Below are positions 1 to 64,000 of a stretch of DNA of 64,000 bases, in pieces. Under the pieces are notes generated by a model, which saw only the letters and a list, made by a program, of their open reading frames with translations, was not told the DNA's origin and did no database searches. Origin of the DNA: Sedimentisphaerales bacterium (GTDB lineage Bacteria > Planctomycetota > Phycisphaerae > Sedimentisphaerales > SM23-30); NCBI GenBank assembly GCA_016934515.1, contig JAFGSR010000168.1:34521-98520 (forward strand), written 5' to 3'. Each line of letters starts with the position of its first letter. Position 1 is the first letter of the stretch. The translations under genes were made by a program, and so were the position numbers.

Positions 1-372
1 TTCGGCTTTGCACAATCGGCACGACCTATGGCGTATGCGAATTTCTCGCCGTTCTCTCTGGATACCTGGGTGGGCACGGTGGCGGGTATGAATGGCCGGT
101 CGCTGAGCTACGATACCCGGTTGATGTTGCGTGGCGAAGATATTGACCTGACTTTACAGGCGTTGTTGCATCACCGCTTTGTGCTGGCGGAGTGTCGCTA
201 CTATTTTGCCCATGCGATGTTTAAGCTGAAGGGGGGCAACGCCGTCAATCGGAGTTCGGAGCGTCACCGGGCGGAAACGGAGTATATGCTGAAAAAGTGG
301 CGGGGGCATCTGGTTTCCAGAGAAACCAAGGGCGGAGCTGATCGGCTGGTGGTCCGGGTAAAACGAAAATAA
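1..372 (+). CDS. C-terminal part of a TET-associated glycosyltransferase-like (TAGT) phage protein, truncated by window start
   Basis: Frame is open from base 1 (FGFAQSARPMAYANF...); C-terminal pattern GEDIDLTLQALLHHRF...KGGN..R..E.EYMLKKW resembles the TAGT C-terminus. Confidence 0.45.
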   Translation, partial: FGFAQSARPMAYANFSPFSLDTWVGTVAGMNGRSLSYDTRLMLRGEDIDLTLQALLHHRFVLAECRYYFAHAMFKLKGGNAVNRSSERHRAETEYMLKKWRGHLVSRETKGGADRLVVRVKRK

Positions 373-397
373 ATCTTTAATAAATATTTTTTCCAGC

Positions 398-425
398 TTG
401 ACGCAAGGTAATCGTGTGCTAAGTT
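398..425 (+). promoter_or_regulatory. Phage promoter P1 (TTGACG-N16-TAAGTT, extended -10 TGC)
   Basis: 20 of 21 bases of [A/T]-CGTGTGCTAAGTTTAAGTA are repeated at P2 (1152-1179) with the same spacing; upstream of the CDS at 487. Confidence 0.6.
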
Positions 426-486
426 TAAGTAAAGCAAGGTACTTTATTACTTATTTAGTCACGTTTATTTTAAGAAAGGTGTAGCC

Positions 487-1083
487 ATGGGTTATCAGAT
501 TAGAACAATGAACAATTACGATTTTTTCGAGGTGGCGTCTGCGATGCAAAAGGCCATTCGCCGGGGCGATGGGCGTTTGGCTTCATATTGGGCATTGGAA
601 TTGTACGACAGCAAGTTTGAGGCTTATGTTTGGCGGCGGCTCCATATTATATCGGCTGAGGACGTTTGGGGCTGCATCACGTTTGAGATTGAGGCTTTGT
701 ATAACGCCTGGAAGCTGCTGAGGCAACAGGACAAGAAAGCCAAGCCCTTTTGTGGGGCGGGCAGGTTGTTTGCGGTCAAGGCGGCAATGTTGCTGGCCAT
801 GGCCAAAAAAAGCCGGGACGCTGACAATATGATAAATCTGGTTTTCAATCCCAAAAAAATCAGTGACGCAGACCTTGAGCGAGATTTGGCAATATCTCGC
901 CAGAATCGTGAGGATATTCCGGATTATGCTTTTGATTGTCATACGAGAATCGGAAAACAAGCCGGAAAAACAAAAGATGAGTTTATGGTTGAGGAGCATG
1001 ACGCTTTATATCCCCGCGAAAAAGGTTTGTTCGATCAAGACGTTGAAGATTTAAGGAAAAAAAATCAAAGAAAAAAAGGTTGA
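487..1083 (+). CDS. Hypothetical phage protein
   Basis: 198-aa ORF downstream of P1, upstream AAGAAAGGTG. Confidence 0.6.
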   Translation: MGYQIRTMNNYDFFEVASAMQKAIRRGDGRLASYWALELYDSKFEAYVWRRLHIISAEDVWGCITFEIEALYNAWKLLRQQDKKAKPFCGAGRLFAVKAAMLLAMAKKSRDADNMINLVFNPKKISDADLERDLAISRQNREDIPDYAFDCHTRIGKQAGKTKDEFMVEEHDALYPREKGLFDQDVEDLRKKNQRKKG

Positions 1084-1151
1084 TTTAGTAAGAAAAAAAG
1101 TGAATCAGTAGCCGAAAGGTATAAAAAATCCAGTATTTTAGAAATTTATTT

Positions 1152-1179
1152 TTGACACAAAGCTAACGTGTGCTAAGTT
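1152..1179 (+). promoter_or_regulatory. Phage promoter P2 (TTGACA-N16-TAAGTT)
   Basis: Consensus -35 and same CGTGTGCTAAGTTTAAGTA block as P1. Confidence 0.65.
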
Positions 1180-1281
1180 TAAGTAGCATGAAAAACAAAA
1201 AACAAAAAACTATAGCCAAAAAAACCGAACTTATGGGAAAGTTTCGGAAAATTTTAACCTTTTATATGTGGAGATTTTAAG

Positions 1282-2217
1282 ATGACAACTGAAACTGAAA
1301 ACAAAAAACGGAGTCACGCGGAACTAATGGAGCTGATGGGCAAAACGCTGTCTGAGTATATCGAAGCACCTGTCAGCGAGGAGGCGGTACGCAGGATTAT
1401 CGACGAAAAACTGGCCGAGCTGCCGGTGCAGAAGCTCGAAGTCACTTTGCCTGACGGTGTAACCACCGAAGTCGAGTCGCCGCACAAGCAACTGACCGAT
1501 GTGATCGAGCTGGTCAAGCAAGGGCACAATAATATTCTGCTGGTTGGACCGGCAGGGACCGGCAAGACTACGATTGCCAGCGACTTGGCAAAAGCCTTGA
1601 ATCTGGAGTTTGGATTTTTGAGCCTGTCGGCTGGAGTTACTGAGGCACACCTGTTTGGCCGCATCTTGCCGCAAGCCGATGGAGCTTGGGCTTATCAATC
1701 GACCCGATTTGTAGATGTTTACGAAAATGGCGGCGTGTTCCTGCTGGATGAGGTTGACGCTGCTGACCCGAACTTGATGGTTTCGATTAACGCGGCAATC
1801 GCTAACGGCCACTTGAGCAACGTGGTCAACGGTAAAATTCACCAGCGGCATCCAAATTGCATTTTGATTGCCGCGGCAAACACTTACGGTCTGGGTGCAG
1901 ACGCTCAGTATGTGGGCCGCAATCCGCTCGATGCTTCGACGCTTGATCGGTTTGTGCTGTCAACTACGTTTGTCGATTATGACACCGACCTTGAGAAGCG
2001 GTTGGCTCAGGGCGTTGAAGGGGCGGAGAGTCTGCTGGATTGGGTCTGGGCGATTCGTTCGAAAATTTCAGAGTACCGGCTTCGCCGGATTGCATCGACG
2101 CGAGTGGTGGTTAATGGCCTGTTGGCTCTGCGAGCGGAGCGTAGTTTGAATTACATCAAGACTATGTTTTTGCAATCGTGGTCAAAAGACGAGGTTGCCA
2201 AGGTCGAGAGTCTGTAA
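1282..2217 (+). CDS. MoxR/dynein-type AAA ATPase
   Basis: Walker A GPAGTGKTT, Walker B VFLLDEVDAA, sensor IAAANTYG. Confidence 0.9.
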   Translation: MTTETENKKRSHAELMELMGKTLSEYIEAPVSEEAVRRIIDEKLAELPVQKLEVTLPDGVTTEVESPHKQLTDVIELVKQGHNNILLVGPAGTGKTTIASDLAKALNLEFGFLSLSAGVTEAHLFGRILPQADGAWAYQSTRFVDVYENGGVFLLDEVDAADPNLMVSINAAIANGHLSNVVNGKIHQRHPNCILIAAANTYGLGADAQYVGRNPLDASTLDRFVLSTTFVDYDTDLEKRLAQGVEGAESLLDWVWAIRSKISEYRLRRIASTRVVVNGLLALRAERSLNYIKTMFLQSWSKDEVAKVESL

Positions 2218-2241
2218 ACCCGAAACCAATAACACTCGAAA

Positions 2242-3378
2242 GTGTGGAGCTATAAAATGAAGTCAACGAAAATACCCGCAAGATTTAATGGTCGATGCCG
2301 AAGTTGCCAAAATCCTATCGCCAAAGGCGACCCGGTGTGGTGGAAAAAAGAGTACGGTGTGAAATGCGATGCTTGTGGCCCGCACACTGAAGACGATGCG
2401 GCGTTGCCTCGCAAAAACAAAGGCAAGGCTCCTCGTACCCGCAAGTCGAGCACGAATCCGAGTGCGAGCAGACGCAGACGGCGGAGCAGTTCTCCGGCTC
2501 CTAGTCCTGCTGCTACAATGACTGAATTATCGGCAGACCGGGGCGAGTACATGGTGGAGTTTGGCAGTATGGTCGAGACGGTTACTAATGCCTTGCAGCA
2601 GGAGCACGCAACCGGTGATAAGATGGCGTTAGCAAGTGCTATGAATAGTTTTACTAGGCCCGGTGGTGATTCGTGGGGCAATTGGTTTACAACTGACAAG
2701 TTTAGGCGGGAGCTTTCGGACCCGTCTTCTCATTACGTCGATGAAGTGGAGCGGATGCGTGAGGAGTTGGAAAACTCTTGCCCAGAGATTCAGTTAGGCC
2801 AGCGGATTAAACGTCGGGTTCGCCGGGGCCAAGAGTTTGGCGATCAGATCGACCCGGACCGGTTTCTTGCCAAGGTGCCGAATATCTGGGAGCGAACAGT
2901 TAGAGAGTTGCAGCCAGATCGTCAAGTTACTATTGGAGTCAACCTGACGGTGAATGGTAGTGAGCGAGCGGCGGCTACGCTGTATCGTGGTGCTGCTGTT
3001 CTGGCGATGGCTGATTATCTGTCGGCTCAAAATATTAACGTCAAGGTTGTGATGTATTTGCCGGTTACTAATCCCACCAACGAAGTTAAGTTGGTTCTGG
3101 GCAAGTACGTTGTAAAGGATTTTTGTTCTCCGATTGATAAAAATACGCTGGCTTTCATGCTGTGCGAAATCGCTTTTATTCGGCTGTGTTTGATCGGTCA
3201 GGAAGCCGGATTGCCGGGCAGGGTTTATCACGGTCTGGGCTATGCTGCGGAGTTGCCGTATTGCGAAGCAAAAAACTGCGATATAGTTGCCGGGCGGGAA
3301 GTGAACTCAAAAGAAGCTGCAATCGAGTGGCTGAGCGAAAACATTCAAAAGCACAGTGCCGACAAGGGTGCTGCATAA
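2242..3378 (+). CDS. Phage protein with N-terminal zinc ribbon and VWA-like C-terminal region
   Basis: CRSCQNPIAKGDPVWWKKEYGVKCDACG at N-terminus; follows the AAA ATPase gene by 24 nt. Confidence 0.55.
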   Translation: MWSYKMKSTKIPARFNGRCRSCQNPIAKGDPVWWKKEYGVKCDACGPHTEDDAALPRKNKGKAPRTRKSSTNPSASRRRRRSSSPAPSPAATMTELSADRGEYMVEFGSMVETVTNALQQEHATGDKMALASAMNSFTRPGGDSWGNWFTTDKFRRELSDPSSHYVDEVERMREELENSCPEIQLGQRIKRRVRRGQEFGDQIDPDRFLAKVPNIWERTVRELQPDRQVTIGVNLTVNGSERAAATLYRGAAVLAMADYLSAQNINVKVVMYLPVTNPTNEVKLVLGKYVVKDFCSPIDKNTLAFMLCEIAFIRLCLIGQEAGLPGRVYHGLGYAAELPYCEAKNCDIVAGREVNSKEAAIEWLSENIQKHSADKGAA

Positions 3379-3631
3379 ATAAAAAAATATCGTAGCGGCT
3401 CCCACCGCTATTGTTGTCCTTGCCCCTGCCGGTGGACTCCACACCGCCGGTCAGGGGTGAGGCGTTTACCGTCCTTGTAACCATGGTAAGATAGGCAAAA
3501 CAAAGTGTTGATAGCTCTAAAACGTTTCAGAATGTTGCGAGAGGCAGAGGGCTTGTTTGAATGATTCCTGACATAGATTGAAGGCAATTGCGGCAACTGA
3601 GGCTTGTCTGAGCAGAAAACGGAGTATTTTA

Positions 3632-4129
3632 ATGGCGGCTGACAACGAAATACGTGATCGCGTGGTGCTTTTGATAACGCAGGGAGTATCTTTTGCCCAG
3701 ATACTCGATTACTGTGGGAAGCAGGGGGTGGAGCCTGACGCGGTTGATGGTCTTATCGCTGAGGCCCGTAAACGTATTACGATTGCGGCTGAATATAACC
3801 GGGACGAGCAGGTCGGGTTGGCTGTCCAGCGGCTTACGGAGCTTTATCGCAACGCTCTCGCCGGGCAGGACTTTCGCACGGCGTTGCAGGCTCAGCGGGA
3901 GCTTAATCGGCTGATGGGATTATACGAAAACAAAAACGCTAGCAGTGGTCCGGACTTGTCTGAAGACTTGGCGGGGCTGCGTGAACAGTTGGACACCATT
4001 GCGGGATATGTTTTACCGCTTGGATTAACATCGGATAATTATCCGCTTGAGGAGCATGTACGTCTTGCCATCAAAGCAATCATCGACAACAAAAGAACGC
4101 TATCAGCGGCGGCTGGAAACGGCGAATGA
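3632..4129 (+). CDS. Phage protein, terminase small subunit-like
   Basis: ORF 3578-4129 with likely start ATG 3632 (MAADNEIRDR); directly upstream of and overlapping terminase large subunit. Confidence 0.5.
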   Translation: MAADNEIRDRVVLLITQGVSFAQILDYCGKQGVEPDAVDGLIAEARKRITIAAEYNRDEQVGLAVQRLTELYRNALAGQDFRTALQAQRELNRLMGLYENKNASSGPDLSEDLAGLREQLDTIAGYVLPLGLTSDNYPLEEHVRLAIKAIIDNKRTLSAAAGNGE

Positions 4130-6158
4130 GTTTAGTCTGAATCGTACTAGGGTGGGGCAGGATATTGCCCCATTGCCACCGGTAAAAAATCCGGCCCGGC
4201 GTGCCAGGGCTAACCACGATTTTCGTTTTTTCTGTGAAACGTATTTTCCAAACCAGTACACGCTGGCATGGAGCGACGATCACTTAAAGGTTATCAGCAA
4301 AATTGAATCGGTGGTTATCGACGGGGAGCGGTATGCGATAGCGATGCCTCGTGGTTCGGGGAAAACGACCTTGTGCGCAACGGCAGTGTTGTGGGCGGTT
4401 CTGAGTGGTCGGCATTTGTTTGTTTTTCTGATTGCTCAGACCAACGATCACGCCGTGACCATGATGGCGAATATCCAAACGCAGTTGATTACTAACAAGC
4501 TACTGCTGGAAGACTACCCGGACGCTGTGTATCCGTTTCATGCTTTGCGGGGCGAATCCAGACGATGTGCCGGGCAGAGCTATTACGGTGAACGTACTTT
4601 TATTTCGTGGGGTTCGGATGTGATTGTGTTTGCCGACATACCGGATTCGCCGTGTAGCGGTGCGGTGATCTGTGTGTCTGGAATTACGGGGGCTATCCGG
4701 GGCAAACACCACACCACACCGGGCGGAGCGATTATTCGTCCGACGCTCGCCGTGGTTGACGATCCGCAAACCGATCAGTCAGCCAGATCACCTATGCAGA
4801 TCGACCATCGTATGTCGATTGTTAAGGGGGCGATTCGAGGTTTGGCAGGGCCGGGTAAGCAGACGGCAATCATAATTCCGTGCACGGTGATCCAGCCCAA
4901 CGACATGGCAGACCAGTTGCTTAACCGCAAGGACAATCCTGTTTTTCAGGGTGAGCGTACTAAGATGCTGTATGAATTCCCGGCGAACATGGAGCTGTGG
5001 GATAAGTACGCCGAGGTCAGAGCGGAGTCGTATCAGCAGGAGCGGGGCGGGCGGGATGCTACGGAATTTTATGCAGCGAACCGTGAGGCGATGGATGTTG
5101 GTGCGAGAGTCGCTTGGCCTGCACGTTATGTTAAGGGCGAGCTGTCGGCTGTGCAAAACGCCATGAACATTTTTTATGATGATGAGCCGGCGTTTTGGGC
5201 AGAGTATCAAAATGAGCCGATGGTCGATGACGATGACACGGCAGACAAGCTGACCGCCGATCAGGTGTCGAGCCAACTTAATAATCGGCAACGGGGTGAA
5301 GTGCCGTTTCGAGCACATTACCTTACGGCTTTTATCGACGTTCACGACAAGTTGCTTTATTATGTCGTTTGTGCCTGGATGGATGACTTCACCGGATGGG
5401 TAATTGATTATGGTACGTATCCAGATCAAGGCAGACGGCATTTTTTCACGGTGCGTAATCCACCGGTTCCAATGGCGGAGCTGCACAAGGGCTTGAGTCG
5501 TGAAGGTGTCATTCAGGCGGGGTTGGACGTTTTGGCGGGCAAGCTGTTGAGTAAAGACTTTGTAAAGGCGGGCGAGGGTGGCAAGGTCCGTCTGGACAGG
5601 TTGCTAGTTGATGCCGGATACAAGCCGGTGATTATCGAAAACATTAAGCGGAAAATGGGCGGGGTGATGATGGCGAGCAAGGGTGTGGGTATTCGTGCCG
5701 GTCAAAAACCGATGAGCAGTTATCGACGCAAGCCGGGTGAGCGGTATGGGGATCACTGGATGATGCCGAGCATTCGTCGCACGATGGGTGAGTATCCGTA
5801 TGTTGCTATTGATACGAATTATTGGAAAACTTTTTCGCATGAGCGGTTAATGATGTCCGAGGCGGAGCAGGGCAATATGACTTTGTTTGGCAAAAATAAA
5901 GATCAGCATCGGATGTTTGCGGACCATATTGCTGCCTCTGAAACATGGACAAAAACCGAAGGTCATGGCCGGGTGGTTCACCAGTGGGAAACTTTGCCGG
6001 GTTCTCCTGATAATCACTGGTTTGACTGTCTGGTGGGCAACTGTGCAGCGGCGAGTATGTGTGGCTGTCAGATTGTCGAGCAGCAGGGGCAGAGAAGACG
6101 TAAAAAGACGGTTAAGTTATCAGAATTGCAGAAGCAGGGAGGCCGAGCACATGGGTAA
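4047..6158 (+). CDS. Phage terminase large subunit
   Basis: Walker A-like MPRGSGKTTLCAT, Walker B-like LAVVDDPQ, acidic nuclease-type residues (AFIDVHD, LLVDAGY). Confidence 0.88.
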   Translation: MRSMYVLPSKQSSTTKERYQRRLETANEFSLNRTRVGQDIAPLPPVKNPARRARANHDFRFFCETYFPNQYTLAWSDDHLKVISKIESVVIDGERYAIAMPRGSGKTTLCATAVLWAVLSGRHLFVFLIAQTNDHAVTMMANIQTQLITNKLLLEDYPDAVYPFHALRGESRRCAGQSYYGERTFISWGSDVIVFADIPDSPCSGAVICVSGITGAIRGKHHTTPGGAIIRPTLAVVDDPQTDQSARSPMQIDHRMSIVKGAIRGLAGPGKQTAIIIPCTVIQPNDMADQLLNRKDNPVFQGERTKMLYEFPANMELWDKYAEVRAESYQQERGGRDATEFYAANREAMDVGARVAWPARYVKGELSAVQNAMNIFYDDEPAFWAEYQNEPMVDDDDTADKLTADQVSSQLNNRQRGEVPFRAHYLTAFIDVHDKLLYYVVCAWMDDFTGWVIDYGTYPDQGRRHFFTVRNPPVPMAELHKGLSREGVIQAGLDVLAGKLLSKDFVKAGEGGKVRLDRLLVDAGYKPVIIENIKRKMGGVMMASKGVGIRAGQKPMSSYRRKPGERYGDHWMMPSIRRTMGEYPYVAIDTNYWKTFSHERLMMSEAEQGNMTLFGKNKDQHRMFADHIAASETWTKTEGHGRVVHQWETLPGSPDNHWFDCLVGNCAAASMCGCQIVEQQGQRRRKKTVKLSELQKQGGRAHG

Positions 6159-6342
6159 CAAAAAGATCAGGTTGAGTGAGAAGCAATGTCAGGACACCGA
6201 GAAGGGGTTGGTGTGTCGAGGGTGCGGGTGCAGACAGTTCACGGTGGTTTATACCCGCGAGAGTTGGGGCAACACGGTTATTCGGCGGCGGGAGTGTCGG
6301 AACTGTGGTAAGCGGATTCTGACGAAAGAAAAAACCGTCTAA
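6151..6342 (+). CDS. Small zinc-ribbon phage protein
   Basis: ATG 6151; CRGCGCRQFTVVYTRESWGNTVIRRRECRNCGKR four-cysteine ribbon; overlaps terminase end. Confidence 0.7.
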   Translation: MGNKKIRLSEKQCQDTEKGLVCRGCGCRQFTVVYTRESWGNTVIRRRECRNCGKRILTKEKTV

Positions 6343-6373
6343 CGGCTGCTTAAAGGGGGTGTTTTTGAAAAAA

Positions 6374-6389
6374 GTTACGTATATGTAAC
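6374..6389. promoter_or_regulatory. Inverted repeat GTTAC-GTATAT-GTAAC flanked by A-run and T-run
   Basis: Read directly; may be an operator or a bidirectional terminator. Confidence 0.4.
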
Positions 6390-6502
6390 GTTTTTGCCAT
6401 TTATTTTATTTTTTTCTTGCCATGCAGAATATTTTTTTTTGTTTCGTGTATTGTTTAACTGTTCAGATTTTTCTGACCAGTTTTTTTTTTTAGGAGTTCG
6501 TG

Positions 6503-6703
6503 ATGCCGCAAAGTGATGTTGAAACTGCCTTGGAAACTAACGCACAGGGACCGGCGAGGGTTTCCGGCGATCAGGGGAGTGTTTCTCAGCATAGTTTGTC
6601 TGAGCAGATTGCGGCGGATAAACATCTTGCCAGTAAAGCAGCGGCCCGTGCCGGGCGGATCGGGCTTCGTCTTCATCGCATGAAACCACCGGGGACCGTG
6701 TAA
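6503..6703 (+). CDS. Small phage protein between terminase and portal
   Basis: ATG 6503 after an AGGAG-type SD (TTTTAGGAGTTCGTG). Confidence 0.5.
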   Translation: MPQSDVETALETNAQGPARVSGDQGSVSQHSLSEQIAADKHLASKAAARAGRIGLRLHRMKPPGTV

Positions 6704-6706
6704 TTT

Positions 6707-8203
6707 ATGTCAAACGCTTTAGTACATACTGAGATTGCTGCTCCGCTTGACAGTACGCTGTCAAGTAAGGCGGTTTCTCGTCGTGCTCCCCGCCGTCGAA
6801 TTATTCGGGCGGGGTATGATGCTGCTCAAACGACTGACGATAACTCCCGTCACTGGGCTAACGCTGATTTACTGAGTGCGGATGCGGCTTTAGTGCCAGC
6901 GGTGCGGAGTATTCTCAGGAGCCGGGCAAGGTATGAGGTTGCCAATAACAGTTATGCCAGGGGGATTATTAATACGCTGTCTAATGACACAATCGGGACC
7001 GGGCCGAGATTGCAATTGCTTACACCTGCATCAAAGGCCGCTAATAATACCAACAAAAATATCGAAGCGGTCTTTGCGGCGTGGGCCAAAGAGATACGCT
7101 TGGCACAGAAGTTGCGAACTATGCGGGTGTCGAAGGCTGTGGACGGTGAAGCCTTTGGCATGTTGGTCAGTAATAAAAATCTAAAGTCGCCGGTCAAGTT
7201 GGATTTAGTTTTAGTTGAGGCTGACCGGGTAACAACGCCATGGAAAAAAGGGCTGGTGCAAACACAAAAGCCGGTGGTCGATGGTATTGAATATGATCGG
7301 TACGGCAACCCGAAAACGTATTATGTTTTGGATGTCCATCCCGGTAACGCCGGTGTGGGATTTCATAGCAGTGGCGGGGTGTTCAATAAATACACAGAAG
7401 TTCCGGCGAGTAGCATGATTCACTGGTTCAGAGTGGATCGACCGGGGCAACATCGTGGCGTGCCTGAGATTACTTCGGCCTTACCGTTGTTTGCTCAATT
7501 ACGGCGTTACACTTTGGCGGTTATAGCGGCGGCGGAGTCGGCGGCTGATTTTGCGATGGTGATTTACACTGACACTCCGGCAAACGCTGAGGCGGCTGAT
7601 GTGGATTCGATGGACACGGTTGAGCTGGAGCGGCGGATGGCAACGACCTTGCCGGAAGGCTGGAAGTTGGGGCAGACGAAAGCGGAGCAACCGGCAACGA
7701 CTTATCCAGAATTCAAAAAGGAGTTGTTGAATGAGATAGCCCGCTGTTTAGGGATGCCTTACAATATCGCTGCTTGCAATTCGGCGGGGTACAACTATTC
7801 GTCTGGGCGGCTGGATCACCAGACGTATTTCAAGGCAACCGGTGTCGAGCGGAATGACTGTGAGCTGGTGGTGGTGGATCGAGTGCTTGATGCATGGCTT
7901 GATGAGGCAGTGTTGGTTTCTGATTTATTGCCGCTGTCGTGGCGAACTAATCGGGCGATTTTGCACACGTGGTTTTGGGATGGGTATGAGCATATTGATC
8001 CTGCTAAGGAAGCAGTGGCACAAAAGACTCGTTTACTGAATAACACCACTACGCTTTCGAGAGAGTTTGCTGTGCAGGGTTTGGATTGGGAAGTTGAGTT
8101 GGAGCAGAGAGCCAGAGAAGTGAAGATGTTGAAAACTTTGGGCATTACGCCGGAGCCGACAAAGCCTGAGCCAGAGAAAAAAACAGCGGGAGTCACAAAA
8201 TGA
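6707..8203 (+). CDS. Phage portal protein (lambda family)
   Basis: NNSYARGIINTLSNDTIGTGPRLQL; gene order after terminase. Confidence 0.92.
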   Translation: MSNALVHTEIAAPLDSTLSSKAVSRRAPRRRIIRAGYDAAQTTDDNSRHWANADLLSADAALVPAVRSILRSRARYEVANNSYARGIINTLSNDTIGTGPRLQLLTPASKAANNTNKNIEAVFAAWAKEIRLAQKLRTMRVSKAVDGEAFGMLVSNKNLKSPVKLDLVLVEADRVTTPWKKGLVQTQKPVVDGIEYDRYGNPKTYYVLDVHPGNAGVGFHSSGGVFNKYTEVPASSMIHWFRVDRPGQHRGVPEITSALPLFAQLRRYTLAVIAAAESAADFAMVIYTDTPANAEAADVDSMDTVELERRMATTLPEGWKLGQTKAEQPATTYPEFKKELLNEIARCLGMPYNIAACNSAGYNYSSGRLDHQTYFKATGVERNDCELVVVDRVLDAWLDEAVLVSDLLPLSWRTNRAILHTWFWDGYEHIDPAKEAVAQKTRLLNNTTTLSREFAVQGLDWEVELEQRAREVKMLKTLGITPEPTKPEPEKKTAGVTK

Positions 8204-10260
8204 GTGAGCTTAATTATATAGCGGCGAAGGATAACAACGATGCTGAGTTGCAGTTGAATTCTGTGGTTAATCTGGAGGCTGCTGCTCAGGACGATGAAGG
8301 TCAGCCGAAAAATCGACGTTTCGAGATGGATGCTTATGCCGGTGGAGCAATGAATGTCGGTTGGGGTGATCCGGTTGTTGTTGATATGGATGGTCTGAAG
8401 TTCTCTGCACCGATGCCCGCTCTTTTAGATCACAACAAAGAAGTTACGTCGATTATGGGGGTAATTGATGACATCAAGATTGTCAATGGTGTGTTGAAAG
8501 CAGCAGGCAATGTTATCGCCAAGAGCCAGAAAGCGAAGCTGGCGGTTGAGTATGCCGATGCCGGGGTGGAGTTGCAGGCTTCAATAGGAGCGAATGTGAT
8601 TCGGCGGGAGTTTGTGGAGCCGGGTGAGAGAGTAAGTGTAAACGGTCAGGATTTTACCGGGCCGATAATTGTAGCTCGTGAAGCTGAATTGAAAGAAGTT
8701 AGTATTGTGGTTCTGGGTGCAGATGAAAATACGTCTGTTGTCATGGCCAATAAACAGGAGACAAATCCCATGGAATTTGAAAAATGGTTGCAAGCAAAAG
8801 GTTACGAAATTGGCAATCTTTCTGAAGAAAAAAAGACGGAGCTGCGTGCTGAGTATGATGCCGAGCAGGGTAAGGGCAAGAAGACTGAGCCTGCCAAGAA
8901 AACCGAAACGGTTGAGGCTACTGCAACCAAGTCGGATGTTGAGGCAACGGATAAGTCGGTGCTTGAGCTGCGTGCCAGACATGCGGCGGAGCTGAGCAGA
9001 ATTACTGCCATTGCCAAGGTGTGCGGTGGTAAGCATCCGGACATCGAGGCCAAAGCAGTTGCTGAGGGCTGGAGCGAGATCAAGGCGGAGCTGGAGGTTT
9101 TGCGTGCCAGCCGTCCTGAAGCTCCGAACATTAATACCCGTGGTCCGAAGCTGGACACGAATGTTCTGGAGGCTGCTGCCTGCATGTCTTCGACTCATAT
9201 TGGTGAGGCTGCTATGGTGAAAGCCTACGGTGAGGAAGCCATGGAGTCCGCTGATAAAATTCGTGGTATCGGTGTGCAGGAGTTCCTGCGGTTGTGTGCG
9301 CGTATGGAAGGCCGGGAGCTGCCGTCTTGTGTTGGCACGGGTTCCGAGTTTATTCAGGCGGCTTTTTCGACGGTGAGCCTGCCGGGTTTGATGAGCAATG
9401 TTGCTAACAAGTCGCTGCTGGCTGGTTACAACTATGTTGAAAATGCCTGGCGGAAAATCTGCAAGATTGCTTCGCTCAGCGACTTCAAAACGCATACTCG
9501 TTATCGCATGACTGCTGATTTCAAGTTCCTGCCGGTTGGTCCAGATGGTGAGCTGAAGCACGGGCGTCTGGGTGAGCAGTCCTTCACCAATAAGGCTGAC
9601 ACCAAGGGGATTCTATTCAGCCTGACTCGTCAGATGATTATCAATGATGATCTGTCGGCGTTTACGGCTATCCCGTTCAATATCGGGATGGGTGCGGCTG
9701 AAGCGATTAACGATGCTGTCTGGACTTTGTTGCTGGCAAATACCGGGACGTTCTTTGGTTCCGATAACAGCAACTATGCTAACGGTGCGGCAACTGCTCT
9801 GGGTATTGATGCGTTGACGGCGGCTGAACTGCTGTTCTTGAATCAGACCAAACCCAACGGTCGGCCTTTGGGTGCTACTCCGAAAATCCTGCTGGTTCCC
9901 AACGCCCTGAAGGTAACGGGTGAATTGCTGATGGCTTCTCTAAAAACCAACGCCACCACTACGGAGGACACTCCGATTCCGCAAAACAATCCCCATGCCG
10001 GTAAGTTCGAGGTGGTCAATTCCTCTTACTTGGCTAACGCTTCGTACACTGGCTACAGTGCTTTGGCTTGGTATTTGTTTGCCGATCCGAACGTGCTGCC
10101 AGCTCTGGAAGTCGGTTTTCTGAACGGCGTTGACCGTCCGACAGTTGAGCGGGCTGATGCCGATTTTAATACTCTCGGTATGCAGTTCCGGGGCTTCATT
10201 GATTTCGGCGTTGCGTTCCAAGACCCCCGTGGTGCAGTGAAAATGAAGGGTGAGGCATAA
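8200..10260 (+). CDS. Prohead protease/major capsid fusion protein
   Basis: N-terminal protease-like region (LLDHNKE...EVSIVVLGAD), charged linker, capsid-like C-terminal half; overlaps portal stop (ATGA). Confidence 0.78.
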   Translation: MSELNYIAAKDNNDAELQLNSVVNLEAAAQDDEGQPKNRRFEMDAYAGGAMNVGWGDPVVVDMDGLKFSAPMPALLDHNKEVTSIMGVIDDIKIVNGVLKAAGNVIAKSQKAKLAVEYADAGVELQASIGANVIRREFVEPGERVSVNGQDFTGPIIVAREAELKEVSIVVLGADENTSVVMANKQETNPMEFEKWLQAKGYEIGNLSEEKKTELRAEYDAEQGKGKKTEPAKKTETVEATATKSDVEATDKSVLELRARHAAELSRITAIAKVCGGKHPDIEAKAVAEGWSEIKAELEVLRASRPEAPNINTRGPKLDTNVLEAAACMSSTHIGEAAMVKAYGEEAMESADKIRGIGVQEFLRLCARMEGRELPSCVGTGSEFIQAAFSTVSLPGLMSNVANKSLLAGYNYVENAWRKICKIASLSDFKTHTRYRMTADFKFLPVGPDGELKHGRLGEQSFTNKADTKGILFSLTRQMIINDDLSAFTAIPFNIGMGAAEAINDAVWTLLLANTGTFFGSDNSNYANGAATALGIDALTAAELLFLNQTKPNGRPLGATPKILLVPNALKVTGELLMASLKTNATTTEDTPIPQNNPHAGKFEVVNSSYLANASYTGYSALAWYLFADPNVLPALEVGFLNGVDRPTVERADADFNTLGMQFRGFIDFGVAFQDPRGAVKMKGEA

Positions 10261-10350
10261 GCCTCGCCTTTTGGTTGAGTTGATTCTGTTGAGTTGCGGT
10301 AAGTGAATAAAGTGGACGAAATTTAATATTGAAACTTTAGGAGTAAAATA

Positions 10351-11076
10351 ATGTCTGATGCAATTTATATTCAAGACGGGTTGGCGATTGATTACACGCC
10401 CGGCTCTGCTGTCACCGGGGGCGATGTGATCGTTCAGGGTGATTTGATCGGTGTAGCCAAGCTGGACATTGCTGCCAATGAGCTGGGTGCTTTGCACATT
10501 GCCGGGGTGTTTGACTTTACCAAAAACGCGGGTGCTGCTTTGACTGTCGGGCAGAAGGTTTACTGGGATGACACCAATAATTATCTCGCTACCGACAACG
10601 AGCAGGGTACGCATAAATATCTCGGCGTTGTGGTTGAGGCGGCGGCTTCGGCGGCGGTGCTTGGTCGTGTTCGCATGGGCCATGCGATTAACGATGTCAA
10701 CGAGCAGATTGTTATTATCCCGGTCGAAGATTTGGCGGCTAATGCTGACATAGCCACCCGTGAGATATTTGTGCATCCCAGAGCGGTCACGATAGTGTCG
10801 ATAGGCATCCTGACTGACGGTGCTCCGGCTGGTGTGGATGATAGTAACACGTCGGTAATCGCTTTTGCTGACGATGCGGCTAATGCGATTCTGTCCAAAA
10901 CCTATAACACTGCTACGCAGCCGCCCACTTCTGATTATGAAGACTTAGGCACGGTGGATGCAACGCATTCGGTTTTGGCCGCTGGTGAGCATGTCACGAT
11001 GTCGATCACCAACGGCACGACTGCCGACCTGCCTGCGTTCTCGGTTATTATCCGTTTCATTCCCGCAAACGTGTAA
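10351..11076 (+). CDS. DUF2190-like capsid decoration protein
   Basis: YIQDGLAIDYTPGSAVTGGDVIVQGDLIGVA...GQKVYWDD; follows capsid gene. Confidence 0.7.
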   Translation: MSDAIYIQDGLAIDYTPGSAVTGGDVIVQGDLIGVAKLDIAANELGALHIAGVFDFTKNAGAALTVGQKVYWDDTNNYLATDNEQGTHKYLGVVVEAAASAAVLGRVRMGHAINDVNEQIVIIPVEDLAANADIATREIFVHPRAVTIVSIGILTDGAPAGVDDSNTSVIAFADDAANAILSKTYNTATQPPTSDYEDLGTVDATHSVLAAGEHVTMSITNGTTADLPAFSVIIRFIPANV

Positions 11077-11088
11077 GGTCTGGGCAGC

Positions 11089-11463
11089 ATGACTGATTTA
11101 CTGAAAACAGGTTCCGACTGGTTGGGAAGCATGATGAAAACTCATGCTTCTCAGTCAGTAGTTTATTGGCGGGATGTGAATTCAGTAACCGTCGATGCAA
11201 CGTTGGGCCGCACGTTTTATGACGATGTGGACGGTAATGGTTTTGCGGTTAAATCACACACTACGGATTTTATTATAGATACCGACGATCTGCTATTAAA
11301 CAGCGTTAAGATTGAGCCTGAAGTTGGTGACTTGATAAAAGTAACTAGAGCTGACCGGGTGGATGTTTTTGAGGTGAGCAGGCTTTCGGATAGTTGTTGG
11401 AATTACAGCGACGCTTATGCTCAGTTTTTTCGCATTCACACCCGTTTGATTGACACTGAATAG
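11089..11463 (+). CDS. Phage head-closure/neck-like protein
   Basis: Position and size. Confidence 0.45.
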   Translation: MTDLLKTGSDWLGSMMKTHASQSVVYWRDVNSVTVDATLGRTFYDDVDGNGFAVKSHTTDFIIDTDDLLLNSVKIEPEVGDLIKVTRADRVDVFEVSRLSDSCWNYSDAYAQFFRIHTRLIDTE

Positions 11464-11468
11464 GATGA

Positions 11469-11711
11469 TTGCTTATGTGTGAGCTTTACGAAAAACATTG
11501 TAAGCAGGCTTTTGCAAATATAAGTGAACAGTTGGGCCGGATAGATGAGTCGCTTCGCGGCAACGGCAAGCCGGGATTAAACGCCAGAGTGGACAGTCTG
11601 GAGAAGTCCCGTAACGCTGAAGACAAAAGCCGGTCAAAGTTCTTGTGGATGATTACGGGGTCGATTGTGACTATGGCTTCTGGTTATCTCTGGCAGAAAT
11701 TTATTGGTTAA
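11469..11711 (+). CDS. Small phage protein with coiled coil and C-terminal TM helix (holin/XhlA-like topology)
   Basis: FLWMITGSIVTMASGYLWQKFIG C-terminal hydrophobic segment. Confidence 0.4.
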   Translation: MLMCELYEKHCKQAFANISEQLGRIDESLRGNGKPGLNARVDSLEKSRNAEDKSRSKFLWMITGSIVTMASGYLWQKFIG

Positions 11712-11714
11712 AAA

Positions 11715-12137
11715 ATGGCAAAGTCAATAGACATAGCGGATGCGATTGTTGTGACGTTGAACGGTCACGTTTTCAGCCCGATCTTTACTGCGGTCAGAAA
11801 GTTAGTGCCGGTTTGGGATATAAAAGACCTGAAGACCTTACGGGTGACGGTTGTACCGATTGACGTTGAAAAAGAACGCCAGAGCCGGTCAGCTTTTAAG
11901 CGGGAATACAATATCGACATTGGTGTGCAAAAGAAAGTCAGTAACGACGAGTCTGAGGTTCCGCCGCTAATGACACTGGTTGAAAGTATTGACGATTTTA
12001 TTTCAGGTGCAGTGTTGGCGGGCGTAACTGATGTTGTTTTTTTCAAGAGCCATGTGCTCCAGCTTTCGGCGGAGCATCTAATGGAAGACCGGGTTTTTTC
12101 CAGTGTTGTGAGATTGACGTACTTACGTATTTCGTAA
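11715..12137 (+). CDS. Phage minor tail/completion protein
   Basis: Position and size within tail module. Confidence 0.45.
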   Translation: MAKSIDIADAIVVTLNGHVFSPIFTAVRKLVPVWDIKDLKTLRVTVVPIDVEKERQSRSAFKREYNIDIGVQKKVSNDESEVPPLMTLVESIDDFISGAVLAGVTDVVFFKSHVLQLSAEHLMEDRVFSSVVRLTYLRIS

Positions 12138-12154
12138 AGAGCCGGAGTTGAATT

Positions 12155-12409
12155 ATGAATAATGTTATTGCACGGAAAATTGCCGTTACTGCCAGTTATG
12201 CCGCACTTTCGTCTAGTAGTGAGGTGGTGACAGTAACGCTGTCAGCCTTAACGTCCAACAGCCATGATGTTTATCTTGAGGGCGATACCGGGGACGATGT
12301 GCCGTTGATAGCAGGCGAATGGCATACCTTGAAAAGTGTTGACCTGAGCAGAGTCAAGATCAAGGGGACGGTTGGCGATTATGTGTCGATCATCGGAGGT
12401 ACATGGTGA
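12155..12409 (+). CDS. Hypothetical phage protein
   Basis: ORF within collinear tail module, overlaps next gene. Confidence 0.5.
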   Translation: MNNVIARKIAVTASYAALSSSSEVVTVTLSALTSNSHDVYLEGDTGDDVPLIAGEWHTLKSVDLSRVKIKGTVGDYVSIIGGTW

Positions 12410-13044
12410 TGCCGTATTCAGTAAGTTCAAGCAGCGGTGGTACACCGGCGGGTGAGAATACTCAGTTGCAGTATAATAATTCCGGAGCGTTTGGAGCTTC
12501 GGCAAACCTTACGTTTGGGTCTGATATTCTCACGCTGGCGGGTACGCAGAACATCACGGGTCAGTTGAACGCTGATAATCTGCGGCTGGACGGCAATACG
12601 TTGTCAGTTACCAACGAGAATGGCAATCTTGTTCTTGCTCCAAACGGGACAGGGATTGTCAGTTTAACCGGCACGCAGACCATCACGGGGCGGTTGAACG
12701 TTGATAATCTTCGCCTGGATGGTAATACGTTGTCGAGTTTGTCTGGTGATTTATTGTTGTCAGCAGAGTCGGGCTACATAAAAAGTGTTGATAAGCAGTT
12801 GCAGCTTTCTCGTATTGATAGTTCTCCTGTCAAAATTGAGAATAATGGTGAGAGTGGTGCGTTGATAGATTTTGCCGGGGAATCAAGCAGCAGTACTGAA
12901 ACGCCAGTTACTACGTATGGAGTTGGAGCAGTTTCAGGGACAGTTTCAGGTCCAACCTCCGGTTGTTGGTCATGCGAATACATGTTACAAGTAGAGATCA
13001 ATTCTTCAACGTGCTTCATACCGGCATACGTCGAAGGTAATTAA
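12403..13044 (+). CDS. Tail fibre-like protein with internal duplication
   Basis: Repeated GTQxITGxLNxDNLRLDGNTLS unit. Confidence 0.55.
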   Translation: MVMPYSVSSSSGGTPAGENTQLQYNNSGAFGASANLTFGSDILTLAGTQNITGQLNADNLRLDGNTLSVTNENGNLVLAPNGTGIVSLTGTQTITGRLNVDNLRLDGNTLSSLSGDLLLSAESGYIKSVDKQLQLSRIDSSPVKIENNGESGALIDFAGESSSSTETPVTTYGVGAVSGTVSGPTSGCWSCEYMLQVEINSSTCFIPAYVEGN

Positions 13045-13063
13045 GTAAGGAGAGAATGTAATA

Positions 13064-13522
13064 ATGCTGTATCTTAAAAATAGCAAAGAAATCGGCGAAG
13101 CGTTAGAGGCGACTGGAGTCCTGAAGGATAAGATTCTGGTGGATGTGGGTTGCGGGTCTGGCGGCCTGATGCAAGCAGTGAAGGACAAGGGTGTTACGGT
13201 AAAAGGGATCGAGTTGTATGAGAGTGCGGTGGCGAAGTGTGCCGAGAAAGGTCTTGATGTAACACATGCCGATGCCGGTCAGGTTGGAGTAAGCCTTCCT
13301 GTGGGCGATGTGTATTTGCTCGATGTAAACGACCCGGCATGGATGAGCAACGTTCTGCTCAAGATACCTGCTGGCACAACAGTAATTTTTGGGCAGTATC
13401 GCGTCGGCAGCGAAGCTGCGAAATTTGTTGAGGCTCAGGTTAAACTTCGGCCCACCAAAACCACCCGCAAGATACTGGTAATGTCGGACGGCTTGGAAGT
13501 TCTAACAATTATCGAGAGGTAG
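13064..13522 (+). CDS. SAM-dependent class I methyltransferase-like protein
   Basis: VDVGCGSGGLMQAV motif I and VKGIELYESAVAKC motif II. Confidence 0.75.
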   Translation: MLYLKNSKEIGEALEATGVLKDKILVDVGCGSGGLMQAVKDKGVTVKGIELYESAVAKCAEKGLDVTHADAGQVGVSLPVGDVYLLDVNDPAWMSNVLLKIPAGTTVIFGQYRVGSEAAKFVEAQVKLRPTKTTRKILVMSDGLEVLTIIER

Positions 13523-13524
13523 GC

Positions 13525-13818
13525 ATGGACTACAGCGAGCAAAGAAAATATTTGGCCGATCAATTATCGAATGAAAATCCGGAGGAGCATTTAGTGGCTG
13601 CGATTGAGTTGATTGATTGCTTATTGCTGGAGCAAGACAAGAAAACACCTGCTTCCAATATTACAGCTAAAATGATCGGCGATTCTCTGGATGCTTTATC
13701 GACAATGAAGCAAGCGTGTGACAAAGCACAGATGTGTCGGGCTGACCATGGAATAATTGATAATTGTGTGGCTTGTCTGAGAAAAGCGATTGATGAGTTA
13801 AAGAAATGCTCCGGATAG
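13525..13818 (+). CDS. Hypothetical phage protein
   Basis: ORF in collinear module. Confidence 0.5.
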   Translation: MDYSEQRKYLADQLSNENPEEHLVAAIELIDCLLLEQDKKTPASNITAKMIGDSLDALSTMKQACDKAQMCRADHGIIDNCVACLRKAIDELKKCSG

Positions 13819-14330
13819 GCTGTACAAATACTTTTTTCGATAAGCCGAAGGTCATTAATGCCGTGGGCCGGGCAACCCGGAAAGTACTGTCGAAGTTTGG
13901 TGCTTATGTTCGACGGACGGCAAAGACGAGCATCCGTAAAAGGAAAAAGGTTTCTGCTCCCGGCCAGCCGCCTGCGAGTCATACGGGCCGTCTGAAAAAG
14001 TTAATATTTTTCGCTTACGATCCCATAAAAGCATCTGTAGTGATCGGCCCGGCGTTGGGCAACATGATTTCGTTTAACGGCAGCGGTAAGCCGGTTCGAG
14101 GCACGGTCCCGGAAACTCTGGAGTATGGTGGTCGGATAGGGACGTTAGTTGGAAAAAGAGTTGATGCCGTATGGTGCAAATGGAGCCGAGTGGATTTAAG
14201 AAATAAGCGAAGGTACAAAAAAACAAAAATGATTTTTTCGGATATTAAGGCGAGGCCGTATATGAACCCGGCCTTTGAAAAAGAAAAACCTAAGTTGCCG
14301 CTGATGTGGCAGGATTCGGTAAGGAGTTAA
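13806..14330 (+). CDS. HK97 gp10-like tail component
   Basis: Basic N-terminus, KRKKVSAPGQPPASHTGRLKKLI, VVIGPALG. Confidence 0.6.
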   Translation: MLRIGCTNTFFDKPKVINAVGRATRKVLSKFGAYVRRTAKTSIRKRKKVSAPGQPPASHTGRLKKLIFFAYDPIKASVVIGPALGNMISFNGSGKPVRGTVPETLEYGGRIGTLVGKRVDAVWCKWSRVDLRNKRRYKKTKMIFSDIKARPYMNPAFEKEKPKLPLMWQDSVRS

Positions 14331-14333
14331 AAA

Positions 14334-14780
14334 ATGTCTGATAATTTTAAGCTCGGAATGAATGCGGTGGCGTATTACGGGACAGCGGGTACATACACAC
14401 CGGCCACGATGACGGCACTCACTAACGTGCGTGATGTAAATCTGAATTTTGAAACCGGTGAGGCGGATGTTACCACTCGTGCTAATAGCGGGTGGCGGGC
14501 AACGGCGGCGTCGCTGAAGGAATGTACGGCGGAGTTTGAAATGGTCTGGAAGCCGGGTGATGCCGGGTTCGAGGCACTCAAGGCGGCGTGGCTTGCTTCT
14601 TCTGAGATTGCCATGGCGTTTCTGTCGGATGCTTACGATGAAGATAATGCTGAGGGTCCGACCGGTGACTGGACAATCACTAATTTTAGTCGCAGTGAGC
14701 CTCTGGAGGAGGCAATCATCGTGAACGTGACGGCAAAAATCAGCTTGTTTAGTGCATGGTTCGACAGCGGAGAAAGTTAA
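14334..14780 (+). CDS. Phage tail tube protein
   Basis: VRDVNLNFETGEADVTTRANSGWRATA pattern typical of tail tube proteins. Confidence 0.7.
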   Translation: MSDNFKLGMNAVAYYGTAGTYTPATMTALTNVRDVNLNFETGEADVTTRANSGWRATAASLKECTAEFEMVWKPGDAGFEALKAAWLASSEIAMAFLSDAYDEDNAEGPTGDWTITNFSRSEPLEEAIIVNVTAKISLFSAWFDSGES

Positions 14781-14851
14781 TCGGGCTGGTTTGGCTGGTT
14801 GAGAAAAATATCAAAAATAGAGAAATGGTATGGTTTGGTTTTATGAAATAG

Positions 14852-15328
14852 TTTAAAGACTCAAAAGATAAAGAATGGGAAATATCGCTTACCATTGGCT
14901 CGGCCAGGCGGACGCTGGACTTGACCGGCATTAATTTGCTGGAACCTGAGTCCGGCGATCCGCCGGTGCTTACCCGTCTGGGTACGGACGAAATGATGCT
15001 GTGCGATGTGATTTACAGCTTGTGTAAGACGCAGGCGGATGTGAGCGGTATTTCTGACGAAGATTTCGGCTTGCGGTTGGGCGGCGATGCAATTTTGCAC
15101 GCTCAGGAGGCGTTTTATGAGGAGCTGATTGATTTTTTCCGGCAGCGGGGGAGGCCCGACAGGGCGAAGGCCGTGGAAAAACAGAGAAGGTGGATAGTTC
15201 TGGCGGTGGACAAAGTGACAACGGTGATCGAAAAGCTGGACCTCGAAGCGGAAGTGGAGCGGGTGGGAGCGGAGTTGGATCAAGAGCTTGGCGAACTGTG
15301 TGGGAGCTTGCCGGAATTGTCGGAGTAA
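14852..15328 (+). CDS. Tail assembly chaperone-like protein (first ORF)
   Basis: Open frame FKDSKDKEWEISLTIGSARRTLDLTGINLLEPESG... after TAG at 14849; called ORF starts at TTG 14921. Confidence 0.6.
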   Translation, partial: FKDSKDKEWEISLTIGSARRTLDLTGINLLEPESGDPPVLTRLGTDEMMLCDVIYSLCKTQADVSGISDEDFGLRLGGDAILHAQEAFYEELIDFFRQRGRPDRAKAVEKQRRWIVLAVDKVTTVIEKLDLEAEVERVGAELDQELGELCGSLPELSE

Positions 15329-15573
15329 ATCCGAACCCGCTGACCTTGCGGGAATTACTGTGGATGGCGGAGGCAAACGCCCGTACCCGTTGGCAGCATA
15401 CCTCGAACCTTCTGGCAATGATGGCCAACGTCAATGCGACCAAAAAAAGTAAGAAGTTTAAGCCGAGCGATTTTAATCCGTTTGAGAATAAGAACAGCGA
15501 TGCTGTTCTTATTACCAAGGACAATATCGGCTTGTTGAAAAGTAAATTTATTGGCGGGGCAAAAGCCCCCTAA
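15190..15573 (+). CDS. Tail assembly chaperone-like second ORF (-1 frame relative to the first)
   Basis: LAGIVGVNPNPLTLRELLWMAEANAR...KSKKFKPSDFNPF; a GTG at 15298 is an alternative start. Confidence 0.55.
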   Translation: MDSSGGGQSDNGDRKAGPRSGSGAGGSGVGSRAWRTVWELAGIVGVNPNPLTLRELLWMAEANARTRWQHTSNLLAMMANVNATKKSKKFKPSDFNPFENKNSDAVLITKDNIGLLKSKFIGGAKAP

Positions 15574-15587
15574 CTGGAGGTATTACT

Positions 15588-16109
15588 ATGGATGTTCTGA
15601 GTAAAATTTTGAAGTGGTTGGATCACAATCGGTATCTGGTAATCGCGTTTGCTTTGGCTGTGGTTGCAATGGCGGGGGTAGTTTCTATGATTGGCTGCGA
15701 GTCAGCTACCATGAGCCTGTTCAACTCAGACGATGGTACGCCGACTGCCAAGGTGGGTCGGGCGGAGTTCAATCGTCAGGTTATCACCGGCGAGAAAAAC
15801 TTTGCCATTAAACGCATTGAACTTGAGGCTCAGGTTACTGCTTTTAACGAGGAGGTTGCGGCTTTCAATAAGCAGGCTGAGGCAGGCTCAGAAGACCTTG
15901 ACCGTCAGGACGAATTCCGACAGGAGATTATGAATACAGTGGCTCTGGTGGCAACTCAGGCGGCTGAGGGTACTCTTAATCCTGTGTCCCTGATACCTCT
16001 GGGCATCGGGATTTTTGGTGGGTTCATGGGTCTTGGTTTAGCTGGTGATAATCGTCGCAAGGATGGGGTGATTACTGACCTGAAAGCAAATCCGCCTGCC
16101 GTGACGTAA
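15588..16109 (+). CDS. Phage membrane protein, two hydrophobic segments
   Basis: N-terminal VIAFALAVVAMAGVVSMIGC and C-terminal glycine-rich hydrophobic segment. Confidence 0.5.
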   Translation: MDVLSKILKWLDHNRYLVIAFALAVVAMAGVVSMIGCESATMSLFNSDDGTPTAKVGRAEFNRQVITGEKNFAIKRIELEAQVTAFNEEVAAFNKQAEAGSEDLDRQDEFRQEIMNTVALVATQAAEGTLNPVSLIPLGIGIFGGFMGLGLAGDNRRKDGVITDLKANPPAVT

Positions 16110-16129
16110 AAAAAAGAAGGATGTGTTAA

Positions 16130-18475
16130 ATGCCCAGTAGCACCGGAGTACGGGCTGGTAAAGCCTACGTTGAGGTCTTTGCGGACGATAGCCGCTTAGT
16201 ACGGGGGCTGCGTGCGTCTGAGCGGCGAGTTCGGATGTTCGGCGTGAAGATCCAAGCTATCGGTACTCAGATGATGGCGTTTGGTACAATGGCTGCCCTG
16301 CCACTAGCGGGGGCAGCCAAGGCGTTTGCCGACTTCGAGCAGCAGATGGCCAATGTTTCGACGATGCTTGACGATCCTGATAAGTGGATGCCGAACTACA
16401 GCAAAGAAATCAAAAAAATGGCCAAGGACTACGGTGAGTCAACTGAGGCGTTGGCCGGTGGTCTTTACGACATACTATCTGCGTCGATTCCGGCGGAGCA
16501 GGCGATTAGTGTTCTGGATGTGGCGGTCAGGGCGGCGAAAGCGGGCATGACTGACACGGCTACATCGGCGGATGCGATTACCACGATGCTCAATTCTTAT
16601 GGCCTCTCTGCTGATCGGGCGGCGGATGTTTCTGATTTACTGTTCAAAGTGGTCAAGCGGGGTAAAACTACTTTTGCGGAGCTGGCTCCGTCGATTGGTA
16701 TGGTGGCGAGTGTTGCTGCTTCTGCTAATGTTCCACTGGAGGAACTTGGAGCAGGGTTGGCGGTGATGACTCGAAGCGGTGTGAGAACTGAGCGCGCGAT
16801 TACTGCCATGAACGCGATTATCATGTCTTTTTTGAAGCCGACCGATGAAGCTGCTGCGTTAGCCAAGAAGTTCGGTGTTGAGTTGAATTCGGCAACGATC
16901 AAGACTGAAGGGTTGCAGGGTGCTTTTGCAAAAATCGCTTCGTTGCCGCCTGATATAATCGCAAATATTTTCCCGAATGTCAGAGCGATTCGTGGTATCG
17001 TTCCGGCGTTGAAAAACATGACCGGCTTTGTCGAAGATTTAGGGCAGATGAAAAACCGGGCCGGTGCTGCGGATGCTGCTTTTAAGAAGATGACGGCAAC
17101 GCTGATGTTTCAGCTTAACAAGATCAAGCAGCAGTTTATTGCGGTGTTTCGAGCGGCGGGTCAAGCTCTGGCTCCGTCGATTATTGCTGTGGGTAAGGCG
17201 ATTGGTAAAGCGGCGGATGCAACAACGGCATGGATTGGCAGGCATCGGGGATTGGTAACTGCTGTCGGGTTGACCGTTGCGGCTATTTTGACGATGGGGG
17301 CAACGATGCTGTTGACCGGCGTACTTATCAAGGCCTTGGCTTTCAGTCTGGGATTTCTCGGTAAAGCGATTGTTGTGCTGAAAGTTACAGTTAAAGCATT
17401 TGTTCTGACGATGAAAATTTTAGGCAAGTCGTTGCTACTGTTTACTTCTCCGATTGGCGTGGTTGTTGCTGCGGTTATCGGTTTGGGGGTCGCTTGGTTG
17501 ATCGTAAGCGGTAACATGGCCAAGGCGATAGGGTGGCTGAGTAAAAAGTTCGGTTCGCTCAAGGATGATATGGTAAAAACTTTCGGCGGGATTGGCGATG
17601 CTTTGGCGGCGGGTGATTTGTCGCTGGCGATGAAAATCCTGTGGCTCATGCTGAAAATGGAATGGGCAAAGGGGATTAACGGCCTGAAGGTGTTGTGGTT
17701 TAATTTCAAATCGTGGATGGTTGACCGGTGGTATGACTTGGTGGCTGGTGCACAAACGGCCATGCACGGAATCGAAGTGGCATGGATCGAAACTGTGTCG
17801 TTTTTAAAAAAAACCTGGACAACTTTTTCAAAGTGGCACGCCTTGGCTGTGCAATCCACGGCGGGGGCGATGGCAAAGGCATGGGAATGGGCTAAAAATA
17901 AAATGAGCGGCGGTACGGAAGAAGACTTACAATTCCGTATGAATTACATCGACAAAGATGTTAATGATGCGATAGATAAAATTAACAAAGAGTTCGATGA
18001 TAAGTTAGCTGGACTTGAAACACAGCGAGAAGGTCAGCGCGCCGAGTCGAAAGCTCTGCATGAAGGAACGTTGGCTGCTATTGAGCAGGAGGCTCAGGCA
18101 AAGCTTGGCGAGATGCGAAAAGAGTTCAACGTTAAAAATGCTGCTAATATGACTGAGCTGGAGAAGGCCAAACAGGAGTGGCAGGCGGCGTTGGACGAAG
18201 CTCGCCAAAAGAGGGCGGCTCTGGACACCGGTGATGGTAAAGCTCCTGAAGGCGGCGGCATACAGGGTAAAATCAACGATGCTCTTGCCGCACTTGGGGG
18301 CGGGGTGGGTGCGGTGAAAAAAGGTTCGGTGTCTGGAACTTTCAATGCGTTTGCGGCGGCGGGCATGGGGACCGGCAACGCCATGGACCGAACGGCTAAG
18401 GCTACTGAGCAGACTGCGAAGAACACTGAAAACTTGTTGCAGGAGGCCCGGTTTGGCGGGTTAAAATTCACATGA
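16130..18475 (+). CDS. Phage tail tape measure protein
   Basis: 781 aa; FADFEQQMANVSTML near N-terminus, long helical and hydrophobic segments. Confidence 0.9.
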   Translation: MPSSTGVRAGKAYVEVFADDSRLVRGLRASERRVRMFGVKIQAIGTQMMAFGTMAALPLAGAAKAFADFEQQMANVSTMLDDPDKWMPNYSKEIKKMAKDYGESTEALAGGLYDILSASIPAEQAISVLDVAVRAAKAGMTDTATSADAITTMLNSYGLSADRAADVSDLLFKVVKRGKTTFAELAPSIGMVASVAASANVPLEELGAGLAVMTRSGVRTERAITAMNAIIMSFLKPTDEAAALAKKFGVELNSATIKTEGLQGAFAKIASLPPDIIANIFPNVRAIRGIVPALKNMTGFVEDLGQMKNRAGAADAAFKKMTATLMFQLNKIKQQFIAVFRAAGQALAPSIIAVGKAIGKAADATTAWIGRHRGLVTAVGLTVAAILTMGATMLLTGVLIKALAFSLGFLGKAIVVLKVTVKAFVLTMKILGKSLLLFTSPIGVVVAAVIGLGVAWLIVSGNMAKAIGWLSKKFGSLKDDMVKTFGGIGDALAAGDLSLAMKILWLMLKMEWAKGINGLKVLWFNFKSWMVDRWYDLVAGAQTAMHGIEVAWIETVSFLKKTWTTFSKWHALAVQSTAGAMAKAWEWAKNKMSGGTEEDLQFRMNYIDKDVNDAIDKINKEFDDKLAGLETQREGQRAESKALHEGTLAAIEQEAQAKLGEMRKEFNVKNAANMTELEKAKQEWQAALDEARQKRAALDTGDGKAPEGGGIQGKINDALAALGGGVGAVKKGSVSGTFNAFAAAGMGTGNAMDRTAKATEQTAKNTENLLQEARFGGLKFT

Positions 18476-19242
18476 GTGTAACGGTTGAAGAACAATTTGG
18501 AAGTCCACAGGTTCGCAAAGATTCCGCAACTCGAAAGTATATTATTTCAGGTACGGCTGATGAAATGGCAGCGGAGGCAGCCCTGCTTGCGGAGGCGCCG
18601 ACTATTTACTTATATATGCCTGTGCAGGATTACGCCGTTGATCCGCTGACTAACGATAAGTGGGTGGGGACTGTGCAGTATGGGGTGTTAGCTGTTGCTT
18701 TGCAGGACGAGGCCTTTGAGTTCGATACCACCGGCGGCACGAAGCATATCACCCAGAGCTTAGGGACGATAGGTGCTTACGCTCCGGCAGGTTATACGGC
18801 CCCGGACTATGGTGGGGCTATTGGAGTCAACGGCGAGGAGGTTCAGGGCGTTGATATAACCGTGCCTGCGTTTAAGTTCAGCTCGCATCATATAATTGAA
18901 AATGCCAGTGCTAACGCTTTGGTTTATCGCAACTTGACCGGCTGTGTGAACAATGCGACTTTCATGGGGTTTGCCGCCGGTGAAGTTTTATTTTTAGGGG
19001 CCAGAGGTGTCGAGCAGCAATCGCCGGAGTGGGGCGTTGATTTTCATTTTGCCGCCGGAGCCAATGCTACCAATTTAATTGTTGGTGACATTACTGTTCT
19101 CGAAAAATACGCTTGGGATTACCTGTGGGTTCGCTACGAAACTGAGGAGGACGTTGCAGCCGGGTCTATTGTTAAACGTCCGGTAGCGGCTTACACCGAG
19201 CGTGTTTATCCGTGGGCGAACTTTGGTCTTTTAGGGATTTGA
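18472..19242 (+). CDS. Phage tail/baseplate protein
   Basis: Position after tape measure, ATG overlaps upstream stop. Confidence 0.55.
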   Translation: MSVTVEEQFGSPQVRKDSATRKYIISGTADEMAAEAALLAEAPTIYLYMPVQDYAVDPLTNDKWVGTVQYGVLAVALQDEAFEFDTTGGTKHITQSLGTIGAYAPAGYTAPDYGGAIGVNGEEVQGVDITVPAFKFSSHHIIENASANALVYRNLTGCVNNATFMGFAAGEVLFLGARGVEQQSPEWGVDFHFAAGANATNLIVGDITVLEKYAWDYLWVRYETEEDVAAGSIVKRPVAAYTERVYPWANFGLLGI

Positions 19243-19247
19243 GCATA

Positions 19248-20411
19248 ATGTTAAAGCGAGTACAACCCGGTGATCGTCTGGAGATTTCGGCTAATGCTTA
19301 CAATGCTTTTGTTGATGCGGCTCAGGCTAATATTGATCGGCAGCTTAGCACTAATTTCAAGGCGGCAACTGGCGGCACAGCTACATCGGTTGTTCAGGTG
19401 CGGAATAATTCCGGGGCGGCTTGTGTGCGGTTTGGGGTGCTGGCGATAGGCACTCCGGTTATCTCGCCAGATGTTGATCTGGTGAAATTCCAGAACGGCG
19501 AGATTGTTTTTGAGGGGTACGCTCCAAGTGATGCTGACGCTGGTTTTTTTGGGATTCTTTTAGAGCCGCTGGCAGATGGCAAAATCGGCAAGGTGGTTAT
19601 CTCCGGTCTGTGTCATTGTCAGATTGATGTGCAGGCTGAGTCTCACGATTATGCGGAGGTAGTGGATGGTGAGAGTGGCTATCTGCAAAGTAATGTTGTC
19701 GGGTCGGCAACGATTTTATGGAAAGAGTCGGGCACGGGAACTAAGTGGGCCATGGTCAAGCTGGGTGGCGGCAGCAACGGTAACGGCAACGAATGGGCCG
19801 ATATTCCGGTAGTTAATAATTCAGCGGAAACGATCCCGGCATGTAGCTTTGTGGAGTTGTCTGGTTGGAGCGAACCGGATTTGGCGTTTGAGATTATTAA
19901 GCCGACCTCAAGTCATCTTGATTTGCATGAGTATGCGATTGTGGGACAAGAAATAGCCGTAGGTCAGATAGGGAGAGCTTATTCTGACGGTTACGCTACG
20001 GTAAGTCTTAGTAGTGTGGCTCATTGTCCTATAGGCCAGATCATCGGCCCGGTGAAAAATTATTATTATGGCCATGGTCATCAGCAGGGTTGGCGGGTTG
20101 TAAAGTATGTTTCTACCGCTTATCCGTACACGGCGGTAGTTCAGTATGTGGGGGCGGCTTTTCCGAGATTGTTTGTGATTCACGACACCGAAGCAGAGGA
20201 CGGCAAATATCAGATCAAGGAAAGGTTTTGGAGTATAGAAAACGACCGCTTTGAAGATATATGGTCTGACGATCCAGCAACAACTTATGGCCAGACTATT
20301 GAAACGTCTGGGCATAGTTTGTCGGTCGGTGATTATGTATATACTATAGCTCCTAGAAGTGCTACCGGTGTTTATCGGATTGCACTTTTAGATTATGCGA
20401 TGTGGCACTGA
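19248..20411 (+). CDS. Phage tail-associated structural protein
   Basis: ATG 19248 (MLKRVQPGDRLEISANAYNAFVDAAQ). Confidence 0.5.
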   Translation: MLKRVQPGDRLEISANAYNAFVDAAQANIDRQLSTNFKAATGGTATSVVQVRNNSGAACVRFGVLAIGTPVISPDVDLVKFQNGEIVFEGYAPSDADAGFFGILLEPLADGKIGKVVISGLCHCQIDVQAESHDYAEVVDGESGYLQSNVVGSATILWKESGTGTKWAMVKLGGGSNGNGNEWADIPVVNNSAETIPACSFVELSGWSEPDLAFEIIKPTSSHLDLHEYAIVGQEIAVGQIGRAYSDGYATVSLSSVAHCPIGQIIGPVKNYYYGHGHQQGWRVVKYVSTAYPYTAVVQYVGAAFPRLFVIHDTEAEDGKYQIKERFWSIENDRFEDIWSDDPATTYGQTIETSGHSLSVGDYVYTIAPRSATGVYRIALLDYAMWH

Positions 20412-21520
20412 TTATGGGTTTTTCTGTATTACCTTTAGATACCACCAATGACTCAGTTATTATTTCAGCGGCTTACAATGAGCTGGTGGATGCCACTAAC
20501 GAGTTTGCCAACATTTGGGGTGGGCCGGATGCTTATACCAAAATCGAAAGCCCGCAAGTCATTGACCGAAGCATATTCTCTAGCTTGAAAAACGCAGCCA
20601 AGGTTAGAGCTTATAATTACGCCTACATTGCTGTTGACCCGCCGGATAATTTTACAAGAGTTCCGTGGGCGGATATTTGTCAGGAGTTGTTTGGCACTAG
20701 TGATTGGCCGGTTCGTAGTGGCAACAAGCAGAAAATTATCAAGGCTGAAATGAATGACATTTACGAAGTAATCTGCTGGTCAAATAATAAATGGTACAAG
20801 GGTGCTATTGCGGCGGGGAGTGGTTGGGGCAGACTGACAACGGGTTATGTATATCAGCCGGAATTTGGCGAAGAACCGACCATTCCCCCGGAATGGGCTT
20901 ATGATACCAGGGAGGCTGCTGCTGATGCTTATGATGCTTACATAGCAGAGCCATATATCACAACGGGAGGTTCTCCGTATGATAATTATTTTTACGGTGG
21001 GTCTTCCGGCACAACTTTTGTTTGGAATAATCCGTATGGTCCAGAAAAAAAATATGCAGTCGTTACCGACGTTCCCGGTGGACGCACTAAAGACGAGCAG
21101 ACCATTTGTCGTATCCTGACGCCAAATTGTGCGGACATTGCCAGTGTGGTAGCTGAGGGTGTTGTGGGAAATTATTACGGTTATTCCGTAGAAGGTCCCG
21201 GTATTTACGAGCCTAACGCTCACGCATGGTCAGCTCAGTTGTACTTTGGTACTGACACGCCGCCAGACAACTTTGAGGAGTTTCGTGAATATGGTGTTGA
21301 ATGGGGAATAGCTTCTGGTCTTGGCCAGCCAGAAGCAAATAAAGCTACTGTTTTGTTAAGTAACGAGATTCCGATGAATACTTTTTTGTTTGTTCGCGTT
21401 GCTGGCAGGGGTCAAATTTACGGCGATTTAGACGATGTTGCATGGGGCAATGTAACTCCATGGCGAACATCTTTTTATGTGACTGATTTTTGGTTTCAGC
21501 TCCGGTGGGAATATAGCTGA
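20402..21520 (+). CDS. Phage structural protein, N-terminus related to the preceding gene product
   Basis: ISAAYNELVDATNEF resembles ISANAYNAFVDAAQAN; likely start ATG 20414. Confidence 0.5.
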   Translation: MALIMGFSVLPLDTTNDSVIISAAYNELVDATNEFANIWGGPDAYTKIESPQVIDRSIFSSLKNAAKVRAYNYAYIAVDPPDNFTRVPWADICQELFGTSDWPVRSGNKQKIIKAEMNDIYEVICWSNNKWYKGAIAAGSGWGRLTTGYVYQPEFGEEPTIPPEWAYDTREAAADAYDAYIAEPYITTGGSPYDNYFYGGSSGTTFVWNNPYGPEKKYAVVTDVPGGRTKDEQTICRILTPNCADIASVVAEGVVGNYYGYSVEGPGIYEPNAHAWSAQLYFGTDTPPDNFEEFREYGVEWGIASGLGQPEANKATVLLSNEIPMNTFLFVRVAGRGQIYGDLDDVAWGNVTPWRTSFYVTDFWFQLRWEYS

Positions 21521-21548
21521 GCCTGTCCGCTTGAGGACGGGCAAAAGA

Positions 21549-21612
21549 GTTACCAGGCTGCCCTGATGAGGGCATTGCCGGAAATCTACGCATCCGTCAG
21601 GGGGTGCATTAG
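21549..21612. repeat. Copy A of ~64-bp imperfect direct repeat flanking CRISPR-Cas
   Basis: GTTACCAGGCTGCC...GGGCATTGC.GGAAA.CTACGCATCCGTC; 44/50 identical to copy B over the first 50 bases. Confidence 0.85.
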
Positions 21613-21672
21613 CCCACGCCCCCGCATGGGGCGACATTAAGTTTCGGGGCAAGTGGATAGATTCCGGTGTTT

Positions 21673-22687
21673 CCATCCACCCCCACACGTGTGGGGACAA
21701 TGACACAGCATCCCCCGGCACCCCTGGACATACGGTTCACCCCCACACGCGTGGGGACAATGCTGTCCACTGGTTTTACCAAACTCACACGCCGGTTCAC
21801 CCCCACACGCGTGGGGACAATCACGCCTCGATAATCTTAATCAGACCATCTAATCGGTTCACCCCCACACGCGTGGGGACAATTTGCCGTACCGCTTTGC
21901 GACTCCGCCGGATTCGCGGTTCACCCCCACACGCGTGGGGACAATTAAACGCTTCCGGAATAGTAATTGCGGGTATATCGGTTCACCCCCACACGCGTGG
22001 GGACAATGTAATTGTAGGGCTGCTGATTAAAGGCAACGGTCGGTTCACCCCCACACGCGTGGGGACAATCTCAAAGCGTGCATCCAACGCACAACAATTT
22101 ACGGTTCACCCCCACACGCGTGGGGACAATGACGCCTTTTTAAGCCGATATTTGCGATTGCTGCGGTTCACCCCCACACGCGTGGGGACAATTATTTGCG
22201 GCGACTGCTTAGAGGTGATGAAAACCGGTTCACCCCCACACGCGTGGGGACAATGAAACCCATCGGTCCCCGGCCCGATATTATTACGGTTCACCCCCAC
22301 ACGCGTGGGGACAATACACCGGGCGGGAAAGTTTTCCAGAGATATCGGCGGTTCACCCCCACACGCGTGGGGACAATGCCTCCATCTACAACTGTAATCT
22401 CGAACCAGTCGGTTCACCCCCACACGCGTGGGGACAATTTGCATCTTTGACGCCTGAATCTGTGGATCTTATCGGTTCACCCCCACACGCGTGGGGACAA
22501 TGGGTGTTCCGACCGCTAGCGGGCGTTCGTGTTTTCGGTTCACCCCCACACGCGTGGGGACAATGCCGGCGGCGTCCAGGTAGATATAAATATTGGCCGG
22601 TTCACCCCCACACGCGTGGGGACAATGTTATCAAAATCAAACAACAGCGCGGCATGCTCGGTTCACCCCCACACGCGTGGGGACAAT
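21673..22687 (-). CRISPR. Type I-E CRISPR array: 17 repeats, 16 spacers (31-34 nt)
   Basis: 29-bp repeat CGGTTCACCCCCACACGCGTGGGGACAAT (minus strand ATTGTCCCCACGCGTGTGGGGGTGAACCG); starts at 21673 (degenerate), 21733, 21793, 21855, 21917, 21979, 22041, 22102, 22164, 22226, 22287, 22349, 22410, 22473, 22536, 22598, 22659. Confidence 0.98.
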
Positions 22688-22735
22688 ACCAAAGTATTGT
22701 ATTTTTAGAACATAACAAACACAAGATATATACCT

Positions 22736-23044
22736 TTATTTAACTTCTGAAGATGATAAATTCTTTTTTAAAGATAATTTCTTGATTAGCGTGAGTCCCT
22801 CCATTTCAGTCAAAATATAACGGCTATCGCCAAGCGAACGCCATTGATAGCCCTGCGCACAGGGATAATCCCATATTTGTAAAATATAACCCTGCTTACG
22901 TTTTTCCACGGCTTTTTCCCAGAGGATATCCCGTATTCTGACCGTTGGATTACCCAGAAATACGCCGCTGATCGGTTCGATCAGCCATCGAGACAGCTCG
23001 CCCTTCAAGCTCGCCGGAACGTTCTGTAAGATCATCACTAGCAT
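22736..23044 (-). CDS. cas2: CRISPR-associated endonuclease Cas2e
   Basis: MILQNVPASLKGELSRWLIEPISGVFLGNPTVRIRDILWE. Confidence 0.95.
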   Translation of the reverse strand: MLVMILQNVPASLKGELSRWLIEPISGVFLGNPTVRIRDILWEKAVEKRKQGYILQIWDYPCAQGYQWRSLGDSRYILTEMEGLTLIKKLSLKKNLSSSEVK

Positions 23045-23855
23045 CGAGCACCTCCGCTATATCCGGTAAAATTTTTTGCATAAGTTTTAACTCCCGAATT
23101 TTTTCTCTACATAGCGTCCGTGCTCTGCGTTCCACTTCTATGGTTCTTTGGGCCGTCTGAAATGCCACCGGGATCACCAGATCCGTTCTGTACAGATCCG
23201 CAATATCATAGACAAAGCTGAGCATTTTCCCGGTGTGAATAAAACCGATAGCCGGAGAATAGCCCGCCGACAGAATCGCCGCATGACATATTCCATAAAG
23301 ACATGCGCTGGCCGCCGAGAGCGAGCGGTTAACCGGATCGGCATAATCCCACTTATCCTGATCGTAATTACGACCATCCCAGCGAATCCCCCAGGTTTTG
23401 GCATTTTCTTCATAGGCAGCCCGCACACGATAGCCCTCTTTACCCCGTAAGGTTTCCAGAGACGTATCTTCCGGAATGATTTCCGGAAATCGCTTCTGAT
23501 ACATTCGCCGGGCCACCGCCAAACGCTGCTTTTCATCAACATACAATCGGGCCTGTTGTAATAAACGGTGGCTGGAATGTGTTCCGCCGGTACCGTGGGC
23601 ATAAAGCCGGGTGCCGTCCTGCCCCGTCCAACAGATCATACAGTTATTTCCCGCCAGCGCCTTAAAAGCAGCGTGCGTAACGGAACTGCCCGGCCCCAGC
23701 ATCACCAGAGAAAGTTGATCGATGGGGATGGGCATTTTCCCGGATTTATCACTGAACGTCAGAGAACCGGCGGTCCGGTCCAGCTTGCCCATTTCCAGGT
23801 ACAGATGACTCCAACGGTCCTGGAATTTGGGAATTTCATGTAAATTTCTCGCCAT
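22950..23855 (-). CDS. cas1: CRISPR-associated endonuclease Cas1e
   Basis: IDQLSLVMLGPGSSVTHAAFKALAGNNCMICWTGQDG, SAASACLYGICHAAILSAGYSPAIGFIHTG; start at MARNL (23855). Confidence 0.96.
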   Translation of the reverse strand: MARNLHEIPKFQDRWSHLYLEMGKLDRTAGSLTFSDKSGKMPIPIDQLSLVMLGPGSSVTHAAFKALAGNNCMICWTGQDGTRLYAHGTGGTHSSHRLLQQARLYVDEKQRLAVARRMYQKRFPEIIPEDTSLETLRGKEGYRVRAAYEENAKTWGIRWDGRNYDQDKWDYADPVNRSLSAASACLYGICHAAILSAGYSPAIGFIHTGKMLSFVYDIADLYRTDLVIPVAFQTAQRTIEVERRARTLCREKIRELKLMQKILPDIAEVLDASDDLTERSGELEGRAVSMADRTDQRRISG

Positions 23856-23948
23856 GTTTCTACCCTCCAAATAAAGATGCATCCAATGAATCCTTACTAC
23901 TAGAAAAAGAAACGCCTATTCACTTACCAAAGAACCTCTCCCCCGGCC

Positions 23949-24719
23949 TCACTGCACCGGGGCAATCGATAATAATCCAAAGCCAAACGCCTTGCCCGGA
24001 CCAATGCCCCTGACCAATGTTTCGCGAAAAGCATTGGGATTAATAATTTCAAGTATGCCCTCGTATCGAGCGGATCGGAGCCGCTGTCCCTTTCCTGCCT
24101 CATTTGTTTTGTTCATATACACATATCCCGGCTGGATAATCATATCATCACCGAGAGTAAACCCACACTTTTCACCCTTATGAACCAGCCATTCAAAAAG
24201 CTCTTCATTTGGCACCGAAACGCGTTTTCCATGCCGTCCTTTCTTGGACGTCCGTTCCTCGCTTGTAAGTGACTGTTTTTCTTGCTTACTGATAGTATCG
24301 ATCTTTTTTGTTGGATTCGCCATCAATCGAAAACGGAATCTCTGGCCATTCTCGATCGATGGAGTATATTTTTTCACTTTGTATGGAGCCGCCAGAAGGA
24401 AACCGGCATTATGAAAGGCATAATCCCAATCCGGTTCAATAGCCGACAAGACAAGTATCACCACATTTCCAGCCGGTTGCGGATCAATACGAAACAGAAA
24501 ACCGTTTTCCGTTCCACGCTTGACATGAACCTGCCCTTCGCCGAAATTCGTGGGATTGTAGGGCTTGAGAAAATGTTCATCGTTCCGGACACGTTCTTTC
24601 GACGGAAACGCCATGCACAACCGCTGATGCACACGGTATAAATTCCGCAGCCACAATCGTCCCGGTCGTGGACGATCGGGATTGCTCCCCGTATCGATGA
24701 GCAATGTCGAGATAAACAT
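23949..24719 (-). CDS. cas6e: Cas6e crRNA endoribonuclease
   Basis: RNLYRVHQRLCMAFP near N-terminus; C-terminal RGIGPGKAFGFGLLSIAP. Confidence 0.95.
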   Translation of the reverse strand: MFISTLLIDTGSNPDRPRPGRLWLRNLYRVHQRLCMAFPSKERVRNDEHFLKPYNPTNFGEGQVHVKRGTENGFLFRIDPQPAGNVVILVLSAIEPDWDYAFHNAGFLLAAPYKVKKYTPSIENGQRFRFRLMANPTKKIDTISKQEKQSLTSEERTSKKGRHGKRVSVPNEELFEWLVHKGEKCGFTLGDDMIIQPGYVYMNKTNEAGKGQRLRSARYEGILEIINPNAFRETLVRGIGPGKAFGFGLLSIAPVQ

Positions 24720-25825
24720 TATTCCACCTCCTCTGCCGAGAGTCTGCGCCGCCTTGTCTGTATTGAACGGAACATGATTATTTCTCTCCGCTTCTTAATG
24801 ATCTCGTCGCGCCATTGCGGCTCTTCGGGGTTGATGCGGTCCATGCCCATACCAAGACCATATTCGAGCATGGTGACGGCGTCATGGCAGAGTCGGCAAA
24901 GAGATCGCAAGTCGTCATGGGTTTCATCCCCACCCGCCCGTCGATATGTGATATGTTGCACAGTGGTCGCCGGAGATTTACATAAAACGCATAAGTGATG
25001 GTCGTGGTCAAGCCGTTCAGATCGAGCTTGACGATAGGCGGAGTTGACATAGTTTGCCCTGGGCCGTGAGGGTGCTGGCGTATGGTGCTGAATCGGTTGC
25101 GACTCCAGAGCCACATCGCCATCCCTACCCACGTGCAGTGAACCGCCAATAACGAAGCGAGCTTCATGCGCCGGCGGGTCAAAACTCACAGGAACATCAT
25201 ACCAGATTTCCGCATCCGCAGGGGCTTCGGTCTGTGAGGCCGACGGTCGCCAGTCACAAAGGTAATCAAGCGTTTGCGGAGCGGCGTCCTGCCTGCAACG
25301 TTTGCGCCAAGGGACCGCTTTCAGAGCAGTGAGTACATCAGGATAATCACCGCCTTTGGACTCCAAAAGAGGACGCGACGGCGGACAAGATTTGCGGCCC
25401 AGATAGAGCGGCCAGCATGGCGCTGCCAAAGCATCTGAAAGTTTGCCAATCAAGAAAGGCTCGCCCTGTAGAACTACCAGAAAGGAGGCGTCGCAAAGAT
25501 ACTCCCGACGTGTGAGCATAGCGCCGGATTTAGATTCTCCCTTGGCTGTGCGCATCTGCATTTTGGCTCCAACCGTGTGATAATCCCACCATCTAATACC
25601 AGCCCGGTCGATACGCACACCCATCGTCAAGGCGGCCAGTCTCGGCAACCATTCGACGGAGGCTTCGGCACGAGTGATACCTAACGCTGCACAGAGTATC
25701 CCGATAACCGCCGACTTGGTCGGGGCGGGTCCGGTTCGCCGCACGACGAATTTACTTTGGTGATCGCCCCAGGCCTGCATCGGACCTTCGAGGCGAAGAT
25801 AAATTGTATTTATAGTCATCAGCAA
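24719..25825 (-). CDS. cas5e: Cas5e with C-terminal HNH endonuclease domain (Cas5-HNH fusion)
   Basis: Residues 1-~245 Cas5e (YLRLEGPMQAWGD, RRTGPAPTKSAVIGILCAALG, LTRREYLCDASFLV, LYLGRKSCPPSRPL); residues ~255-350 HNH (CVLC-N8-HITYRRAGGDETHDDLRSLCRLCH); TAATG junction with cas6e. Confidence 0.93.
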   Translation of the reverse strand: MLMTINTIYLRLEGPMQAWGDHQSKFVVRRTGPAPTKSAVIGILCAALGITRAEASVEWLPRLAALTMGVRIDRAGIRWWDYHTVGAKMQMRTAKGESKSGAMLTRREYLCDASFLVVLQGEPFLIGKLSDALAAPCWPLYLGRKSCPPSRPLLESKGGDYPDVLTALKAVPWRKRCRQDAAPQTLDYLCDWRPSASQTEAPADAEIWYDVPVSFDPPAHEARFVIGGSLHVGRDGDVALESQPIQHHTPAPSRPRANYVNSAYRQARSERLDHDHHLCVLCKSPATTVQHITYRRAGGDETHDDLRSLCRLCHDAVTMLEYGLGMGMDRINPEEPQWRDEIIKKRREIIMFRSIQTRRRRLSAEEVE

Positions 25826-27006
25826 ACCTCCGGATTGACAATTTCTTTCTGTACTTCGCTCCAGTCAAAGCCAATCGTTCTGATGACGGCGGGAATCAAC
25901 TCGTCCAGCGATTTGATCTTTTCTCCTTCGAGTAAAATTTCACTTTTATTTTCCACAACCTGCAAAGCATGTCGATTATTAGGTGAGAACCAGAAACGCT
26001 GTTGTGGCTTTCCATAGCCGATTTCCATATCGTAAACATATTGGCTCAGTTGGGCGACACTCTGCTTGATAAGATCGCGTTCACCATGTTCGACCGGATT
26101 AGCAAAGGCGTTGGCGTAGCTAACGGGATTACCTTTCTTCTTGATTTCTATCAAGATACCATCAGGATGGTTATGAGCGGCATGGCTGTTCTGTTTGCCT
26201 GAAGGATTAGTCTTGGCAGCACCATACAAGAAAGCACCGACGGTGTGGGCGGCTAGTTGTTCATTACCGTCTAGGTTTCTAAGAAGTTGTTCCCAGTGAA
26301 TGGCGAAATACTTGTAGAAGCATGCCGAGGCGTAGAGGGCCTCGCCGATATGGGCACCGCCTGCGTCTTCACCAGGAACATCATCGGCGGCAACGAAATA
26401 ATCCACTTCCGGTCGCGCTTCATGGGTACTGATAGCATGAGCAACCTGCGCCGCAGCTTCGACGGTTAAATTCAATCCTTTCCAGACGCCTTTGCCGTTA
26501 TCTCCGCCCTTAGGTTCGAGCATCCGGCCAAAAAGAGCCATGTCAGGAATATAAACATGCTCGGCGATCTGATGGGCAAACTGAGTGGCGGTTTCCTTGT
26601 CGGACTTATTCTCTTTAAATAGTTGCTTCATTTTATCAATCGCCTTATTGCTGACATACACGATCCCGGCGCTCTTGTCATCATCGGCGGCGATGTCCGC
26701 TTCGGCCTTCGCTTTTCTTTTTTTCGCTTTAGGAGCAATGCCGCAAAGCTCAAGTACTTTCATCGCCCGCTTGAAATCTTCACTGTCGCCGTTTGCACCG
26801 GCAATTACCTGTGCCAGCCGCCGCGTTCGCAATCCGCCAAGCAAAGGTTTGAATTCCTTGCTAATGCGGATGCTACGCTTAATACATTGGCTGGAGATGC
26901 GAGAGCGCAACACGCCTCCGAAATAGCAGGTCTTTGGGGCCCCCAGATCGTCCCGGTTAAGATTGGCCGGGCTGTGATTTTGAACCATGTGCATTTCAAT
27001 TAACAT
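25819..27006 (-). CDS. cas7e: Cas7e (Cse4/CasC) Cascade backbone
   Basis: MVQNHSPANLNRDDLGAPKTCYFGGVLRSRISSQCIKRSIR. Confidence 0.97.
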   Translation of the reverse strand: MLIEMHMVQNHSPANLNRDDLGAPKTCYFGGVLRSRISSQCIKRSIRISKEFKPLLGGLRTRRLAQVIAGANGDSEDFKRAMKVLELCGIAPKAKKRKAKAEADIAADDDKSAGIVYVSNKAIDKMKQLFKENKSDKETATQFAHQIAEHVYIPDMALFGRMLEPKGGDNGKGVWKGLNLTVEAAAQVAHAISTHEARPEVDYFVAADDVPGEDAGGAHIGEALYASACFYKYFAIHWEQLLRNLDGNEQLAAHTVGAFLYGAAKTNPSGKQNSHAAHNHPDGILIEIKKKGNPVSYANAFANPVEHGERDLIKQSVAQLSQYVYDMEIGYGKPQQRFWFSPNNRHALQVVENKSEILLEGEKIKSLDELIPAVIRTIGFDWSEVQKEIVNPEVC

Positions 27007-27500
27007 CAGAGTCTCCTTTCAAGGTATTGTAAATATTGTTCGGCCCATTGACGCCGTTTGTTTGGACGTCGCCAGATGGAAATATCATCAGTCAATCTTA
27101 CCCAGTCGAGCTTGAGTTCACTGGATGCAATAGTATCCAGAGCCCATTGCAGCACCGGTTCGATGCGGTCAAATGGCAGCATAAGCAATTCGTCGAATTT
27201 ACGTCGGCGGCGATTCGCTTCCCTGTTATCCTTCACTCGACAGCGGGCGAGTTGCCCCGCCAACAGTGCCCCGGCATCATGCTCAATGGGACAATAAGCG
27301 TAAAGTTTGGCGATCAGCCAGGCTGCTCCACGCCAGGGCGTTTTGGGATCTTTCTGTCTCAGCGGCCACCATAGGCCCGCAAAGAGATCGAAGGCATCCA
27401 CCGACTCATCCAGACTTCGACCTGAATGGCTGCGCAGCAAACTCAGATCGCCGTTTTGTAAACTACTCAAGACTTGGATATATCTCTCGGTTGCGATCAT
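27006..27500 (-). CDS. cse2: Cse2 (CasB/Cas11e) small subunit
   Basis: Position between cas8e and cas7e; W.LIAKLYAYCPIEHDAGALLAGQLARCR. Confidence 0.9.
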   Translation of the reverse strand: MIATERYIQVLSSLQNGDLSLLRSHSGRSLDESVDAFDLFAGLWWPLRQKDPKTPWRGAAWLIAKLYAYCPIEHDAGALLAGQLARCRVKDNREANRRRRKFDELLMLPFDRIEPVLQWALDTIASSELKLDWVRLTDDISIWRRPNKRRQWAEQYLQYLERRL

Positions 27501-28924
27501 GCATCGGCTCCTTTCTTGCGACCAGCGCGGTCCGTTGCGATTATTTTGGGTTTCATATTGGGCTTGACGGCAGCAATCTCACGACGCCTCTGTACTTCAA
27601 CGGTTGTATAGCCGGGTGCGAGCGATTGTGCGACAACGGACATCATGGGGCTATAATCCCCGGCAACCTGCTCCCATGCCTCCGGCTCACCAGTCAATAA
27701 TGCGTGTATCTTGTCAAAAACCTGCGTCTCGATATGAGGTCTAACTGAATCAATCATTGGACGAATCTCTGCATGTTTGCGTGATGATTTCTTAGGTTTA
27801 CAACGGCTTATAAGCTTGCTGTTTTCTTTGCTCCAATAATCAATCTTCTCAATAGCCTTTTGAGGATTGAAAGAATCCGTATTCACATTAAAAGATACTT
27901 CGCATTTTTTTGCTTCGATGTATTTATCATTTTGGACAGTAGCAAAACTAACAGCAATAAACCTATGAGGACTAATCGCATTCTTTTGTATAAGTGCTCC
28001 TATCACTAACTTAGTCCATCGCCCAGAAGCTGCATCATAAGCTTTTAATGAATCGTTTGGCTTTAGAACGTTTTTGTTGTCATAAATAACATGTGGATCG
28101 TCCCAGTTCCTTCTCTCATCAACAGACTCTGCTTTTGTACTGCCGATGCCAGCAAATACCGATTGCTTTATGAGTTTTGCTTTGACTCCACAGGCAATGC
28201 AGTTTTCCTCGTCTGTTTTGGGAGTATCCAGCCATACTCTCCTAGGCAGCCATGTAAGCCCAGTCAGCAATGCCACCTTCCCTTTTGCTGGAAGCTGAAT
28301 ATCAGGTTTTACCCAGGCAGGTTCCCCAAAATCATTTTGTTTTTGATCTTGCCATGAAAGCAACAATGACTCAAAAAGGCAAGAACCCAAAGGAATAATA
28401 TAGATTGGTGGTTTTGAATTGATGCCCGGTGGTTTACCCCTCCCGCCAGATGTAGCAAATGATGGTAAGCGTAATAAACCTTTAGCGCAACAAGCAGGAC
28501 ACAAACCATTATCTTTATCCTTAGAATGGCAAAAATGATACCAATTTGAACCTGTAGGTATTTCCTGCATCAGATAATTAGCGGTAAGCTTATCAGGTTC
28601 CCCGGTTTTAGCTTGATATTGATAGAACCGCTTTCCATCGCCGAACAGGTTAAAACAATCACGGTTCTCATCGAGTTTGGTGAACCAATCATCTGGAAAC
28701 GACTTCTCGGCGTAGGCGGATACATAGTCAGGTGGATTACCCTTGCACCAATACAATAGCGCCAGTAGAAATCGGAAAATCGCCACACGGTCCATCGGAT
28801 TACTGGCCGCGATTTGGCGAATCCTGTGGGCATCAGTCAATGCTTGAAAAATTCCAACTCGGTCATATTTGCCATTACGATAAAGAACCGGTATCCATTT
28901 CTCATCTAGTAAATTATAGTTCAT
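27497..28924 (-). CDS. cas8e: Cas8e (Cse1/CasA) large subunit
   Basis: MNYNLLDEKWIPVLYRNG...GIFQALTDAHRIRQIAASNPMDRVAIFRFLLALLYW typical of Cse1. Confidence 0.96.
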   Translation of the reverse strand: MNYNLLDEKWIPVLYRNGKYDRVGIFQALTDAHRIRQIAASNPMDRVAIFRFLLALLYWCKGNPPDYVSAYAEKSFPDDWFTKLDENRDCFNLFGDGKRFYQYQAKTGEPDKLTANYLMQEIPTGSNWYHFCHSKDKDNGLCPACCAKGLLRLPSFATSGGRGKPPGINSKPPIYIIPLGSCLFESLLLSWQDQKQNDFGEPAWVKPDIQLPAKGKVALLTGLTWLPRRVWLDTPKTDEENCIACGVKAKLIKQSVFAGIGSTKAESVDERRNWDDPHVIYDNKNVLKPNDSLKAYDAASGRWTKLVIGALIQKNAISPHRFIAVSFATVQNDKYIEAKKCEVSFNVNTDSFNPQKAIEKIDYWSKENSKLISRCKPKKSSRKHAEIRPMIDSVRPHIETQVFDKIHALLTGEPEAWEQVAGDYSPMMSVVAQSLAPGYTTVEVQRRREIAAVKPNMKPKIIATDRAGRKKGADA

Positions 28925-29057
28925 AGAATTCTCCCTGATAGTGTTTTGTAACTTGGTATTGGGGGCATCTTTTATCGAGCAGCCACCCTTCCGGGTCCGA
29001 ATGGGCGTAGAATACTTGTTTTGGTTTATCTGGACCTGCTGTTGCTGTTATTTCCAT
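28914..29057 (-). pseudogene. Small ORF (47 aa), possible vestigial N-terminus of cas3
   Basis: MEITATAGPDKPKQVFYAHSDPEGWLLDKRCPQYQVTKHYQGEFYEL*; SD-like AACGAGGT upstream; overlaps cas8e start; sits at the usual cas3 position; not in the supplied ORF track. Confidence 0.45.
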
Positions 29058-29161
29058 ATGTACCTCGTTTAAATGTCATATAGAAATCCATTATAGGGCT
29101 TCGGAAGGAGATAATCTTCTCCCGTTAAGAATTCACGGCCAAAGCCAGCATTTGTTGCCAC

Positions 29162-29190
29162 AATGTAATCCGCCTGAGCGAAAAAAGCAA
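29162..29190 (-). promoter_or_regulatory. Candidate cas operon promoter (TTGCTT-N17-TACATT)
   Basis: Read on minus strand ~105 bp upstream of the small ORF ATG. Confidence 0.35.
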
Positions 29191-29259
29191 CGGTTTTTGT
29201 GGATAATATCGGTAACTCTTTGTGGCGTATGGCGTTGAAGAGCGGTATTCAGGGTGAGG

Positions 29260-29324
29260 GTTACCAGGCTGCCGGGCTGGGGGCATTGCAGGAAAACTAC
29301 GCATCCGTCTGGGGGGTGGATTAG
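29260..29324. repeat. Copy B of ~65-bp imperfect direct repeat flanking CRISPR-Cas
   Basis: See copy A at 21549-21612; same orientation. Confidence 0.85.
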
Positions 29325-29726
29325 GGGTCGTCTTGCCATTATTGGGCAGGTGCGGGTGCGAAGAGTTCGGGCGGGTGGGAGGGGATTGGAGACAGAAAAC
29401 AGTTGATTTTATGAATTTAGCCACCTAACAAGCACATCGTATTCGCTATAACCTATTATGTTGTAGGGAGATACAAAAACGTACCATAATTCTATTCTTT
29501 GAATCATATAAATTTGTGAATTTTCACTTTTTTTTAATCAACAATTTGGCTTTTGAAACGCCTATTAAAAATTAGCACCTGTGGTCTGTTTTTAAACTGA
29601 AGAAGGGACAGATAAAACTCAATAAAACCGACAATATTATCCTTGCATTACCGTTTAATGTCTGTTAAAATAAACAATAATCACTTTTTCACGGACGAAA
29701 ACAACACTTTTTGCAGGAGAAAAACC

Positions 29727-30335
29727 ATGTTCCACAAAGCAAAACTTTTTACCATAGCTTTAACCGGATTTGTGGTATTTTTTGCAAATTGTACCAAAGC
29801 CGATGTACTAACTTTTGATGATATAGGAACCACACCAATTGATGCTGAACCTATCCCAGATGGATATGGAGGATTCGATTGGTATACTATTTTGTATCTC
29901 GACCCATCCATTGTAACCGTAGATTCAGGTTATGCTAATGGCATAGTATCGGGAGATTATGTGGCACTTGTAAGTAATTATTCTCATGAAGGTATAGGAT
30001 GGCTTACCGGTAACCCATTCACATTCAATGGCGCTTACTTTACATCGGTTTGGCGAGACGACCTTAATATCCAGGTTGACGGTTATCTCGATAACAGCCT
30101 CATCTACACGACTACTGTAACAATTGACACGATCGATCCAGTGTGGTTCCAGTTCGAATATGAAAATATCGATGAACTAAAATTTTCTGCTTCCGGTGGT
30201 ACAGTTCACGATGGCTATATATGGGACAATACCCAGTTTGTGATTGATAACTTCTCATACATCCCGGAACCATCAACAATTTTACTGTTTACTTTCGGGG
30301 GGCTTCTGTTGAAAAGAATCCACAAGCAACTTTAA
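29727..30335 (+). CDS. Exported PEP-CTERM sorting-signal protein
   Basis: Signal peptide MFHKAKLFTIALTGFVVFFANCTKA; C-terminus IPEPSTILLFTFGGLLLKRIHKQL; start at 29727 after AGGAG. Confidence 0.85.
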   Translation: MFHKAKLFTIALTGFVVFFANCTKADVLTFDDIGTTPIDAEPIPDGYGGFDWYTILYLDPSIVTVDSGYANGIVSGDYVALVSNYSHEGIGWLTGNPFTFNGAYFTSVWRDDLNIQVDGYLDNSLIYTTTVTIDTIDPVWFQFEYENIDELKFSASGGTVHDGYIWDNTQFVIDNFSYIPEPSTILLFTFGGLLLKRIHKQL

Positions 30336-30374
30336 TCTAATCAATTCACTAATTTTTTTTCAGGAGGAACAAGA

Positions 30375-33300
30375 ATGTTCAACACAAACTCTATCAACAC
30401 AAAAAAATTATCGGTCGTTTTCTTAGCAATAATTCTTTTGTCAATATTAACAACAACCGCAAACGCAAAATCTATTTACGCTATTACAGATCATGGTTAT
30501 AGAAATGTGCCACCGTTTAGTGCTCCCGCCAAGATTACCGCATACAATATTGATAGTGACAAAATAGACTTCCAGAATATTTATACGCTTAACCAGAGTG
30601 ATTACCCAACAGGAATGTTTCGCGGGCCTGTAGGTTTGGCAATTGATTTAGATTCGGGATATATATTTTGTACCCACGAAAACTATCCGGACCCTGAAAA
30701 GGTGGAAGGCTTGAGAGGCATTCAATTAATCAATGGAAAATCGCTTACCGACGAAGGTGTATTGGAAATCCCCGGCACTCCCGACTTATCCGGTGTTGTT
30801 TATGACCATAAACGCCAAAAAGTATATTCTGTTGAGCGGGGCTCGGGGGAATTATATGTTTTGGATTGGGATGCTCAGGAAGCATCACTTACCCTGCAAG
30901 GGAGCGGGCCGGTAATATTAAAGGATTCTCTTGACGTTGAAATTAGCGGTGGAGGTCTGGCATTGGATGAAACCGATGATATTTTATATGTAACTCAATT
31001 GTCAAGCGGAGGTCATTCGGGCGCATCTAACATAGTCTATTGTTACGACCCAAACGATTGGACCTATATAGATAGTATCGAAATCTACAACCTTGGATCG
31101 ACAGAACTTAATGCAGTAGGAGTTGCGGTATATAACGATGGCGTGGAAACAAATTACCTTTACACCGGCGCCTGGGGCTTTAGTGGCAGTCATAATTACC
31201 TGGTAAGAACCGATTTGAATCTATACGAGGCTGATTCTGAAGAGCCTAACAGTTTCCGGTTTGCCAAGGACATCGGCACAAATGTTGCCGGAATAGCCGT
31301 GGACCCCAATACCGGCCTGGTTTACGTGACCACCTCTGACAATCAGGTAGCGGTCTTTGATACCTCTAACTGGACATCCGACCCTAACCAAACCATCGAG
31401 CCCAACGATTCCGAAACCTACATGGTTCACGGACCGGCTGGCATTGCTGTGGGGTCCCAGTACAAACCGCGGTGGTTGCATATTGAAAAAACCGATAATA
31501 TAGATACGGAAGAATGTATCTCGCCCGAAGCGGCTGACCCAAACATTACTTATACTATCGTTTTCAGGCCGTTAGGTTACGATGCCAACGATGTTTTGAT
31601 TACGGATTATCTGCCCTGGGGTGTGGATTTTTACTCAGCTAATCCGGATAGTGGTACTTGGGATCCTGAAACCCGCACCTACACCTGGTATCGTTCTGCT
31701 ATCGACGCGAACGACCCGAACGAAGAACTTGAGTTAGTAGTACAGGTGAATACCCTGGCCATGCCGGGCGGGACGATAACCAACGAAGTGGAAATAGAAA
31801 GCCAGAATTATTTCAACTGGACTACCGAAGATACCGACATCTGCTGTTGGGGCGGCAATATCATTTACGTCGATGCCAGTCTCGGCGACTTCGGTCTCAA
31901 CAACGGCACCTCATGGAGCCTTGCCTATACCAGCATTCAGGATGCTATGGACCGAGCAAGTGGCGGCTGTTACGATACCTGGCAAATATGGGTCGCCCAG
32001 GGCACCTATACACCGGACACAGACGATGACACGTTCGAGTTGGAGCCAAACCTCGCCCTCTACGGCGGTTTTCCTTCAGGCGGCGGCACCTGGGGCAGCC
32101 GCAAGCCGGGTATCTACGAAACCATACTCTCCGGCCAGGTAAGCCAAGATGAAAAATGCAGCGCTGTCGTAACCGCCGACGGCGTAAACTCAACCGCGGT
32201 AATTGACGGCTTTGTAATTCAGGACGGCTCGGACTACGGCATCTCCTGCACCAACACCGCCTACCCGATTATCGCCAACTGTCGGGTGCAGGCCAACGGT
32301 AATTACACAGCGTACGACGCCGGAATTTATTGCAACAATTCCGAGCCAAACATCGTCAACTGTATCGTTAAACATAATCGCTCGCACGGCATCTATTTTT
32401 ATAATAATTCCGATGTGTCGATAACGAACTGCGTGGTTGAATCAAATAGTAATAACGGCATCTACTGTAACGATGACTCCAACCCGATAATCACCAATTG
32501 CACCATTGAATATAACAGCGGCACCGGTATATATTGCGACGACTCCGACCCGAATATAATCAATTGCCTCATCAACGGCAATAACGAAGACGGCGTTTAT
32601 TGTGGAAATGATTCCGACCTCTTAATCATCGGCTCCATTATCGAAAACAACGGCGATAACGGCATCGAGTGTTCCCATTACTCGGCTTCGATAGACGTCT
32701 CCACCAGCAAAATTCGCGATAACGATGCTCATGGCATCTATTGTCTTTCTTCATCCGCAGCCATCATCAAAAACAACTGGATAAATCACAACAAATCCGA
32801 TGGCCTGCGACTATACAGCACCTCTCCCTCAACCGTTCGCAACAATACCATTGTTTATAATGAAAATTATGGCATCTACCAAACCGCCGGTACCGCCAAC
32901 ATCAGCAACTGTATCCTCTGGGGCAACAACACACAATTAGGCGGCAATTGCACCGCAACCTACAGTTGCATAGAAAACGGCAACGACGAAAACGGCAATA
33001 TCAACCAAGACCCGAACTTTGCCTACAAGAACCCCGAATCCTTTAACTTCCATCTCAGTCCCGTTTCACCCTGCATCGACAAGGGAAATTCAACCGACAT
33101 TTCCGACGAAACCGACATCGACGGCGACTATCGTGTGTTGGATGACGATGTCGATATGGGTGCCGACGAATTCGCCTGCTACGACGTATTCAACCAGGCT
33201 GATTTCAATGCCGACGGCGTCGTAAATCTGATCGACTATTCCTACTTAGCTGGCGTCTGGATGGACGTCAGCAACGAACCCAATTGGGTCCCCGATTATG

Positions 33301-33779
33301 ACTTGGTCGCCGACAACCAGATAGACCTGCTCGATCTGAACGCTTTCGACAACAACTACCTCTGGTTCGCCTGCTGGAATGATGCTGAATTACCTGGTGC
33401 TATGAAAAGCACCATGGGCATGGACGGTGATTCTTCCAACAATCGTTCTTCAGCTTTACTTTCCCAATCCCTTTCACTCTCCGCTTACCAACCTAAAGAA
33501 TTACAAATTGAAGTTACCAAAGAACTTCTGAACGATGGCACCAAGATAGAGCTTTTCTTCTACGCAAACGAACCTCTCGCCAAAATAACCACCGATCCCC
33601 AGGGCAACATAACCGGCTTCGTCGGCTATCTGGACAATGGCTATCGGGTGGAACTCATCAGCACCTATGACAATCAAGGCAACGAAACCAGTGCTATCTA
33701 CACCCACTACGATGCCGACAATAATATTATCCTGACAGAAAAAATGGAAGATGAACTGCTGCTTCAAAAGGAGGAATAA
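30375..33779 (+). CDS. Exported protein: beta-propeller-like N-terminus, DUF11-like domain, parallel beta-helix, dockerin-like C-terminal region
   Basis: Signal peptide; repeated GI.C...I.NC.I..N motifs; FNADGVVNLIDYSYLAGVW...DNQIDLLDLNAF calcium-loop-like repeats. Confidence 0.8.
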   Translation: MFNTNSINTKKLSVVFLAIILLSILTTTANAKSIYAITDHGYRNVPPFSAPAKITAYNIDSDKIDFQNIYTLNQSDYPTGMFRGPVGLAIDLDSGYIFCTHENYPDPEKVEGLRGIQLINGKSLTDEGVLEIPGTPDLSGVVYDHKRQKVYSVERGSGELYVLDWDAQEASLTLQGSGPVILKDSLDVEISGGGLALDETDDILYVTQLSSGGHSGASNIVYCYDPNDWTYIDSIEIYNLGSTELNAVGVAVYNDGVETNYLYTGAWGFSGSHNYLVRTDLNLYEADSEEPNSFRFAKDIGTNVAGIAVDPNTGLVYVTTSDNQVAVFDTSNWTSDPNQTIEPNDSETYMVHGPAGIAVGSQYKPRWLHIEKTDNIDTEECISPEAADPNITYTIVFRPLGYDANDVLITDYLPWGVDFYSANPDSGTWDPETRTYTWYRSAIDANDPNEELELVVQVNTLAMPGGTITNEVEIESQNYFNWTTEDTDICCWGGNIIYVDASLGDFGLNNGTSWSLAYTSIQDAMDRASGGCYDTWQIWVAQGTYTPDTDDDTFELEPNLALYGGFPSGGGTWGSRKPGIYETILSGQVSQDEKCSAVVTADGVNSTAVIDGFVIQDGSDYGISCTNTAYPIIANCRVQANGNYTAYDAGIYCNNSEPNIVNCIVKHNRSHGIYFYNNSDVSITNCVVESNSNNGIYCNDDSNPIITNCTIEYNSGTGIYCDDSDPNIINCLINGNNEDGVYCGNDSDLLIIGSIIENNGDNGIECSHYSASIDVSTSKIRDNDAHGIYCLSSSAAIIKNNWINHNKSDGLRLYSTSPSTVRNNTIVYNENYGIYQTAGTANISNCILWGNNTQLGGNCTATYSCIENGNDENGNINQDPNFAYKNPESFNFHLSPVSPCIDKGNSTDISDETDIDGDYRVLDDDVDMGADEFACYDVFNQADFNADGVVNLIDYSYLAGVWMDVSNEPNWVPDYDLVADNQIDLLDLNAFDNNYLWFACWNDAELPGAMKSTMGMDGDSSNNRSSALLSQSLSLSAYQPKELQIEVTKELLNDGTKIELFFYANEPLAKITTDPQGNITGFVGYLDNGYRVELISTYDNQGNETSAIYTHYDADNNIILTEKMEDELLLQKEE

Positions 33780-34217
33780 TCAGTGCCAGGTGTGTTATAT
33801 CCCTGTTTTTCACCGCCAAAAACAGGAATATAACCCTTTGTATTTGATGTGCTTATAGTTCCAATAAACGTCACGGTGAACTATCCCCGAACCCTGCACC
33901 CTGTTCCTGCTGACCTTGGGCGGTATGGCTTTACGGAGGAGAAGTCGCCGATGCTAGGCACAATGGCAGTATTCAAGCGGCAAAAGTTAAAAAAAATCCA
34001 CACCAGCTCCGTCTTTTTTTGGCAATTTAGGTAAGAGTACCTCAATCATGCTTAAAAAAATGCAGCGTTCTATTATTTTATAATTTTCAGCTTGATTGAA
34101 GCGTATTCTGTGCTACACTAAAGAGTTATGAGTGAAAATATTAGAATATCTTCATGTGAGCCTGGCTCGGACAGCGGCAATATACTGCCTGAACTCAATA
34201 ATTAGGGAGCAGTTACC

Positions 34218-34451
34218 ATGTCAAGTATTGGGCAGAAAATCCGGCAGGCTGTTCTGAAGGAACTGGAACATCGGGGGTTGAGGCGAGTCCATTATGCCGA
34301 GATAGTCGAGGGCGTGGGCCAAGCCATGATATATCGCTGGCTGGACGGCGACACTGACATGTCTTTAGACCGCATTGAAAAGTGCCTCAAGCCTCTGGGT
34401 ATCACGCTCAAGATCGAGCCGAAACGACGGCGGAAACGGAGTAATAAGTGA
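34218..34451 (+). CDS. Small HTH DNA-binding protein
   Basis: HYAEIVEGVGQAMIYRWLDGDTDMSLDRIEKCLKPLGITL. Confidence 0.7.
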   Translation: MSSIGQKIRQAVLKELEHRGLRRVHYAEIVEGVGQAMIYRWLDGDTDMSLDRIEKCLKPLGITLKIEPKRRRKRSNK

Positions 34452-34550
34452 GAAAAAAGTAGAGCGCCATTTATGTCGGATAGAGTTCTGACAAATTTTA
34501 TAAACTCTTAAATCTTAGTACTTTATAATTGGGTCTTACAATTAAAAAAA

Positions 34551-34707
34551 TGTAGGAAGTGATGTAGGAAATACCTGGAATTTAGCAAAACATTTATCGG
34601 AAAATATCGGGAAATATTTTGAAAATATTAAAATTGTAGGAAGCGATGTAGGAAGTGCCTAAAAAAGCCGTAAAACAAGTAACTCTAAGCAACAAAATGT
34701 AGGAAGT
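34551..34707 (+). repeat. Five copies of TGTAGGAA(G/A)(T/C)
   Basis: Starts 34551, 34563, 34635, 34647, 34698; two pairs with 12-bp spacing, pairs 84 bp apart. Confidence 0.85.
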
Positions 34708-34780
34708 AAAGCAATTGGGCAGAATGACTTACGATTATAAAGGTAGGTGTAATAAAGGCTTAGAATTTTCTTATATGGTT

Positions 34781-34820
34781 TCCCGAACGCAGCGCTCTAG
34801 CCAAGCTGAGCTACTCCCCG
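34781..34820 (-). pseudogene. 5' half of tRNA-Pro (CGG anticodon), truncated at the anticodon loop
   Basis: Minus strand CGGGGAG-TA-GCTC-AGCTTGGCTA-GAGC-G-CTGCG-TTCGGGA; no 3' anticodon stem or T-arm follows. Confidence 0.75.
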
Positions 34821-35124
34821 TAGCATAATTCCAACAGAGATGATTTTAGCTTATCTGGGTGATTTTGCAAAGAAAAATTGTTGGGTAATTTTTCAGCGTT
34901 TTCGGGGGTCGGGGGTGGGTAAGCAGTCAGATTATGTAACTCTTTTGGAGCAGGCTGCGAAAAGGGCTCAGTGAAAGCCTGGCGGGGGGGGAATAGCCAC
35001 TTTCAAGTTACCCACTAGCGTGGAGGTTTAATCCTGGCTGGGCCAAGGCTGGCCATTTATCTTATCGAAAGTGTATTGGAAATACAGATTCCTATACATT
35101 CAAGTTAGAAATAGCTAAATTCTG

Positions 35125-35337
35125 CTATTTGGCATTGTCGGTGTTGGATTTTTTCTGCTGAGCTTGATTATTATCATGTTGGGCCGATTGTTCCTGTCGG
35201 GCTTTCATTTCCTGTTGGATATTGTAAGCCTTGACAAGTTCGGCCCGTTTTCCGGCCAGGCAGGACAGAATAACTAATGAACCGCCGGCAGCCGCAGCGA
35301 GACTAGCCATGACGATGAACATTTCCATTGAGGACAA
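35125..35337 (-). CDS. Small membrane protein, Gln-rich C-terminus
   Basis: N-terminal hydrophobic helix then charged/Q-rich tail. Confidence 0.4.
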   Translation of the reverse strand: MSSMEMFIVMASLAAAAGGSLVILSCLAGKRAELVKAYNIQQEMKARQEQSAQHDNNQAQQKKSNTDNAK

Positions 35338-35459
35338 TTTGTTCCCTTTCTGTCGGCGAGTGACAAGGATGGATCGGCTGGTCTGGCCTGGAGGACCCTA
35401 TGGTATTTGTATCGGCCGGTGGGGTGGTAAAAATTAAATACAATCAATGAAAAATTGGA

Positions 35460-36917
35460 TTAGGAATTGAGTCGTAATTTTGCAGTGAATCCCCCATCAT
35501 GATAGCCCAATTGTGAGGCAGGAGGTGCCGGTTCATCGGCCGATGGGGTAAAATGGCCGGCGGAGGGAAAGGTTAAGGACTGTTCTTCCAGCTTGAAGAG
35601 AGCATTTTCAGAGAGGAAATCCTGAACCAAAAGCTCGTTTTCGGCGTTATCAATGCTGCAAGTGCTGTAAAGCAGCAGGCCGTTGGGACGCAGCATGGTG
35701 GAGGCTTTTATTAGTAATTCCATCTGAATTTTCCGCAGGTTTTTGATGTCGATGGGATTTAGCCGATGGCGAACTTCCACGCGTCTAGCTAGAACGGCGG
35801 TATTGCTGCATGGGGTGTCGATCAAAATGGCGTCGAAACCGTTATCCTGTTGGGAAATTGTCTGCAGTTGCTCGGGCAGGCAGGTTTTTACGATAGAAAT
35901 TCCCAGTCGGTCGCAGTTTTGGCGGACCAGATTCAGCTTTTGGTGGTTAACGTCGCAGGCAACGATTTGGCCTCGGTTGTCCATCAGTTCAGCCAGATGG
36001 GTGGTTTTGCCGCCGGGAGCGGCGCACAGGTCGAGAATCCGTTGGCCCGGCTGGGGGGCGAGCGTTGGGGCGACAGTCATGGCGGTGCTATCCTGGATCG
36101 AAAACCAGCCTTGTTGGAAGCCGGGCAGATGATCCGGTGCAGCCGGTGCATTAAGTTGCACGCCGTGGGGGATTTTTTCGGAGGTTAATCCTGCTTCGTT
36201 GAGCCGATTTTGTAATTGTTCCACGGTGCAGCGCAGGCGATTGGCTCGAAGGTTCAGGGATGGACGGGTGTTGCCAGCCGAGCAGATTTCGGCAAGCTGA
36301 TCCATACTAAAATATTTCAGCCAGCGTTCCATTAACCAGCGGGGATAGCCAAAAGCGACACTGAAGTATTTGGCGGATTTTTTACAGGGATGGGGCAGGA
36401 TTTCAGTTTTGAACTGAATAGCAGCATCGTTTGTTGTCCGGATGATTGAGCGCGAAAACCTTTTCGTCATTTCATCAGGTGAAAATTTTACCGGGCCTTT
36501 AATATGAGATTGAACTGATCTGAGAATCGCATTAACAAAACCACCTGCGCTGAGCAGCCGAGCGGATTTGCATTGTTGAACAGATTCGCTTAGCACGGCA
36601 AAATCAGGAGTGCGTTCCAGGAAGAGAAGTTGGTAGAGCCCGACCCGTAAAATTTGCCGAACCAGCGGATCGATTTTGGCTATTGGGCGATTGCTGTGCC
36701 GGGTGAGCAAAAAATCCAGAGTGATGAGTCGCCGGCAGGAGCCCCAGGCCAGTTCAGCTGCCAGGCGTTTATCAGCGTCTTTCAAGCTGGTTGATTTGAA
36801 AGCGATATCCAGACTGTCCTGGATGAGCATCTGGCACTTTTCGAAATCCAGCAGGCAGTTCACAGCGATATCGCGTGCCGATCTATTTTGTAAAGCAGGT
36901 GGGCTTTTTTGTTTCAT
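35460..36917 (-). CDS. rsmB: 16S rRNA m5C methyltransferase RsmB/Sun
   Basis: NusB-like N-terminus; ILDLCAAPGGKTTHLAEL, LIDTPCSNTAVLARR, LLLYSTCSI. Confidence 0.93.
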   Translation of the reverse strand: MKQKSPPALQNRSARDIAVNCLLDFEKCQMLIQDSLDIAFKSTSLKDADKRLAAELAWGSCRRLITLDFLLTRHSNRPIAKIDPLVRQILRVGLYQLLFLERTPDFAVLSESVQQCKSARLLSAGGFVNAILRSVQSHIKGPVKFSPDEMTKRFSRSIIRTTNDAAIQFKTEILPHPCKKSAKYFSVAFGYPRWLMERWLKYFSMDQLAEICSAGNTRPSLNLRANRLRCTVEQLQNRLNEAGLTSEKIPHGVQLNAPAAPDHLPGFQQGWFSIQDSTAMTVAPTLAPQPGQRILDLCAAPGGKTTHLAELMDNRGQIVACDVNHQKLNLVRQNCDRLGISIVKTCLPEQLQTISQQDNGFDAILIDTPCSNTAVLARRVEVRHRLNPIDIKNLRKIQMELLIKASTMLRPNGLLLYSTCSIDNAENELLVQDFLSENALFKLEEQSLTFPSAGHFTPSADEPAPPASQLGYHDGGFTAKLRLNS

Positions 36918-36959
36918 AGGAGTTCCCGGAAAGCAGGCCGAATGGGAGATTTCAGCCGG

Positions 36960-37940
36960 TCAGCCATTGAGGAATTGATGGCCGGCGGACAGACGTCGGC
37001 CGTTAACGTAATCGGCGAAACTCATCAGTCGGCCGTTTTCGGGTTTAACTTCTAACAATCGTAATTGTCCTGCTCTGCATTCGATGGTCATCTCGGTGGT
37101 GAGTGTGCCTGGGGTGATAGCGGCGGGAGAGGTATTTGCCTCGTCAACAGTTACGGCAGAGGGGGTGGATGGGGCAATTTCTGCCCGGGCAATGGTTAAT
37201 CTCTCCGCTTTGGATTTGTTGGTCTGGGGAACCTGGCAAAAAGCGCCCGGCCAGGGCCACATGCCGTGAATAAGATTGCAGATTTTCTGAGCAGGTTGTG
37301 ACCAATGGATAGCCGCATCGGTTTTACGCAGCTTGGGGGCCGGACAGGCAAGCGAGTCATCCTGTTTAAGTGGCTGGTCTTGTCCTTTGCTGATCTGGTC
37401 CAGCACCTGTCCCACAAGTTCCGGGCCCAGCAGAGCCAGGCGATTGTGTAAAAGATCCGTGGTTTCACCGGGAAGGATTTTGGTTTTTGTCTGGCCCAGG
37501 ATTGCACCGGCGTCCCATTGTTCGTTAATTTCGATGACCGTCAGGCCGGTTTCCGAATCGCCGTTAATAATTGCCCAATTGATCGGGGCCGCTCCGCGAT
37601 ATTTAGGCAATAGCGACCCGTGCAGGTTGATTATGCGACAATTACTCAGGGCGAGCAATTTTGAACCAATTTTTTGGCCGAACGCAATTACTAAAATTAC
37701 CTCGGCCTGAATATCTCTAATGGTTTGTACGAATTCTGGGGTATTGACGTTTTCTGATTCCTGGTGAGAAATGCCCAACTGTTCAGCTAACTGTGCGATC
37801 GGGGTGGGTTTCTTTTTTCGGCCTCTGCCGGCAGGACGCGCAGGCTGGGTGACGACAGTTGCAATTTCATGTTCCGATTCGCTAAGCCACTGCAAAGTGG
37901 CGCAGCCGAATCGGCCGCTACCAAAGTACGCTACCCGCAT
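36960..37940 (-). CDS. fmt: Methionyl-tRNA formyltransferase
   Basis: NLHGSLLPKYRGAAPINWAIINGDSETGLTVI; adjacent to rsmB. Confidence 0.95.
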   Translation of the reverse strand: MRVAYFGSGRFGCATLQWLSESEHEIATVVTQPARPAGRGRKKKPTPIAQLAEQLGISHQESENVNTPEFVQTIRDIQAEVILVIAFGQKIGSKLLALSNCRIINLHGSLLPKYRGAAPINWAIINGDSETGLTVIEINEQWDAGAILGQTKTKILPGETTDLLHNRLALLGPELVGQVLDQISKGQDQPLKQDDSLACPAPKLRKTDAAIHWSQPAQKICNLIHGMWPWPGAFCQVPQTNKSKAERLTIARAEIAPSTPSAVTVDEANTSPAAITPGTLTTEMTIECRAGQLRLLEVKPENGRLMSFADYVNGRRLSAGHQFLNG

Positions 37941-38030
37941 TTAAATCCCTCAAAACGTTTTATGCGCAAAATCTTCACTATCCAAAATAGCATTTGAACT
38001 TTATGGAAATGGTTTGATTGTTGCGGCCGA

Positions 38031-40232
38031 TCATTGCATCTGATCGATAATAAGCTTGCTGGTCTGGGCGCTGGGCAGATTCAGGGAACCAAACGCTTCA
38101 GCTGCCAGGTTTTTCAATTGCGGTTCGGTATTCTGAGAACTAACCAGATTGTAAATTTGAGTGACCTGTTCCGGTAACAGTAGATTACCGAAAGATTTTG
38201 CTGATGCTGTCAGGTTTTCCAAGGCCATCAAACGAATGGACATTTCCTGTTGTTCATCAAGAGCCAAAGTCGCAATGGCCCGTTGACCTTCAAGCGAATC
38301 AAGGTTGGCGACGGTTTCGATAGCTGCCTTCTGAATGGCCGGTCGGGTTTCACGAATTGCTTCAATAAGGGCCGGTTCGGCCGGTTTGAGACTCAACACC
38401 TGGTTACCGGTAATCGCCAAGCTGCGCAATACTTGGGCAGCATCGGTGGCATATTTGTCTGCCAAGCCGGCATCGAAGTCAATCGCCTGATTTTTGGCAA
38501 GGATTTCCAAGGCCGCTTTGATTATGTTCTCAACCGGGGTGTCTTCCAGAACCGCCTGAGCGAAATCACTGGCGGCAATATTCTTTTCGGTGGTGCTAAT
38601 GGAACCGGCAGAAGTTATCACAATTGTTGGGCAGAAAGCCAGGCGATAATCGTTGGCAATAGTTGCCAAAGCTTCATTCAGGTTGGGCTGGGAAATGTTA
38701 GAATTCAAAACAATCAGGTCAAAACTGGAAAGGTTTTTTGCTCTTTCAATTGTTACTCCGAGATGAGCTTCGCTTACAACAACACTGAACAGACCGGAAT
38801 TAACCAGTTCCCCTCTTAGTCGATTGCGGCGGTCTTCGTCTCCGTCAACGATTAAAGCATTGCGCTGTCCTTTTTGCCGTAAAGCTTCAACCAGAATCGG
38901 CATAACCAGTTTGCTGCGATTGAAAGGGGCGGATGGTTTAGCGGCGCCAATTGCCAGTGCCGCACTTAACCTCACTTCACGATCGGCAAAAGTCAGGGCT
39001 TTCATCAAAGGCTGCACCGTGCCCAGTTCGAAGAGCAGGGATTTCTGCCCTGAATTACGTCGCAAAGCTTTGATGGCGGATAGAGCAACCGGACGATTAC
39101 GGTTTTCCAATGCTCGATTCAGCACCCGATGCAGATACTCGGGTCCGGCGGTCAAGGCGTAAGTTGCCGCGTCGGCGTGACCTTCACCAAAATATGCCGG
39201 TTGTGGATGTCCTTCGGCTTCCAGGCGGGAAAAGGCCGACAACCAAAGCGAAATTGCCGTAGCCCGGTTGCGATCGAGCATAATAGCGCTCTCACAGCAC
39301 CGCATCGCCATCAGTTCGTCGAATGAATCGCTGATTACTTCTTCCGGGATCAGGCCCGTTTCATCATTCCAGAACCAGACATTAGCCTGTTCCTGTTCCG
39401 CAGGTACTGCCAGGGAATCCAGGTGGTTGTAGTAATCCAAAGCTAATTGCTCAAAAGCCGCGGCTGCATTTTTACCCGCCAGGTTGTCCTGATTGCGGAT
39501 TGAACGTAAGGCTTTTAATGCTGCGGTCCGCAATTCGGAACCGGCATTTTCATTTTCAACGATTTCCTGAATATATGGAACCGCACTTTGATAGCCTATT
39601 TCACCCAGCGATTCCAGGATGATTAGACGCACATTCAATTCTTTGCAGCGTTGCAGAGCCAGTACCAGCGGATTTACCGCGACCCGGCCCAGTTGAGGAA
39701 GTGCCCATTTAATCAGAGAAAATTCTTCCGATCGATTGGAATCCCGCAGTGCTTCGATCATTACCGGCACGGCCCATTCGCCTGAATCTTTAAGTCGAGC
39801 CATAGCCATTTCTCGCCCGCGGGTAGTACCGGAGAGCCGTTTGACCTCTGCGGCTATCCGGTCCGGCTTGGTACGTTCAATAAATCGGCCTTGTTCAACC
39901 AGCTTCATTACCTTCAGGGCAATATCCTTCACCGGAGTGTCCTGCTCAAGCAGGGATAAATTGCGATAGCTGTCGGCATATTTGTCGCTTTGAGCCAAAT
40001 TCAGCAGCAAGGTCGGATCCGGTTCCAAATCCAGCAAAGCGCGGCCACGGTCCTGTGCCAAATCCCAGCGACCAATCAGGCAATAATGCAATAGCTCATC
40101 CCAGTATTGCCGGGTTTGCTCGATAAGTTCCGTATCACTTTCTGCGTTGGTGGTTTGGCCAAGCGCCGCCATCATGGGCAGCAACATCATCGAAATCATG
40201 GCCAAGACCAAAACCTTTTGTTTATTGATCAT
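38031..40232 (-). CDS. Exported HEAT-repeat protein with embedded degenerate receiver-like domain
   Basis: Signal peptide VLVLAMISMMLLPMMAALG; HEAT repeats; NALIVDGDEDRRNRLRGEL...FDLIVLNSNI. Confidence 0.75.
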   Translation of the reverse strand: MINKQKVLVLAMISMMLLPMMAALGQTTNAESDTELIEQTRQYWDELLHYCLIGRWDLAQDRGRALLDLEPDPTLLLNLAQSDKYADSYRNLSLLEQDTPVKDIALKVMKLVEQGRFIERTKPDRIAAEVKRLSGTTRGREMAMARLKDSGEWAVPVMIEALRDSNRSEEFSLIKWALPQLGRVAVNPLVLALQRCKELNVRLIILESLGEIGYQSAVPYIQEIVENENAGSELRTAALKALRSIRNQDNLAGKNAAAAFEQLALDYYNHLDSLAVPAEQEQANVWFWNDETGLIPEEVISDSFDELMAMRCCESAIMLDRNRATAISLWLSAFSRLEAEGHPQPAYFGEGHADAATYALTAGPEYLHRVLNRALENRNRPVALSAIKALRRNSGQKSLLFELGTVQPLMKALTFADREVRLSAALAIGAAKPSAPFNRSKLVMPILVEALRQKGQRNALIVDGDEDRRNRLRGELVNSGLFSVVVSEAHLGVTIERAKNLSSFDLIVLNSNISQPNLNEALATIANDYRLAFCPTIVITSAGSISTTEKNIAASDFAQAVLEDTPVENIIKAALEILAKNQAIDFDAGLADKYATDAAQVLRSLAITGNQVLSLKPAEPALIEAIRETRPAIQKAAIETVANLDSLEGQRAIATLALDEQQEMSIRLMALENLTASAKSFGNLLLPEQVTQIYNLVSSQNTEPQLKNLAAEAFGSLNLPSAQTSKLIIDQMQ

Positions 40233-40355
40233 TTCGCAACTCCGCTGAACAAGCTATAAGGTATTTTATCCAAAGTACTTACATTATTGTACAATTCGAA
40301 CGATTATAAAGCCTCGCTCCATTGTGTCAAACAAAAAACCCACATGGAAGGTTCA

Positions 40356-41396
40356 TTAACCGGCAGACTCGCGGACTCTCTGCTCCAGAGTTTCAAGATT
40401 GTCCCGAACTTCCTGAGACATTTTCGAGTTGGGATATTCTTCTATAATGCATTTGCCGACCTGCAAAGCTTTGTCCCATTGTTTCTCAGTTACAAACATC
40501 GAAAACTGAACACCCATATTGTGCAATTTACCACGCAGGACGCCTCGAGCCGATTCCTCCAGTGCAGCAGCTTCGGTAGGGGTCAGGTAAATATCCAGTA
40601 ACTTCAACAGTTCCACTCCCTGATCGTAATCATTTTCTTTGACTGCGGCGTCCAGGCGTCTGAGCAGGTCCTTTTTGTGCTCCTGCCGCAACTGAGCAGT
40701 TTTCCCTTCGAGCTTATGAACTTTTTCGTTATTTGGATACAATCGTGTCAGGTTATCGACTTCCTTTTGGGCGTCCACATAACTGTGAATGCTCCAGAGG
40801 GATTCAATGTGTTTGACCGAAGTATCAATTTTTTCCTCGACGCCGGCTATCTGGTAGCGGTTCAGCTCGTTTCTTATTTCCTGGGCTTCCTCTTTACAGC
40901 CGAAACGTTCGTGAAGTTCGTCAATCAGGACATTGGCGGAATCCCATTTTTCCGCGCGAATGTCCTGTTGTATCGCATCGCGTAATAACGAAAGATCCCT
41001 TTCGCGGAACACTACCGATTTGACGGTATCACTTAAAAGCAGATTTTCGCCGAGTTGAGTCAGCAAGGCCTGCCGCTGGGTGTCGCTGGCTTGCATACGT
41101 CGCAAAACGCTTACGATAATTTCGCCATTGTTTCGCAAGGTGTTGACGTAGCGCAAAAGGAAAAAACAGGTCAACGCAAACGCCAACAGAGTGAAAAACA
41201 CCGAAGCCCATAAAGATGAATATGCCGATGAATTACCGACGGCATCTGCCTCAGTTGGTTGTTGCCCTAACAGTAAAAGTGTAGCGAATAACCAGCTCAC
41301 CAGCGATATTAACCAGACTATCCCCACAAACCATAGCCCGGCGCGACTATTTTTTACTGCCGCTGCCATAGATTGCCTCCTTGCTGCGATCTGCAA
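40356..41396 (-). CDS. Membrane protein with two TM helices and coiled-coil/TPR-like C-terminal region
   Basis: GIVWLISLVSWLFATLLLLG and VFFTLLAFALTCFFLLRYV; helical repeats after. Confidence 0.65.
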   Translation of the reverse strand: MQIAARRQSMAAAVKNSRAGLWFVGIVWLISLVSWLFATLLLLGQQPTEADAVGNSSAYSSLWASVFFTLLAFALTCFFLLRYVNTLRNNGEIIVSVLRRMQASDTQRQALLTQLGENLLLSDTVKSVVFRERDLSLLRDAIQQDIRAEKWDSANVLIDELHERFGCKEEAQEIRNELNRYQIAGVEEKIDTSVKHIESLWSIHSYVDAQKEVDNLTRLYPNNEKVHKLEGKTAQLRQEHKKDLLRRLDAAVKENDYDQGVELLKLLDIYLTPTEAAALEESARGVLRGKLHNMGVQFSMFVTEKQWDKALQVGKCIIEEYPNSKMSQEVRDNLETLEQRVRESAG

Positions 41397-41473
41397 ATCG
41401 TTAATGGCAGACCAACACTTAGCTATCCAAAAACCAAATTGTTCTCAAAATGGCCAATCAGTTTTTGGGATTA

Positions 41474-44400
41474 TTAATTTTGTTCCCCAATATCGGTGCC
41501 TGAGCCAATGTAGCGTAAAAGCAAATCAATTTCATTTTCAAAACCAATTTGTCTCATAAATAATTCATAACCTTGCTGTTCGGCAAAGAGCCGATAGCTG
41601 TTGCGCGCCTTGAATTCCTGTTCCTCCAGGGTCATATCATAATTATATCCCATCAAGTTAGCCGGCTCGGCGGTGTTGATTTCTGTGGCATGTTCCAACC
41701 CCAGAATATGGCCTAATTCGTGGGCACCCGTATTGGCCAAAGCGTTAACCGTTTCCAGGAAACGTTCGGTGGGATCCTCCGACATCTCCGATAGATATCC
41801 GAAAGCGATTTCATCGGTTAATACGATTGCCATATCGGTGTGGTCTTCATTGTGACGATCCAGCTTTTGTGCCAAACCATAAAGGCCCAGCATAGGTGTG
41901 GTTCCACCAAAAATCACTGTCGAATATACCGCACCGGCCTGGGGTTTTTCGGTAACAAATTCAATCTCGTCTTCAGTTAAACCGACATTGCGATAGATTT
42001 CTTCGATACGATCGGCAATCGCCTGAATCAATGATTCACGCATCCCGTCAAGTTCAAACGCTTCAGCGTCAAAAGCCGGGCGGTTAACAACATTTGGTCC
42101 CCAGCCCATATCAGCTTCTTTAAACAAATAATCTGCTCGTGCCCCGTCGAAAGCCAACCAAACAAGTTGCGACGGCGGAGTTTCCACGGCTTCCGGTTCG
42201 GTGGTTTCGATGGTCAACTGATAGGCGATAACTTCAGAGAAGTTTTGCAGAGAATATCCTGTTACTACCACGTAATAGGTGCCCATACCATTCTCGGCGG
42301 GATCGATTACTACCGACTCATGGTTGGGCATGCTGAAAATCGCCTGAGCTTCGTAAAGCGTGTCGGCATTTTGGGCGGCACCGGTAGCCAGGACATCGTC
42401 GGCCTCATCCATAATAGTAGTTAATGCTTCATAGTCACCGTTGTAAATAGCAACATATAACTCAACATCATCTCGACCGAACAGGACTTCGGAATCCAGA
42501 TCTACGGTTACTCGCTGACCTTCTTCCAGCCGGAAACTGTAAACATCCACGTCGAGAAGATTACCCAGACAGGAACTGATTACCACGCTGCCCGCCTGCC
42601 CCGGCTCCAGCAGGGTGCCGGTAACTTTTTCTACCGGAAGATAACATTCGGCACTAACAGGATTATTTAACAAATCCACATTGTAACGATAAACTTGTGG
42701 ATTATCTTCGTCCTGAACCAACTCGTCATTACCCCAATCCAGTGGTTCCAGATTTACAGGTCCATTGGTCGGATAGACCTGGCTGTAAGGTAAGCCGCTG
42801 GCAGTGGTGTCCGAACCAAAATCACTGTTACCATCGTTGAAGACCAGGACCTCAAGGTTGTATCTGCCCAACGGGGAATCGACTCCGCCTGCCAGGAAGT
42901 CAACTTCACCTACCCAGAAATATCCCGGATCAAGCGAATTGCGGAAAAGATTGCTGCTTACATTCAATAAATAATCACCGTCTTCAGGAACCTCAAACAG
43001 TGCATTTAGTTCTCCGGTGCCTGTCCAACTGGTTACCAGAGACAATGTTCGCTGGCTGTTTGCCAGGACCATAAGGTCGCTGGTGGTACCAAAGTAGATC
43101 GTCATACTGTCCGTCGAACCGCCACCCGGTACCGAGTGATTGGTGTGGATCAATATAGAAATATCATCGTCACCAAAAGTTTCAATGGATCCGTTGAGAG
43201 AATCGCTAATCTGCACCGAATCTACCAGAGCACTTGCATCACCCACCCAGTTGATGTCGTCAATTTCAAGCAGGATATCACCCTGGCCTGTAGTATAGGT
43301 AACATTAAACTGATAGAATCCGCCTTCCGGTGTTACATCGCTATTGCCAATCGTACTGGAAACGGTAAGGCCTCCCAGATTGGTGGATGAACTGCCAAAG
43401 GTGTGGTTGGTGGATGCCTGGCCATTTATGCTGACCTGAACGACATCGTCAACCGGGCTGCCCGAAGTGGAGCGTACCAGAAAACCCGGCGTATTAAAGG
43501 CAGCCATGTCAAAGCTGATATCGCTGTATTCCCCGCCAGCCGGCAGGGGCATTACCAATTCCATTCGGCTGCCATATTCGGTGTTTCTGATATCAGTGAA
43601 GATTTCCACTATGTTATTTGAAACGTTTTCAATTCCGTAAAGACTGCCGTCGGGAGCAAAATCAATCCCGATTATTTCTATATTGGTACCTGGATTGGCC
43701 AGGTTATCCATCTCGTCACCCACCGCAGCGGCTTTGCCAAATTCCGGATTAATTTTCAATTGATTATTAATCTGGGGTACTTTCTTTCGGGTATCAATCT
43801 TAACTAGTGTCTGAGTAACCTGATCAATGCCATACATGCAACCGTTATTTATGCTGCTACCGGGTATGTCACCGTATGCCAGGGATACAATATCCGTAAA
43901 ACCATAAAATTCCAGATCCTGTTCCGATAATTGCAGGTCTGCATACGGATCTATTATATTAGAAATAGACAACAGGGAATCGCGCGTGGTCGAATTGCCC
44001 GTTACCGGCACGATAGTTATGGATACGACTGCGAACAATTCATCAATCCCCAGATTTTCATCAGTAGATCCAAACTCCAGGGCTAGAATATCATCTATTG
44101 TCAGAGTGGCAGTTGTACCTGTACCGTACACCGATGCGTTGACGAGGTCGCTTAAAACCGTCCTGGTTAAAACCACATCGTCATCGGTTTCCGTCGTCGG
44201 GTCCAGCGGATTGGGATCGACAAAAATCGGCCGGGTATCAAAAGAAAATGTGCTTATCAGGGCAAAGGTCTCCAGGCTCGAATCGTAGCCTAAGGCATCG
44301 TAATTGATGGTGACCAGGGCGTCATTAAAATCATTCAGCAAATCAAATTCACCGGCCTGGATCAATCCAATTCTAGTGTCAAGAATAATCTCACCGGTCA

Positions 44401-47400
44401 GAACTTCATTTTTTAAATCATCCAGCAATTCCGCAGTCAACACCTGGGCAAGTGCTGATTCAAGCTCATCGGTTAGTTCCAGGAAATAATCTGTTTCCAA
44501 AATCGTTTTGCTGATGGTTATTTCGTCCAGTCCCGGCAATATCATGTCACGTGTCGGAGTTAAATCCGTGCGGGAAGATTCACCCAGCATCTCTCCTGCC
44601 AATATCAACTCCGCCGGATATTGAGTCTCAATCTGGCTGGTGCCGGCGAAAAACACTCGAACGTCGCCGTCGCCGTGTTCCGCGTCTATTTCAACCCGTA
44701 AGACACTGCTGCCATCGACTCCGAATCCAAAAATTACGGTCGTGTTATCCGGATCATCGGTAACCGCCGAAATAATGAAACCATTTTCGGTATCATTGAG
44801 CCAGTCAATGTCTTCTATGAGTACCTCAACATCGCCATGGGCTTCCCCGTGGGCATATTCAATGTCAAAACCGTAATAGTAACCTTTATCGATAAATTCC
44901 TGTAACCCGGCGTTTAGCGCTACTACCGAGGAATCAGAGATTACCCGGTTGCCTCCCGAAAAATCAGTGGTTTCCTCAGCGAAAATATGTTCGACCGGTC
45001 CTTGATTGCCAAAGGTAATGTTCATCGTATCGCCGGCGGGACTGTTACGCAAAGGCAAACCAACGAAAATTCCACTGTTGGGCTCCGTTGCTAAACCGTG
45101 CCTTTCCGCGTCAAATTCAAACTCCTGCAACAGGACCGCCGCACCGGTGGCCGGGTCGATCGTGTATAAAGCGTCACGAAGCAGGTTGCCGGTTTCGTTC
45201 ACCGGTTGATTATGTAGTGCGATTAGCCCGTCACCGCCCTGATTCAGCGCCAGACCGGTAATTACCAGATTGTCCGCCAAACTGGAATCCACACTACCCA
45301 GGTTCCCCAATCCGGAGCCCACCGCTGTTGCCAGGCCAAAGCCGGCACTGTTCGGATCAGAATTAAACCTTACCAGCGTATTAGTAGCAGCATCGATTCC
45401 ATACAAAACTCCATCCAACTCTGCCAGTCCGCTAATGTTGGTAAAAGTGCTTCCGATATTATTGCTCGAAATCGTTACGCTGGCCCGATTGTCCGGATCG
45501 AGGTTGTTGATATCCTCGCTGACCTTGTTGATCAAAACCAGGCTCTGACGTGCCGAACCTGAATTTGGCTGAAAATCGGCAATCGCCCAAAGCGAATCCA
45601 AACTGTGACCGGCCAATCCCTTCAGGTCCAGTATGGCACCCTGGCTGGCTACCAGACTGTTCAGATCATTAAGGTCATTTTCTAGCAGCTCTAAATTGCT
45701 GAACACTAACGGATTTATATTATAGAACTTGTGCCCGATTCCATCATAACCGTAATAACTTGTTCCGGTATATGCCAGTTCATCCAACTCCGGAGCCACC
45801 AGGTCAGCAGACACCGTTATGTCCGGATCATCTTCCACCATATCTTCGACGCCATCTGTGCCAATAACATTAAAAGTCTGACCGGCAACCGAATCATCAT
45901 GAATCTGCCACAGTTGTACCAAATAGATGCTGGAATTTTCCGTATAGCCACCAGAGCCGCCCCCGCTGCCCACTGCCTGGGATATATTTACGTCCACAGT
46001 CTGACCCGCTACCAGATCATTCATCCGAATAAAATCGTCTTCATCCAATGCCGAATCACCGGTAAATCCAGGATTATCACCCATTTGGCTGGTGTAGGAC
46101 CAGATCATGTTTTCCGGAAATTCCTCAAAGGGTGAAAACGCCGTTACTATCGAATTGCCCAGATCAGCTACCGCAAAGTAATAAACAAAATCACCACCGG
46201 GAATGCCATTGCCGCTGGGCACGTTACCTTCGCCATCCAACGAAACTCCCTGTTGATTGGTGATCTGATTGGCGACCAGAGTTATCTGGTAATAATTTGT
46301 GCCCCAGCGATTGATGGCGAAACCGTCCTCGTTGTGAAATGTTGCTGAGTTGGATCCTTGGTCGAAGGTTACCCAGGCAGTTGGATCCGTCAAAGGATTA
46401 TCGTCCCCGCCGATGATAATATCGTCGGACACTCCGGAACTCGGGTTAAGTCCGAAAATCTGGTCCAGTCCAATAGAACGAATCTGAAAAGCCTGACTTA
46501 ATGCGTTCGCTGCCGTTATATCGGAAACTTCCAACGTTGCCCCGTCAACGTCCTTGCTGTTTACTTCCAGAAGACTCACATTACCCTGACCTACAAAAGC
46601 CTCCCGGCCGACGCTTACTTTGCCCACCATGCCGGCCGCTCCGATCACGAAGCTATCTTGCGAGAATATCGATCCGCTGACATCGCCACGAATATCCACT
46701 TCGCGAATTACCCCGATTACGTCAGTTTGTTCATGGGAAAACTCCACCGTAATAGCGTTTAAATCCGTCGCGTCGAAAAATACATTCGAAACCTGCGGCG
46801 GATTCAAAAATTCAATGTTCTTTTGCTCCAGCAGATCATCCCCGGTGCCAAACATCTCGTCCTGTCCCGGTGCCAAAGCCGCAACCACGTTAGATTCAAC
46901 GAAATCACCATTGATTATTACCTTGTCGATAATTCCGCTCAGGGCCCGGTCGCGATCAGGATCATCAGCGGCAGTGCTGTCAAAGTCAAACAACTTTCCG
47001 CTTGGCCCAATATCCAAACCAGCCGCCAGGGTACTGAATTCCATGTTGCCGTTTATCTGGGCTAGTTCCAGATTGCCTCCTGCCGCAACCACGCTCAAAC
47101 GCATGCTGCTGCTTTGGAAGGTGCCAATGTTGCCTCCGGCACGGATACCCATGACCTCACGTAATCCTTCACCGCCGGTCATTCCCTTTACGATTACTCT
47201 GTCGATGTCGCCTTCCGAACTCAGCACACCACCCAGATCGCCCGTTACCTGAGCATAAGACAACAAACTGTCGGAACAGTAAAGCATCCCGTCCATGTCG
47301 CCTCGGAAAAGCGCCTTGGTTACATTCGCCGCGGAGATGTTCACCTGCTCGCTTACCTGCGTACTCTGCAGCAATTTCACATCCCCCAGAATATCAATAT

Positions 47401-50400
47401 TGGTCGGTAGGGCATCGGTGCCGTTCATTTCTCCTAAAATCGCCTTGGTCACATCACCGCCGACAACCACTTCACTGCCCGATGCTACCCCGCGCAGATT
47501 CATAAAACCAACATCACCGTTGATATCCATGTAGGCGTCATTAGTCTGGTTGCCAATCCACCCATCAACAAACACCGTACCCATGGACTCATCGTCGCCA
47601 TTATAAAGCTGACCGACATCAATCGTCGCCCCGCCCGCTGCCATAACCTTCAATTTCGTCTTGCCGGAAGTGTTACGCAACTGGATAGTTTCAATCTGAT
47701 CTGCCCCCGGTAAAACTTCACCTTCTCCAGGCCCACTCAATACTACGGTTACTTTGTTACCGTTAATTATTCCTCGATAAGGCAGACCCTGCTGAATAAT
47801 TATTCCGCCTACCAGGTCCGGAAGCTGTTCTGATATCGTCCACGAATTAAAACCACTTACCATGGAAATCGGCGTAGGAAATCTCATGCCCTCGATTCGC
47901 AGCGACACAATCTGAGCATCGGCGAATACTCCAAAGGGACTGCCCTGTCCGATGATCTGACCGATACTCATCCGCCGGATGGTGCTCAACCCTTCACCCG
48001 GCGTATCGCTGCCGTCCTGATCTCCAAAAATCGTATTCGGGCCCGGACTTACACCGGCGGCAATTACCGAATTATCCAACGTGTCAACCTTGCCCGTCAG
48101 AATATCACCTTCCAGTGCCTCGCCGTTGATTATCAGCGTGCTCCGGTCGATAAGATCATCGTTGTCGTCAAATACCTCACCCGGATCAAAACCTGCCAAC
48201 ACATAAGTGTTCCGCATCAAACCACTCACATCCAGGCTGCGAATATCACCGCCGGCCGTAACCAGCGACTCATCGTCCAGAATATTAGCAGCCTGAATAC
48301 TGCCGATATTGCCCGTAACGTGCACCGTACCGAAAATCGAACCGTCCACAATCAGCTTTTCCAGATCGCCCGTAATATCCAGCACTCCACCGGCTTCGAT
48401 GTTACCCGAAATGTGTAATGTCCCGATATTGCCCGTCGAAATATATCTGCCGCTGCCGGTTATCGATCCGTCGATGTCGATCCCTTCACCGCCGCCGATT
48501 ATAATCGTACCGGAAATGTCCGATCCGCGAATCACAATCTGCGGCCCTGTTCCCGCCACATCAATCGTTACCGGCCCGCCGTCCACCACGTCGGTCAGCG
48601 CAATGTCACCGTTAATAATTGTCAATTTGCCAAAATCTTCACCAACTGTGATGCTGGCGTTCAGATCGGCACGGTCGTCTCCGATTCCCTTGAGCATCAG
48701 CGAACGGAAATCTTCCGTAACCTCAATTTGGCCGTTCACACTGCCCATAACTTTTGCAATGCCAAAATCACCATCGACAGATACCGAACTTTCCAGATCA
48801 CCCGGTGTCCGCCCGCTGCCGATTGTCAGCTTACCCAGATCGCCATGGATGCCAAATTCCGAACCCGGATTACCAAATTCACCACCGCTGATTATCGATC
48901 CGACATCTCCCCCGATATCACCCAACCCGAGCACCTGACCGCCTGCCTTCAAGCTTTTCAACTCGATACCGGCCCGATCATATTTTGCGTGCGGACCCAG
49001 CGGATTGCCCGGTCCCACCGGCGCAGGATCCCAGTTCAACAGCAACTCCGCCTGGAAATCACCACCTGCCGAGATGGTCCCTACCTTGCCGTCCACAATA
49101 ATAATCCCACCTACCGGCGTACCAATATTTCCGCCGGCCTTGATCGCCCGCAAATCACCATAAGGCCCGGTTACCTCAATCGTACTGATTAAATCTCCCC
49201 GGCTTTGAATCATAGCTACCGGCCCGGCAACGAAGATGCCCGAACCCAATATGTCGCCCCGGCTGCTCAGCGTCCCCAACTCACCCGCCTCAAGCACCAG
49301 ATCAAATATGTCCCCCGTAGTAGTAACTCGATCTATCTGGTCGAACGCGTTTATATTCGTCCGGTTAATTTCATCTGCCGTTATCGTACCAATATGTATA
49401 CCGCAGAAAATCTCACTGTCCTCAATAGTGCCACCTCGCTGGATGGTTATTCGGCCGATGTCCCGGTTTGCTGAGATTATTGTATTATGAATACCTGCTC
49501 CACCTACGGTTATTTGTCCTATTATACTTTCTTCGATGGTTAACGGACCGACTATCAATGCATTAATTCGAGTGTCGAATATCCCCTCGGCCCCTCCTAA
49601 TACCTGAATAGTATTGATACTTTGGGCCTTAATAAAGGCCCCTCGTATCTCCGAACCGGCACCCCGTACTTCAATAAAACCTATCGGGTCAACTGTTCCC
49701 GTACTAGAGTTATAAAGCTGGTAATTATCAAACATGGAGGTCGTCGAAATCGTATCGGCTATATAACGCGAACCACGAACTCGCTCACTTGTTCCGCCTG
49801 AAGCGTTATAACCTGTTATTCTTGCTCCGTTGCTCACCTGCACTCGTACAATGCCGCCGCTGCCAAAAAGCGGACCGCCTATATCGTGTCCTGCATCATG
49901 TGCTTCAGCGAAAACGATTACACCTGTAACGAATATACCCGACTGAGCCCATTCGCCTGTGCCCGGATGACGGATACCATCACCCAGACTTATCCGGTTA
50001 AGGTTGCCCTCGATTACCAATGCCCCGTCCATCCCATCAAACTGACCCCCAGCCCGACTGTTGTCACTGTTCAGGGTAATTCTATCTACATCACCGGTTA
50101 TTCTGGTATCTCCCAGTGATCCGCCAATAACTATCCTGTCTATTCCCACCGCCGAAAGCAATCCGGAAACCTGAGATCCTATCGGATTGATAATCGCTCT
50201 AAGAACATCATCTTCTATCGGTGCAATCTCGACCGTTTCAATAATCTGACCCGTCGAGTTCTCCGTCCGTCCCAGATGGCCGTCAATACTTATCAAAGCA
50301 AAAGGCTGACCACCCGGCGGGAATGTCACCACATCTTCATCACCTTGATCGGCTGGAGTCGTCCCTTGATCATCTGGATCTTCCACGAAACCCGTACCTT

Positions 50401-53400
50401 CAGCGATTACAATAGATACAATATCGCCCCCCGGGGTACTGTTGACTATCTGCTCTATTGCTCCGTCAACATTCACCTGCAAAACCGATATCTCATCATT
50501 TCCGGTGATATTAACCCGGTTATTCTGGTCTCCGGTAACGTTCAATACACCCAGTTCCGCCGGCCCGCCTGTCGTCGTGACCCGCAAACCATCCGTTGAA
50601 GTAACCTCCGTTATCACGTATCCCAGAACAGCCTGGTTGTAAAACCCAAAGCTTTGTATATAGTCCGCATAGGACAAATCCCATATCGGCAGCAACTGCA
50701 CCGTGAGCACTCCGCCTTCGTTGGGGGTAGCATTAGGATCAGTAACATCATCCGGCGGAGTCACAAAAAGGAATTCATCAACGTCTTCTTCTCCCGTATA
50801 ACCCGGCGACAATTTCACCAGAACGCCTGAGTCGTCAGTAACCGTTACCGATTGACCCGCCGCGAATTCAAACGGACCGAATGGTCCAAAATATCCTGAC
50901 ATATTTACAACTATGCTGCCTTGAATATCAACAAACCGAACATTACCGCCGCGACCTCCGACACTGACCGGAATGCCAGATCCGAAGCTCCCACTAAATA
51001 CCGACAAACCAAAATCTCCACCTACATAAATCCGGTCAATAACTCCCGGCTCGCCGATCTCGTCGGCGTTCGCGAAAATCCCCGTCGGTTGCCCAGAAAT
51101 AATTGTACCGGAATCGTGATTCATCTCATCGCTGAAACTACCAGCGATTACCACTTCGCCAATATTACCGTTAGATACGATCAACCCGGAAAGACTGCCT
51201 CCCATTTTTACCGAACTGATCTGGCTGCCTGCTTCTATATTTATCGTGCTGTCAACTGGCGAACTCACCTGACCAATATCGCCCGCCGTGAACACTGAAG
51301 GATCGGGTAATGTTACAATTCCATCATCATCATCCCAGTTAAAGCCCACCACCGAGCCATTAAAACCTGCCCGCAAACCTCCCAGGCTCCCATCGTCAAC
51401 GCGAATCTGCACATTACGCATTGCCCCGCCGCTACTGAAAGCCCCCATATTGCCGTTCAGCACCTCGACCGTAGGCCGTGGGTAATTCGCTAGATGACCG
51501 TAACGAACGTCGGTAAGCACATTGCCCCCGCCAAAGGTCGTCTCGCTGACACCCTCAATCTCCAGCCTATACGACATAATCCAATTTGTGTTGCTGCTGC
51601 CAATAATATCAGCTGCTGCTACGACGGTGTATATTCCCGCTTTTTCCGCCGTGTATTCCAATTCCAGCGGCGCACCGGTAACGATATCCACTTCACCAAG
51701 CAAAGCCACCAACTCGCCGTCAGGATCTATCAGAGTCAAATTCGCTTCTGCGGGTACTTTCGTGCCGGGAAGCAACGGATGACCGCTGGCTCCAAACGTT
51801 CCATACGCGTCATACAGATTGATCGTCAGCGTCTGACCGGCAAATACTCCAAAGCTGTAATAATCCTCGGTGTCCCAATCACTACTCTCCGTCTCGCCCA
51901 GCACCGAAATCTTGCCGTCTATCGTCCCCAGATATTGCGCTTCTGCCACAGTATCATTAGTGAGAATCCAGCCCCCGCTGGTGTCCATTGCTCCGGACAT
52001 GAATGATACAGTATCCCCGTTATCGTCAATTTTCCGCTCAAGCTCTCGATAAGCACGAACATATTTTTCGGAAAAAACGTCGTACACACCCGGGAACTGC
52101 GGCGCATCACTTGCACCATGCACCAGTATCGGCAATCCCCAGTCACCCTGACCATATACACTTCCCAGGTTCCCCTGCACATCAAGAACCGGTGAATTGC
52201 CGCTGCCCCCGTATGACGCCGAACCTGCCAGTGTCCAACTGTTATCCGATTCACTAACCCCGCCCGCCTGGGTATGCACTACCAGATTATTCAAGTCGCC
52301 GTCAACCACAAAATCGTTGGTTCCCAAAAATCCGGCGTAAAACAAGTCGATGCTGCCGTTAATTGACACATCACCAAAAACCCCGCCGCCAATCTGGATT
52401 CGGCCAATATCCTGGGGTTTACCCTCAAAGTCAGGTGCTACTATAATGCCCGGACGAATGCCACCACCCGGATATGCTCCTATCGGACCGGGATCAGCCG
52501 CAACCTCAGAATCGTCAAAAAACGTACCTACCGTGCTTAACTGCCCCGGTGACCAGTACTGTGTTTCTTCCAATGTCTGAGGAATGGTACCAATCATTAC
52601 CCCGCCGGCGCCGCTTGGTGTCGATACACTTGCATCATCCTCGTCAATAAACAACAATGCCTCTGTGCCGCCGGTTGGGGTATATACACGATTGCCGTCA
52701 CTGTCTATAGTTAAACTGGTTATCGTAATATATACATCCGGCGTACTAGAAGCTATATACATCAGATAAATGTCTGATAATCCGCCAACTATCACAAACT
52801 GATCATCCACCTCCTGGATAAACTCAGTATTTATTGCATACAATGTCCCACTTGTCGGATCTGTTGCGTAGCCAACATTATTAGTGTCGTCAAAGGACAT
52901 ACCCGTAAGAAAGATCGGAGGCGGATCAGCGCCACCCGTGGGCTGATCACCAAAATCAACAATATCCTGGAAGCGGTCGGCAACTGCTGCATCCAGGTCC
53001 ACGGTTACCAACGTGCCGCCATCCATCGAGCCGGCCTGGTGCAACAATCCAAACAATCGGCCAAACTGATCGTACATCAAACCTTCTACTATGTCGCTGT
53101 CATCCACTGTAGCACGCGGGGCGGTAAATATTCCTATCGAGTTGCCAATGTCTGCCTTGACTACCGATATAGTCAAAAATTGGTTTTCAACGTCACCTGC
53201 TCCGTTAACTCCATTGTCATAGGCCAGGAAAATCGGCTCGCCTATTCCATTCTGACCGGTATGGACAATCGTTAGAATATCGTCACCGGGACCGGATACT
53301 CCACTTAAGCTGTAGTCAGTCTGCCCCTGATTATTTACTCCGATTGCTTCCGCTTCACCCGTAATCGTGTCGATAGAAATTAATACCTCCCCCGTTGTTA

Positions 53401-54085
53401 ATACCTGACCAACTCCATCAAAGGATGTGGGGCCTACTACCACCGCGTATAAGGTCCCGGTTACCGGATCAAATGCCGCCGCATCAAAATCCGTAAAGAT
53501 AACATCATTACCCTTCGCCCCCGCGTTATCCGTATCTACCACTTCGCCTATTAATCTATCTATCACACCTAATGTTCTGTCAACTTCAACCAGAAATCCA
53601 CCCGTGGTGATACCAAATGTGTCACCGTTGGTATTGCTCGCTAATGCGTTTATGGAAGCCCCCAAACCACCTAATACATCCGAGGGCACTTCATCAATTA
53701 TCGATATGCCTCCCGGGCCGCCGCCAATTCTGATCGTCTGGCCGTCAACCACCAAATCCCCGGGAATATCTTCGCCACGGTAATTCAGAAGTTCCACCAC
53801 CACATCTTTGCTGGGGCCCATCCCGGATAACGTACCTATACGTACCTCATTAAACACGGCTACATCGCTGCCCGAATCATTTTCCTCCGGGTCCGCATAG
53901 AGAAAGGTAGTTTCCTGTTGGACATCTGCCGGTAACGTCAGGGTCGTCAACAAAACGCGAGGCTCCAGAAACTCCGCTTCCAGGTTACTGCGTTTAGCTT
54001 TCTGGCTTTTTAGTCCCATTCTTTTGATGATACTCTGGTACAGTTTTTCCCCTTGACGGCCTCTTCTACGTAATAATCGATTCAA
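41474..54085 (-). CDS. Giant (4203 aa) exported LEPR-XLL protein with C-terminal metzincin-like motif
   Basis: N-terminal AEFLEPRVLLT; very long beta-rich repeats; C-terminal HELGHILGLEH and NLMGY. Confidence 0.88.
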   Translation of the reverse strand: MNRLLRRRGRQGEKLYQSIIKRMGLKSQKAKRSNLEAEFLEPRVLLTTLTLPADVQQETTFLYADPEENDSGSDVAVFNEVRIGTLSGMGPSKDVVVELLNYRGEDIPGDLVVDGQTIRIGGGPGGISIIDEVPSDVLGGLGASINALASNTNGDTFGITTGGFLVEVDRTLGVIDRLIGEVVDTDNAGAKGNDVIFTDFDAAAFDPVTGTLYAVVVGPTSFDGVGQVLTTGEVLISIDTITGEAEAIGVNNQGQTDYSLSGVSGPGDDILTIVHTGQNGIGEPIFLAYDNGVNGAGDVENQFLTISVVKADIGNSIGIFTAPRATVDDSDIVEGLMYDQFGRLFGLLHQAGSMDGGTLVTVDLDAAVADRFQDIVDFGDQPTGGADPPPIFLTGMSFDDTNNVGYATDPTSGTLYAINTEFIQEVDDQFVIVGGLSDIYLMYIASSTPDVYITITSLTIDSDGNRVYTPTGGTEALLFIDEDDASVSTPSGAGGVMIGTIPQTLEETQYWSPGQLSTVGTFFDDSEVAADPGPIGAYPGGGIRPGIIVAPDFEGKPQDIGRIQIGGGVFGDVSINGSIDLFYAGFLGTNDFVVDGDLNNLVVHTQAGGVSESDNSWTLAGSASYGGSGNSPVLDVQGNLGSVYGQGDWGLPILVHGASDAPQFPGVYDVFSEKYVRAYRELERKIDDNGDTVSFMSGAMDTSGGWILTNDTVAEAQYLGTIDGKISVLGETESSDWDTEDYYSFGVFAGQTLTINLYDAYGTFGASGHPLLPGTKVPAEANLTLIDPDGELVALLGEVDIVTGAPLELEYTAEKAGIYTVVAAADIIGSSNTNWIMSYRLEIEGVSETTFGGGNVLTDVRYGHLANYPRPTVEVLNGNMGAFSSGGAMRNVQIRVDDGSLGGLRAGFNGSVVGFNWDDDDGIVTLPDPSVFTAGDIGQVSSPVDSTINIEAGSQISSVKMGGSLSGLIVSNGNIGEVVIAGSFSDEMNHDSGTIISGQPTGIFANADEIGEPGVIDRIYVGGDFGLSVFSGSFGSGIPVSVGGRGGNVRFVDIQGSIVVNMSGYFGPFGPFEFAAGQSVTVTDDSGVLVKLSPGYTGEEDVDEFLFVTPPDDVTDPNATPNEGGVLTVQLLPIWDLSYADYIQSFGFYNQAVLGYVITEVTSTDGLRVTTTGGPAELGVLNVTGDQNNRVNITGNDEISVLQVNVDGAIEQIVNSTPGGDIVSIVIAEGTGFVEDPDDQGTTPADQGDEDVVTFPPGGQPFALISIDGHLGRTENSTGQIIETVEIAPIEDDVLRAIINPIGSQVSGLLSAVGIDRIVIGGSLGDTRITGDVDRITLNSDNSRAGGQFDGMDGALVIEGNLNRISLGDGIRHPGTGEWAQSGIFVTGVIVFAEAHDAGHDIGGPLFGSGGIVRVQVSNGARITGYNASGGTSERVRGSRYIADTISTTSMFDNYQLYNSSTGTVDPIGFIEVRGAGSEIRGAFIKAQSINTIQVLGGAEGIFDTRINALIVGPLTIEESIIGQITVGGAGIHNTIISANRDIGRITIQRGGTIEDSEIFCGIHIGTITADEINRTNINAFDQIDRVTTTGDIFDLVLEAGELGTLSSRGDILGSGIFVAGPVAMIQSRGDLISTIEVTGPYGDLRAIKAGGNIGTPVGGIIIVDGKVGTISAGGDFQAELLLNWDPAPVGPGNPLGPHAKYDRAGIELKSLKAGGQVLGLGDIGGDVGSIISGGEFGNPGSEFGIHGDLGKLTIGSGRTPGDLESSVSVDGDFGIAKVMGSVNGQIEVTEDFRSLMLKGIGDDRADLNASITVGEDFGKLTIINGDIALTDVVDGGPVTIDVAGTGPQIVIRGSDISGTIIIGGGEGIDIDGSITGSGRYISTGNIGTLHISGNIEAGGVLDITGDLEKLIVDGSIFGTVHVTGNIGSIQAANILDDESLVTAGGDIRSLDVSGLMRNTYVLAGFDPGEVFDDNDDLIDRSTLIINGEALEGDILTGKVDTLDNSVIAAGVSPGPNTIFGDQDGSDTPGEGLSTIRRMSIGQIIGQGSPFGVFADAQIVSLRIEGMRFPTPISMVSGFNSWTISEQLPDLVGGIIIQQGLPYRGIINGNKVTVVLSGPGEGEVLPGADQIETIQLRNTSGKTKLKVMAAGGATIDVGQLYNGDDESMGTVFVDGWIGNQTNDAYMDINGDVGFMNLRGVASGSEVVVGGDVTKAILGEMNGTDALPTNIDILGDVKLLQSTQVSEQVNISAANVTKALFRGDMDGMLYCSDSLLSYAQVTGDLGGVLSSEGDIDRVIVKGMTGGEGLREVMGIRAGGNIGTFQSSSMRLSVVAAGGNLELAQINGNMEFSTLAAGLDIGPSGKLFDFDSTAADDPDRDRALSGIIDKVIINGDFVESNVVAALAPGQDEMFGTGDDLLEQKNIEFLNPPQVSNVFFDATDLNAITVEFSHEQTDVIGVIREVDIRGDVSGSIFSQDSFVIGAAGMVGKVSVGREAFVGQGNVSLLEVNSKDVDGATLEVSDITAANALSQAFQIRSIGLDQIFGLNPSSGVSDDIIIGGDDNPLTDPTAWVTFDQGSNSATFHNEDGFAINRWGTNYYQITLVANQITNQQGVSLDGEGNVPSGNGIPGGDFVYYFAVADLGNSIVTAFSPFEEFPENMIWSYTSQMGDNPGFTGDSALDEDDFIRMNDLVAGQTVDVNISQAVGSGGGSGGYTENSSIYLVQLWQIHDDSVAGQTFNVIGTDGVEDMVEDDPDITVSADLVAPELDELAYTGTSYYGYDGIGHKFYNINPLVFSNLELLENDLNDLNSLVASQGAILDLKGLAGHSLDSLWAIADFQPNSGSARQSLVLINKVSEDINNLDPDNRASVTISSNNIGSTFTNISGLAELDGVLYGIDAATNTLVRFNSDPNSAGFGLATAVGSGLGNLGSVDSSLADNLVITGLALNQGGDGLIALHNQPVNETGNLLRDALYTIDPATGAAVLLQEFEFDAERHGLATEPNSGIFVGLPLRNSPAGDTMNITFGNQGPVEHIFAEETTDFSGGNRVISDSSVVALNAGLQEFIDKGYYYGFDIEYAHGEAHGDVEVLIEDIDWLNDTENGFIISAVTDDPDNTTVIFGFGVDGSSVLRVEIDAEHGDGDVRVFFAGTSQIETQYPAELILAGEMLGESSRTDLTPTRDMILPGLDEITISKTILETDYFLELTDELESALAQVLTAELLDDLKNEVLTGEIILDTRIGLIQAGEFDLLNDFNDALVTINYDALGYDSSLETFALISTFSFDTRPIFVDPNPLDPTTETDDDVVLTRTVLSDLVNASVYGTGTTATLTIDDILALEFGSTDENLGIDELFAVVSITIVPVTGNSTTRDSLLSISNIIDPYADLQLSEQDLEFYGFTDIVSLAYGDIPGSSINNGCMYGIDQVTQTLVKIDTRKKVPQINNQLKINPEFGKAAAVGDEMDNLANPGTNIEIIGIDFAPDGSLYGIENVSNNIVEIFTDIRNTEYGSRMELVMPLPAGGEYSDISFDMAAFNTPGFLVRSTSGSPVDDVVQVSINGQASTNHTFGSSSTNLGGLTVSSTIGNSDVTPEGGFYQFNVTYTTGQGDILLEIDDINWVGDASALVDSVQISDSLNGSIETFGDDDISILIHTNHSVPGGGSTDSMTIYFGTTSDLMVLANSQRTLSLVTSWTGTGELNALFEVPEDGDYLLNVSSNLFRNSLDPGYFWVGEVDFLAGGVDSPLGRYNLEVLVFNDGNSDFGSDTTASGLPYSQVYPTNGPVNLEPLDWGNDELVQDEDNPQVYRYNVDLLNNPVSAECYLPVEKVTGTLLEPGQAGSVVISSCLGNLLDVDVYSFRLEEGQRVTVDLDSEVLFGRDDVELYVAIYNGDYEALTTIMDEADDVLATGAAQNADTLYEAQAIFSMPNHESVVIDPAENGMGTYYVVVTGYSLQNFSEVIAYQLTIETTEPEAVETPPSQLVWLAFDGARADYLFKEADMGWGPNVVNRPAFDAEAFELDGMRESLIQAIADRIEEIYRNVGLTEDEIEFVTEKPQAGAVYSTVIFGGTTPMLGLYGLAQKLDRHNEDHTDMAIVLTDEIAFGYLSEMSEDPTERFLETVNALANTGAHELGHILGLEHATEINTAEPANLMGYNYDMTLEEQEFKARNSYRLFAEQQGYELFMRQIGFENEIDLLLRYIGSGTDIGEQN

Positions 54086-54495
54086 GGTGACCTCCTTACA
54101 GGTAAGGTTGGTGTTACGTAGGCTCTTTTATGGTAAGTAATTACAAAAACCCATTTCGGCAAACCACACTTGCCCCTCTCTACGCGGGTTCACCTGCATC
54201 CTTGGCTTTCGGGTCTTGCCCGCCAACGATGCCGGGATAACGGTGGATAATTTTTGCACCGTCCCCTTTATACCATTTACAAATGAGTATTACATACAAC
54301 TCATCTGCTAAATTTATACCTGACAACCCTTTACAATAGGACACGCCAGGAATCATCATGCCCATCTAGTATAAATTTTAGGCATTTTCCGGGGTTTTAC
54401 CCCATTTGTCAATAAAAAATTGGCCTTATTCCTGCTTACAACCACAACTTTTCGCAATTTTCTTATCAGTATAAATACTGTCTTGCCAATAAGAT

Positions 54496-54545
54496 AAAAA
54501 AACCGCACGGACCAAAATTCCTCTGGAACGTGCGGATTTCTTGCA
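54496..54545 (-). terminator. Intrinsic terminator of corrinoid protein gene
   Basis: Minus strand CCGCACG...CGTGCGG (54545-54503) followed by T-run at 54502-54496. Confidence 0.75.
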
Positions 54546-54573
54546 ATTCGACTCTGTTCTGTCCTGGGTGGGC

Positions 54574-55200
54574 TTAACTGACCAGTTTTTTTGCGATATC
54601 TACCGCTGATGCGGCATCTGCGGCAAAGCCTGCCGCACCGATCTTGTCCGCGTAATCTCGGGTCACTGGTGCTCCACCTATCATTACTTTCGCATCTATT
54701 CCCGCTTCCTTAAACGCCGATACCGTTTTTTCCATCATCGGCATCGTCGTCGTCAATAATGCCGACAGACCCGCAACCTTGGCTTTATGCTCCTTGGCTG
54801 CCTGCAGAAATTTGTCCGGGGATACATCTGTTCCCAAATCTATAACATTGAATCCGGCACCCTTGAGCATCATCGCTACCAGGTTTTTTCCGATATCGTG
54901 CAGATCGCCCTGAACCGTTCCCATTACCACCGTTCCAATAGGTTCCACACCGGCTTCCACCAGCTTCGGCTCCAGGATTTCCATCGCCGTTTTCATCGCT
55001 CTGGCCGCGATCAGTACTTCCGGTACATAAACCTCATTCTTCTTGAACGCTGCCCCTATCACGTTCATACCGGCTATCAATCCATCATTCAGAATGGACT
55101 CCGGATCCATTCCTTCTTCAACCGCTTTGGTCGTTATGTCCTTAGCTGTGGCCTGATCACCCTTAATCACTGCATTTTTCAATGCTTCCATGTCTGCCAT
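54574..55200 (-). CDS. Cobalamin-binding corrinoid protein (MtbC/MttC/MtaC-like)
   Basis: GTVQGDLHDIGKNLVAMMLKGAGFNVIDLGTDV (DxHxxG), MIGGAPVT. Confidence 0.95.
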   Translation of the reverse strand: MADMEALKNAVIKGDQATAKDITTKAVEEGMDPESILNDGLIAGMNVIGAAFKKNEVYVPEVLIAARAMKTAMEILEPKLVEAGVEPIGTVVMGTVQGDLHDIGKNLVAMMLKGAGFNVIDLGTDVSPDKFLQAAKEHKAKVAGLSALLTTTMPMMEKTVSAFKEAGIDAKVMIGGAPVTRDYADKIGAAGFAADAASAVDIAKKLVS

Positions 55201-55484
55201 AATCTACCTCGCATTCAGATTCAAACAGTTTAGTTGATGGGAAAGCTTTACTTGACTCGCCCAAATCCAGTTTCAAAACAATCTAACCAACACCGCTAAA
55301 CCGTATCGTCACTTGCCGTTCTTGCCCATACGCCCATACGATTTCGCGTACCAATTTCCAGACATCATATTAGTGGGCTTACCCCTTTACCTGCAAGCTT
55401 ATTTGAAATGAAAAAAAAACGTCATAATTACTTGTGATATAATAACATAAATTTGGTGAGCATGTTTTTTTCTGGAAATTGTTA

Positions 55485-55500
55485 TGTGACTTAAATCACA
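55485..55500. promoter_or_regulatory. CRP/FNR-like palindrome TGTGA-CTTAAA-TCACA
   Basis: Perfect half-sites with 6-bp spacer, ~285 bp upstream of corrinoid CDS. Confidence 0.45.
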
Positions 55501-55511
55501 AAGTAACTACC

Positions 55512-56150
55512 TTAGCGATCTTTAAATTCATCCAGTAATTGCTTGTATTCATTCAACTTACCCAACTTCAAAAGCTCAAATGCCTCAGAATTGGCAAAAT
55601 CCTGCAATATTTCCGCCCGTTTGGGTTGTGCATCCGGATATTTCCCCTTTACATGCTCGCGAAGCTCCCCCAATCCCTCTAAAAAACCCTCAAACTCAAC
55701 ACCGAAATGATTTTCCAGCTCCAATCGAATTTTTTTTGACAATGCCGGACTGACCCCACCCGTGGAGACCGCAATTTGCATTAATCCCCGCCTTACCACC
55801 GCCGGCACCTGGAAACTGCACAACGTCGGCTCATCCACCACATTACAAAAAATTCCCTGTTCAGTTGCCTGCTCGAAAACCTGACGATTCACCTGACCAT
55901 CACCACACGCCGCCACCACCAGCCACTTCCCTGTAATATCCCCGTCCTCATATTTCCGCCGGCAAACCTCAATTTTCCCCTCTGCTTCAAGAATTCCCAA
56001 TTCTTCCGTCAATTCTGGGCTAACCACCACCACCTTCGCTCTACTCGCCAGAAGCGACTCCACTTTCCGCTCAGCTACCTGACCACCGCCCACCACCAGC
56101 ACCTTCCTGCCTGCCAAATCACAAAATATCGGATACAATCGACTCTTCAT
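55512..56150 (-). CDS. Siroheme synthase, precorrin-2 dehydrogenase type
   Basis: PIFCDLAGRKVLVVGGGQVAERKVESLL; AVSTGGVSPALSKKIR. Confidence 0.9.
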   Translation of the reverse strand: MKSRLYPIFCDLAGRKVLVVGGGQVAERKVESLLASRAKVVVVSPELTEELGILEAEGKIEVCRRKYEDGDITGKWLVVAACGDGQVNRQVFEQATEQGIFCNVVDEPTLCSFQVPAVVRRGLMQIAVSTGGVSPALSKKIRLELENHFGVEFEGFLEGLGELREHVKGKYPDAQPKRAEILQDFANSEAFELLKLGKLNEYKQLLDEFKDR

Positions 56151-56231
56151 AGCTCCAATATGCTCCGGTAGCTAATGCAGGTCAATCAAAAAAGTTTCTT
56201 TCGCCTGTCCGTGGAAAAAAGCAAATTGACG

Positions 56232-58034
56232 TCAGCAAATCTCATCTTCCAGGAATGTCTTAATGCTTCGCAAAAACTCCGACGCCAGTGCTCCGTCAAT
56301 CACCCGATGGTCGCTGCACAACGTCATCTTCATCATCGGCCGGATCCCGATCCCGCCCTCAATCGCCACCACCTCATCTTTCACCGCACCCACCGCCAGA
56401 ATCGCACTCTCCGGCGGATTGATTATCGCCGTAAAGTTGTCCACCCCAAACATTCCTAAATTTGAAACCGTAAACGTCCCCTTACCCGCCCCGATAATTT
56501 TACCCGTCCGCGCCTCCAACGCCAGCCGCTTGGTCTCCACCGCTAGCTCCTCCCAACTACGCTTCTCCGCATTGGTCAGCACCGGCACCACCAGCCCTTC
56601 CTTCACCGCCGTCGCTACACCAACATTTATATCCGGCAGGTAAATAATTTTCTCTCCCGTAAATCGGCTGTTTACCGCCGGATAATGTGTCAATGCATTG
56701 GCCACCGCTTTTATCACCAGGTCGTTCACCGAAATTTTGGTGCCGTTTTCCCGGCCCTGGTTAATCTCCTTACGGAACGCCATTGCCCGCTTCATGTCAA
56801 CCGACATCGTTACATTAAAGTGCGGCACGTCGCGACTGCTCATCTGCAGGTTCATTCCGATCGCTCGTCGCATCTTTGTAACTACCACTTCCGTGCCCGG
56901 CTGCGGTTGATCAGGTGCCGGTCCAGCCGCAACTGCCTCAGCCGTCACTGCCTTGCCCGTCGCTCCGGCAAAGTTCTGCACATCATCTCCCACAATCCGC
57001 CCGCCCGCGCCGGTCCCCTTGACCAGCCGCAAATCCACACCCGATTCACTTGCCAACTTTCTCGCTCTCGGCGACGCCATTACCCGACCACCGTCCAACA
57101 ACACCGCCTGAACCGTTTCCGTGCCCATCACTGCTATCCCGGTCGAACCGGTTGAACTACCGCTCGCCGCGATGGTTTCCACGTCCGCCTTAATAATTCG
57201 ACCGTTCGGCCCGCTGCCCGTCACCTGCCGCAGGTCAACTCCCAGCTTGGCCGCCAGATTTTTCGCCACCGGCGATGCCATAATCCGCCCGCCCGCATCA
57301 GTTGAAACCGCCGCTGGTGCTGCCGCCGCCGACACCGTACTCGACGCCATCCCGCTGATACCGCTCGCCTGACCTGCCGCATCACCAATTTTCGTCCCCG
57401 ACGGCCCTACAAACCCCACCACCTTACCCACCGGCACCATATCATTTTCCACGTGTAGCTGCTTCAGCAAAACGCCTTCGCCGACCGACTCCACTTCAAT
57501 TACCGATTTATCCGTCTCGACCTCCAGCACCACTTCAGACTTCACCACCGCATCGCCAACCGATTTCAACCACTTGACCACCCGTACTTCTTCGGTCGTC
57601 TGATCCGGAATCGGTACCTTCACTTCACTGACACCCGCCGGCACAGCACTTGCAGCAGTTACCACTGACGGACTCCCAGCCGATTCCGCAGTTTGCGATT
57701 TCGATCCAACTGCCGTTGCCGCAGCCCCAGCAGACTTCGCTGACGAACTCACCTTCTCACCTGCTGCGCCGACAAAACCAACCACTTTGCCCACCGGAAC
57801 CATATCATTCTCCGCGTGCAACTGTTCCAGCAACACCCCTTCGCCGACCGACTCCACCTCAATTACCGATTTGTCCGTCTCGACCTCCAGCACCACTTCA
57901 CCATTCGCCACCGCTTCCCCGGGTGCCTTCATCCATTTGACAATTCGTACTTCTTCCGTCGTCTGATCCGGTATCGGTATCTTAATTTCCGTTGCCATTA
58001 ATCTTGTTCGCTCCTGAAAAATCCCGTTCGTCAT
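56232..58034 (-). CDS. 2-oxo acid dehydrogenase E2 (dihydrolipoamide acyltransferase), two lipoyl and two PSBD domains
   Basis: Two EVETDKSVIEVESVGEG lipoyl motifs; two PSBDs (MASPVAKNLAAKLGVDL.., MASPRARKLASESGVDL..); catalytic C-terminus with LCSDHRVIDGALA. Confidence 0.93.
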   Translation of the reverse strand: MTNGIFQERTRLMATEIKIPIPDQTTEEVRIVKWMKAPGEAVANGEVVLEVETDKSVIEVESVGEGVLLEQLHAENDMVPVGKVVGFVGAAGEKVSSSAKSAGAAATAVGSKSQTAESAGSPSVVTAASAVPAGVSEVKVPIPDQTTEEVRVVKWLKSVGDAVVKSEVVLEVETDKSVIEVESVGEGVLLKQLHVENDMVPVGKVVGFVGPSGTKIGDAAGQASGISGMASSTVSAAAAPAAVSTDAGGRIMASPVAKNLAAKLGVDLRQVTGSGPNGRIIKADVETIAASGSSTGSTGIAVMGTETVQAVLLDGGRVMASPRARKLASESGVDLRLVKGTGAGGRIVGDDVQNFAGATGKAVTAEAVAAGPAPDQPQPGTEVVVTKMRRAIGMNLQMSSRDVPHFNVTMSVDMKRAMAFRKEINQGRENGTKISVNDLVIKAVANALTHYPAVNSRFTGEKIIYLPDINVGVATAVKEGLVVPVLTNAEKRSWEELAVETKRLALEARTGKIIGAGKGTFTVSNLGMFGVDNFTAIINPPESAILAVGAVKDEVVAIEGGIGIRPMMKMTLCSDHRVIDGALASEFLRSIKTFLEDEIC

Positions 58035-58065
58035 TAATTTGTCATTCGAGCTTCGTCATTATTTC

Positions 58066-60333
58066 TTACGCCTTGCCCAACATCGCCAGTACCGCAGCGC
58101 TGATCTTCTCCGCGTTAGGCATATTCTCCGCTTCCAGAGTCGGCGCCATCGGCGGTGGCACTTCACAAGCCGCAACCAGTTCAATCGGCGCATCCAGATA
58201 ATCGAACGCCTTCTTCTGAATCTGATTGATAATATGTTCGCCAAAACAGCCCGTCCCCGGCGCCTGCGAAACCACGCAGCCGTAATTTGTCTTCTTGATC
58301 GACTCGATTATCGTCTCCACATCCAACGGTATCAGGCTTCTGACATCGATAACTTCCGCGTCCACTCCCTTGCCCGCCAGTATCTCCGCCGCCTTGGCCG
58401 CTTCCAATGCCAGATACGAATAAGCCATAATCGTAACATCCGCACCTTCCCGACGAATCGCCGCCTTACCAAACGGCACCAGATGTTCTCCTTCCGGCAC
58501 AACACCGCGGTCGCCGTACAGCAACTGATGCTCAATGAAAATCACCGGATTGTCATCCCGAATCGCCGTCTTCAGCATCCCTTTAACATCCGCCGGCGTC
58601 GAAGGCACCACCACTTTCAGACCCGGTATCTGCGTCGCAATCGCTTCCAGACTTTGCGAGTGCTGGCCGGCGTAACCTTTACCGCCCCCGATCGTCGTCC
58701 GGCAAACCATCGGTATCACCGCTTTGCCACCGAACATATACTTGTTTTTCGCCGCCTGATTACCCAACTGGTCCATCGCCATCGGCATGAAATCAATATA
58801 CATCAACTCGCAAACCGGCCGCATCCCCGTCATCGCCATCCCCACCGCCGAACCACAGATTGCCACCTCTGATATCGCGGTGTTGAACACTCGCTCACCC
58901 CCGAATATCTCATACAGCCCCGCCGTCGCCGCAAACGCTCCACCGTGTTCCGCCACGTCTTCACCATAAAACACCACCCGCTTGTCCCGCAGCATCTCTT
59001 CGGTCATCGCTTCCAACACCGCCCGCCGGTAGGGCATGCTACCCTTATTATCCCGATAATTCTGAATCGCATCAGCGTTGTAATCCTTCGTCGCCAGATC
59101 CGCCGAAATCCCGTCACTGGTTGAATCGCTGTACAAACCTTCATAAATCGTCGAAGCTTCCGGATAAGCACTATTCGCCGCCGCAATGGTGATTTGCTCC
59201 ATCTCCGCGTAAACCCGCTTCTCAGTGTCCTCCACCTCTTGCGGTTCCATAACTCCCGACTTGACCAACTCCTGCTTAATTTGCCCGATCGCGTCTTCAC
59301 ACTTCCAGGCTTCAATCTCTTCTTCACTACGATACTTATTCTGATCGCTCAATGAATGGCCCATGTAACGGTAAGTCTTCACCTCCAGCAGCACCGGACC
59401 TTCACCCTTGCGACAAATCTCCGCCGCCCGTGCCACCGCGTCACGCACCGCCAGCACATCCATGCCGTTAACCACTTCCGCATGCATCCCCTTCTCGTTG
59501 TAAGCCCAGCCCCGCCGCGCCAGATAATCGATCCCCGTAACTTCGCCCGTACTGCGACCGGTCATCCCGAAACCATTGTTCTCAATATAAAAAATCACCG
59601 GCACGCCCCGCTCAAACTGACCCATGCACGCCATGTTCAGCGATTCGCAGAATACCCCGTTGTTACTCGCCCCGTCACCAAAGAAACATAACGTTACCCG
59701 ATCCTTTTTCTGCAGCATCATCGAAATCCCCGCCCCAGTAGCAATCGGAATACTCCCGCCCACAATCGCGTTGGCGCCCAGGTGCCCCACGTTGAAATCG
59801 GCAATGTGCATTCCGCCGCCACGCCCCCGGCAGTAACCCTCTTCCTTGCCCATGAACTCCGTCATCGTCCGGTACATGTGCACGTCCAGCGCCTGGCCCA
59901 GCAACGTCTTTTTATCACTTTTGTAACTCACCTCAGCGATAAAACTATTCAACTGCTTATCGTTCATCTCCCGCAGCGCAAAAGCACTCTTGGCGATCCC
60001 GTGCCCGTGTCCGCGATGGCTGCTCGTAATGTAGTCGTCCGCCTTCAATGCCGCGTTCGCTCCCACCGCCGACGCTTCCTGACCGATCGACAGGTGCGTC
60101 GCCCCGGAAAACCGATACCCTTCAAAAGGCACCAACTCACCGCTACGCAGTTTCACGATCATCGTCTCAAACGCCCGAATCGCCAACATCTGCTCGTAAA
60201 GGAAAATCGCATCCTTTTTCGTCATACCGCCCTTGAGTTCTTGCGCAAGCGATTTGTTGTATTGAAAACAGGGTACCTCACCAAAAGTAAGTTTTTTAGG
60301 CTTGAAATCCGGACACTGAATCAAATTTTTCAT
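58066..60333 (-). CDS. Pyruvate/acetoin-type dehydrogenase E1, alpha and beta fused
   Basis: Alpha: THLSIGQEASAVGANAAL..HRGHGHG..GDGASNNGVF..N; beta: VVFYGEDVAEHGGAFAATAGLYEIFG.. Confidence 0.93.
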   Translation of the reverse strand: MKNLIQCPDFKPKKLTFGEVPCFQYNKSLAQELKGGMTKKDAIFLYEQMLAIRAFETMIVKLRSGELVPFEGYRFSGATHLSIGQEASAVGANAALKADDYITSSHRGHGHGIAKSAFALREMNDKQLNSFIAEVSYKSDKKTLLGQALDVHMYRTMTEFMGKEEGYCRGRGGGMHIADFNVGHLGANAIVGGSIPIATGAGISMMLQKKDRVTLCFFGDGASNNGVFCESLNMACMGQFERGVPVIFYIENNGFGMTGRSTGEVTGIDYLARRGWAYNEKGMHAEVVNGMDVLAVRDAVARAAEICRKGEGPVLLEVKTYRYMGHSLSDQNKYRSEEEIEAWKCEDAIGQIKQELVKSGVMEPQEVEDTEKRVYAEMEQITIAAANSAYPEASTIYEGLYSDSTSDGISADLATKDYNADAIQNYRDNKGSMPYRRAVLEAMTEEMLRDKRVVFYGEDVAEHGGAFAATAGLYEIFGGERVFNTAISEVAICGSAVGMAMTGMRPVCELMYIDFMPMAMDQLGNQAAKNKYMFGGKAVIPMVCRTTIGGGKGYAGQHSQSLEAIATQIPGLKVVVPSTPADVKGMLKTAIRDDNPVIFIEHQLLYGDRGVVPEGEHLVPFGKAAIRREGADVTIMAYSYLALEAAKAAEILAGKGVDAEVIDVRSLIPLDVETIIESIKKTNYGCVVSQAPGTGCFGEHIINQIQKKAFDYLDAPIELVAACEVPPPMAPTLEAENMPNAEKISAAVLAMLGKA

Positions 60334-60491
60334 TCTCGTTAACTCTCCAATTCCTTAATTTTGTCACTTTCGCGGTCAAAAATACCGCATCATTCTGCGG
60401 CTCCCATTTCCAGGCTACAAAACCGCTTTTCGCCAAACAATAATAACTCCTATCCAATCACAGTCAATCAAAACATCAATTCTACCAAATC

Positions 60492-60540
60492 TGCAATATT
60501 TGTCAATAATATTGCAAAAAAACTGGCATATTTTGCAAAA
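60492..60540. promoter_or_regulatory. Candidate operator: TGCAATATT-N7-AATATTGCA plus TTTTGCAAAA
   Basis: Perfect 9-bp inverted repeat at 60492-60516 and 10-bp palindrome at 60531-60540 in the divergent intergenic region. Confidence 0.55.
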
Positions 60541-60562
60541 TTAGCTTATAATTAAGCACGTA

Positions 60563-61333
60563 ATGAGACAAAGACAGCAAAAAATCCTGGCTCACGTTCA
60601 AAAAGTCGGCGTATCTTCCCTGACTGAATTGGCGCAAATGTTTAGCGTATCAGAATTTACCATTCGACGCGACATCGATTACCTCTCCCAGGCCCGCTTA
60701 CTGGTCAAGGTAAAGGGCGGTGCCCAGCGCATCGAAACGCCCACCCATTTCCGCGAAGCTCACCTCCCCAGCAGAATGCAGATTAACCTGGCCGAAAAGG
60801 AAAAAATCGCCGCCAAAGCACTCGAGTTCATCCACCCCGGCGACACCATCTTCCTCGACGGCTCCAGCACCATCACCTGTTTCGCCCGCGCCCTCGCCGG
60901 TTGCTGCCGTGACATCACCGTCGTCACCAATTCCATCCTGGTTACGCTTGAGCTTTCCGAAGCCAACGAAATCCGCGTCATTGGCCTGGGCGGCATCTTC
61001 GATAACGAAACCTTCTCCTACGTCGGGTTCGACGTCGATCTCTCCCCGGAATCCTTCCACGTTGACAAAGCTTTTTTCTCCTGCACCGGCTTCGTTCCCG
61101 AACAGGGCACCTTCGAAAACGCCGCCTTCAATCGCAACACCAAACGGCTCATGGCTATGTGGGCCGAAAAAGTCTTCCTACTAATCGATTCATCAAAATT
61201 CGGAAAACGCGCCCTCGCCGGGGTACTCGACACCGATCAGATCGATACCGTTATCACCGATAAAATTCAATCACCACAAATCATCAACTCATTGAAAAAT
61301 CACCTCGTCAAACTCATCTCCACCGATAAATAA
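60563..61333 (+). CDS. DeoR-family transcriptional regulator
   Basis: MRQRQQKILAHVQKVGVSSLTELAQMFSVSEFTIRRDIDYL; C-terminal sugar-phosphate sensor fold. Confidence 0.92.
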   Translation: MRQRQQKILAHVQKVGVSSLTELAQMFSVSEFTIRRDIDYLSQARLLVKVKGGAQRIETPTHFREAHLPSRMQINLAEKEKIAAKALEFIHPGDTIFLDGSSTITCFARALAGCCRDITVVTNSILVTLELSEANEIRVIGLGGIFDNETFSYVGFDVDLSPESFHVDKAFFSCTGFVPEQGTFENAAFNRNTKRLMAMWAEKVFLLIDSSKFGKRALAGVLDTDQIDTVITDKIQSPQIINSLKNHLVKLISTDK

Positions 61334-61499
61334 TTGACTTGTTGGGCGGCTAACTTGAATGTATAGGAATTTGTATTTCGCTGTTTCCGAAAACCGTAGC
61401 GACCAACGGGAGCGTCGAAACTTCTCGTGGATCGCGGCGAATCCGGTCCAGCGAAAGCTGGTAAATTGTTACCCACGCAGCTTTTGCTTGCATCTCCGT

Positions 61500-62891
61500 T
61501 TATTCCGGTTGACTTCTTAAATATGCACCACAATTAAGCATTTCCTTCTGCAGCTTGTGTACATCCAGGTCCACCGGCGAAACTTTTTCCCGGATACACA
61601 TCTTGGCCGCTCGTCCGGCCGCTTCACCCATCGCCATGCACGTTGACATCACCCGAATCGCCGCCATAGCTTCGTGGGTCGTCGATATGCTTCGCCCGGC
61701 AACAAGCAGGTTCTCCACTTGCTGCGGAACCAGCGATCGATAAGGAATGTCGTAGCAATCACCGCACCACTCCAGCTTACAATCATTACCATCGGGACTA
61801 TGCAGGTCGATAGGATAGCTCCCCACCGCAATTGCGTCATCAAATCGGCAACAGTTCCGAATGTCATCGCCGGTCATTGTGTACTGTCCTACTATCCGTC
61901 GAGTCTCGCGGATGCCCAAAAAAGGTGCCACTTTCGACACAAAAGCTTTTTCAAAACCCGGCACATAGCCGACCAGATACCTAAACAGATCGTCGATTTG
62001 ACCCCGTGTTTCAATCTCACCGGCCGTCAGACTACGAGATTCGGTGCCGTCGATCCCCTTGACCCTCGTCATGTTAATCCAGACTTCACCTTCCCGAAGC
62101 CCGCTGATGATAATCGTTCGCTCATTCGGAATAACAAATCCCTCGGCTCGCGCTTGGGTAATTAGTTTTCGCAGACCCACCACGATGAACCGGCGGTTTT
62201 GGCCGAAATAACCAGCCGGGATAAAATCGGCATCGTAGGTCTCCGGCTCATTCGCCAGGCTCATTCGAAGCCGTTCGGTATCAACACCGCCCAGACAAAA
62301 CATCAGCGTAGGAGGCTGCATTTTCCCCTGTTCACTGCCTTTCTCGCACGGCACTCCCGATTGAAAAGCTACATCACCGTCTCCGGTCCCATCGATAATC
62401 AGATCAGCAAAAATTGCTTCTCGCCCCGACTTGCTCTCGACAATCAAAGCTCCGATCCGATTGCCATCCATCAAAACTCCGCAGAACATGGTGTTTAGCA
62501 TCAGATCGACGCCGCGTTCAGCGAGCATCTCCAGCCCGACCGCTTTAACCGCCTCCGGCTCAATCAGCGTCAAACTCACATGCAAAGGACACGCCTGATG
62601 TGGACCGGCGGCATTTCTCGCTTTCAATCGGTCAATTAGCTTCTGAGGCAAACCCGCAATGATGGGTTTACCCTTTTGGCTGAGAAATCCCAGGATCGGC
62701 AAACCAATTGTAAGGTTGCCCCCGACGAAGCCGCGATTTTCGATGAGAGCCACCTTCAAACCGTCCTCAGCCGCAGCTAGCGCCGCCATCATTCCAGCCG
62801 GACCCGCTCCAACCACTGCAACATCTACCTTCGCACAGACCGGCAACGTCTTCGCCGGTTCGAGAACCGTTTGGGCTTCGTGAATTTCCAT
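61500..62891 (-). CDS. FAD-dependent oxidoreductase
   Basis: VDVAVVGAGPAGMMAALAAAEDGLKVALIE; ENLLVAGRSISTTHEAMAAIRVMSTCMAMGEAAG. Confidence 0.9.
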   Translation of the reverse strand: MEIHEAQTVLEPAKTLPVCAKVDVAVVGAGPAGMMAALAAAEDGLKVALIENRGFVGGNLTIGLPILGFLSQKGKPIIAGLPQKLIDRLKARNAAGPHQACPLHVSLTLIEPEAVKAVGLEMLAERGVDLMLNTMFCGVLMDGNRIGALIVESKSGREAIFADLIIDGTGDGDVAFQSGVPCEKGSEQGKMQPPTLMFCLGGVDTERLRMSLANEPETYDADFIPAGYFGQNRRFIVVGLRKLITQARAEGFVIPNERTIIISGLREGEVWINMTRVKGIDGTESRSLTAGEIETRGQIDDLFRYLVGYVPGFEKAFVSKVAPFLGIRETRRIVGQYTMTGDDIRNCCRFDDAIAVGSYPIDLHSPDGNDCKLEWCGDCYDIPYRSLVPQQVENLLVAGRSISTTHEAMAAIRVMSTCMAMGEAAGRAAKMCIREKVSPVDLDVHKLQKEMLNCGAYLRSQPE

Positions 62892-62913
62892 TGCATCCTC
62901 TATTTTCAGGCTG

Positions 62914-63879
62914 TCAAATGCTCTTGGTTGCTTCCCCGCTAGGCTTCAAAATTACCTCCGCCGAAAGGAAGTAATGATCGCTCGGATAACGCCCGTTGCG
63001 CTGATCTAAAATTAACTTAGAGGCGATCGGTTGCACTGCTCCGTAGCAGAATATAAAGTCGATCTTTCCCGTTTTTGCCTTGGAAGCATATTTCGGCCCC
63101 CAGAAACGATGGTAAGTGAATCCGGGATCTTCAGGACCGTTCACAGCCGTGTAGCTGTCGATCCAGCCGGCATCTTTGATGACTTTGATCGGTGCCGTGG
63201 TGGCATCGGTATTCAGATCGCCGCTCAGAATCTGGGGCGTCTCGGGATAGGCCCCGGCAGCTTCCATCAGCACCCGCGCCTGTTCTTGCCGAGCCACCAC
63301 TCCTTTGTGATCGAAGTGTGTGTTCCAATAGCGAAACACTTCACCGGAGGCCCGATCTTTCAGATCCATCCAGTTAGCAAACCTCGGCCGCAGCGAATCC
63401 CACGAAATGGAACCGGCTATGTGTGGCGTTTCCGAAAGCCAATAGCCTCCGCAAGTAATCACCTCGTAACGAGCCTTGGAGTAAAGAATAGCGTTAAGCG
63501 GATTATACACCGGCCCCGGAATAGCTTGACCAAAACTCCCGAACTCCGGCAGTTGGCATTTCAGATAATCAAGCTGAATACCGTAGCATTCTTGCAGCCC
63601 AATCAGATCCGCCTTTTGCGTACGCATTACCTCCACGCAAAACTCCTTACGAGCCTCCCAACCGTTGCCCTCCTTATCGTCCTGTGGAAGTGGTGTGCGT
63701 ATATTGCAGGCAAGAATCTTATGCTTCCGCGACGGTGTCTTGACGGACTCATCAGCCTCAACCTTGGCCGACTGATCCGCTTTAGCCTTGACCGAGCCGA
63801 CCAGCAAAGGCATTGCCACCGCCGCTGCCGTTTTGATAAACATTCTTCGTTCTATAATGATAGGACTTGATGGTTTCAT
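62914..63879 (-). CDS. Exported endonuclease/exonuclease/phosphatase family protein
   Basis: Signal ERRMFIKTAAAVAMPLLVGSVKA; IGLQECYG, LSGDLNTDA, YPSDHYFLSAEV. Confidence 0.88.
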   Translation of the reverse strand: MKPSSPIIIERRMFIKTAAAVAMPLLVGSVKAKADQSAKVEADESVKTPSRKHKILACNIRTPLPQDDKEGNGWEARKEFCVEVMRTQKADLIGLQECYGIQLDYLKCQLPEFGSFGQAIPGPVYNPLNAILYSKARYEVITCGGYWLSETPHIAGSISWDSLRPRFANWMDLKDRASGEVFRYWNTHFDHKGVVARQEQARVLMEAAGAYPETPQILSGDLNTDATTAPIKVIKDAGWIDSYTAVNGPEDPGFTYHRFWGPKYASKAKTGKIDFIFCYGAVQPIASKLILDQRNGRYPSDHYFLSAEVILKPSGEATKSI

Positions 63880-64000
63880 CTCTTACGCCTTTCTTATTCT
63901 GATCTTTAACAAAATATTTTTGGATCAACTCGGAAAAAGTTGGTTGATTGAGAGGAAAAAATGGTTTATTGCCCGGCTAAAGTTTATCGCCTTATTGCCA

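Follow-up and report, generated by a model that had tools for sequence, protein, structure and literature searches.

The Cas5-HNH variant of type I-E CRISPR-Cas systems was described in 2023 (Science; PMC10910872), several cryo-EM structures of it exist, and the 2025 classification names it I-E2 (PMC12669027). A homologue makes PAM-dependent cuts in double-stranded DNA 3-4 and 8 bp beyond the PAM-distal end and also shows collateral cleavage of single-stranded DNA, and mutation of the HNH domain abolishes editing (PMC10910872). DNA cutting by Cascade itself, without Cas3, has been demonstrated in this closest relative (PMC10910872, PMC11822464), and progressive loss of cas3 from the variant has been proposed (PMC10910872). 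Carriage of the variant by phages is not mentioned in the main texts of the two key papers on it. Here we describe a type I-E2 system that is very probably cargo of a 48-kb temperate-phage-like element integrated in a tRNA-Pro gene of a planctomycete.

The window, that is, the whole stretch of DNA that was analysed, comprises 64,000 nucleotides (positions 34521-98520 of contig C8); the sequence to its left is called L079. The CRISPR-Cas locus has the following features, in window coordinates:

21673..22687, minus strand: CRISPR array, 17 repeats of 29 nt (ATTGTCCCCACGCGTGTGGGGGTGAACCG) and 16 unique spacers of 31-34 nt
22688..22735, minus strand: A+T-rich stretch from cas2 to the first repeat, presumed leader by position and sequence
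22736..23044, minus strand: cas2e (TIGR01873)
22950..23882, minus strand: cas1e (TIGR03638, 4.6e-110)
23949..24719, minus strand: cas6e (PF08798, TIGR01907; top PDB match 8yb6_B), with a TAATG junction with cas5
24719..25819, minus strand: cas5-HNH, 366 aa, from ATG at 25819 (by mechanical ORF calling, the start is the TTG at 25825)
24875..24991, minus strand: HNH domain, residues 277-315, with C277-x2-C280, H289 and C308-x2-C311-H312 (PF01844 and alignment)
25819..27006, minus strand: cas7e (TIGR01869; top PDB match 8yb6_D, 5.5e-132)
27006..27500, minus strand: cse2/cas11e (PF09485; top PDB match 8yb6_K, 9.3e-30)
27497..28924, minus strand: cas8e, 475 aa (PF09481; top PDB match 8yb6_J, 1.1e-68)

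Judged from its sequence, the ORF at 24719-25825, which is open throughout on the minus strand, is a Cas5e-HNH fusion of type I-E2. The ATG at 25819, which overlaps the cas7 stop, is the likelier start, so that the 368 residues given in a preliminary description of this DNA become 366 and its residue numbers, two too high, shift accordingly (C279, C282, H291, C310, C313 and H314 are C277, C280, H289, C308, C311 and H312). The zinc-finger HNH signature that it had recognized stands, as the four zinc cysteines and two HNH histidines are invariant in 51/51 aligned fusion proteins; in the same alignment, a segment C-terminal to the HNH (TMxEYGxxM...DRIxP...WR...KR) is conserved as well as the HNH domain itself. 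The proposed architecture, a Cas5e with a C-terminal HNH, is borne out by profile searches: residues 5-218 match Cas5 (PF09704, 5.9e-45; NCBIfam TIGR01868, Cas5e, 9.5e-47) and residues 277-315 match HNH (PF01844, 25.8 bits against a cut-off of 21.4, E 1.2e-5). Among PDB entries, the window protein comes closest to CasD of the type I-E Cas5-HNH Cascade (8yb6 and related entries, E 2.7e-126), with a match over the full length, HNH tail included.

Structure prediction agrees. An AF2 model (pLDDT 86, pTM 0.65) is closest to solved Cas5-HNH chains, with 8yha, 8zlu and 8yb6 on top of the fold search and 54-56% identity to the full-length solved chains. The TM-score of 0.6 and rmsd near 8 A against these chains probably reflect uncertain relative placement of the two domains in the model. 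In the chain of the dsDNA-bound structure 9jxs, an alanine occupies the position aligned to H312. An assembly error as the source of the fusion is excluded, because 48 other genomes carry the same full-length fusion. Within a variant that is known but rare, the window protein is well preserved and otherwise unremarkable.

The six other cas genes are intact by their profile matches, as the preliminary description had read them, and the order is cas8e-cse2-cas7-cas5-cas6-cas1-cas2, followed by the leader-like stretch and the array; the TAATG coupling of cas5 to cas6 was found at 24719. The genes cas8e, cse2, cas7 and cas6 form a single operon with cas5-HNH, and the best PDB match of each of the four products is a subunit of the same Cas5-HNH Cascade (8yb6). 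No Cas1 locus other than cas1e was found in the genome. The cas1e gene overlaps cas2 by 95 nt (22950-23044) in a different frame; there is no such overlap in E. coli K-12. The cas-distal repeat of the array is degenerate and resembles a natural array end, while the repeat hairpin is no more stable than shuffled sequences (z -1.2). No spacer targets were found among 50,697 phage records, in IMG/VR for the three spacers tested, or within 84 kb of contig around the locus, and these searches yielded no PAM; nor has the array repeat an exact match in IMG/VR.

A scan of the genome collection gave the 48 other full-length fusions and one canonical Cas5e (L066). A tree of 60 Cas5 proteins intermixes 13 phyla and places the window protein in a pair with one from Armatimonadota (sister, L025; support 95/90). 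Identity of Cas1 does not track that of Cas5: at the locus L018, identity is 70% for Cas5 and 48% for Cas1, and at the locus L053 it is 53% and 62%. This points to an exchange of adaptation and effector modules. The preliminary description had taken the locus for a planctomycete-like member of a rare but established class; the phylum is indeed Planctomycetota, but planctomycetes are common among the relatives found. One planctomycete (G164, 96% complete) has a diverged Cas5 fusion (L008, at L077 3771-4967) with both HNH histidines kept and three of the four zinc cysteines lost. Further peculiarities are a Cas8e of 655 aa with an apparent fusion to Cas11 and a Cas1 extended by a long C-terminal tail; a cas2 was not noticed, and the genome gives no Cas3 HD match. 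The fusion is possibly a second, zinc-free sub-variant.

The element around the cas genes has these landmarks, in window coordinates unless stated otherwise:

C8 21215-21259 (L079 6695-6739), outside the window: attL, overlapping the intact tRNA-Pro
L079 6798 and 6810: two further TGTAGGAA sites at the attL end, from a motif search
1..21520, plus strand: phage module of the same element, from an AAA ATPase to tail-end genes
4047-6158, plus strand: terminase, in the phage module
6707-8203, plus strand: portal, in the phage module
8200-10260, plus strand: head protease/capsid, in the phage module
10351-11076, plus strand: cement protein, in the phage module
14334-14780, plus strand: tail tube, in the phage module
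16130-18475, plus strand: tape measure, in the phage module
29643..33779, plus strand: two secreted-type genes (PEP-CTERM-like; beta-helix/DUF11), between cas8e and attR
34551..34705, plus strand: five arm-like TGTAGGAA sites (34551, 34563, 34635, 34647, 34698), from a motif search
34781..34825, plus strand: attR, a perfect 45-bp copy of the 5' half of tRNA-Pro(CGG)

The element measures 48,086 bp, lies at tRNA-Pro and is bounded by a perfect 45-bp repeat (TCCCGAACGCAGCGCTCTAGCCAAGCTGAGCTACTCCCCGTAGCA; the tRNA-Pro 5' half plus 5 nt), as against shared words of only 11-15 in shuffled sequence. There is no third copy of the repeat, the next best site having 21 mismatches. The intact tRNA-Pro(CGG) in L079 adjoins a tyrosine integrase gene (PF00589; phrog_1, 4.2e-35). 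The motif TGTAGGAA has seven copies in 84 kb, always on one strand and at most 260 bp inside the att cores, for the most part as pairs with a spacing of 12 bp, a pattern seen in 0/1,972 random segment pairs; by sequence, these copies look like integrase arm sites. In a genome of the same genus (G438, L096), an intact tRNA-Pro is followed at once by the counterpart of the window's right flank (85% identity from 35118 on), and 48,086 bp have therefore been inserted; in a genome of the same family (G447, L104), tRNA-Pro likewise stands just before the RsmB gene. The empty site is shown for the right junction only, because the HAD-hydrolase gene that served as marker of the left flank is absent from 12/12 relatives tested and the G438 contig ends 4 nt past the tRNA, its left side uncovered.

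From left to right, the element carries integrase, helicases, primase, terminase, lambda-type portal, head protease/capsid, cement, tail tube, tape measure and tail-end genes, followed on the opposite strand by the array and cas genes, and then by the two secreted-type genes and attR. Several marks of a prophage are present: an integrase and att repeats at a tRNA gene, an empty site (right junction), and packaging, head and tail genes. The cas locus had been described as next to a prophage, which understates the case, as it lies between the attachment sites, inside the element. The PEP-CTERM-like and beta-helix/DUF11 genes are unusual phage cargo, and a tRNA-Met gene also lies inside the prophage (L079 9678-9753). 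Outside the element, the window contains an ORF of 4203 aa (41474-54085).

IMG/VR contains 187 relatives of the element's portal. The best 80 are 54-61% identical to it, and many of these 80 loci keep the same gene order from the terminase to the genes at 18472-20411; a tail-end gene, as second query for related phages, retrieved nothing in IMG/VR. Only one IMG/VR contig (L067) encodes Cas5-HNH, of another clade than the window protein. Its lambda-type portal (1.6e-68) and head-protease genes lie 0.5 kb from the Cas5-HNH operon and divergent to it. Positions 1-3900 of L067 hold gpW-like, portal and head-protease genes, and the cas operon sits at the expected position of the terminase. As a fragment whose terminase is not at the expected place, this contig serves as supporting evidence only for phage carriage. 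Deposited phages and plasmids gave partial matches to the Cas5 part and none covering the HNH, and no portals of the window phage's family (phrog_21) were found near the other 48 cellular Cas5-HNH loci.

Could the CRISPR-Cas system belong to the host chromosome and merely abut a prophage that really ends, on its right, near 21.6 kb? The phage genes do end at 21520, and the cas genes are encoded on the other strand. Between cas8e and attR, the beta-helix and PEP-CTERM-like genes have a host-like look, and GC content, which shows no useful change at the element edges, fails to separate the parts. We nevertheless consider this quite improbable, since the repeat and the arm-like motifs occur at the two outer ends only, with none near 21.6 kb, and since in the same-genus genome the tRNA continues directly into the sequence to the right of 34825, so that everything between is insertion. 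A different possibility is that the cas genes were inserted into a resident, perhaps defective, prophage and are never carried by phage particles. Cas genes are absent from the retrieved flanks of all of the best 80 of the 187 related viral loci, and because of this absence the cargo may be a recent acquisition of this one prophage; the single IMG/VR contig with Cas5-HNH and the lack of an identified lysis gene in the element point the same way. Against this stand the packaging, head and tail genes, which are intact and ordered as in free viral contigs, and the existence of a second phage-like contig with Cas5-HNH, and we regard such an insertion as somewhat unlikely, preferring phage cargo.

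A related question is whether the system works as an ordinary type I-E, with Cas3 supplied from elsewhere and the HNH as an accessory. The locus contains no cas3, contrary to canonical type I-E, and the window no cas3 remnant upstream of cas8e. In the genome, Cas3_C has no match and the Cas3 helicase and HD profiles have sub-cut-off matches only; at 88% completeness and in 253 contigs, however, the assembly could lack a cas3 that the organism has. Full-length Cas3 (HD match >100 bits) is present in the genomes of 5/48 relatives, elsewhere than in the retrieved flanks of the Cas5-HNH operon. Against an external Cas3 speak the homologue, which cleaves without it, and the N-terminal cas3 stubs (about residues 2-75) left in three relatives or their genomes (L025 5599-5805; L035 5496-5708; L073 1094-1291, in the genome of L027), directly upstream of cas8e in L025 and L035. 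In sequence, these stubs match the progressive loss of cas3 proposed in PMC10910872. We consider a supply of Cas3 from elsewhere very improbable indeed. The earlier suggestion of a Cascade that cuts DNA itself gains support from the mechanism of the homologue, by analogy, from the retained HNH and zinc residues and from the failure to find Cas3.

Together, these data suggest a model for a self-cutting Cascade carried by a phage. Cas6e would cut the array RNA, and Cas8e, Cse2, Cas7, Cas5-HNH and Cas6 would form Cascade on the crRNA. By analogy with the studied homologue, this complex would cleave crRNA-matched double-stranded DNA through its HNH domain, without Cas3, while Cas1-Cas2 would add spacers to the array. 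If the element excises and is packaged, as we infer, the whole CRISPR system could spread by its integration. The system probably protects the lysogen, and hence the resident phage, from competing mobile elements.

A type I system without Cas3 is compact and self-sufficient, which would suit a phage: one operon plus its array suffices for full adaptive immunity, with nothing needed from the host. It is about as easy to believe as to doubt that temperate phages in general carry complete Cas3-free Cas5-HNH cargo, help to move the variant between phyla and defend the lysogen against rival mobile elements. If they do carry such systems, they would be one vehicle for the scattered occurrence of the variant across 13 phyla. 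The window, with its exact element ends, offers a natural test case. Phage-borne Cas5-HNH appears to be unreported in the literature that we examined; the context is new, the variant already known.

Phage genomes with complete CRISPR-Cas and array are familiar from ICP1 (type I-F) and other viruses, from which the window differs in its type I-E2 effector and in being a temperate, tRNA-integrated element. Type I-F4 (Cas8-HNH) likewise has an HNH in place of Cas3 in a type I Cascade, but in Cas8 of an I-F system and of separate origin from Cas5-HNH. With canonical type I-E of E. coli, the window shares the Cas8e-Cse2-Cas7-Cas5-Cas6-Cas1-Cas2 order and the repeat type, and differs in the HNH on Cas5 and the absence of cas3. 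The Ca. Cloacimonetes Cas5-HNH Cascade (8yb6, 8yha, 8zlu, 8zp7, 9jxs) has the same five effector genes and the C-terminal HNH on Cas5, and both systems have all zinc and HNH residues and lack Cas3; what sets the window apart is a Cas5-HNH of 54-56% identity, a planctomycete host and a location inside an integrated phage-like element.
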